Shown: positions 1 to 33,409 of the stretch, one piece after another
Layout of the letters: every line of letters begins with the position of its first letter
How positions within the stretch are numbered: the first letter of the stretch is position 1
Source of the DNA: Ignavibacteriaceae bacterium
Lineage (GTDB): Bacteria > Bacteroidota > Ignavibacteria > Ignavibacteriales > Ignavibacteriaceae
Assembly: GCA_031292455.1 (NCBI GenBank)
Contig: JARLHC010000039.1
Span: forward strand, 1-33,409
Length of the DNA stretch: 33,409 bases
Reading direction: 5' to 3'
Made by a program: the position numbers and the translations under genes
Notes under the pieces: generated by a model
The model's database searches: none
Told to the model about the DNA's origin: nothing
Seen by the model: the letters and a program-made list of their open reading frames with translations, nothing else

Positions 1-5
1 ATATA

Positions 6-79
6 GGCGCGTTCGTCTAGTGGCTTAGGACGCCGCCCTCTCAAGGCGGAGATCACGGGTTCGACTCCCGTACGCGCTA
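6..79 (+). tRNA. tRNA-Glu (anticodon CUC)
   Basis: A full cloverleaf can be folded by eye. The acceptor strands are 6-12 and 72-78, with a G-U pair at the end. The D stem is GTC/GAC (15-17 and 29-31). The anticodon stem CCGCC/GGCGG (33-37 and 45-49) encloses the loop CTCTCAA, which puts anticodon CTC at 40-42. The T stem ACGGG/CCCGT (55-59 and 67-71) encloses the loop TTCGACT. The discriminator is A79 and no CCA is encoded. The CUC anticodon reads GAG, so this is a Glu acceptor. A second tRNA-Glu with a UUC anticodon is expected elsewhere in the genome. Confidence 0.95.
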
Positions 80-141
80 CTAGCCACATAATCCAAATCC
101 CCCTAATTTATCCCCTCGTTTTCTGAGAAAATAGGTTCTTT

Positions 142-603
142 TTATTTAGCCGTTGTTGGTTCACCCGATTTCAAAATCCCCCTGTCTGTTTTTACTTTTG
201 GTCTTTTGAATTGATAAATTACAAATATTATGGCCGCAAAAAGTAATGTCTCTTTTAAAAAGATAATCGAATATCCTGCTTCCCAAAAATTCCATACTAT
301 TCCTGCCTTATGGTTCATTTTATACATCATGTAAACTCCCGATGAACCTATAAGCATCTGAACAAATAAAGCTATTTTCGGAGTTAATAACCAAAGGAAT
401 CCAACATACAACGGCATCCTTTCATACCAGTGCGTATAATGAAATTGAGCTGATTTTGCAGGGTCTACACGTAAATTCTGTGAAAGCTCGTAGTATTCTT
501 TTGGATCCCCGGCAAATGTCGAAATGTTTTGCCCCTGATATAAAGCTGATACTCCAAACCAAAGCACCAGCCTAAATGCGAACGCCAGTAGTACTATCTT
601 CAT
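142..603 (-). CDS. small membrane protein resembling the N-terminal half of a GT-C glycosyltransferase
   Basis: The protein has 153 residues and several hydrophobic segments (about 1-22, 65-95 and 105-130). The N-terminus resembles GT-C/PMT-type glycosyltransferases: a first membrane helix, then a loop with GDPKEYYELSQNL (about 32-44), then ERMPLYVGFLWLL (about 61-73) and a KETLLF segment (about 117-122) in the place of the TETLF-like segment of that family. GT-C enzymes are usually above 400 residues, so this is far too short to be complete. The tail is charged and soluble. It starts 32 bases inside the end of the upstream minus-strand gene, so translation is probably coupled. The family link is pattern recognition and not certain; it could also be an unrelated small membrane protein. 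Confidence 0.55.
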   Translation of the reverse strand: MKIVLLAFAFRLVLWFGVSALYQGQNISTFAGDPKEYYELSQNLRVDPAKSAQFHYTHWYERMPLYVGFLWLLTPKIALFVQMLIGSSGVYMMYKMNHKAGIVWNFWEAGYSIIFLKETLLFAAIIFVIYQFKRPKVKTDRGILKSGEPTTAK

Positions 604-961
604 TAAATACCGTTAATAATATTAAAGGGGTCATTATATCCCGGTACCGTGACATTGTTCCCCACGATCCGGAATGTGCGTAAACTATTACTACTACAAT
701 GCAAAATAGAAAATCCCATGATACTATCTCTACTTTTCGTATAAACATGAATATTAATACTATATAACCGAATGCGAATAAAGGGAAAACAAATGCTAAC
801 TTATCCCATACGCTGTATATGAATAATGGTCTGAAGAATTCCATCAATCCTTGCGTAAATGTAAATCGTTGGGTAAAATTATATTGCATCATCCCCCCCC
901 CAAAAGATTGGAATGGCAGTATTACTAAAAACATTAAGACTATTTTCTTAAAATCTTTCAT
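572..961 (-). CDS. small membrane protein resembling the C-terminal half of a GT-C glycosyltransferase; contains a G9 tract
   Basis: The protein has 129 residues: a hydrophobic N-terminal segment (about 5-20), two or three further membrane segments (about 50-75 and 83-95), and a late SRYRDIMTPLILL stretch (about 104-116). That stretch resembles the 'RYrlP..P' region near the end of GT-C/PMT-type membrane glycosyltransferases. It is transcribed before the gene at 142-603 and overlaps its start. Nine consecutive G on the coding strand (893-901) encode Gly22-Gly24 and are followed directly by two ATG codons, so the true start could instead be just after the tract. A one-base slip would change the frame. 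Function is unproven. Confidence 0.5.
   Translation of the reverse strand: MKDFKKIVLMFLVILPFQSFGGGMMQYNFTQRFTFTQGLMEFFRPLFIYSVWDKLAFVFPLFAFGYIVLIFMFIRKVEIVSWDFLFCIVVVIVYAHSGSWGTMSRYRDIMTPLILLTVFNEDSTTGVRI
893..901 (-). repeat. G9 homopolymer tract inside a coding region
   Basis: The plus strand has nine C in a row (893-901), which is G9 on the coding strand of the minus-strand membrane gene. It lies about 60 bases after the start codon and just before ATGATG. Such tracts in AT-rich genomes are prone to strand slippage. Confidence 0.85.
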
Positions 962-1211
962 GTAAGTGCTTGATTTATTATGCTCTTACAAACTTGATAA
1001 AAAAAACAGCTTAAATCAATCTCTAATATTCTTTTTCCCGTTTTTAATACCTTTTTTTTATTCATTAATCCGTTTATTATTCTTAATATAATATAATTAT
1101 TAAAAGGGATTAATACTTCTTTCATCCATTCGGGCTATTTCCCTTATACATAATCCTCTGCATATTTAGTATGGACAGTAATATTTCCTGATATTATTTA
1201 TTGAGATAATT
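962..1211. other. AT-rich divergent intergenic region
   Basis: About 250 bases separate the divergent starts at 961 (minus) and 1212 (plus). They are very AT-rich with T and A runs. This region must hold promoters for both directions, but I could not identify a clear TTG/TAnnTTTG pair of the Bacteroidota type. Confidence 0.4.
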
Positions 1212-3950
1212 ATGAAGAAAAAACTTAATGTCCCTTTAACTGATGACAAACAGGCTGAAGAAGAACTCAACTTCAGAAATATTCTATTAACTACTCAGCT
1301 TGAAACTTCAATAGACGGCATCCTTGTAGTGGATGAAAACGATATCATCTTATCATATAACCGCCGATTCGTAGAAATGATGTCTATCCCCCGGAAGCTT
1401 ATTGAAACTAAAAACGATGTACTGGTTCTTAAATTTGTAACTGAAAGGATGATGGATCCCGGCCAGTTTCTTCAACGCGTTAAGCATCTCAACGAATATA
1501 AGCATGAAACCAGCAGGGAGGAGATCATTCTCAAAGACGGAAAGGTGTTCGACCGGTATTCATCTCCAATGTTCGGGAAGGATGATCAGTATTACGGACG
1601 AGTATGGTATTTCCGTGACATTACAGAACGTAAACAGACTGAACTCGAATTGTTAAATGAAAAGAATCAATTAAAAACTATCATCGATTCTTCCCCGATT
1701 TCAATTTGGTTTAAAGATACTAAGAATAATTTACTCCGCGTAAATGAGGCCGCTGCTAAGATTGCTAACCTTCCGGTTCAGGATGTGCAGGGCCACTCTG
1801 TAGATGAAATATTCCCGAATGAATCTGTAGAGTATTTTCAGGATGATATGGAAGTTATTAACTCTGGTAAACCTAAATTAGGAGTTATTGAATCGGCCAC
1901 TGCAAAGGGTAAAATTACATGGCTCAAAACTGATAAAGTACCCTGGTTTGATAAGGACGGGAACGTTGCCGGTATTATTACTTTTGCTATCGATATTACA
2001 GATCGAATGGCCTCTGAAAAAAAAATCATTAGCTCTGAATTGCGGTATCGCCGTCTCTTTGAATCGGCGAAAGATGGCATATTAATTCTTGATTTCGAAA
2101 GTGGTGAGATTATGGATGTAAATCCATATTTAATTGAAATGCTGGGATATTCTAACAAAGAATTGCTTGGAAAAGAACTGTGGCAGATCGGAGTTTTCAA
2201 AAATATTGTCGCTTCTAAAAACGCATTTATTGAATTACAGAAAGCGGAATATATTCGCTTCGATGATATACCATTTGAAACAAAAAAGAGAAAAAAAATC
2301 AATGTCGAGTTTGTAAGCAATGTTTATGAGGTAGAAAATAAAAAAGTAATCCAATGCAATATCCGGGATATCACGGAACGCAAAAAAGCTGAAGAAAAAT
2401 TACAAATGCTTGCCCATTCAATCGCTAGTATTCAGGAGTGTGTCTCAATAACCGATAATAAGGACAGGATTATTTTTGTTAATGATGCGTTTCTAAAAAC
2501 TTATGGATATTCAAGAGATGAATTAATCGGAGCTCACATTCACATTTTGCAGCCGGATGATGTCAAAATAAAGATTGGCTATCAAATACTATCGCACTCA
2601 ATTAACGGCGGCTGGAAAGGTGAAGTAATAAATCAGCGGAAAGATGGATCCCTTTTCCCGATTTATCTGTCAACTTCGGTAATTAAAGATAATGAAGGAA
2701 ATCCAATGGCTTTGATTGGTGTGGCTGCCGATATTTCAAGTCAGAAACTGGCCAGGGAAGAATTAATTCATGCCAAGGAAAAAGCCGAAGAGATGAACCG
2801 CCTTAAGTCCTCATTTCTTAACAACATGAGCCACGAACTTCGCACCCCTTTAATCGGGATACTGGGATTTACTGATATTCTTGAAGCTGAAATTGTCGAT
2901 CCGGAGCATAGGAAAATGATCTCATTAATTCGTAGCGGTGGGAAAAGATTATCTGATACATTGAATCTGATCCTCGATTTGTCTAAAACTGAAGCTGAAA
3001 ATTTATCGCTTGAAATAAAACCCTCTAATCTCTCAGAATTAACAAAAATGCGGGTTGCAAATTATGAGGGTGCTGCAATAATCAATGGTTTGTCTCTGAA
3101 AACTGTTATAAATTTTGATAACTTTTATATCAATACTAATGAAAGATTATATTCTCAAATATTGGATAATCTTGTAAATAATGCTATTAAGTTTACAGAT
3201 AAAGGCGGAATTGGGGTTATTCTTGACAAAGAAATTAAAACTATCGATGGAAAATCTGAAAGTTTTGCTGTTCTTAAAGTAATTGATTCTGGAATTGGAA
3301 TAGAAAAAGAAAATTATAAACTTATTTTTGAGGAATATCGCCAGGTGAGCGAAGGTCTTAGCCGTTCTTTTCAGGGTTCCGGGCTGGGATTAACAGTAAC
3401 TAAAAAATTTGTCGAGAAATTGGGTGGTATAATATCTGTAGAAAGTAAAGTGGGCTCAGGATCTACTTTTACCGTTAAATTACCTGCCGGAAATATCCCT
3501 TCTGATGTTATTTTAACTGTCAATGAAAATAAAATCACCACCGTTCCTGAAATTAAAACGGTTCCCCCGGTTGATCTTCCCAATGTTCTGATGGTCGATG
3601 ATGATCTTCCCACTTTTAATGTCTCTGCGATGTTTTTGAAGAATATTTGCAGGCTTGAGTATGCTGCAAATGGACTCGACTCTATAGATGCGGTAAAGAA
3701 AAACAAGTTCGATTTAATATTATTGGATATTAACCTCGGTTATGGAATGAATGGTCTGTCTGCCTTAAAGGAAATAAGAAATGTGCCGGGATATGAAAAG
3801 ATTCCGGCTGTCGCTGTATCTGCTTATTCAATGTCCGGGGATAAGGAAATTTTCCTGAATGCCGGGTGCGATTATTATTTGTCTAAACCATTTGAGAAAA
3901 CTGAGCTGCAAAACCTGGTCTCCGGAATTTTAAACCGCTCCCATGGTTAA
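1212..3950 (+). CDS. soluble PAS-rich hybrid sensor histidine kinase
   Basis: The protein has 912 residues and no signal peptide or membrane segment, so it is a cytoplasmic sensor. There are four PAS-type domains at about 22-141, 150-272, 278-392 and 398-518; each ends in the usual D-I-(T/S)-x-(R/Q)-K-like joint. A short coiled linker leads to a HisKA domain with NMSHELRTPL and phospho-His541. The HATPase domain follows with N-box NNAIKF, DSGIGI and GSGLGL. A C-terminal receiver (about 790-912) has VDDD, phospho-acceptor Asp839 in LLDINL, and the conserved Lys in LSKPF. All residues for autophosphorylation and intramolecular transfer are present. The kinase-to-receiver half closely resembles that of the next gene. 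No dedicated output domain is fused. The signal is unknown. Confidence 0.93.
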   Translation: MKKKLNVPLTDDKQAEEELNFRNILLTTQLETSIDGILVVDENDIILSYNRRFVEMMSIPRKLIETKNDVLVLKFVTERMMDPGQFLQRVKHLNEYKHETSREEIILKDGKVFDRYSSPMFGKDDQYYGRVWYFRDITERKQTELELLNEKNQLKTIIDSSPISIWFKDTKNNLLRVNEAAAKIANLPVQDVQGHSVDEIFPNESVEYFQDDMEVINSGKPKLGVIESATAKGKITWLKTDKVPWFDKDGNVAGIITFAIDITDRMASEKKIISSELRYRRLFESAKDGILILDFESGEIMDVNPYLIEMLGYSNKELLGKELWQIGVFKNIVASKNAFIELQKAEYIRFDDIPFETKKRKKINVEFVSNVYEVENKKVIQCNIRDITERKKAEEKLQMLAHSIASIQECVSITDNKDRIIFVNDAFLKTYGYSRDELIGAHIHILQPDDVKIKIGYQILSHSINGGWKGEVINQRKDGSLFPIYLSTSVIKDNEGNPMALIGVAADISSQKLAREELIHAKEKAEEMNRLKSSFLNNMSHELRTPLIGILGFTDILEAEIVDPEHRKMISLIRSGGKRLSDTLNLILDLSKTEAENLSLEIKPSNLSELTKMRVANYEGAAIINGLSLKTVINFDNFYINTNERLYSQILDNLVNNAIKFTDKGGIGVILDKEIKTIDGKSESFAVLKVIDSGIGIEKENYKLIFEEYRQVSEGLSRSFQGSGLGLTVTKKFVEKLGGIISVESKVGSGSTFTVKLPAGNIPSDVILTVNENKITTVPEIKTVPPVDLPNVLMVDDDLPTFNVSAMFLKNICRLEYAANGLDSIDAVKKNKFDLILLDINLGYGMNGLSALKEIRNVPGYEKIPAVAVSAYSMSGDKEIFLNAGCDYYLSKPFEKTELQNLVSGILNRSHG

Positions 3951-4264
3951 AAATTTTAGGATTTATTGTATTTAATCCCTTCTGGGTTAAAATAAATTAA
4001 TAATTTATCCCCGACGGTTTTTCATTCTCTTTATTATATTGCCCTTGAAGTTTTTAGTGTTTATTTTTGCCTAATTTCTATATAACTTAACTAAATAAAA
4101 TGTAAGCTGATTTTTTCATTATCCCTCCTTTTTAATCCTTTTTAATCCTTTTTAAGGTTTATTCATGATTAATTTCTTCTAAAGAGGGATAACAGTTAAA
4201 GAAAATTTATATATAATTAAATATTTGATTCTGATATCATAATTAATAATAAATAGGGATAATA
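3951..4264. other. 314-base intergenic region between the paired kinases
   Basis: No coding region was seen. A weak inverted repeat, TTTAATCCC/GGGTTAAA around 3971-3991, might end the upstream transcript. A short tandem repeat lies at about 4127-4156. The last 60 bases are AT-rich and probably carry the promoter of the next kinase. Confidence 0.4.
4127..4156 (+). repeat. short tandem repeat, unit CCTTTTTAAT
   Basis: Nearly three copies of a 10-base unit (CCTTTTTAAT, CCTTTTTAAT, CCTTTTTAAG) lie about 110 bases upstream of the second kinase. The 10-base period is close to one helical turn, so direct protein binding on one face is possible. It may equally be a low-complexity accident. Confidence 0.7.
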
Positions 4265-6619
4265 GTGGGACTAATGCTGCACAAACTTCGTATTTTAATT
4301 GCGGAAGATCTTCTGTCTGATATTGAACTTGCTAAAAGAGAAATTAATAATTCCGGATTTGAGTGCGAATGCAGTGTTGTTCAGACAGAAAGTGATTTTC
4401 TTGATGCCCTTAAAACTTTTAACCCTGAATTAATTCTCTCGGCCTATTCTATGTCCCGGTTCGATGGTATGCTGGCTCTCAATTTAACCAAGAAATTTGA
4501 TCCCTCTCTTCCTTTTATAATAATTACTCGCTCAACGAATGAAGAAACTGTCGTTGAATGCATGAAGGCAGGCGCGGATGACTATGTTATTAAAGAACAT
4601 ATTTCCAGATTAGGACCTGCTATAAAGTCAGTATTAAAAAAGAAAAAAAATGAGAAGGATAGGGAAATCTTCAAAGAAGCCCTTTTTGAAAGTGAACGAA
4701 AATTCCGGAATCTGTTTGAACATTCGCCAATAGGTATTTCTATGACCGGACTCGACGGTTCATTAATCTCTAATAAGGCATATTGCGAAATCGTTGGTTA
4801 TTCTCAAAATGAGCTGAATACAAAAAGATGGCAGGACATAGCTCATCCTGACGATCTTCAAATGATCTCTCAAAAGCTTCAGGCATTGCTTAAAAAAGAA
4901 GTCGATTATATACGTTATGAAAGAAGGTACATTCATAAGAACGGAGATACCATTTGGGTTGATGGCTCTATTTGTCTCCAGTTAAATAAAGATGGCAAAC
5001 CTCAGTTTTTTATTGTGTCTGCAATTGATATTTCTGATCGGAAAAGGACGGAAGATAAATTAAACACTCTGAATAATGCAATAGAACAAAGCCCGGTTAC
5101 AATCGTTATTACCAAACCGGATGGTTCTATCGAGTATGTTAATCCTAAATTTTATGAAATTACAGGATATTCTTCTCAGGAGGTCATTGGAAAGAATCCT
5201 CGGATATTACAATCAGGAGATAAACCAAAACAGGAATATGAGGAATTATGGAATATTATCCTATCCGGGAATACCTGGCAGGGCGAATTTCATAATAAAA
5301 AGAAAAACGGTGAACTCTATTGGGAAGATGCAATTATTTCTCCTATTTTGGATAACAAGGGAAATATTACTCACTTCGTCGGTATTAAAGATGATATTAC
5401 TGAAAAGAAAAAAATGATGGGCGATCTTATTGCTGCTAAAGATAAAGCCGAAGAAATGAGCAGACTTAAGTCTTCACTTTTGAATAATATGAGCCATGAA
5501 TTGCGTACTCCATTAATCGGTATTCTGGGATTTGCAGAAATATTGGAATCTGAAATTGAAGATCCGGATTTACTTAATATGATCCACCAGATCCATAAAG
5601 GTGGCAAAAGACTCTCCGAAACTTTGAATCTGATTCTTGATTTGTCAAAGATTCAATCAGAAAAATTAACTGTCGAATACAAAATTTTTAATCTTGCGGA
5701 TGTTACTAAGCAAAGAATTGCAATTTATGAAGGAGCAGCTAAAGTTAAAGGCCTCGCGTTAACAACTATTATTAAAGATGAAAACATTTTTGTCAACACA
5801 GATGAAAAGATTTTCTCACAGATTTTGGATAACCTTGTAAATAATGCTATTAAATTCACTAATACCGGCGGTATAAAGGTTATCCTGGATAAACAAATTG
5901 TTTCTGGAAATGGGCTGCAGGAAAGTTATGCTATTCTTAAAGTCGCTGATACTGGTATCGGGATATCTGAAGAAAACTTTGAACTTATTTTTGAAGAATA
6001 CCGGCAGGTCAGCGAAGGATTAAACCGGACATTTCAGGGTTCAGGATTAGGATTAAATATAACTAAAAAATTTGTTGAGAAACTTGGCGGTAAAGTGACT
6101 GTTGAAAGTAAATTAGGAAAAGGATCTACTTTCACGGTTGCACTGCCTTCAGTTATTATGCACCCTGAAATGAGTTTGGCAGACAATGTTAATGCTAATA
6201 CTCCGGAGTCCCTCTCTCAATTTCAAGAAACACAATTAAAAAATCTGCCTAAATTTCTGTTGGTTGACGATGATACCGATACATACCTTGTAACCAAGAT
6301 ATTTCTGAAAAATATTTGCATTCTCGACCATTCTACTACAGGGCTTGAAGCAATTGATGCTGTTAAGAAGAATTTGTATAATATTATTTTAATGGATATA
6401 AATCTTGGATATGGTATGGATGGACTTTCAGCTCTTAAGGAGATAAGGAAAGTTCCCGGGTACCAGAAAATTCCTGTCGTTGCATTTACTGCTTATGCGA
6501 TGAAAAAAGATAAAGAATATTTTATTAATGATGGGTGCGATTATTATCTGTCAAAACCATTTGAGAAAAACGATCTATTGAACATGGTATCAGGTATCTT
6601 AGACAATTCTTCTGCTTGA
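4265..6619 (+). CDS. hybrid histidine kinase with degenerate N-terminal receiver
   Basis: The protein has 784 residues with no membrane segment. Domain order is receiver (about 7-125), PAS (about 140-262), PAS (about 268-386), HisKA with NMSHELRTPL and His411, HATPase with NNAIKF, DTGIGI and GSGLGL, then a C-terminal receiver (about 660-784) with VDDD, Asp711 and LSKPF. The first receiver keeps the acidic pocket (AED, 13-15) and the conserved Lys in VIKE. At the phospho-acceptor position it reads LILSAYSM, with Ala60 (codon GCC) where this subfamily has LSDYSM, so it probably cannot be phosphorylated. The start is GTG at 4265 with AGGG six bases upstream; ATG at 4274 is an alternative that loses three residues. 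The kinase half is a close paralogue of the preceding gene. It probably acts as an integrator in the same signalling circuit. Confidence 0.93.
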   Translation: MGLMLHKLRILIAEDLLSDIELAKREINNSGFECECSVVQTESDFLDALKTFNPELILSAYSMSRFDGMLALNLTKKFDPSLPFIIITRSTNEETVVECMKAGADDYVIKEHISRLGPAIKSVLKKKKNEKDREIFKEALFESERKFRNLFEHSPIGISMTGLDGSLISNKAYCEIVGYSQNELNTKRWQDIAHPDDLQMISQKLQALLKKEVDYIRYERRYIHKNGDTIWVDGSICLQLNKDGKPQFFIVSAIDISDRKRTEDKLNTLNNAIEQSPVTIVITKPDGSIEYVNPKFYEITGYSSQEVIGKNPRILQSGDKPKQEYEELWNIILSGNTWQGEFHNKKKNGELYWEDAIISPILDNKGNITHFVGIKDDITEKKKMMGDLIAAKDKAEEMSRLKSSLLNNMSHELRTPLIGILGFAEILESEIEDPDLLNMIHQIHKGGKRLSETLNLILDLSKIQSEKLTVEYKIFNLADVTKQRIAIYEGAAKVKGLALTTIIKDENIFVNTDEKIFSQILDNLVNNAIKFTNTGGIKVILDKQIVSGNGLQESYAILKVADTGIGISEENFELIFEEYRQVSEGLNRTFQGSGLGLNITKKFVEKLGGKVTVESKLGKGSTFTVALPSVIMHPEMSLADNVNANTPESLSQFQETQLKNLPKFLLVDDDTDTYLVTKIFLKNICILDHSTTGLEAIDAVKKNLYNIILMDINLGYGMDGLSALKEIRKVPGYQKIPVVAFTAYAMKKDKEYFINDGCDYYLSKPFEKNDLLNMVSGILDNSSA

Positions 6620-6795
6620 AATATCTGAATATCTTTCTTGCTATTTCGAATTAAGTATTCAATCGTGAACTTTGTACTCCGTTTCTACATTTTCAATTGT
6701 ATAATTTAGCTTTGCTTTAACCAATGTAATCTTCCCGGTTTCCGGATAAGATTTTAAAAGCAGAATCATTCATATATCTGAAAATATAAATATAA

Positions 6796-6826
6796 AAAAG
6801 CCGCCTGTATTAATTAGGCGGCTTTT
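6796..6826. terminator. bidirectional intrinsic terminator
   Basis: A perfect 11-bp inverted repeat, AAAAGCCGCCT/AGGCGGCTTTT, has a 9-base loop. It is flanked by A and T runs, so it works as a terminator on both strands. It sits between the convergent ends of the second hybrid kinase (plus) and the secreted protein gene (minus). Confidence 0.92.
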
Positions 6827-6849
6827 CAATAATAATAATTCAGAGACTA

Positions 6850-8166
6850 TTACTTTAATAAAGTCATTTTCTTTACTTGTGAAAAGTTGTCAGTCTCAAG
6901 TTTATAAATATAAAGACCTGAATTTAATCCTTCAGCATTGAAGTTAACAGTATATGAACCGGCTTCTTTGAATCCGGTTAGTAATGTTCTTACTTCCTGC
7001 CCTAAAAGGTTATATACTTTTAATGAAACATTACCTGCTTTGGCAATACTGAAATTAATTGTAGTTGATGGATTAAAAGGATTAGGGAAATTCTGATTTA
7101 ATCCAAATTGAACGGGTGCATTAAATTCAACTTCTACTGTCTTTGAATAAGAAAATGCTCCTGAGTAATCGACTTGTTTTAACCTGTAAGAATATTTTCC
7201 GACCACTGATAATTTGTCAGTGTATGAATAATTATGGATTTCAGTTGAAGTCCCATTTCCATTAATGTTAGCGATTGTTGTGTAATTATCCTTTGATCCG
7301 CTTAATTTCCTCTGTACTTCAAATCCTTTATTATTTATTTCTGAAGCGGTGGACCATCTTAAATTTACATTATTATTAACGACTGAAGCTGAGAATGATG
7401 TTAACTCTACCGGGAGTACGTCACTCCACTGGGTGCCTACTATTAATCCATCTACTTGAACCGTAGGAGCATTGGATGCACTGCCTTGTCTAAAATTGAT
7501 TGAAGATATAGAAGATGGTGTAGCCAGACCTGTTATATCAGTTCCTGCCGATGTAGAAATAGTAGGGGTAGGTTCTGTACCACCTATGGTAGGACTTACG
7601 AATAGATCAACTTCGTCATCAGTTGTTGTCGTTGGGTTAAATTTATATTTGATCACTATTAAATAAGTCTGGTTAAAATTTAGCGGTTGATTGGTATATA
7701 CATATGAACCACCAGCACTATATTTCTCTAATCCGAAATCAAATGTATTGGTAGCGCTCGATCTGATTGCAGTTCTGCAAAAAAGATTGAATGTACCGCC
7801 ATCCGCGAAATGAACAAAATAATCCCCGGCTGCTGAAGCTGCTGAGCAATTAACTAGAAGTGAAGCATAAACGGCACCGCTGGAAAGGCTAGTACCAAGT
7901 AAATGAAAATCATCTTCTCCGGAAGTTCCTATTTGAACGGCTCCACCAACTCCTGTCCCAAACGAATAACCGGGATATGTAAGGCTTGTTGCAATTACTT
8001 GCATAGGGGTTGTACCGGCCCCTGATCCTGCTGTCCAGCCACCTTGGGTTACAAGATTACCAGTTGTATAACTAAAATTGTCTGAGAATAATACCTGGGA
8101 ATTAACTATTCCGCAAAATAAAAATGCTGAAAACAACACAATTAAGAAAGTATTTCTAAGTCGCAT
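6850..8166 (-). CDS. secreted protein with T9SS type A sorting domain
   Basis: The protein has 438 residues. An N-terminal Sec signal peptide (MRLRNTFLIVLFSAFLFCG, cleavage near NSQ) is followed by a beta-rich region (about 25-245) of Gly/Ser/Thr-rich sequence resembling a LamG or jelly-roll fold. A fibronectin-III-like segment starts at VELTSFSASV (about 252). The T9SS type A sorting domain (about 352-438) begins with LNQNFPNPFNPSTTI and ends in KKMTLLK. It is therefore expected to be exported by Sec, cross the outer membrane by T9SS and be anchored or released by the PorU-type sortase encoded further on. The specific activity is unknown; a carbohydrate-binding or surface role is a guess. 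Confidence 0.88.
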   Translation of the reverse strand: MRLRNTFLIVLFSAFLFCGIVNSQVLFSDNFSYTTGNLVTQGGWTAGSGAGTTPMQVIATSLTYPGYSFGTGVGGAVQIGTSGEDDFHLLGTSLSSGAVYASLLVNCSAASAAGDYFVHFADGGTFNLFCRTAIRSSATNTFDFGLEKYSAGGSYVYTNQPLNFNQTYLIVIKYKFNPTTTTDDEVDLFVSPTIGGTEPTPTISTSAGTDITGLATPSSISSINFRQGSASNAPTVQVDGLIVGTQWSDVLPVELTSFSASVVNNNVNLRWSTASEINNKGFEVQRKLSGSKDNYTTIANINGNGTSTEIHNYSYTDKLSVVGKYSYRLKQVDYSGAFSYSKTVEVEFNAPVQFGLNQNFPNPFNPSTTINFSIAKAGNVSLKVYNLLGQEVRTLLTGFKEAGSYTVNFNAEGLNSGLYIYKLETDNFSQVKKMTLLK

Positions 8167-8302
8167 AATTGTTCCTGATTTGTTTTATGAATATTGTTGA
8201 TTTATAGAATAACAAATTATTATTTGTATATAATAGAAACAAGTAAAATCTACAGTTTTTATATACTAAATGTTTTTAATTGTTACTTAATCTTCTACAT
8301 AT

Positions 8303-10285
8303 TTACTTATTACTGGGCATTTTAAATCCAAGTTCTCGGGCTTTCTGCAGGTTTTGCTGCGCTTCATTATTCTTATTTAATTTTGAGTAAGCCATCCCTC
8401 TGAAATACCACGCAATTCCATTATTTGGATTAAAATTAATTGACTCAGAAAGATCATTTATTGCTCCGGAATAATCACTTAACTCAACTTTGGTTATGCC
8501 ACGATTCGTCCATGCATCCTGAAAACCGGGATTTATTTTAAGCGCTTCATTAAAATCATTCAAAGCATTAGTAAAATTCTTTATCTGATAATTGGCCATT
8601 CCCCGATTGTTGTAATAAGAATATATCGTTTTGTCTCCTCCTATTGCCTGGTTATATTGGTCAAGGGCAAAATTGTAATTTTCCATGGAATAATATGCTA
8701 ATCCTAAATTATTATGTATGCTGCAATTTCCGGGATATTTCATATCTGCCTTATTCAATAATTCTATTACTTCATTATATTTTCTAAGACTTAATTTTTC
8801 CGATGAAAGATTTATGAAGGCATATTCATGGAGATTATTAATATTAGGGTATAGTGTGTCATAGTTCAGCGCTTCCGCGTAAAATTTCTCTGCTATCTGG
8901 TGATTTCCCATGGAATTATAAAGTGCTCCCTTATCATAATATGCTTCACTATAAATAGGTATTGCTTTTATTGAATTATCAAAATCTGCTAATGCGGCAT
9001 CCACTTTCCCGTTAATGGAATATAAGCATCCCCTGGAGCATAAAGCATATGCATTTTCAGAATCAGTATTTATAACTGAAGAATAAAATTCATAGGGACC
9101 GTCAAATGCGTCAGAATAAATATATGCAAGTATAGAAAACAAGAATATGACCGGAATAAAAAATCTCAGCAGTATTTGAATTTCTTTTTTTCTGATTTTT
9201 TCATCAAGAAAAATGCCTAATGCTAAAAATATCCCTATTGAAGGTAAATAAGCCCTGCATTCCAAATAGTCAAACTGGTAACGTCCTAAGGGAATTCTCA
9301 CAAACATCATCGGAACAATAAATGCAATGAACCAGATTATTCCCAATATTAAAATGTTTTTATTCAATGACTTAAATTTTATAATATATGCAGTGACCGA
9401 TATTATTAGTATTACTCCTGTTGTGGTATAAAAAGCAGTAAATACAGGCATGGGTGAAAGCCCAAAGGGTAATAACATTTTTGTCATCAGTATTGGAATA
9501 ACGGGAAGGTTCTTTATAAATGATTCAAAACTCAGGATATCCTGTGGATTAAGGAATCTGTTTCTTAGAAAGAAAAAGGATATTATGGTTATAATCCAGA
9601 AGGTCATGAATGGAAGTAATTCCCGGATCTTATATTTGTTATTCTTTATGAACCAGTGGTAAAAAATGATAATAACGGGGAGTGCAATTGATATTTCCTT
9701 TGAAAATATTGCCAACGCAAAGGTAACGCAGTGATAAATGTAAAAAATCTTATTTCTTGTATTATTATATTTTATGAACGAAATAAATGACAATGCCCCG
9801 AATAAACCAGCAAGAATATCTCCTCTTCCGGCAATCCAAGCGACTGCATCTGTAAATAAAGGGTGTATTGAAAAAAGCAATGACAAGAAGAAAGATAGAT
9901 TATGATTTATCCCGCATAGTCTGAGTAGAAAAAATAAGCTTATTACTGTCAGAATATGGTATAATAGGTTGAAAAAATGAAATACCTCAGGCTTTTCTCC
10001 GCCGATATGCGCATCAATCATGAATGTTATAGTTTGTATCGGCCTATAGTATCCTTTCCCTTCCTTGCTTAGGAAATTATCTTTTTCAAAGGCTTTCGTG
10101 GCATTTCTAAAATCACTCAGGAAACCAAAATTATTTGTGATTATAGTTGAATCGTCCAATTTAGTAAAGTCATAACTGATAATTTTCCAGTTCAATAGCA
10201 AAGGAACTAAAACCAGCATGGTAAGGCTGATATAGATATTAATTTCTTTTACTGATTGGACATTATTGCTCTTTTTGTTTTTCAT
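8303..10285 (-). CDS. TMTC-like membrane protein: GT-C type N-terminus with C-terminal TPR repeats
   Basis: The protein has 660 residues. The first ~400 hold about 10 membrane helices. Conserved signatures of the TMTC/PMT-like family are visible: an early acidic loop DFTKLDDSTIITNN (39-52), YYRPIQ (79-84), HPLFTDAVAWIAGRGDIL (141-158) and FSKE (194-197). The last ~245 residues are about seven tetratricopeptide repeats (for example NNLGLAYYSMENYNFALDQY). In eukaryotes TMTC proteins are O-mannosyltransferases; in bacteria the family is common but mostly uncharacterised, so glycosyl transfer from a lipid-linked donor to an exported protein is an inference. The TPR part is likely a partner-binding surface on the periplasmic side. 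It is a single gene, with no close operon partner. Confidence 0.82.
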   Translation of the reverse strand: MKNKKSNNVQSVKEINIYISLTMLVLVPLLLNWKIISYDFTKLDDSTIITNNFGFLSDFRNATKAFEKDNFLSKEGKGYYRPIQTITFMIDAHIGGEKPEVFHFFNLLYHILTVISLFFLLRLCGINHNLSFFLSLLFSIHPLFTDAVAWIAGRGDILAGLFGALSFISFIKYNNTRNKIFYIYHCVTFALAIFSKEISIALPVIIIFYHWFIKNNKYKIRELLPFMTFWIITIISFFFLRNRFLNPQDILSFESFIKNLPVIPILMTKMLLPFGLSPMPVFTAFYTTTGVILIISVTAYIIKFKSLNKNILILGIIWFIAFIVPMMFVRIPLGRYQFDYLECRAYLPSIGIFLALGIFLDEKIRKKEIQILLRFFIPVIFLFSILAYIYSDAFDGPYEFYSSVINTDSENAYALCSRGCLYSINGKVDAALADFDNSIKAIPIYSEAYYDKGALYNSMGNHQIAEKFYAEALNYDTLYPNINNLHEYAFINLSSEKLSLRKYNEVIELLNKADMKYPGNCSIHNNLGLAYYSMENYNFALDQYNQAIGGDKTIYSYYNNRGMANYQIKNFTNALNDFNEALKINPGFQDAWTNRGITKVELSDYSGAINDLSESINFNPNNGIAWYFRGMAYSKLNKNNEAQQNLQKARELGFKMPSNK

Positions 10286-10379
10286 TCCAATTTGTGCAGT
10301 TATAATGTTTGTAAAAATACAATTATTTATAATTTCTCATGAGAAAATTTAAAACTTTATTAGTTAAATTGATTCTTGT

Positions 10380-10387
10380 TATATTTG
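10380..10387 (+). promoter_or_regulatory. possible Bacteroidota-type -7 element (TATATTTG)
   Basis: TATATTTG matches the TAnnTTTG consensus used by the Bacteroidota housekeeping sigma factor and lies 20 bases before the ferredoxin ATG. I see no TTG at the right distance for the -33 element, so the call is weak. Confidence 0.3.
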
Positions 10388-10407
10388 TACAAATAAATAA
10401 TTAAATA

Positions 10408-10749
10408 ATGAAACGATACGAGAAACATATATTTATTTGTGAAAACAAAAGACCGGCTGACGATCCGAGGGGATGTTGTTACGATAAAGGAAGTTCGGAG
10501 ATAAAAGTAAAATTTAAGGAACGGATCAGACAACTAGGGCTTAAAGCATCTGTGCGTGCAAACACGTCTGGCTGCTTAGATGCTTGTGAATTTGGGCCTT
10601 CTATTGTAGTTTATCCTGAACAAATCTGGTATGGTGGCGTTACAATTGATGATGTTGAGGAGATAATACAGGATCACATAATAAATAATAAGCCGGTCGA
10701 AAGACTTATGATTAAACATCCAAGTTTTAATAAAAATAATGGACACTAA
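10408..10749 (+). CDS. thioredoxin-like [2Fe-2S] ferredoxin
   Basis: The protein has 113 residues and is cytoplasmic. Four cysteines fit the thioredoxin-fold [2Fe-2S] ferredoxin pattern: Cys11 and Cys24 (C-x12-C; Cys23 is adjacent) and Cys56 and Cys60 (C-x3-C within SGCLDACEFGP). The stretch after the second pair, GPSIVVYPEQIWYGGVT, is typical of this family and of NuoE-like subunits. It would carry one electron to or from an unidentified partner. The last 11 bases overlap the start of the endonuclease III gene, so the two are translated from one mRNA. That links an Fe-S electron carrier to an Fe-S DNA repair enzyme, though co-expression need not mean direct interaction. Confidence 0.88.
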   Translation: MKRYEKHIFICENKRPADDPRGCCYDKGSSEIKVKFKERIRQLGLKASVRANTSGCLDACEFGPSIVVYPEQIWYGGVTIDDVEEIIQDHIINNKPVERLMIKHPSFNKNNGH

Positions 10750-11377
10750 TAATAAAGACAGAGCTAAAAAGATTTTTTCTCTGCTTAAGAAAGAATATCC
10801 GGACGTAAAAAGTGCTCTGGATTTTACAACTCCATTTGAACTTTTAATTGCCACCATATTGTCTGCACAAAGCACGGATGTCCAGATAAATAAAGTTACT
10901 CCCAATTTATTTAAGAAATTTAAAACTCCCCAGGATTACATTAAAGTTCCAATCGGGGAGCTTGAAAAGGATATCCATTCAACCGGCTTCTTCCATGCAA
11001 AAGCGAAGAGTATAAAAAACTGCTGTAAAACTTTGGTTGAAAAGTATAGTGGTAAAGTACCTGAAACTTTTGACGAGTTAAATACTTTGCCCGGAGTAGG
11101 GAGGAAAACAGCCTCAGTTGTAGCAGGAAATGCATTCGGAATTCCGGCTATTGCAGTAGATACTCACGTTAAAAGACTGTCAAATCTTCTAGGTTTTATT
11201 AAATCTGACAATACGGAGCACATCGAAATTAGATTAAAAGAGCTTTTACCTGAAAAGGATTGGGTAAAAGATTCTCATCTTTTGATTTCCCATGGCAGAA
11301 AGATATGCATTGCCAGACGTCCCAGATGCTCCCAATGCGTATTAGGAGATTTATGCCCTTCTTATAATCCAGAATAG
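10739..11377 (+). CDS. nth: endonuclease III (DNA glycosylase/AP lyase)
   Basis: The protein has 212 residues, the usual length. It removes oxidised pyrimidines from DNA in base excision repair and cleaves the abasic site. The helix-hairpin-helix LPGVGRKTA contains the catalytic Lys123, followed by the catalytic Asp141 in AVDTHV. The C-terminal [4Fe-4S] cluster ligands are Cys190, Cys197, Cys200 and Cys206, in the canonical C-x6-C-x2-C-x5-C spacing. The N-terminal ILSAQSTD segment is also typical. The start overlaps the end of the ferredoxin gene by 11 bases, and the HD-domain gene follows after 11 bases, so the three form an operon. Confidence 0.97.
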   Translation: MDTNNKDRAKKIFSLLKKEYPDVKSALDFTTPFELLIATILSAQSTDVQINKVTPNLFKKFKTPQDYIKVPIGELEKDIHSTGFFHAKAKSIKNCCKTLVEKYSGKVPETFDELNTLPGVGRKTASVVAGNAFGIPAIAVDTHVKRLSNLLGFIKSDNTEHIEIRLKELLPEKDWVKDSHLLISHGRKICIARRPRCSQCVLGDLCPSYNPE

Positions 11378-11388
11378 GAAATATAATT

Positions 11389-11961
11389 ATGAATGATATT
11401 GCCGGAGACAGAAATTTCTGCCTGTCGATTCTTAAAGAGTTTACTAAAAATGAAAGTTTATTGAAACATGCCTACGCTGTTGAAACTTGCGTAAGGGCTT
11501 ATGCTCTGAAGTTCAATGAGGATATTGAATACTGGGGGAATGTTGCTTTGCTTCATGATTTTGATTATGAAATGTATCCAACTGCCATTGATCATCCTTT
11601 CAAAGGCGCAGAAATTCTTAAAGGAAGAGGTTTTGATGAGGATTTTGCAAATTCTATCCTTTCACATGCAGACTATTCAGGAGTGCCGCGAAATACCTTG
11701 TTAAGAAAAACTCTTTTCGCCTGTGATGAATTAGCGGGATTTATAACTGCGGTTACTTATGTTAGGCCTAACAAATCAGTTGATGAAGTTGAAGTTAAAT
11801 CTGTCAGAAAGAAAATGAAAGATAAAGCTTTTGCAAGTAAGGTGAACAGGGAAGATATTATTAATGGTGCTTCTGGGCTGGGAATTCCTTTAGATGAACA
11901 CATCGACTTTTGTATAAATGCAATGAGGAAAAATAAATTCGAGTTAGGTCTTACTTCATGA
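11389..11961 (+). CDS. HD-domain phosphohydrolase family protein
   Basis: The protein has 190 residues. It carries the HD superfamily metal-site pattern: His27 (LLKHAYA), His56-Asp57 (LLHDFDYE), further His69 and His93 (LSHADYSG), and Asp113 (CDELAG). The family hydrolyses phosphate esters, often of nucleotides; the substrate here is not evident. Close relatives are usually annotated only as HDIG-domain or HD-domain hydrolases. It lies 11 bases after nth, which suggests co-transcription and possibly a link to nucleotide handling, but that is inference from position. The metal-binding residues are all present, so it is probably active. Confidence 0.82.
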   Translation: MNDIAGDRNFCLSILKEFTKNESLLKHAYAVETCVRAYALKFNEDIEYWGNVALLHDFDYEMYPTAIDHPFKGAEILKGRGFDEDFANSILSHADYSGVPRNTLLRKTLFACDELAGFITAVTYVRPNKSVDEVEVKSVRKKMKDKAFASKVNREDIINGASGLGIPLDEHIDFCINAMRKNKFELGLTS

Positions 11962-12174
11962 TATTTTGCTGATCCGGGTATCATTTAATAGCTCATTTAT
12001 ATTAAATTTGCCTAAATGACTTGACTATTTGCTTATACCTTAACTAAATTAGCTATAACACTTTGGAGAATTATTAGAGTTTTTGCTACGAGATACATTT
12101 TGAGCTATTACGGGAATAATAATCATTATTAATCTTCCGTTTCTGTAATTGAAATTCAAATAAATAATTATTTA
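11962..12174 (+). other. intergenic region upstream of the T9SS cluster
   Basis: This 213-base AT-rich stretch separates the nth/HD genes from porU. It is the largest gap in the plus-strand run and so the most likely place for the promoter of the secretion cluster. I could not identify a convincing -33/-7 pair or terminator in it. Confidence 0.4.
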
Positions 12175-15100
12175 ATGAAAAGCAAAATCTCGGTAATTCT
12201 TTTACTGCTTATATCCTGGCAATGTTTTGGTCAGACAGATACCCGCATTCTTTCATCTGACTTTAATTCATTTGTAATTGAATACACACCGAAAATTTCA
12301 GATTCCAATATTGTCAAATTGAATAATGAAGATTATTTAAACGTCTCTTTCAAAGGAAATATTTATGACGATAAAAATTTTGGAGTTCCATCTATACCGT
12401 ATTATGCATTTCCGCTTGGAGTTCCTTCGGAATTTGGAAATACTATCCAGATTCTTAGTTCTTCATTTAAAGATATTCAGGGGAAGTTATTGCCTGTGCC
12501 CAAACCTGTAAAAATAAATGGCATCCCCTCAAAGAAATTTGAAAAAGGAGATAAATATTATAGTTTTAATACAATAGGTGAAGACCTGGCGGGCTTTGGG
12601 CACTTCGGTATAGTTAGGGGGGTTCCTGTTCAGATTATAGTCATAAAACCCGTGCAATTCAATTGTACTGAGAATAAGATCAGAATTTATACAAAAATGG
12701 TTTTAAAAGTGAGTTTCTCGGCATCTCAGGTTAAAAATTCTGCCGTTAACGATGATTTTCTTAAAGGTGTAATAACGAATTATTCTATAGCCAGACAATG
12801 GAATACAAATGCTGAGAGATTGAATAAAACTAAGGGAAATATCAATAGCGTGTTGAACTCTGGTAAATGGTACAAATTTGAGGCACCAAATGAAGGAATT
12901 TATAAAATTACTAAATCCATGTTGTCCTCTTATGGAATTGATCCGAATACGGTCGACCCCCGTACCATTAAAATATACAACAATGGAGGTACAACGCTTC
13001 CCGAGGACGTAACTTTGCCTGCTCCTTCTGACTTAGTCGAAAATGCAATATATATATCAGGCGAATCTGATGGCAAATTTGATGACAGTGATTATGTCTT
13101 GTTTTACGGGCGGGGGACTAATTTTTGGAATTATAATACCTCAAGCAAAAATATTGTACGCAAGTTTAATCCATATTCAATCCAAAACTATTACTGGATA
13201 ACATCAGGCGGAAGTAACGGAAAACGAATACAACCAAAACAAAGTGAAAGTGCTCCGGCAGACTATATACAGGGTAATTCGAAAGCTTTTGCCTATTATC
13301 ATCAGGATTTAATTAATATTGCTTCAAGCGGCAGAAACTTTCTAGGGGACGCATTTAACCAGGCTACCCTTTCAAGGACATACAATAATTTACTTGAAAG
13401 TCTGGTTCCCGGATCAAGAATTGATTACGTCTTCAATTTTGTCAATAGTGATCCAATAAATAATGTTGAATTAAAAGTGGATGAAAGCGGTAATACCCTT
13501 TACGATTCTTTTATTCCCGGAATAAATATTGATCCGAATCCGGACTATGCATACGGTCACGCAACTCAGGCAACTGCTTCCTTTACAGGCACTTTATCTG
13601 ATAACCGGAGCCTTTTAAAATTCACTTTTAATGCATCAAGTGCAGCTTCAAAGGGATATATTGATTGGTTTGAGATTTATTATAACAGATCCCTTTCAAC
13701 AATTAATGATAGGATAATATTTTTCTCCTCGGATACGACTGCTAAAATTGAATATGATCTTAATAACTTTTCAAACAGTAATATTCAGGTATATGATATT
13801 ACCGATTATGCTAATGTAGAAATAATAACAAATCCCATGCTTTTAAGCGGCAGTGAGTTCAAATTTATTTCTTCTGAAAAGCAGGGTTTTGTTTCCAAAT
13901 ACTATGCTGTTGGAAATAATAATTTTATGACTCCTGTTAATCCGGTTGTAGCGGAAAATTCAAACCTTCATGCATTCCAGGACGGGGCAAAATTTATAAT
14001 CATAACTCCGAAAGATTTTATGGATCAGGCTGTAAGATTAAAATCTTTTAAAGAAAATCATCCTAAACTAAATATATCAACTTATGTTGCAGATGTTGAC
14101 CAGATATTTAATGAATTCTCCGGCGGTATGAAAGATGTTGGCGGGATCAGAAATTTCATTAAATATGCTTATGATACGTGGACAGTTAAACCCGAATATG
14201 TCCTACTTTTCGGCGACGGCACATATGATTATAAGAATGTCGAAGGTTTTGGAAATAATTATATTATTCCCTATGAAACTGAATTTTCGTTGAACCTGAT
14301 TGATTCCTATCCGATGGATGATTTTTATGTCCGGCTGAGCGGCAATAATGATCTTCTTGTCGATCTGGGAATCGGAAGAATAACTGCCAACTCTCTGGCA
14401 GACGCCCGGATCGCTGTAGATAAAATTATCTCATATGAATCTGATATCGCTAAGGGAAGCTGGCAAAATTTAATAACAATGGTAGCAGATGATCAATGGA
14501 CTTCAACTACGAACGAAGGAAATTATCACGTTGTACAATCTGAAACTCTGGCTTCATATTATATACCTGTTTCGTATGATATAAATAAAATTTATCTTGG
14601 AGAATATCCTACTGTAATAACGAGTTTTGGAAGAACTAAACCTGGAGTTACTGAAGATTTGGTTAAGAGTATTAACAATGGTACTCTAATCGTTAATTTT
14701 ATTGGCCATGGGAGTCCGGAACTATGGACACATGAAAAAGTATTTGAAAACAGTTCGACTATTCCCCGTTTAGTTAACAGCGATCTTTTCTTTTTAACTG
14801 CTGCAACCTGTGACTTTGGTTATTATGATAATCCATCCTCTCAAAGTGGTGCTGAATTACTTCTTTTAAAAGAGGGGAGCGGTTCAATTGGAAGTGTTAC
14901 TTCGAGCAGACCGGTATATTCTGACGAAAATGCTGCTCTGAATCAGGAATTTTATTCTGATCTATTAAGCTCTCCAAGGGATACATTAAATCTTCCAATT
15001 CCTGTCGGAAAAGCTTATTATCAAATGAAATTAGTCAGATATGGAGAAAATGATCAGAAATATCATTTATTTTGTGATCCTTCATTAAGATTATCCATAC

Positions 15101-16167
15101 CGCGATATAACTCAAATATTGATTCAATTAATGGTCAGACTTTAATTTCCAACGTTCAAATAAAAGCATTAAGTAATACAAGGATTCATGGGAATATTTT
15201 GCAGCCGGATAATTCGTTATGGAATAACTTTAATGGCGAAGGTATCCTTACAGTCTATGATTCACAAAGACAGATAGGTATGACGGAACAGCCCGGCATA
15301 AATATTAACCTTCAGGGGGGGATAATTTTTAGGGGAAAAGTGTCTGTTGCTAATGGTAAATTTAATTCAAGCTTTATTGTACCCAAGGATATTTCTTATG
15401 AGAACAAGAACGGCAAAGTTGCATTTCTATTCTATAATAATGATGCTGATGGTTTAGGTTATACCAATAATGTTTTGATTGGCGGTACTGATACCACAGC
15501 AGTTAATGATAATAAAGGTCCGAACATTGATATTTATTTCGATGATTTAACCTTTAAGAGCTCATATCTGGTGAACCCGGATTCCAAGCTGATAGTGAAA
15601 CTTTCTGATCCTTCAGGGTTAAATACTACAGGAACCGGAATAGGACATAAGATACAGGGAGTTCTAAATGACAATATTACTAACCCCATTGATTTTACAT
15701 CATATTTTACGGGGGATCTGGATGCTGGTGGTAAATCAGGTATGGTAAATTATCAATTTAATAACCTTGATCAGGGTCATTATAAATTGCAGGTGCAGGC
15801 ATGGGATGTATTTAATAATTTTTCAAATGAAACGGTTTTTTTTGATGTGGTATCAGGTAATGATCTTACTTTAGGTGATGTCTATAATTACCCGAACCCA
15901 TTCTCCGGGAAAACAACATTTACATTCCAGCAGAATCTGGACAGAATATTTAATGTGAAAATTAAGATTTATACTGTTGCAGGAAGATTAATCAAAGTTA
16001 TAGATGAATATGGAGTTCATGAAAAGTATGTAACGATAGAATGGGATGGAAAGGATCAGGATGGAAATTTTATTGCTAACGGTGTTTATTTCTATAAAGT
16101 AATTCTAAATTCAACTGACGGGAATTTCAGTAAAAACGTAATAGGAAAACTTGCGAAGATCAGATAA
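12175..16167 (+). CDS. porU: type IX secretion system sortase PorU (C25 family)
   Basis: The protein has 1330 residues with a signal peptide (MKSKISVILLLLISWQCFG). A long beta-rich N-terminal region includes the SGKWYKFEAPNEGIYKI segment typical of PorU. The gingipain-type C25 domain spans about 605-975, starting at FIIITPKDF; the catalytic pair is His845 (IGHGSPELWTHE) and Cys879 (AATCDFG). The C-terminus (about 1235-1330) is a FlgD-like/T9SS sorting domain beginning YNYPNPFSG. PorU removes the C-terminal sorting domain of T9SS cargo at the cell surface and joins the cargo to an anchor. It is followed after 83 bases by porV, whose product tethers PorU in the outer membrane. The cargo genes at 6850 and 32032 are likely clients. 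Confidence 0.92.
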   Translation: MKSKISVILLLLISWQCFGQTDTRILSSDFNSFVIEYTPKISDSNIVKLNNEDYLNVSFKGNIYDDKNFGVPSIPYYAFPLGVPSEFGNTIQILSSSFKDIQGKLLPVPKPVKINGIPSKKFEKGDKYYSFNTIGEDLAGFGHFGIVRGVPVQIIVIKPVQFNCTENKIRIYTKMVLKVSFSASQVKNSAVNDDFLKGVITNYSIARQWNTNAERLNKTKGNINSVLNSGKWYKFEAPNEGIYKITKSMLSSYGIDPNTVDPRTIKIYNNGGTTLPEDVTLPAPSDLVENAIYISGESDGKFDDSDYVLFYGRGTNFWNYNTSSKNIVRKFNPYSIQNYYWITSGGSNGKRIQPKQSESAPADYIQGNSKAFAYYHQDLINIASSGRNFLGDAFNQATLSRTYNNLLESLVPGSRIDYVFNFVNSDPINNVELKVDESGNTLYDSFIPGINIDPNPDYAYGHATQATASFTGTLSDNRSLLKFTFNASSAASKGYIDWFEIYYNRSLSTINDRIIFFSSDTTAKIEYDLNNFSNSNIQVYDITDYANVEIITNPMLLSGSEFKFISSEKQGFVSKYYAVGNNNFMTPVNPVVAENSNLHAFQDGAKFIIITPKDFMDQAVRLKSFKENHPKLNISTYVADVDQIFNEFSGGMKDVGGIRNFIKYAYDTWTVKPEYVLLFGDGTYDYKNVEGFGNNYIIPYETEFSLNLIDSYPMDDFYVRLSGNNDLLVDLGIGRITANSLADARIAVDKIISYESDIAKGSWQNLITMVADDQWTSTTNEGNYHVVQSETLASYYIPVSYDINKIYLGEYPTVITSFGRTKPGVTEDLVKSINNGTLIVNFIGHGSPELWTHEKVFENSSTIPRLVNSDLFFLTAATCDFGYYDNPSSQSGAELLLLKEGSGSIGSVTSSRPVYSDENAALNQEFYSDLLSSPRDTLNLPIPVGKAYYQMKLVRYGENDQKYHLFCDPSLRLSIPRYNSNIDSINGQTLISNVQIKALSNTRIHGNILQPDNSLWNNFNGEGILTVYDSQRQIGMTEQPGININLQGGIIFRGKVSVANGKFNSSFIVPKDISYENKNGKVAFLFYNNDADGLGYTNNVLIGGTDTTAVNDNKGPNIDIYFDDLTFKSSYLVNPDSKLIVKLSDPSGLNTTGTGIGHKIQGVLNDNITNPIDFTSYFTGDLDAGGKSGMVNYQFNNLDQGHYKLQVQAWDVFNNFSNETVFFDVVSGNDLTLGDVYNYPNPFSGKTTFTFQQNLDRIFNVKIKIYTVAGRLIKVIDEYGVHEKYVTIEWDGKDQDGNFIANGVYFYKVILNSTDGNFSKNVIGKLAKIR

Positions 16168-16236
16168 TTGTTAATTGGATTCAAATATCAGGTAATTATT
16201 TTAATAAATTTCAGGAGTTTTAATTGTCTATTAATT

Positions 16237-16241
16237 GGAGG
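16237..16241 (+). promoter_or_regulatory. ribosome binding site that fixes the porV start
   Basis: GGAGG lies nine bases before ATG at 16251. This favours that ATG over the in-frame TTG at 16224, which would add nine residues ahead of a normal signal peptide. Confidence 0.75.
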
Positions 16242-16250
16242 ATCGTACAA

Positions 16251-17408
16251 ATGAAAATAGTATTTAGGTTCTTGATGGTCAGCATTATGATTGTCGCATT
16301 TGGAAAAGTAACCCATGCTCAAGGAGAAGCTGCTGTACCATTTCTGGAATTAGCTCCGGACTCAAGAGCAGGCGCTATGGGTGAATCAGGTGCAGGATTG
16401 GCAGATAATTCTGCTGCTGTATTCTGGAATCCGGCAGGTCTTGCATTTCAGAATGGGTCTGATGTAAGCATAACTCATAGTAACTGGCTGCCTACTTTTC
16501 ACCTGGATCTGTTCTATGAGTATTTGACTTATAAACAATATGTTGATGATATAGGCGGAACTGTTTCGGCAAGTATTACTTATATGAACTTCGGTACTTT
16601 TGCAAGAACTGGTCCTGATTCACCCGATATTATTGCTACATTTCATTCTTTTGATGCAGCTTTAACGTTAGGATATGCAACAAAGATATCTCCGGATTGG
16701 GGTCTCGGATTTAATTTTAGGATTATTCACAGCCAGTTATCAGATCAGCCGACAGGGCAGGAACAGGGATCAGGTGTAGCTACTACCATCAGTTTTGACG
16801 TTGCAACTATGTGGAGACCGGCAAAATTAGTTATACCTCTTGTCGATGAAGACATAGGCGGCCTTTTAAGCGTTGGTTTAAATATCAGTAATATTGGTCC
16901 AAAGATCTATTATATAGATAAAGCCCAGGCAGACCCGATCCCAACAAATTTCAGATTAGGTTTTGCATATAAGGTAATCGATAGTGATTTTAACAATCTT
17001 ACCTTCACATTAGACTTTTCAAAATTGATGGTAAGTACCGATACGAATAAAACAAAGGAATGGTATCAATCGATAATTACTTCCTGGGGTGAAAAACCAT
17101 TCAGTGAAGAAATGAGAATGGTTAATACTTCAATGGGACTTGAATATCTATACGGAACACCAGGAGATTTCGTCTTTGCCCTAAGAGCAGGTTTCTTCTA
17201 TGAGGATCCGGATTACGGCAACAGGAAGTTTGTTACATTTGGCGCCGGTATAAAGTATGATATTTATAATTTTGATTTTAGTTATATTACTACTGATGTA
17301 TTTAAAGGATTTGAAAACCATCCCCTTAATAATACTTTAAGGTTTTCAATTTCTATCGGTTGGGGACAAAATATTACAACAAATAAAGGATTCCCTCGGG
17401 GAGTTTAA
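16251..17408 (+). CDS. porV: type IX secretion outer-membrane protein PorV
   Basis: The protein has 385 residues from the ATG with a good ribosome binding site. The signal peptide ends near THAQG. The mature N-terminus, AAVPFLELAPDSRAGAMGESG followed by WNPAGLAF, is the hallmark of the PorV/PorP-like FadL-type barrel family. The rest alternates short beta strands and turns, as in an outer-membrane barrel, and it ends in a strand with aromatic residues (RFSISIGWGQ). PorV collects T9SS cargo from the translocon and forms the attachment complex with PorU. It lies between porU and the M6-like gene, with only six bases to the next start, so it is clearly in the operon. Confidence 0.92.
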   Translation: MKIVFRFLMVSIMIVAFGKVTHAQGEAAVPFLELAPDSRAGAMGESGAGLADNSAAVFWNPAGLAFQNGSDVSITHSNWLPTFHLDLFYEYLTYKQYVDDIGGTVSASITYMNFGTFARTGPDSPDIIATFHSFDAALTLGYATKISPDWGLGFNFRIIHSQLSDQPTGQEQGSGVATTISFDVATMWRPAKLVIPLVDEDIGGLLSVGLNISNIGPKIYYIDKAQADPIPTNFRLGFAYKVIDSDFNNLTFTLDFSKLMVSTDTNKTKEWYQSIITSWGEKPFSEEMRMVNTSMGLEYLYGTPGDFVFALRAGFFYEDPDYGNRKFVTFGAGIKYDIYNFDFSYITTDVFKGFENHPLNNTLRFSISIGWGQNITTNKGFPRGV

Positions 17409-17414
17409 CCCTAT

Positions 17415-20400
17415 ATGTCTAAAAGGCTGTTAGTATTTTTTCTATTTATAAGCCTGGGCAGTTTAACTGCCCAGAAATTTTCCGGAAAGTTAAACCCTTT
17501 TCCTCAAAAATCTCAATCTGTATTTAGTGGTGACACATTAAAAATTCTTGCAGTACTTGTTAATTTCCAGGAAGATAACGATGCCGCAACATTTGGTAAT
17601 GGGAAATTCGGTTCCATATATACCCAGAATTATGGTGATAAAATATTAGACCCGCTTCCTCATGATAAACAATATTTTGAATCTCATCTCGAGTTTACCA
17701 AGAACTATTTCAGCAAAGTTTCTAAGGGGAAACTGAATGTTTCCTATACAGTCCTGCCGGATACACTAACAGTTTCAAAGATTATGAAGAATTATTCACC
17801 TCCGAATAATTCCACTGATTTTACTCCTCTCGGTGATTTTGCCACAGAAGTATGGACGTTAGCAGACCAGCATTATACATCTGTTGATTTCGGCGGTTAT
17901 GATTTATTTATAATATTTCATGCCGGCGTCGGACGCGATGTTACGCTTCCGGGGAGTCTTGGTAATGAAAAAGATCTCCCGTCAGTTTATCTCGGACAGG
18001 ATGCGTTCAAAAAAATATACGGTTCTTCATATCCAGGAATTCCTGTTTCCGGAGGTAATTTTCATATCCTTAACAGTATGGTTATTCCGGAAACGGAAAA
18101 CAGGGAAGTATCAAGTTTAGGGCAGACTTCTTTATTCCAAATTACAATAAATGGATTATTAACTGCCAGTATTGCCAGTTATCTTGGACTTCCCGATCTG
18201 TACGATACTAAAACAGGTCTTAGTGCAATAGGCAGATTCGGATTAATGGACGGGCAGGCGATATTTTCATACGGAGGAGCATTTCCTCCTGAACCATCTG
18301 CATGGGAAAAGATATACCTTGGTTGGGCACAACCAGTTACTATTTCTCCGGGTTCATTTAACATAAATTTAACTGCCGGACTGGCTGCATTACCGGCTGA
18401 TACTGTAATATTAAAGGTACCGATTAATTCATCCGAATATTTTCTGGTTGAAAACCGGGAAAGGGATGTAAATAATAATGGTGCTATACTTACTATAAAA
18501 TCAGGCGGACAGACAATAACCAAAACATTCACGCAGGATACGACAGGATTTTACAGCTTTGCGGTAGATTCTCTCTATGGTGTGGTGACTGATGTTGATG
18601 AACTTGACTGGAGCCTTCCGGGATATATAGCAGGTACCTCTGATTATAAAGGGGGGATAGTAATCTGGCATATTGATGATAATGTAATAAATACCAAAAT
18701 AGCTTCTGACCAGATAAATACAGATAAAACCGACAGGGGTGTTGAAGTTGTTGAGGCAAACGGTGTAAAGGAAATTGGTGAATTATTTACAACTATATTA
18801 GGGGATCAGGTTGTTGGTGAAGGTTCCTATGAAGATTATTACTTTAAGAATAATCCTGCTACTCTATACAGAAATATATTTGACAAGGACAGCCGGCCGA
18901 ATAGTAATACTCATTCAGGAGCTAACAGTCTTATTTCTATGTCGGGATTTTCAGATTCCGGCAACAAGATGAACTTCAACCTTTCATATGGTGATTCTGT
19001 TGTTAAATCAGTTTTTGTAACCTATGATTCAACTTTCTCAAATAACTTTACGAAATTAACCTCTACCGGCAGAAGATTATTTATAGCGAATGAAAACCGA
19101 TTATACTCATCTGATAATTCCGGGAATTTAAATTCTGCTGTAATTCCACTTTCGACCTTTAAACCTTCTTCGGTTTCTATTGATACGGTTGATTACATTT
19201 TCGGAATTAAGGATTCCTTTATAACAGTTACCGGGTATTCGTCAAATACTCCTTTTGTATTGAAAAGAAGTATAAGCACCGGAAGAATATTAACCAGTTC
19301 TCCTGTAATTCGTAAAACAGGAGAGTTAACAGAACTTTTGGTTGGTGCAAACGGGGGTTACATTCTTATCTATAATATTGATCCAACTCTCCCGGATATT
19401 ATCCAGTTATCGTCGATTGCCATGGCCGGAGATAATACACATGTTGTAAAAAGTATCTGCGCAGATAATACTTATTATGCGGCACTGGCTCCTGAAGATT
19501 TCCCGGCACAATCTTCTGTAATTAGTGACGGTCAGAAAACAGTTACCATCAATGATGTTATAGCTCAGGTGTCATTAACTAAATCTCATGGAAATTATAC
19601 TATTATTGCTTTAGGAAATAATGGGTTCTATATTATTTCCAACGGAATAATTATTAGAAGAATAAGTCTCACTAATATTGTAAAATCATTTGCGCTTGCT
19701 GACCTGAAAAATGATGGGGATAATTACATTATATATTCAACAGGAAGCCAGGTTCATGCAATAAACCTAACCGGTGCCAAAGCAGTTAGTTTTCCCTTCA
19801 CAGACCCGGATGGTCAGAACTTTTCCGGTGCTATCTTAACAGCCGATTTTGAAGGAGATTCTAAATCCGAGATTATCGCAAATACACAGGATGGAAGAAT
19901 CTTTGCCATTGACGGGGGAACAGGTAAAGTTGTTTCAGGATTTCCGATATCCACAGGAAAACTAATATTAGCATCTGCAATATATAATGATAATGGAAAG
20001 ATTTCACTGGCAGCCATCGATTCGAGCAAACATTTTTACGGATGGCATATCGGATCAACAGCAGGCACACCTTACTGGGCAGAAGAAAATGGCAGTAATC
20101 TTAACAGTTCATTTATTGCCGGTGCAACTGCTACCAATTATGTGAATGAGTTTTTCCCAAAGGGGAAAGTATACAATTATCCCAACCCAGTATATACAGG
20201 ACAAACCGCTATTCGTTATTATGTAGCGGAGAATTCTAAAATTAATATTAAAATATTCGATCTTGCCGGTGATTTTGTCGCTGAATTAAATAATGAAGCT
20301 CAGGGTGGGTATGAGAGTGAAACCATTTGGAATGTGAGCAATATTCAAAGTGGTATTTATCTTGCACGTGTTGAAGCTGTTGGTTCTGACGGCAAAACGG

Positions 20401-20435
20401 AAAGTAACATTATTAAAATTGCAGTTGTTAAATAA
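17415..20435 (+). CDS. M6-like metalloprotease homologue without zinc site, with propeller and T9SS sorting domain
   Basis: The protein has 1006 residues with a signal peptide (MSKRLLVFFLFISLGSLTAQ). Residues 40-330 follow the M6 (immune inhibitor A-like) peptidase fold: AVLVNFQ, YFSKVSKGKLNV, GLPDLYD (258-264) and FGLMDG (275-280). Where active members have HEFGH directly before LGLPDLYD, this one has ASIAS (251-255), so zinc binding and catalysis are almost certainly lost. Residues about 530-920 look like a beta-propeller with FG-GAP/VCBS-like repeats (ADFEGDSKSEIIA). The C-terminus (about 915-1006) is a T9SS-type sorting domain starting at VYNYPNPV. It lies six bases after porV. A structural role in the surface complex is an inference. 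Confidence 0.85.
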   Translation: MSKRLLVFFLFISLGSLTAQKFSGKLNPFPQKSQSVFSGDTLKILAVLVNFQEDNDAATFGNGKFGSIYTQNYGDKILDPLPHDKQYFESHLEFTKNYFSKVSKGKLNVSYTVLPDTLTVSKIMKNYSPPNNSTDFTPLGDFATEVWTLADQHYTSVDFGGYDLFIIFHAGVGRDVTLPGSLGNEKDLPSVYLGQDAFKKIYGSSYPGIPVSGGNFHILNSMVIPETENREVSSLGQTSLFQITINGLLTASIASYLGLPDLYDTKTGLSAIGRFGLMDGQAIFSYGGAFPPEPSAWEKIYLGWAQPVTISPGSFNINLTAGLAALPADTVILKVPINSSEYFLVENRERDVNNNGAILTIKSGGQTITKTFTQDTTGFYSFAVDSLYGVVTDVDELDWSLPGYIAGTSDYKGGIVIWHIDDNVINTKIASDQINTDKTDRGVEVVEANGVKEIGELFTTILGDQVVGEGSYEDYYFKNNPATLYRNIFDKDSRPNSNTHSGANSLISMSGFSDSGNKMNFNLSYGDSVVKSVFVTYDSTFSNNFTKLTSTGRRLFIANENRLYSSDNSGNLNSAVIPLSTFKPSSVSIDTVDYIFGIKDSFITVTGYSSNTPFVLKRSISTGRILTSSPVIRKTGELTELLVGANGGYILIYNIDPTLPDIIQLSSIAMAGDNTHVVKSICADNTYYAALAPEDFPAQSSVISDGQKTVTINDVIAQVSLTKSHGNYTIIALGNNGFYIISNGIIIRRISLTNIVKSFALADLKNDGDNYIIYSTGSQVHAINLTGAKAVSFPFTDPDGQNFSGAILTADFEGDSKSEIIANTQDGRIFAIDGGTGKVVSGFPISTGKLILASAIYNDNGKISLAAIDSSKHFYGWHIGSTAGTPYWAEENGSNLNSSFIAGATATNYVNEFFPKGKVYNYPNPVYTGQTAIRYYVAENSKINIKIFDLAGDFVAELNNEAQGGYESETIWNVSNIQSGIYLARVEAVGSDGKTESNIIKIAVVK

Positions 20436-20468
20436 AACTCCAATCCATTTTCCTCAAAATCAGGTTTT

Positions 20469-23400
20469 ATGAATAAGATCATAATCTTTTTTTTATTATT
20501 ATTTACCAGCGTATCATTTTCTCAATTCACACAATTCCATCCTGAACTTCAATGGTATACAATAAAAGGGACACATGTACAGGTACATTTTCATGAAGGA
20601 GCCGAAAGGACAGCAAGGGTAGTATGTAAAATAGCTGATGAAGTTTGGGGCCCGATTACCTCTTTATATGAATACGAACCTGAGACAGTTCATTTTGTTA
20701 TCAAGGATCTTGATGATTATTCAAACGGAGCGACATACTTCTTCGATAACAAAATTGAAATATGGACAAGTGCTCTTGATTATGATTTGCGGGGGACACA
20801 TAACTGGCTGCGAAATGTAATCTCGCATGAGTTTACGCATATGGTTCAGATCCAATCATCAATGAAAGCTGTGAGAACATTACCGGCAGTTTTTTTCCAG
20901 GTTCTTAATTACGAAGCAGAAAGACGTCCTGATATTCTTTACGGATATCCTAACTTTGTGGTTTCATATCCAATAGCAACTTTGAACATGCCTGCCTGGT
21001 TTGCTGAAGGGACTGCACAGAATATGAGACCTGATTTTGAATATGACAGGTGGGATACTCATCGTGATATGATACTCCGTTCTTATGCATTAGATAATAA
21101 CATGCTTACATGGAATGAGATGGGGGAATTTGGTAAAACAAGTCTTGGCAACGAATCAGTTTATAATGCCGGATTTGCTTTAACGCGGTACATTTCGCAG
21201 AAATACGGGGAGAATAAATTAAAGGAGATTTCCAGATCATTAGGTAAACTTGGTAATTTTACGATAGATGCTGCATTCCGGGATGTATTAGGAAAAGATG
21301 GGACAGAGATATATGGCGAATGGAAAAGTTTTATAACGGAGAGTTATAAAAAGAGAATTGCAGCGGTTCAATCAAATATGATACAGGGAGATGAGATCGG
21401 GAAAGAGGGATTCGGCAATTTTTATCCTGTCTTTTCCGCTGACGGGAAAAAGATACTGTATGTTTCCAATAAATCATCTGATTACTTCAGCCCTTCAGGA
21501 GTATATCTTTATGACATTGATACAAAAAAGGAAGAGGAGATTGTCAGCAATGTCAGATCTACAGTAACATGGATACCAGGGACCAATAAGATTGTTTATG
21601 ATAAAATTGGAGACGATAACCCTAACTGGTATAATGTGCATGATCTTTATGTATATGATATCGATACAAAAAAAGAAATAAGGTTAACATTTAACTCAAG
21701 GGCAAACCAACCATCCGTTTCAAAAGACGGAAAGAAAATAACATTTATCTTTCAAAAAGACGGTACAACCAATCTTGGGGTTGTAGATATAGACGGAAAG
21801 AATTTCAAACAGCTTACGCCATTCAGCAACGGAGAGCAGGTATACAACCCGACCTTCTCAAACGATGATTCTTATATTATTTTTGATTATTCATACCGCG
21901 AATCACGTGATATCGCCAGAATAAACAGTGATGGAACCGGGTACCAGGTATTGATAGGCAAGAGCAGTGATGACAGAAATCCAGTGATAGATTCCAAAGG
22001 AAACCTGATATATTCTTCAGATGAAACGGGGATATTTAATATTTACTATATGGATATGCAGACAAAGGAAAAAAAGCAGCTTACCAATGTTGTAGGCGGA
22101 GCTTTTATGCCAAATGTTAATCAGAATGGTGATATTACATATGCAGGGTACACGTCACAGGGCTATAAGATATTTTACCTTCCTAAAAATGAGCAGACCA
22201 CTGTAGACACAACAAAGAAATACGAATGGATAAGCAATCCTCCTATTGATAAGAGTAATCCCAAGGGGGATTTGGTTAAATTCAATATGGACAAACTGAA
22301 GAACTACAATGATTATGAAACTCCTGACTACAAAAAAGAGAAATATACAGGAGTGTTTTCTAAAATGACATTCTTTCCGGTTATCAGGTATGACAATTAC
22401 AGTACCTCAAATAATTTTGTTGATAAAATTAAACCGGGACTTTATGTTACATCCAATGATATGCTAAACAGGTATTCTATTTTTGCAGGGGCATCAATAA
22501 ACCAAAGGCTGGAGAGGGATCTTTTCTTTGTGTTTGAATATAAGAATAAACTTCCACTTTTATTTGACCTGGGATTAAAACCGGAATTAAGTCTTGAATT
22601 ATATAATATTTCCAGGATAGCATCTCAACGAGACACTATTGGTGAAGGTATAGACCCAGTTAATGTTGATATTACTTATAATCTGTTTGAAGTTGATCTG
22701 GCTGCAGCCCACAGAATACTAAGCAGAAATCAGAATATTGAATTCAGATATATATTCAGCAGGTATTCTGCTTTAATCGGGAGTTTTATATATCCACTTG
22801 AACAAGGACCCATGCTTACATCTGCATTTGATGATACATATTTAATCAGCAGTAATTTCCAGATAAAATACAATTTCGATTTACTATTACCATACAGAGA
22901 TTCGGAAATAAATCCAATCGGCTCTCAGATTGAACTGAAGTATAACTATGAAATAAACAGATATAATATTAGCGGCAACTACACACCAGATAACAGCGGC
23001 AATTTAGTTCCAGATTATCAGCCATTCAATTTTCACAGTCTTGAATTAAATATAAAGTCCCATTTTCCGTTGTGGTGGAATCATACAATATCTGCACAAG
23101 TCAGGTTAGGGAATATATTCGGGCCGACAGTACCGGACTTTTTCAATTTTTATCTTGGCGGACTTATTGGGATGAAGGCATATCCTTTTTATTCAGTAAG
23201 CGGAAATAAAGTAGGCTGGTTAAACCTGACTTACCGGTTTCCACTTTTCAAGGATATTGATTCAAGGGTAGGACAGTTATATATTGATAAGATCTTTATG
23301 TCATTCTACGGCGATTTAGGAAATGCGTGGAACGGGAATAAAATTCCTGCATTAAGTGATTTCAAGAAAGGCGTTGGAACTGAGTTAAGGATGGAAATGA

Positions 23401-23546
23401 GTTCATTTTATTTATTCCCTACAATGTTATTTCTTAATGCGTCATATGGATTTGACCAGGTAACGCTTAATATCAGAGGTCAGGATTTCACATACGGAAA
23501 GGAATGGCGTTTTTACGGCGGAGTATTATTTAGTTTTGATTTTTAA
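20469..23546 (+). CDS. gluzincin protease - TolB-like propeller - outer-membrane barrel fusion
   Basis: The protein has 1025 residues with a signal peptide ending near SVSFSQ. The N-terminal domain (about 25-310) is a gluzincin-type (peptidase MA-like) domain: HEFTH at 120-124 gives two zinc ligands and the catalytic Glu121, and Glu180 in PAWFAEGTAQ is the likely third ligand. Residues about 317-575 are PD40/TolB-like propeller repeats (for example PVFSADGKKILYVSN, PSVSKDGKKITF). The last ~390 residues are a beta barrel of the Omp85/surface-antigen kind; YLGGLIGMKAYPF resembles the GG..xRGY loop of BamA, and the chain ends in FSFDF. It is 33 bases after the M6-like gene. The protease is probably held at the outer membrane; which side and substrate are unknown. 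Confidence 0.85.
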   Translation: MNKIIIFFLLLFTSVSFSQFTQFHPELQWYTIKGTHVQVHFHEGAERTARVVCKIADEVWGPITSLYEYEPETVHFVIKDLDDYSNGATYFFDNKIEIWTSALDYDLRGTHNWLRNVISHEFTHMVQIQSSMKAVRTLPAVFFQVLNYEAERRPDILYGYPNFVVSYPIATLNMPAWFAEGTAQNMRPDFEYDRWDTHRDMILRSYALDNNMLTWNEMGEFGKTSLGNESVYNAGFALTRYISQKYGENKLKEISRSLGKLGNFTIDAAFRDVLGKDGTEIYGEWKSFITESYKKRIAAVQSNMIQGDEIGKEGFGNFYPVFSADGKKILYVSNKSSDYFSPSGVYLYDIDTKKEEEIVSNVRSTVTWIPGTNKIVYDKIGDDNPNWYNVHDLYVYDIDTKKEIRLTFNSRANQPSVSKDGKKITFIFQKDGTTNLGVVDIDGKNFKQLTPFSNGEQVYNPTFSNDDSYIIFDYSYRESRDIARINSDGTGYQVLIGKSSDDRNPVIDSKGNLIYSSDETGIFNIYYMDMQTKEKKQLTNVVGGAFMPNVNQNGDITYAGYTSQGYKIFYLPKNEQTTVDTTKKYEWISNPPIDKSNPKGDLVKFNMDKLKNYNDYETPDYKKEKYTGVFSKMTFFPVIRYDNYSTSNNFVDKIKPGLYVTSNDMLNRYSIFAGASINQRLERDLFFVFEYKNKLPLLFDLGLKPELSLELYNISRIASQRDTIGEGIDPVNVDITYNLFEVDLAAAHRILSRNQNIEFRYIFSRYSALIGSFIYPLEQGPMLTSAFDDTYLISSNFQIKYNFDLLLPYRDSEINPIGSQIELKYNYEINRYNISGNYTPDNSGNLVPDYQPFNFHSLELNIKSHFPLWWNHTISAQVRLGNIFGPTVPDFFNFYLGGLIGMKAYPFYSVSGNKVGWLNLTYRFPLFKDIDSRVGQLYIDKIFMSFYGDLGNAWNGNKIPALSDFKKGVGTELRMEMSSFYLFPTMLFLNASYGFDQVTLNIRGQDFTYGKEWRFYGGVLFSFDF

Positions 23547-23565
23547 TTAACTGACGGAGGTTACA

Positions 23566-24432
23566 ATGAGGATAAGGTATTTAGTTATAACTATTGTTCT
23601 TTGTGCTGTAAGTTTATTTCCTCAGACCAACACCAATTTAACCGGAAGCCTGTCTGCAGATTCGCGACTTATCCAAAATGAATATAAGGATAATGCAGTT
23701 AAGCAGAATCCATTAGTAACCCCATCTGATAAAAAATCTGTACTACTTGCGGGAATTCTTTCAGGAGTATTTCCCGGTGCCGGAGAAGTTTACGTAGGCG
23801 GCTCAACAAATTATATAAAAGCAGGTGCTCTTGTACTTATTGAAGCTGTTTCAATTTATTATTCAATAAGCTATAACCAGAAGGGGGATGCACAGACGAA
23901 TTATTTTCAGAACTATGCAGATAAAAGGTGGAGTGTTGTAAGATATGCTCAATGGATAAATGATAATACAAATGGAACAAAGGTAATTATATATCCTGCA
24001 GATGCCCAGCATCCAAATCCATGGCAGCAGGTGGACTGGACGAGTCTGAATGCAGCAGAAGATGCAATTGGAGCAACAGGTTTCACACATCATTTATCTC
24101 CCCACGGAGTACAGCAATATTATGAATTGATAGGAAAATATCCACAATATGCGAGAGGATGGGAAGATTATGTTCCTACAGATAACCCCGATTATCATTC
24201 GCCGGAATTTGATGCTTATGCGACTATGAGGGGAGATGCCAATGCTCTTTATAAAATATCAACCAGGGGTGTTACATTTCTTTATGTAAATCATTTATTA
24301 GGTATACTTGATGCAATATGGAGTGCGTCTTCATTTAATAAAAATCTTGCAGTTAATTTAAGATATGAACATGTAAATATGGCCTACTTAGAAGATTGGG
24401 CACCTACATTACATATTAGTTACAACTTTTAA
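23566..24432 (+). CDS. DUF5683-like exported protein
   Basis: The protein has 288 residues with a signal peptide (MRIRYLVITIVLCAVSLFPQ). The conserved part is KSVLLAGILSGVFPGAGEVYVGG (about 64-86), followed by a hydrophobic segment (about 90-107). This matches the pattern of DUF5683-type envelope proteins of Bacteroidota (an 'S...PG.GQ.Y' motif next to a membrane helix). The function of the family is unknown. GGAGG five bases before the ATG supports the start. It is 19 bases after the barrel-fusion gene, so it probably belongs to the same envelope-biogenesis transcript. The C-terminus NLRYEHVNMAY...ISYNF resembles an outer-membrane strand ending. Confidence 0.6.
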   Translation: MRIRYLVITIVLCAVSLFPQTNTNLTGSLSADSRLIQNEYKDNAVKQNPLVTPSDKKSVLLAGILSGVFPGAGEVYVGGSTNYIKAGALVLIEAVSIYYSISYNQKGDAQTNYFQNYADKRWSVVRYAQWINDNTNGTKVIIYPADAQHPNPWQQVDWTSLNAAEDAIGATGFTHHLSPHGVQQYYELIGKYPQYARGWEDYVPTDNPDYHSPEFDAYATMRGDANALYKISTRGVTFLYVNHLLGILDAIWSASSFNKNLAVNLRYEHVNMAYLEDWAPTLHISYNF

Positions 24433-24475
24433 TAAACCGGTTTATTTCGTTCATTCTTTTGAGTATTTTTACAAA

Positions 24476-25786
24476 ATGAAAACATCTATCGTAGTTATAG
24501 TAGGAAGGCCAAATGTAGGTAAATCCACACTTTTCAACAGACTTGTGGGGAGGAAAGAAGCAATAGTTCATGATTTAAGCGGAGTGACAAGGGACCGTAA
24601 CTATGGTGAAGTTGAATGGGCGGGGAAGGAATTCAAGCTTATAGATACAGGTGGTTATGTGCCGAGATCGCCAGACCTGTTTGAGACTGCAATAAGGGAA
24701 CAGGTTCAGATAGCGATAGCCGAAGCCGATAGTGTAATTTTCCTTGTTGATGTAAAAGCAGGGTTAACCGCTTTTGATATAGAAATAGGGAAAATCTTAA
24801 GAAGTTCGAATAAGAAGTTCTTCCTTGTCGTAAATAAAGTGGACTCAGAGAAGCTTGAGCCGGGAGCAGCAGAATTTTATTCCCTTGGAGTTGATAAGAT
24901 ATATGATATCTCGGCTGTAGCGGGGAGGAACATCGGAGATCTTCTTGATGTAATTACTGCCGATCTTCCGATGAAAGAGGAAGAAGAAGAGAGTTTAAAG
25001 TTAAAGATTGCGATAGTAGGAAGACCTAATGTAGGGAAATCATCATTAGCTAATGCGTTATTGGGCGAGGACAGGAGCATAGTTACAGATATTCCCGGAA
25101 CGACAAGGGACAGCCTGGATTCCGTTCTTAAATACTATGGTCAGGAAATAACCCTGATAGATACTGCAGGATTAAGAAAGAAGAAGAAGGTAGAGGAGAA
25201 CATTGAGTTTTTCTCCACGATAAGGACTTTAAGAGCTATAGCAGAATGTGAAGTTGTTATTATCCTTGTTGATGCCCAGACCGGAATAGAAAAGCAGGAC
25301 CAGAAAATAATAGATGAGGCTGTATCAAGAAGGAAATCAATTATACTGGCTGTTAATAAATGGGACCTGATTGAGAAAGATACAAACACTGCCAGGCAGT
25401 TTGAACTTGCAATAAAAGATAAAATGGGGTCAATTGATTATGTGCCGGTTGTTTTTATTTCGGCATTGACCAAACAAAGAATATATAAACTGATTGATCT
25501 TGCTATTGAAATATTCAAGGAAAGGAAGAAACAAATTCCCACAAGTGAACTTAATGAGACAATACTTCCAGAGATTGAAAAGAATCCTCCTCCTTCTACT
25601 GCAACAGGGAAAGAGGTTAAGATTAAATATATAACACAGGCAAAGGGAAGTTATCCTGTCTTTTTATTCTTTACAAATTATCCTAAAGAAATCCCCGAAC
25701 ATTATAAAAGATATTTAGAAAAACTAATAAGAAGGAAATTCGGTTTTACCGGAGTTACCGTAATATTAAGTTTTAAGGCTAAATGA
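24476..25786 (+). CDS. der: ribosome assembly GTPase Der (EngA)
   Basis: The protein has 436 residues, the expected size, with two tandem GTPase domains. In the first, the P-loop GRPNVGKST is at 10-18, followed by DTGG and NKVD. In the second, GRPNVGKSS starts at about 182, followed by DTAG and NKWD. The C-terminal ~85 residues form the KH-like domain with the usual ending FGFTGVTVILSFKAK. Der binds the 50S subunit and is needed for its maturation. It starts 43 bases after the DUF5683 gene and overlaps the next gene by four bases (ATGA), so translation of the two is coupled. Confidence 0.97.
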   Translation: MKTSIVVIVGRPNVGKSTLFNRLVGRKEAIVHDLSGVTRDRNYGEVEWAGKEFKLIDTGGYVPRSPDLFETAIREQVQIAIAEADSVIFLVDVKAGLTAFDIEIGKILRSSNKKFFLVVNKVDSEKLEPGAAEFYSLGVDKIYDISAVAGRNIGDLLDVITADLPMKEEEEESLKLKIAIVGRPNVGKSSLANALLGEDRSIVTDIPGTTRDSLDSVLKYYGQEITLIDTAGLRKKKKVEENIEFFSTIRTLRAIAECEVVIILVDAQTGIEKQDQKIIDEAVSRRKSIILAVNKWDLIEKDTNTARQFELAIKDKMGSIDYVPVVFISALTKQRIYKLIDLAIEIFKERKKQIPTSELNETILPEIEKNPPPSTATGKEVKIKYITQAKGSYPVFLFFTNYPKEIPEHYKRYLEKLIRRKFGFTGVTVILSFKAK

Positions 25787-27135
25787 ACAAAAGAGATAAA
25801 ATAATCATAGTCGGTGGTAATGCAGCGGGACCAGCATCAGCGGCTAAGGCAAAAAGAGTAAATCCTGATGCTGAGGTTATTTTATTTGAAGCAGGGGAAT
25901 ATATTTCGACCGGAACATGCGAAATCCCCTACGTCCTATCAAATGAAGTTAAAAACCTTGAAGATATTATATTTTTTAACCCGGAAAAATTTCTAAGGGA
26001 GAAAGGAGTAAGTGTATTTGTCAACCATTTAGTTGAGGAGATAAATACACGGGAGAAGAGAGTTACAGTTCTGAATGTGAAAGATAAAACGGTAACCAGT
26101 TATTATTATGATAAATTAATACTTGCAGCAGGATCAACTGCCAGAAAGAATATAGAGGTAAAAGAGTCGGTTAACAGTTTTACGCTAAAGAATATTTCCG
26201 ACCTTGTAAAGATTAAGGGGTATATTGAATCCAACAATGTGAGGAATGTTTCAATAATAGGATCGGGATTTATAGGTCTTGAAGCTGCTGAATCATTTGC
26301 CAGGCTGGGTTGTAATATTACGTTAATTGATAAATCATTATTGCCATTTCCATCTACGGAACCGGAAATCCAGCATCTGATAAAAGAGATAATTGAGAAG
26401 CATAGCATATCTTTTTACCAATCGGCAGAAATAAAACCCTCATACGAACAGAGCAGAATAAAAGCAATTAATATTGATGGAAGGGGGATCGATACCGATC
26501 TGGTAATTAAAGCCATAGGTTTTACTCCAAATGTATATCTGGCAGCTAAGGCAAATCTGAAGTTAGGAATAACCGGAGCGCTTAAAGTTGATACAAGACT
26601 TCGAACATCAGATTTTAATATTTATGCTGCAGGGGATTTAATAGAAGTAACCGATTTTATCACAGGGCGACCGGTTTATCTTCCTTTTGCATCATATGCA
26701 TATGAATACGGTCATATAGCGGGGGAAAATGCTGCGGGCGGGAATGTTCCTGCTTTACCGGTAATAAAAAACATAGCACTAAGACTATTTGATAAATATT
26801 ATGTTTCGACGGGGCTTACTTCCAATGACGCTGAAGCCAATAAATTACTGGTTAGCTCGGTATCGGATGTACAGTCAAATTATGCTGCAATGATGCCGGG
26901 AGCGGACAAGGTATTCGGAAAGATTATATTTGAGAAGAGCAGCAACCGTTTGCTGGGTGCTTCATTTTTGGGCGGAAGGGAAGTGGAGGGATTCGGAAAT
27001 ATAGTTTCAGCACTGATAAGGATGAAACAGCCGGCACGTTTATTAGCCGAAATCAATTATAATTATACGCCCCCACTATCACCTCTTAAAAATCTTTTAT
27101 CATCATTAGGCAAAAAAGTAAAATCTTATAAATAA
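25783..27135 (+). CDS. FAD-dependent pyridine nucleotide-disulfide oxidoreductase, CoA-disulfide-reductase-like
   Basis: The protein has 450 residues. An N-terminal FAD-binding segment IIVGGNAAGPASAAKAK (8-24) is followed by a single redox Cys46 in ISTGTCEIPYVL, in the position of the active-site Cys of CoA-disulfide reductases and NADH oxidases/persulfide reductases (usual form SxxNCGLPY). The NAD(P)-binding motif IIGSGFIGLEAAE lies at about 160, and YAAGDLIEV binds FAD again. The C-terminal ~120 residues are the dimerisation domain. It likely reduces a low-molecular-weight or CoA disulfide or persulfide with NAD(P)H; the exact substrate cannot be read from sequence. The ATGA overlap with der and 10 bases to upp place it in the operon. 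Confidence 0.88.
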   Translation: MNKRDKIIIVGGNAAGPASAAKAKRVNPDAEVILFEAGEYISTGTCEIPYVLSNEVKNLEDIIFFNPEKFLREKGVSVFVNHLVEEINTREKRVTVLNVKDKTVTSYYYDKLILAAGSTARKNIEVKESVNSFTLKNISDLVKIKGYIESNNVRNVSIIGSGFIGLEAAESFARLGCNITLIDKSLLPFPSTEPEIQHLIKEIIEKHSISFYQSAEIKPSYEQSRIKAINIDGRGIDTDLVIKAIGFTPNVYLAAKANLKLGITGALKVDTRLRTSDFNIYAAGDLIEVTDFITGRPVYLPFASYAYEYGHIAGENAAGGNVPALPVIKNIALRLFDKYYVSTGLTSNDAEANKLLVSSVSDVQSNYAAMMPGADKVFGKIIFEKSSNRLLGASFLGGREVEGFGNIVSALIRMKQPARLLAEINYNYTPPLSPLKNLLSSLGKKVKSYK

Positions 27136-27145
27136 AGGGATTCTT

Positions 27146-27784
27146 ATGGAAACAACAAACGGCAATTTTTTCCTGATAGATCATCCTCTTATAAAAAGAG
27201 ATGTAACCATATTAAGAGACCTGAGAACAGGTCCTGAGATTTTCAGGGCAGCGCTTCACAGAATTTCGAACATACTGGCGGTGGAAATAAGCAGAGATTT
27301 CAATATAACCGAAACCACAGTAGAGACTCCGTTAGAGAGGACGAGAGGATATAAGCTTGAGCAGGAAGTTGTGCTTGTACCGGTACTAAGGGCAGGGCTT
27401 GGAATGGTATCCGGTTTTCTGGAGATAATACCTGATGCGAAGGCAGGGCATATAGGATTGCAGAGGGACGAATTAACATTACTGCCGGTAGAATATTATT
27501 ATAAAACCCCCCGTAATATTGCCGGTTCAATTGTAATTTTGCTGGACCCGATGCTTGCTACAGGCGGGAGCTCATCTGCTGCGATACAATATCTTAAGGA
27601 TAAAGGGGCAAAGAACCTTGTATTTGCCTGTCTTGTTGCTTCACCGGAAGGAGTTCAGAGACTTTTTAATGATCATCCTGAAGTAAAAATTTACGGAGCG
27701 GCGATGGACAGAGAATTAAACAACAAGGGATATATCCTTCCGGGTTTAGGGGATGCAGGTGACAGGACATTTGGTACTCTTTAG
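27146..27784 (+). CDS. upp: uracil phosphoribosyltransferase
   Basis: The protein has 212 residues, the usual length. It salvages uracil: uracil plus PRPP gives UMP. The PRPP-binding loop LLDPMLATGGSS (132-143) and the C-terminal uracil-binding segment GYILPGLGDAGDR (195-207) are both complete, as is the VPVLRAGLGM motif (78-87). It follows the flavoprotein gene after 10 bases. Its last 32 bases overlap the next reading frame. No regulatory element such as a pyrimidine attenuator was seen before it. Confidence 0.97.
   Translation: METTNGNFFLIDHPLIKRDVTILRDLRTGPEIFRAALHRISNILAVEISRDFNITETTVETPLERTRGYKLEQEVVLVPVLRAGLGMVSGFLEIIPDAKAGHIGLQRDELTLLPVEYYYKTPRNIAGSIVILLDPMLATGGSSSAAIQYLKDKGAKNLVFACLVASPEGVQRLFNDHPEVKIYGAAMDRELNNKGYILPGLGDAGDRTFGTL
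27748..27752 (+). promoter_or_regulatory. ribosome binding site inside upp that bears on the next start
   Basis: AGGGG abuts ATG at 27753 with no spacer, but it lies six bases before an in-frame GTG at 27759. The GTG is thus the better supported start of the TPR gene, shortening it by two residues. Confidence 0.5.
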
Positions 27785-28793
27785 GAAAATATACTTTTTA
27801 TTATTGCTAATAATTCCTGCGGTTATTTATTCACAGGAGTACCCGGATAATAATGTAAATACTTTATTAAAATCCGGGATTGATAATATAATTAATCAGA
27901 ACTATTCCCAGGCGCAGGGGATATTTGAAAAGCTGAATTCAAAATATCCTGAGCTACCTTTTGGAAAGATATATTTAGCAGCAACAGAGATTGCCAGGTC
28001 ATATGATTATGGGGAGGAAAGTAATGAAGAACTCATCCTGAAATACCTGAATTCGGCCAAAGAACAATCCAAAGAATTATTAAATGAAAAACCATCGAAC
28101 ATCTGGAATCATTATTTTGCAGGACTAACGGAGGGATATATATCTTATTATGAAGGATTAAACGGAAACATGCTGACTTCTATAAAAGAGGGAATAAATT
28201 CTTCTTCTAACCTGGAGGATTGTCTGAAGATGGATCAGGCTTTTTATGATGCATATCCGGGGCTGGGAACATATAAGTACTGGAAGAGCAAAAAGACTGA
28301 ATTTCTTAAATGGCTTCCGTTTGTGCATGATGACAGGGCTGAGGGGATAAACTACCTTGAAAAGGCAATAAATAATTTCTCGTATAATACTTATCTTGCT
28401 GTAAATTCATTGATCTGGATATATATAGATCAAAAGGATTTTAATAAAGCAATCCATATATCCCGGAAGGCATTGGAGAAATATCCTGCAAGCAGGTTTT
28501 TCAAATGGGGATTAGGCAGGGCATACGAAGATACAGACAGATCAAAGGCGATTCAAATTTATAATGAAATTCTGAATTCATATCCGAACCTGAACAACAT
28601 GAATCATTATAATGAAATAATACTTAAGCACCTGATTGCACAGCAGTATGAGAAAATGGGGGAGAAGGGGAAGGCATTAACGTTATGCAATGAGATTTTA
28701 GGGATTAAAAACTTATCCGAATTTGTTAAGAATAAGCTGGGGGACAGGCTGGACAGGGTTAGGGATCTTAAATCGATGCTCACGAAACAATAG
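27753..28793 (+). CDS. exported TPR-repeat protein
   Basis: The protein has 346 residues from the ATG (344 from GTG at 27759). A signal peptide (FRKIYFLLLLIIPAVIYSQ) shows export to the periplasm or outer membrane. The rest is helical, with tetratricopeptide-like repeats: an early pair (about 30-65: IDNIINQNYSQAQGIFEKLN) and a late pair (about 220-270: DFNKAIHISRKALEKYP). The start lies inside upp, so its translation is coupled to that gene. TPR proteins of this kind are usually scaffolds. No specific partner can be named. It is the last gene of the plus-strand run. Confidence 0.78.
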   Translation: MQVTGHLVLFRKIYFLLLLIIPAVIYSQEYPDNNVNTLLKSGIDNIINQNYSQAQGIFEKLNSKYPELPFGKIYLAATEIARSYDYGEESNEELILKYLNSAKEQSKELLNEKPSNIWNHYFAGLTEGYISYYEGLNGNMLTSIKEGINSSSNLEDCLKMDQAFYDAYPGLGTYKYWKSKKTEFLKWLPFVHDDRAEGINYLEKAINNFSYNTYLAVNSLIWIYIDQKDFNKAIHISRKALEKYPASRFFKWGLGRAYEDTDRSKAIQIYNEILNSYPNLNNMNHYNEIILKHLIAQQYEKMGEKGKALTLCNEILGIKNLSEFVKNKLGDRLDRVRDLKSMLTKQ

Positions 28794-28867
28794 ACTGCAC
28801 TCCTTAAATCATTCTTATTTAATTACAGCTTTTGTACACGCAAATTATTCCTTATTGTAGAGTTTAA

Positions 28868-29023
28868 AGAATCGAAAAATCGTACGGGGGAGATAATGGA
28901 CATACGGGATTAAGGTACAGTCAGGAAAGAATTTACTATTGGGACAAAGATGTTAAAGTATGGGCAGTAAGGAATTGCGCATCAAATGCGCTGGAAATGC
29001 GCTCGATTCAGGGAGTGAAATAA
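28868..29023 (+). pseudogene. 51-codon C-terminal remnant of an unidentified protein
   Basis: The 279-base gap between the TPR gene and the PAP2 gene holds one frame with strongly protein-like composition. It runs from just after a TAA (28865-28867) to TAA at 29021-29023. The peptide contains GGDNGHTGLRY, RIYYWDKDVKVWAVRN and ALEMRSIQGVK, with many Trp/Tyr and a natural end. There is no start codon with a ribosome binding site and no in-frame continuation upstream, so it looks like the tail of a deleted gene. I do not recognise the family. Confidence 0.45.
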
Positions 29024-29072
29024 AATATTTTGTAAAAAAACAGGGGTATTTATAGAAGAATTATTGCAGTCA

Positions 29073-29999
29073 TTAAAAAGACATAAGCATACCGACACCC
29101 GTTTGTTTTTGCTGGAATACAGGCATAAAAGAAACAATAATAGAATTTGATTCATCTTTTTTTGCTTTTACAGTATAATTTGCATTAGTAATCAGTTTTC
29201 CAAATCCATATCCTAAAGCGAGGGCCAGTGGAAAATCACTCAGCCAGTGCATATCAGCGGATACCAAACCTACACCTAAAAGACCAACAAGAGAGCAACC
29301 AACAGGAGTTATAAACTTTGAATCGGGATAATTATCAGCAATAACTGTTAGAGTAGTAACTGCGGTAGAAAGGTGTCCCGAAGGGAAAGAATAGTATTTT
29401 GCTTGATTCTTCTGGTATTTTATAATGTTAGGGAATATTCTCCAAACTCCGGAACCAGAGGATGCTGAACATGGGCTTTCTCTTCCAGTAATCCTTTTAA
29501 TGAGCTGGACGGTCAGTCCAGTGCTTAGAATAGATTCTGATGATTGCATTCCGGTTCTCAGTGCAACATTATCACTGAAAGTTAGACCATACAGGGCGAA
29601 TAAACCGGCGATTCCAAAGTCAGTCCTTCCATCTCCAAGGTAGACAATTGACTTTTCAAAATTGTTAAAGGAACTATTTCTGTAACAAAAATTTTTGATA
29701 ATTGAATGAGTTCTGGCATCAGTCATAACGAGAGTAGTGGTAGAAGCGGAAATAATACCTAATAGGGGTAAATTATCATCTACGAAAGATTTACAAAAGA
29801 AGGAATAAATGTTAGCGGGGACATTTGTAATCATATCATGCCATTCAGGAACTTTTATAACCTGAAGATTTGAAGCAGTGATGGGTAATAACAGTGATTC
29901 ATCTTTAGTTAAGACATCCCGATTAATAAATTCCTGATCTGATTGTGAAAAGAGTAAGGAATTAAGCAGAAGAAAGATTACTGAAATAATTTTTATCAT
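29073..29999 (-). CDS. PAP2-family membrane/periplasmic phosphatase
   Basis: The protein has 308 residues with an N-terminal signal sequence (MIKIISVIFLLLNSLLFSQ). The PAP2/acid phosphatase signature is present in order: KRITGRESP (168-176), PSGH (206-209), and S247-x3-H251-x3-D255 in VSADMHWLSD. His209 and His251 are the expected catalytic residues, so the enzyme should be active. Hydrophobic segments around 80-93, 128-141 and 235-247 fit a membrane-embedded or closely associated lipid phosphatase. Likely substrates are lipid phosphates such as undecaprenyl pyrophosphate or phosphatidic acid, but this cannot be decided from sequence. It is divergent from the histidine kinase that starts 88 bases away. 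Confidence 0.9.
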   Translation of the reverse strand: MIKIISVIFLLLNSLLFSQSDQEFINRDVLTKDESLLLPITASNLQVIKVPEWHDMITNVPANIYSFFCKSFVDDNLPLLGIISASTTTLVMTDARTHSIIKNFCYRNSSFNNFEKSIVYLGDGRTDFGIAGLFALYGLTFSDNVALRTGMQSSESILSTGLTVQLIKRITGRESPCSASSGSGVWRIFPNIIKYQKNQAKYYSFPSGHLSTAVTTLTVIADNYPDSKFITPVGCSLVGLLGVGLVSADMHWLSDFPLALALGYGFGKLITNANYTVKAKKDESNSIIVSFMPVFQQKQTGVGMLMSF

Positions 30000-30086
30000 T
30001 AGATATAAAATAATAAATTTTATATATTAATAGATGATTCCTGGCAATGTAAGAATTATTTTTAATAGGAGGAACAAGAAACCAGT
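30000..30086. promoter_or_regulatory. divergent promoter region (87 bases)
   Basis: This AT-rich spacer must serve both the PAP2 gene (minus) and the membrane kinase (plus). It holds AGGAGG at 30067-30072, which is 14 bases before the kinase ATG and therefore more distant than usual. Confidence 0.45.
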
Positions 30087-31475
30087 ATGACAGATAAATA
30101 CCCGAAAGAGCAAACAGAGGAGGAAAAGATATTAAGTTCATTAAGAATATTATCTGCCGTGGGGATAATAGTCGGGAGCTGGTCGTTAATATTTGAAATA
30201 TATTTTTTCCAGGAATTTATATTAGGGATTTATTTTGCAAGGATAGCATTCACATTTATAGCATTATTTATATTTGTTTTATCATACAGGCCGGTTAGCA
30301 AGAAAATATCCACGCTGCTGACGCATATTTTCCTCATTTCGCTAATAAGTTCATTCGTTATAACGATCCACGAAATACCCAGAACAATTTACATTAACTC
30401 ACAGATATTATCGTTATTGATATTTACAACTGCTATCATATTCAGCTGGGAAACAAGGAACCAGATAATTGCAGCAATTTATTACAATCTGCTTTTTGCC
30501 GCCTCGATAATATTTAATGATTCGAACATTTATTTATTGCCCAATCTTTTATCACTGGTTTTATTTGTAAGTCTGATAAGTTTTCTAAGCGTTGCAGTTA
30601 GTTTTATAAATTACAATCTAAGGAACAAATTGTTACAGGCCTCAAAATACCGCGAAGATGCAATAAATCTGTTGTTGAAAGAAACATTGGAAAAAGAAAG
30701 AATAGCACAGATAGCTTTAATAGAGAAGAAACATAAGATAGAGTTACTGGCAAAAATAAATCACGAAGTAAGAACCCCCCTGAACTCAATACTTATGTAT
30801 TTTGAAATGCTGGATGACGGAAGCCTGCGATCCCTTGATGAAATCAAAAAGTATTCAAGCACAGTTAAAATATCGGCGCAAAGGCTTCTTAATACAATAA
30901 ATAATTTTATTGATTATGCGAAAATTGAGACCGGTAAACTTGAGGTTGAGAATGAGCTTTTTAATCTTGATGAAGAGGTTGAAGATGCAGTTCATTTACT
31001 AACACCACTTGCGATAGGGAAGAATAATGAAATAGTGCTGATAAATAATAACAGGTCTAAAATATTAGTGTACACAGATGCGATTAAATACCGGCAGATA
31101 CTAGTAAACCTTGTGGCAAATGCACTGAAATTTTCTTCAAATGACAAGATAAGGGTTACATTTGAAAACAATCATAGAGAAGAAGATCTATTTGAAATAA
31201 CTACATCCATAGAAGATTCCGGACCCGGAATACCTGAAGAAAAGCTGAAAGGTATATTTGATCCGTTTGTTTCGATGAATGAAGGGGATAAGGTTACATT
31301 CAGCAGCGGTCTTGGCCTATCTATATGCAAGGATTTCATAAATATGTTAAACGGGGAAATAAAAGTAGAGAGTACAATTGGGAAGGGGACTAAATTTATT
31401 TTCAAGATTCCATATCGGTACAATTATGAAAAATTTACAGCATATCCAAAACCAATCCAGACTGGCATCGTATAA
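30087..31475 (+). CDS. membrane-bound sensor histidine kinase
   Basis: The protein has 462 residues. About six membrane helices fill residues 25-176 with almost no extracytoplasmic domain, so the sensor is probably the membrane bundle itself. A charged coiled-coil linker (about 180-222) leads to HisKA, with INHEVRTPLNS and phospho-His226. The HATPase domain has NLVANALKF, DSGPGIPEE and SSGLGLSI. There is no fused receiver and no response-regulator gene next to it, so it is an orphan kinase in this window. AGGAGG sits 14 bases before the only plausible start. The divergent PAP2 gene may share regulation. The signal is unknown. Confidence 0.9.
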   Translation: MTDKYPKEQTEEEKILSSLRILSAVGIIVGSWSLIFEIYFFQEFILGIYFARIAFTFIALFIFVLSYRPVSKKISTLLTHIFLISLISSFVITIHEIPRTIYINSQILSLLIFTTAIIFSWETRNQIIAAIYYNLLFAASIIFNDSNIYLLPNLLSLVLFVSLISFLSVAVSFINYNLRNKLLQASKYREDAINLLLKETLEKERIAQIALIEKKHKIELLAKINHEVRTPLNSILMYFEMLDDGSLRSLDEIKKYSSTVKISAQRLLNTINNFIDYAKIETGKLEVENELFNLDEEVEDAVHLLTPLAIGKNNEIVLINNNRSKILVYTDAIKYRQILVNLVANALKFSSNDKIRVTFENNHREEDLFEITTSIEDSGPGIPEEKLKGIFDPFVSMNEGDKVTFSSGLGLSICKDFINMLNGEIKVESTIGKGTKFIFKIPYRYNYEKFTAYPKPIQTGIV

Positions 31476-31557
31476 ATAAAGAACAAACCGGAATAATATT
31501 TTATGTTTAAGGGGGAAAAGAATTATGCTGAACCAGGATAATATCTGTTTTGATTAG

Positions 31558-31758
31558 GGGAAGAGAATAGATAAACTGCCCGGCTGGCTTGCGCCGTTGA
31601 CATTTGTAAATCCATTAACCTATTCTGTAGATGCTTTAAGGAAAGCTATTTTTGGAGTTTCACATTTTCCGCTATTGCTTGATTGCGGGATACTAATTAT
31701 CTGCACGATAATAATAATAACAGCCGGGATATATGCATTTGAAAAGATGAAGAGCTGA
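31558..31758 (+). pseudogene. C-terminal remnant of an ABC-2 type transporter permease
   Basis: A 66-codon open frame runs from just after TAG (31555-31557) to TGA (31756-31758). It reads LPGWLAPLTFVNPLTYSVDAL, then RKAIFG, then a membrane helix rich in Ile (CTIIIITAGIYAFEKMK). The 'LP.WL.....NPLTY.VDALR' pattern followed by a last helix is the classic end of ABC-2 permeases of multidrug or polysaccharide exporters. Normal proteins have 250-400 residues; everything upstream is gone and no start codon is present. No ABC ATPase gene lies in the window. Confidence 0.75.
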
Positions 31759-31903
31759 TGGAATTAACATGGGGAGGAGTTGGAATCAATGAGGTTAGAG
31801 GATATCAGGGGATAGAGGGGTGTAGAAGAGGGGTGGACCGGGGGTGCTACCGTACTAAACGGCTATGAAACGGCTTTCGGTATTATTTCTGTTGGTATAA
31901 TTG

Positions 31904-31924
31904 ATTGGTTATTAAACAACCAAT
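31904..31924. repeat. inverted repeat ATTGGTT/AACCAAT
   Basis: A 7-bp perfect stem with a 7-base loop lies in the decayed spacer. It lacks a T run, so it is not a good terminator. It could be a relic end of a lost element or a chance palindrome. Confidence 0.4.
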
Positions 31925-32031
31925 GAATGGGCAGGTTGAATTAAAAATAGTATAAAGTAGAAAATTATGGTCAAAAGAGAAAAAGGGGAGATTAATGAGT
32001 GGGACACGGAATATCAGACATTCAGGGAATT

Positions 32032-33409
32032 TTATTTAATAAGGATCATTTTCTTTGTAAGCATATTGCCTGCAGAACGGAGTTCATAAAAATAAATGCC
32101 GCTTGCAAACCCGGAAGCATTAAAGTTGATTTCATAATTACCGGGTTCCTTTATACTGTTTACAAGAACAGAAATTTCTTTTCCGATAATATCATAAATC
32201 TTAAGTGTGACATTTCCCCTGTACGCTATACTATACCTGATTTTGGTTGATGGATTAAAGGGGTTGGGGTAATTCTGGGATAAAGTGAATTTATTAAGCC
32301 GGACCGGATTTTTATCAGTTATTCCGACAACTGTAGAGGTATCGCCATAGACAATGCCTTTTATAACAGCGCCTTTTAAAGTAGTGATAATTAATGCCAC
32401 TTCAGCATTATGGCGAATATGGGATACACCCATATTTTTAGACAGGTAATAATCATAACCGATGAACGGGTCGCCAGTAGAATAGACCCTGGTTTCAAAC
32501 TGCTTACCTAATAAACTTACAGTTTTCAAACTATCAAAAAAGGTAGAACCGGTACGGAAATACCTTGAGGCAAAAATTGTATCTCCCGGATTATGATTCA
32601 GGTTATCGATAATATATTCTGTAGAATCGGCTCCCCAGCTATAAACATCGCCCGTAAGGGAATCAATACGTTCGTAAGTAAAAGAGATGTTTTTTGAAAG
32701 AGAGTCACTGTATATCATTCTAATTTGTTTAAAGAGTTTATTGTTAGCCAATAATGTATCCTTAACAACTTCTTTATCTAAATTGTATAATGTTGGTGAG
32801 GAAATATGATAAACCCATTTATTGCCGATATCGAGGGGATCAAACCTGAATATTTCCTTATCTATAGGAATCTGCTTAATGATGGAAATTGCCGAACCGT
32901 CTATCTCATAAATTGCATTATCTGTAGAAGCGTATAATTTAGAAAACCCGGGTTTCTTATATATTCCGGTTATATTTCTATCCAATGTCCGTAACGGGGA
33001 GAAAGTGTATCCAAAATCTGTTGAACTGTAAATAATTTTACCGGCAGCAAGGTACACCGAACCTGCAATTGTATAATCGACTGACACGTATAAGGGGAGA
33101 GGAGAAGAATATTTTTCCTGCCATGAATAGGCATCGCCAGACTTATCTGAAACTAAAAACTTATAGACGCTACCCTGGTTATAATAAAATCCTGTTCTGT
33201 AAATGTAATTTGAGTCTTTATCATAAAACAGGAAATCAGTACGGTAACCGTTTGCAGAGATCGTATCTACAACTTGCTTATTTAAGCCTCCATCTGTTGT
33301 TTTATTAAGTATACCATTTTCGGTTGAGAAGAGGACCTGATCATTAAAGGGACTTAGGGAAAAGGCATTTAAATAACCAGCAGTATCCCATGAGGCTCCG
33401 CCTGTTGTG
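32032..33409 (-). CDS. secreted protein with BNR-like propeller and T9SS type A sorting domain (5' end outside window)
   Basis: The frame stays open from the stop at 32032 to the right edge, giving about 459 visible residues of a longer protein. A GTG at 33085-33087 lies inside this frame and is not the start, since coding-like sequence (for example SGDAYSWQEKYSSPLPLYV) continues before it. The N-terminal visible part has BNR/sialidase-like propeller repeats (TTDGG, IIYSSTDFGYTFSP). A middle beta domain follows, beginning near RFDPLDIGNKWVYHIS. The last ~85 residues are a T9SS type A sorting domain, LSQNYPNPFNPSTKI to KKMILIK. It is expected to be a client of the PorU/PorV machinery encoded here. 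The function of the mature protein is unknown. Confidence 0.87.
   Translation of the reverse strand, partial: TTGGASWDTAGYLNAFSLSPFNDQVLFSTENGILNKTTDGGLNKQVVDTISANGYRTDFLFYDKDSNYIYRTGFYYNQGSVYKFLVSDKSGDAYSWQEKYSSPLPLYVSVDYTIAGSVYLAAGKIIYSSTDFGYTFSPLRTLDRNITGIYKKPGFSKLYASTDNAIYEIDGSAISIIKQIPIDKEIFRFDPLDIGNKWVYHISSPTLYNLDKEVVKDTLLANNKLFKQIRMIYSDSLSKNISFTYERIDSLTGDVYSWGADSTEYIIDNLNHNPGDTIFASRYFRTGSTFFDSLKTVSLLGKQFETRVYSTGDPFIGYDYYLSKNMGVSHIRHNAEVALIITTLKGAVIKGIVYGDTSTVVGITDKNPVRLNKFTLSQNYPNPFNPSTKIRYSIAYRGNVTLKIYDIIGKEISVLVNSIKEPGNYEINFNASGFASGIYFYELRSAGNMLTKKMILIK

Follow-up and report, generated by a model that had tools for sequence, protein, structure and literature searches.

A dead and a live metallopeptidase encoded beside porV: a possible accessory module of type IX secretion

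Which proteins serve the PorV route of the type IX secretion system (T9SS) besides those already named? The T9SS parts list derives from a few cultured species. The window analysed here, a stretch of 33,409 nucleotides from an Ignavibacteriaceae bacterium, carries porU and porV at the head of a run of genes. A preliminary description proposed that four genes of this run might be a lineage-specific attachment module, in which an inactivated M6-like protein (M6i) could fill the place of PorZ and a barrel-fused gluzincin (GZ) could be a maturation or quality-control factor. The conserved, PorV-tied nature of the module stands, but the module is best read as an accessory apart from the attachment complex. 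In 17 family-level groups, three further genes accompany the PorV route almost without exception, and the best reading overall, to which we assign a probability of about 0.5, is that they form a PorV-linked T9SS accessory module distinct from that complex. The genes of the run are:

12175..16167, plus strand: porU, type IX C-terminal signal peptidase/sortase (NF033707, 969.6 bits, cut-off 420)
16251..17408 (ATG; alternative TTG start at 16224), plus strand: porV, outer-membrane shuttle (NF033710, 255 bits)
17415..20435, plus strand: M6i, secreted inactivated M6-like protein (NF052323, 1011 bits, cut-off 600)
20469..23546, plus strand: GZ, gluzincin, TolB propeller and Omp85-like barrel (family searches, AlphaFold2)
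23566..24432, plus strand: DUF5683-family membrane protein (PF18935 in relatives; co-occurrence)

Direct reading of the window bears out the four adjacent genes: the open reading frames (12175-16167, 16224-17408, 17415-20435 and 20469-23546) all lie on the plus strand with gaps of 83, 6 and 33 bases, the first gap following from the ATG at 16251 as the start of porV. The DUF5683 gene had been overlooked and joins the same run; PF18935 matches 26 of 28 aligned members of its family and gives no match at E 0.01 to the window's own copy. PorU consists of a C25 domain (298 bits), a propeptide and an atypical C-terminal domain, with PF01364 and PF08126 above cut-off. Its catalytic His/Cys pair is intact, as had been proposed, the stretches GHGS and TAATCDFG being readable in the protein; a simple regular expression for these motifs was too strict, matching 8 and 13 of 35 orthologues. 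The assignment of the PorV barrel also holds: the protein passes NF033710 narrowly (cut-off 250 bits), some relatives in its own family and order falling slightly under that value, and PF19572 is above cut-off.

The run is kept well beyond this genome. In a sample of 198 genomes of the phylum, coordinates from family searches place porV immediately 5' of M6i in 75 of the 78 genomes that have M6i (77 after direct reading of G011 and G006) and GZ immediately 3' of M6i in 68 of 78. Where GZ and the DUF5683 gene are both present, which is so in 77 genomes, the latter lies immediately 3' of the former in 70. These frequencies exceed chance, and the genes stay together across related genomes instead of being scattered. 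A promoter scan of the window gave 46 sites against 54.5 in shuffled sequences, no excess over chance; terminator-like sites were slightly in excess (12 against 7.3), without a useful pattern. Adjacent genes may be gained or lost as a block by chance, a possibility that counts against reading them as a unit.

M6i was described as an M6 homologue that has lost HExxH and carries a propeller and a T9SS sorting domain, and each of these elements is found:

18165..18179, plus strand: pseudo-active site, ASIAS where HExxH is expected (sequence, orthologue alignments)
18990..20060, plus strand: beta-propeller of eight-bladed type, residues 526-882 (VIA-align)
20166..20432, plus strand: type A sorting domain, residues 918-1006 (Por_Secre_tail, 34.7 bits, cut-off 27)

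NF052323 aligns with residues 6-1006 (1011.3 bits), making M6i a full-length member of the family that NCBIfam calls 'T9SS-dependent M6-like inactivated metalloprotease'; the name, by which alone the family was judged, is silent on GZ, DUF5683 or PorV as partners. M6i resembles the InhA-type M6 peptidases, with the immune inhibitor A2 zymogen (4yu6) at Foldseek rank 3 and a TIGR03296 match below cut-off, and differs from them in lacking the zinc-binding motif in every aligned member. In two partly overlapping orthologue sets, HExxH occurs in 0 of 40 and 0 of 72 sequences, and the catalytic places hold His or Glu in 0 of 40 and 0 of 73. The AlphaFold2 model (pLDDT 90.5, pTM 0.87) has a propeller that aligns with 3mks_D (Z 30.5, rmsd 2.5, 312 aligned) and with the BamB model 9a3d (Z 27.9, rmsd 3.3, 305 aligned), the latter match being unspecific since many WD40 proteins match likewise; these VIA-align rows span the propeller alone and thus say nothing on the M6-like domain. 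At E 0.01, Pfam finds solely Por_Secre_tail and a sub-threshold BBS7 propeller. Among orthologues, conservation is alike in the sorting domain (0.42) and the M6 domain (0.45), which is also the case in PorU (0.45 and 0.40), and differs in the propeller (0.19).

GZ was described as a gluzincin with HEFTH fused to a propeller and a barrel, and family searches and the predicted structure agree:

20826..20840, plus strand: zinc-binding motif HEFTH, residues 120-124 (sequence, orthologues)
21006-21008, plus strand: third zinc ligand, probably Glu180, in WFAEG (invariant in two alignments)
21378..22205, plus strand: six-bladed TolB-like propeller, residues 304-579 (structural alignment of model)
22368..23537, plus strand: 16-stranded Omp85/BamA-like barrel, residues 634-1023 (predicted structure)
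23169-23192, plus strand: candidate loop-6 motif GMKAYPFY (sequence)

All 32 orthologues of one set and all 56 of another have HExxH, and Peptidase_MA_2 is found in 32 of 32 members, under cut-off in the window's copy; judged from sequence, GZ thus looks like a live gluzincin. In the AlphaFold2 model (pLDDT 86.5, pTM 0.84) the propeller, whose family signal is PD40/TolB, aligns with TolB 3iax_A (Z 26.6, rmsd 2.4, 243 aligned) and the designed six-bladed Pizza6 (Z 23), and the barrel with BamA 8xnb_A (Z 22.7, rmsd 4.1, 327 aligned); the VIA-align rows lie outside the gluzincin domain. Against solved structures, the GZ profile matches nothing besides TolB-like propellers and relatives. The strands of the barrel were counted from the DSSP line of the predicted model, and the Pfam Omp85 family is found in 3 of 32 members. 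At the place of the Omp85 [VRGF/Y]-type motif, GZ proteins carry G-[MA]-[KR]-[GSA]-[YF], with Arg in 15 of 32 and Lys in 17 of 32. GZ is like the WD40-Omp85 subfamily, in which, according to excerpts of Heinz and Lithgow 2014 (PMC4104836), a propeller most similar to TolB precedes a POTRA-less Omp85 barrel, WD40 and some other Omp85 subfamilies having alternative N-terminal domains. Compared with the subfamily as those excerpts describe it, GZ appears to add an N-terminal gluzincin domain and the strict pairing with M6i.

This pairing is evidence for a common function. M6i and GZ share an identical set of 78 genomes, and neither occurs alone; the DUF5683 gene is found in 77 of these 78, against 3 of the remaining 120. 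Some M6i match exists in 155 of the 198 genomes, of which we counted the 74 that pass the cut-off and a further 4 that score 358-388 bits. The uncounted ones reach at most 60 bits and lie mostly within the sorting domain. The GZ set is nearly unchanged from a threshold of 1e-120 to 1e-45, gaining one genome with a partial match of 168 bits against at least 988 bits for whole genes elsewhere; one GZ gene split over two contigs scores 1153 and 610 bits. On a PorU tree of 80 rows, which leaves out 56 of 136 PorU genomes, presence and absence changed 7 times (6 forced by starred branches), and all 7 changes are common to M6i and GZ because their genome sets are identical. A further joint loss, counted in addition, is seen in G151, where precisely M6i and GZ are missing between porV and the DUF5683 gene; its congener G081 has both, and the flanks are alike. 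Selection has also gone in opposite directions at the two active sites, keeping HExxH in GZ and removing it from M6i. M6i and GZ therefore very probably act as one functional unit, as the comparative sequence data suggest, and the DUF5683 protein nearly so. The near-constant joint retention or loss of all three points to an overlooked part of the T9SS. Searches of open-licence PMC texts gave no paper that connects M6i to T9SS by name, and none that so connects DUF5683 to either PorV or T9SS.

Alternatively, M6i would be one surface cargo like any other and GZ a protease for quality control of the outer membrane in general, the two sharing an old operon and an old ancestor and having no joint task. 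M6i does carry a typical type A sorting domain, in a genome with 112 sorting-domain matches at E 0.001, and the frequent adjacency of M6i and GZ means that block gain or loss accounts for part of the co-occurrence. However, the co-occurrence is perfect also in the 8 genomes where the two genes stand apart, as well as over the 7 tree changes, and in one genome (G137) porU, porV, M6i, GZ and DUF5683 are all separated and all kept. Cargo genes, moreover, are not expected beside porV with such constancy, and we regard this explanation as rather unlikely.

The spread over so many family-level groups, and the existence of NF052323 as a named family, mean that the module is not lineage-specific as had been suggested. 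PorV, which occurs in 75 genomes without M6i, does not depend on it, a point against the accessory reading; of the 123 genomes in which PorU, PorV, PorQ and PorZ are all matched, 55 are without M6i and GZ.

Could M6i take the place of PorZ in the attachment complex? The idea draws on its propeller and sorting domain, and on a weak sorting-domain match to PorZ: the only match of the M6i profile to solved structures joins residues 918-1006 to the sorting domain of PorZ 5m11 (E 0.0079). The likeness is confined to this domain, the PorZ N-terminal propeller domain PF21544 being absent from M6i (Pfam, E 0.01). The same genome holds the start of a canonical porZ at a contig end (PF21544, 53.9 bits, cut-off 27), a separate gene on contig C18, and a porQ split across two contig ends. 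Of the PorU-PorV-PorQ-PorZ complex known from Porphyromonas gingivalis, this genome has PorU and PorV in the run and PorQ and PorZ elsewhere; M6i and GZ are additional to it. Among the 78 M6i genomes, PorQ is present in 72 and PorZ in 71; the 7 without a PorZ match would suit a replacement. Five genomes (G061, G081, G108, G119 and G171), however, hold M6i, GZ, PorV and SprA, with 7 to 32 sorting-domain matches each, and family searches find no PorU, PorQ or PorZ in them. PorZ delivers lipopolysaccharide to PorU and binds A-LPS and PorU, according to excerpts of PMC8545088; with no detected sortase to serve, a role of this type is implausible for M6i in these five genomes. A PorZ substitute is therefore hardly credible. 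PorU2 was considered as the sortase of the PorU-less genomes and rejected, as NF052324 finds it in 0 of 6 at E 0.001 and the same model finds the PorU of G000. All PorU-less M6i genomes fall within one family code (f26), and they may thus reflect one or two events. Comparison across the sample shows that the putative M6i/GZ unit goes with PorV and needs no PorU, PorQ or PorZ.

The rate co-variation of M6i and PorV runs against the PorV-linked reading. Corrected for three control genes over 26 loci (29 hold all eight genes, 3 near-duplicates being dropped), it was 0.43 for M6i-GZ, 0.46 for PorV-GZ, 0.60 for M6i-PorU and 0.03 for M6i-PorV. These values argue against a direct M6i-PorV partnership and for PorU as the partner, and the M6i-PorU value is also a point in favour of the PorZ substitution considered above.

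How, then, might an accessory module of this kind work? M6i may be carried through SprA by PorV via its type A sorting domain, and may retain that domain as does PorZ, whose CTD was reported intact after secretion in P. gingivalis (PMC5121618, in excerpt). On the outer face it would form a non-catalytic binding platform made of the pseudo-peptidase cleft and the eight-bladed propeller. GZ would be anchored in the outer membrane by its Omp85-type barrel, with the TolB-like propeller and the zinc protease in the periplasm, where it may assemble, trim or clear components of the outer membrane or clients that take the PorV route. M6i would be the outer half and GZ the inner half of one machine. 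This partition of tasks is tentative, and we think it more doubtful than the existence of the module itself. The protease probably faces the periplasm, a side deduced from the barrel type alone in the predicted structure, and a surface-exposed protease is unlikely.

Precedent for the opposite orientation does exist. In the patatin-Omp85 protein PlpD, excerpts of PMC4104836 describe export of the N-terminal enzyme to the surface, and GZ could export its own protease through its barrel in the same way, with M6i as a surface regulator or inhibitor; a dead metallopeptidase so strictly paired with a live one would fit. Yet PlpD-type proteins have POTRA domains, a search of 32 GZ proteins (E 0.01) shows no POTRA family, only about 60 residues separate propeller from barrel in the model, and the propeller belongs to the TolB type, which is periplasmic. 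We consider such self-export improbable.

It is equally improbable that GZ serves the T9SS as a second barrel-assembly machine dedicated to it, an Omp85 insertase with a built-in protease, for which M6i would be an outer lid delivered by the T9SS. The BamA-like barrel with its candidate loop-6 motif speaks for this, as do the BamB match of the M6i propeller and the extracellular canopy borne by the Bacteroidota BAM (PMC12611786, in excerpt); the lack of POTRA domains in GZ and the unspecific nature of the BamB match speak against it. The F. johnsoniae BAM is likewise an outer-membrane machine with a BamA-type barrel and parts on both faces. As far as excerpts of that report go, it differs in its subunits (BamG, BamH, BamM and BamP), in having lipoproteins and not a T9SS-secreted lid, and in having no protease, and the purified complex contained no T9SS components.

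With lower expectation than for the accessory module, one may speculate that GZ and M6i constitute an unrecognised T9SS outer-membrane machine, in which a BamA-like barrel with a periplasmic protease, capped by a dead peptidase delivered by the T9SS, would assemble or proof-read PorV or SprA, or the clients of these. On this view the T9SS would have had the machine from early on, and many later lineages would have lost it, several times over, among them lineages whose PorU-PorV-PorQ-PorZ set is complete. We hold this to be a long shot. Should the two prove to work as a unit, they would permit direct tests of what receives PorV cargo where no sortase is present, and of how the unusually large T9SS barrels are assembled and policed. 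The conserved pairing of a dead and a live protease is also a clear case for studies of pseudoenzyme function.

The simplest reading of our survey is that an inactivated M6-like protein (M6i) and a gluzincin protein (GZ), nearly always accompanied by a DUF5683 protein, belong to the PorV route as an accessory module. In the window, their genes follow porU and porV:

12175..16167, plus strand: porU
16251..17408, plus strand: porV
17415..20435, plus strand: M6i (M6-like domain, propeller, type A sorting domain)
20469..23546, plus strand: GZ (gluzincin, TolB-like propeller, Omp85-like barrel)
23566..24432, plus strand: DUF5683-family gene

The first four genes and their intergenic gaps are correct as given in the preliminary description, and family searches bore out the identities PorU, PorV, inactivated M6-like protein and gluzincin with propeller. 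The gene directly after GZ itself has no Pfam match at E 0.01; DUF5683 is found in 26 of its 28 aligned relatives. The host genome measures 3.36 Mb (171 contigs, 96.7% complete), and the locus has named relatives in Ignavibacterium, Melioribacter, Stygiobacter and other Ignavibacteria and, more distantly, in Kryptonia and Chloroherpetonaceae.

Every model was searched against the same 198 genomes, all from this phylum. M6i occurs in 78 of these (74 above the cut-off and four scoring 358 to 388 bits) and GZ, at E 1e-120, in the same 78; at 1e-45, GZ gains one genome with a partial match of 168 bits. PorU was matched in 136 genomes, PorV in 151, PorQ in 129 and PorZ in 128; 123 genomes matched all four, and M6i and GZ are present in 68 of those. 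Within the own class, 17 genomes from six family groups have neither M6i nor GZ; all 17 have PorU, PorQ and PorZ, and 16 have PorV. DUF5683 of this type occurs in 80 genomes, namely 77 of the 78 with M6i and GZ plus G073, G151 and G164, the exception being G097, whose contig stops shortly after GZ. One DUF5683 copy (G171, C130:33001-33969) holds an in-frame TAA, and G164, which is without M6i, carries a GZ-like paralogue (C15:782936-784045; 168 bits) comprising the gluzincin and propeller part.

The co-occurrence of M6i and GZ is more than shared ancestry alone. A FastTree tree of PorU was built from 80 genomes, 40 having M6i and 40 lacking it, with 56 further PorU genomes left out. On it the state of the pair requires 7 changes, of which starred branches force 6, versus 27.1 in shuffles; gain and loss are indistinguishable on this tree, which also drew warnings on sequence letter make-up. 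M6i and GZ share all 7 changes because their genome sets are identical. In G151, porV adjoins DUF5683; in its congener G081, where the flanking genes are of like size, M6i and GZ separate the two. G164 likewise reads porU-porV-DUF5683, with the pair missing. A joint function of M6i and GZ is well supported.

When the surroundings of M6i were read in 39 other genomes, the five-gene order returned in the own family and order, in much the greater part of the class and in several groups belonging to other classes; most of the 80 named loci have it too, many being interrupted by contig ends. By search coordinates porV directly precedes M6i in 75 of 78 genomes, rising to 77 once G011 and G006 are read directly; in the remaining one, G137, the five genes all lie apart, yet all are kept. 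GZ directly follows M6i in 68 of 78; of the other ten, G104 has them at contig ends, G034 has a gap of 1,981 bases, and in eight the genes lie apart. DUF5683 directly follows GZ in 70 of 77. In many Ignavibacteria relatives nth, an HD-domain gene and der (window 10739-11961 and 24476-25786) adjoin the run, so the larger neighbourhood is also conserved. In one locus (L113), porU and M6i are separated by a tandem pair of PorV-like genes (381 and 378 aa), and another (L083) has, at its left end, tandem PorU-like ORFs (1146 and 1324 aa) followed by porV.

It had been proposed that M6i could take the place of PorZ. We reject this, because M6i is tied to porV, is kept without PorU and PorQ, and has PorZ alongside in 71 of 78 genomes. 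The own genome has PorZ and PorQ at contig ends, PorZ as its first 339 residues (C18) and PorQ in two pieces (C58 and C167). Five genomes (G061, G081, G108, G119 and G171) have M6i, GZ and PorV with no match for PorU (E 1e-90), PorQ (1e-40) or PorZ (1e-5), and none for the PorU2 model NF052324 at E 0.001, a model that does match PorU of the own genome (6e-41). They keep SprA and 7 to 32 sorting-domain matches; they share one family code and therefore represent few independent events. A further PorU-less group (G147 and G195, f36; L180) has PorV, no PorU match, and neither M6i nor GZ.

M6i is assigned to M6 by NF052323, a curated NCBI family specific to it, by a sub-threshold TIGR03296 match and by a Foldseek search that matched it to an InhA-type zymogen. 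In aligned orthologues, His, Glu and His never occupy the three catalytic positions. Across 40 orthologues the M6-like and sorting domains are conserved (mean pairwise identity 0.45 and 0.42) and the propeller is not (0.19); for comparison, the C25 and sorting domains of 35 PorU orthologues give 0.40 and 0.45. In the confident predicted model (pLDDT 90.5, pTM 0.87), the propeller best fits eight-bladed ones, including the designed Ika8 and Tako8, and BamB.

HExxH is present in all GZ orthologues tested. The predicted GZ model has a six-bladed TolB propeller (Z 26.6) and a BamA-like barrel (Z 22.7) of 16 strands, counted from the DSSP line; family search gave no POTRA match. The longest barrel loop (strands 11-12) carries G-[MA]-[KR]-[GSA]-[YF], at the place of, and a near-form of, the BamA loop-6 motif. 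Judging from BamA, the protease and propeller in the N-terminal part of GZ would be expected on the periplasmic side.

Rates were compared as distances in 26 loci after subtracting the mean of three control genes. Co-variation was 0.60 for M6i-PorU, 0.43 for M6i-GZ, 0.46 for PorV-GZ and 0.55 for PorV-DUF5683, values to be read knowing that adjacent genes can have a rate history in common; it was absent for M6i-PorV (0.03), which argues against a tight interface between these two.

According to published work, PorV takes up type A sorting domains, which exit SprA together with it (PMC10994853, PMC12618676), A-LPS is brought to PorU by PorZ (PMC8545088), and PorZ retains its sorting domain (PMC5121618). 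As a proposal for the task of the pair, M6i would act outside the outer membrane and the GZ protease inside it, both on parts or clients of the PorV route. The closest known designs are WD40-Omp85 proteins (PMC4104836) and the extended BAM complex (PMC12611786). The M6i family already has a name, and an architecture closely related to that of GZ has been published. Searches of the open-licence literature, judged mostly from listings, turned up neither the strict M6i-GZ pairing nor its independence from PorU, PorQ and PorZ, nor DUF5683 as a member.

The own genome also encodes four C25 peptidases beyond PorU (contigs C39, C95, C169 and C149; L002-L005), three of which match NF052324 with scores of 232 to 366 bits, short of the model's cut-off of 450. 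At E 0.001 this genome has 112 matches to the type A sorting domain, which make up a large T9SS cargo set; one of them lies in the window (ORF 6850-8166, minus strand).
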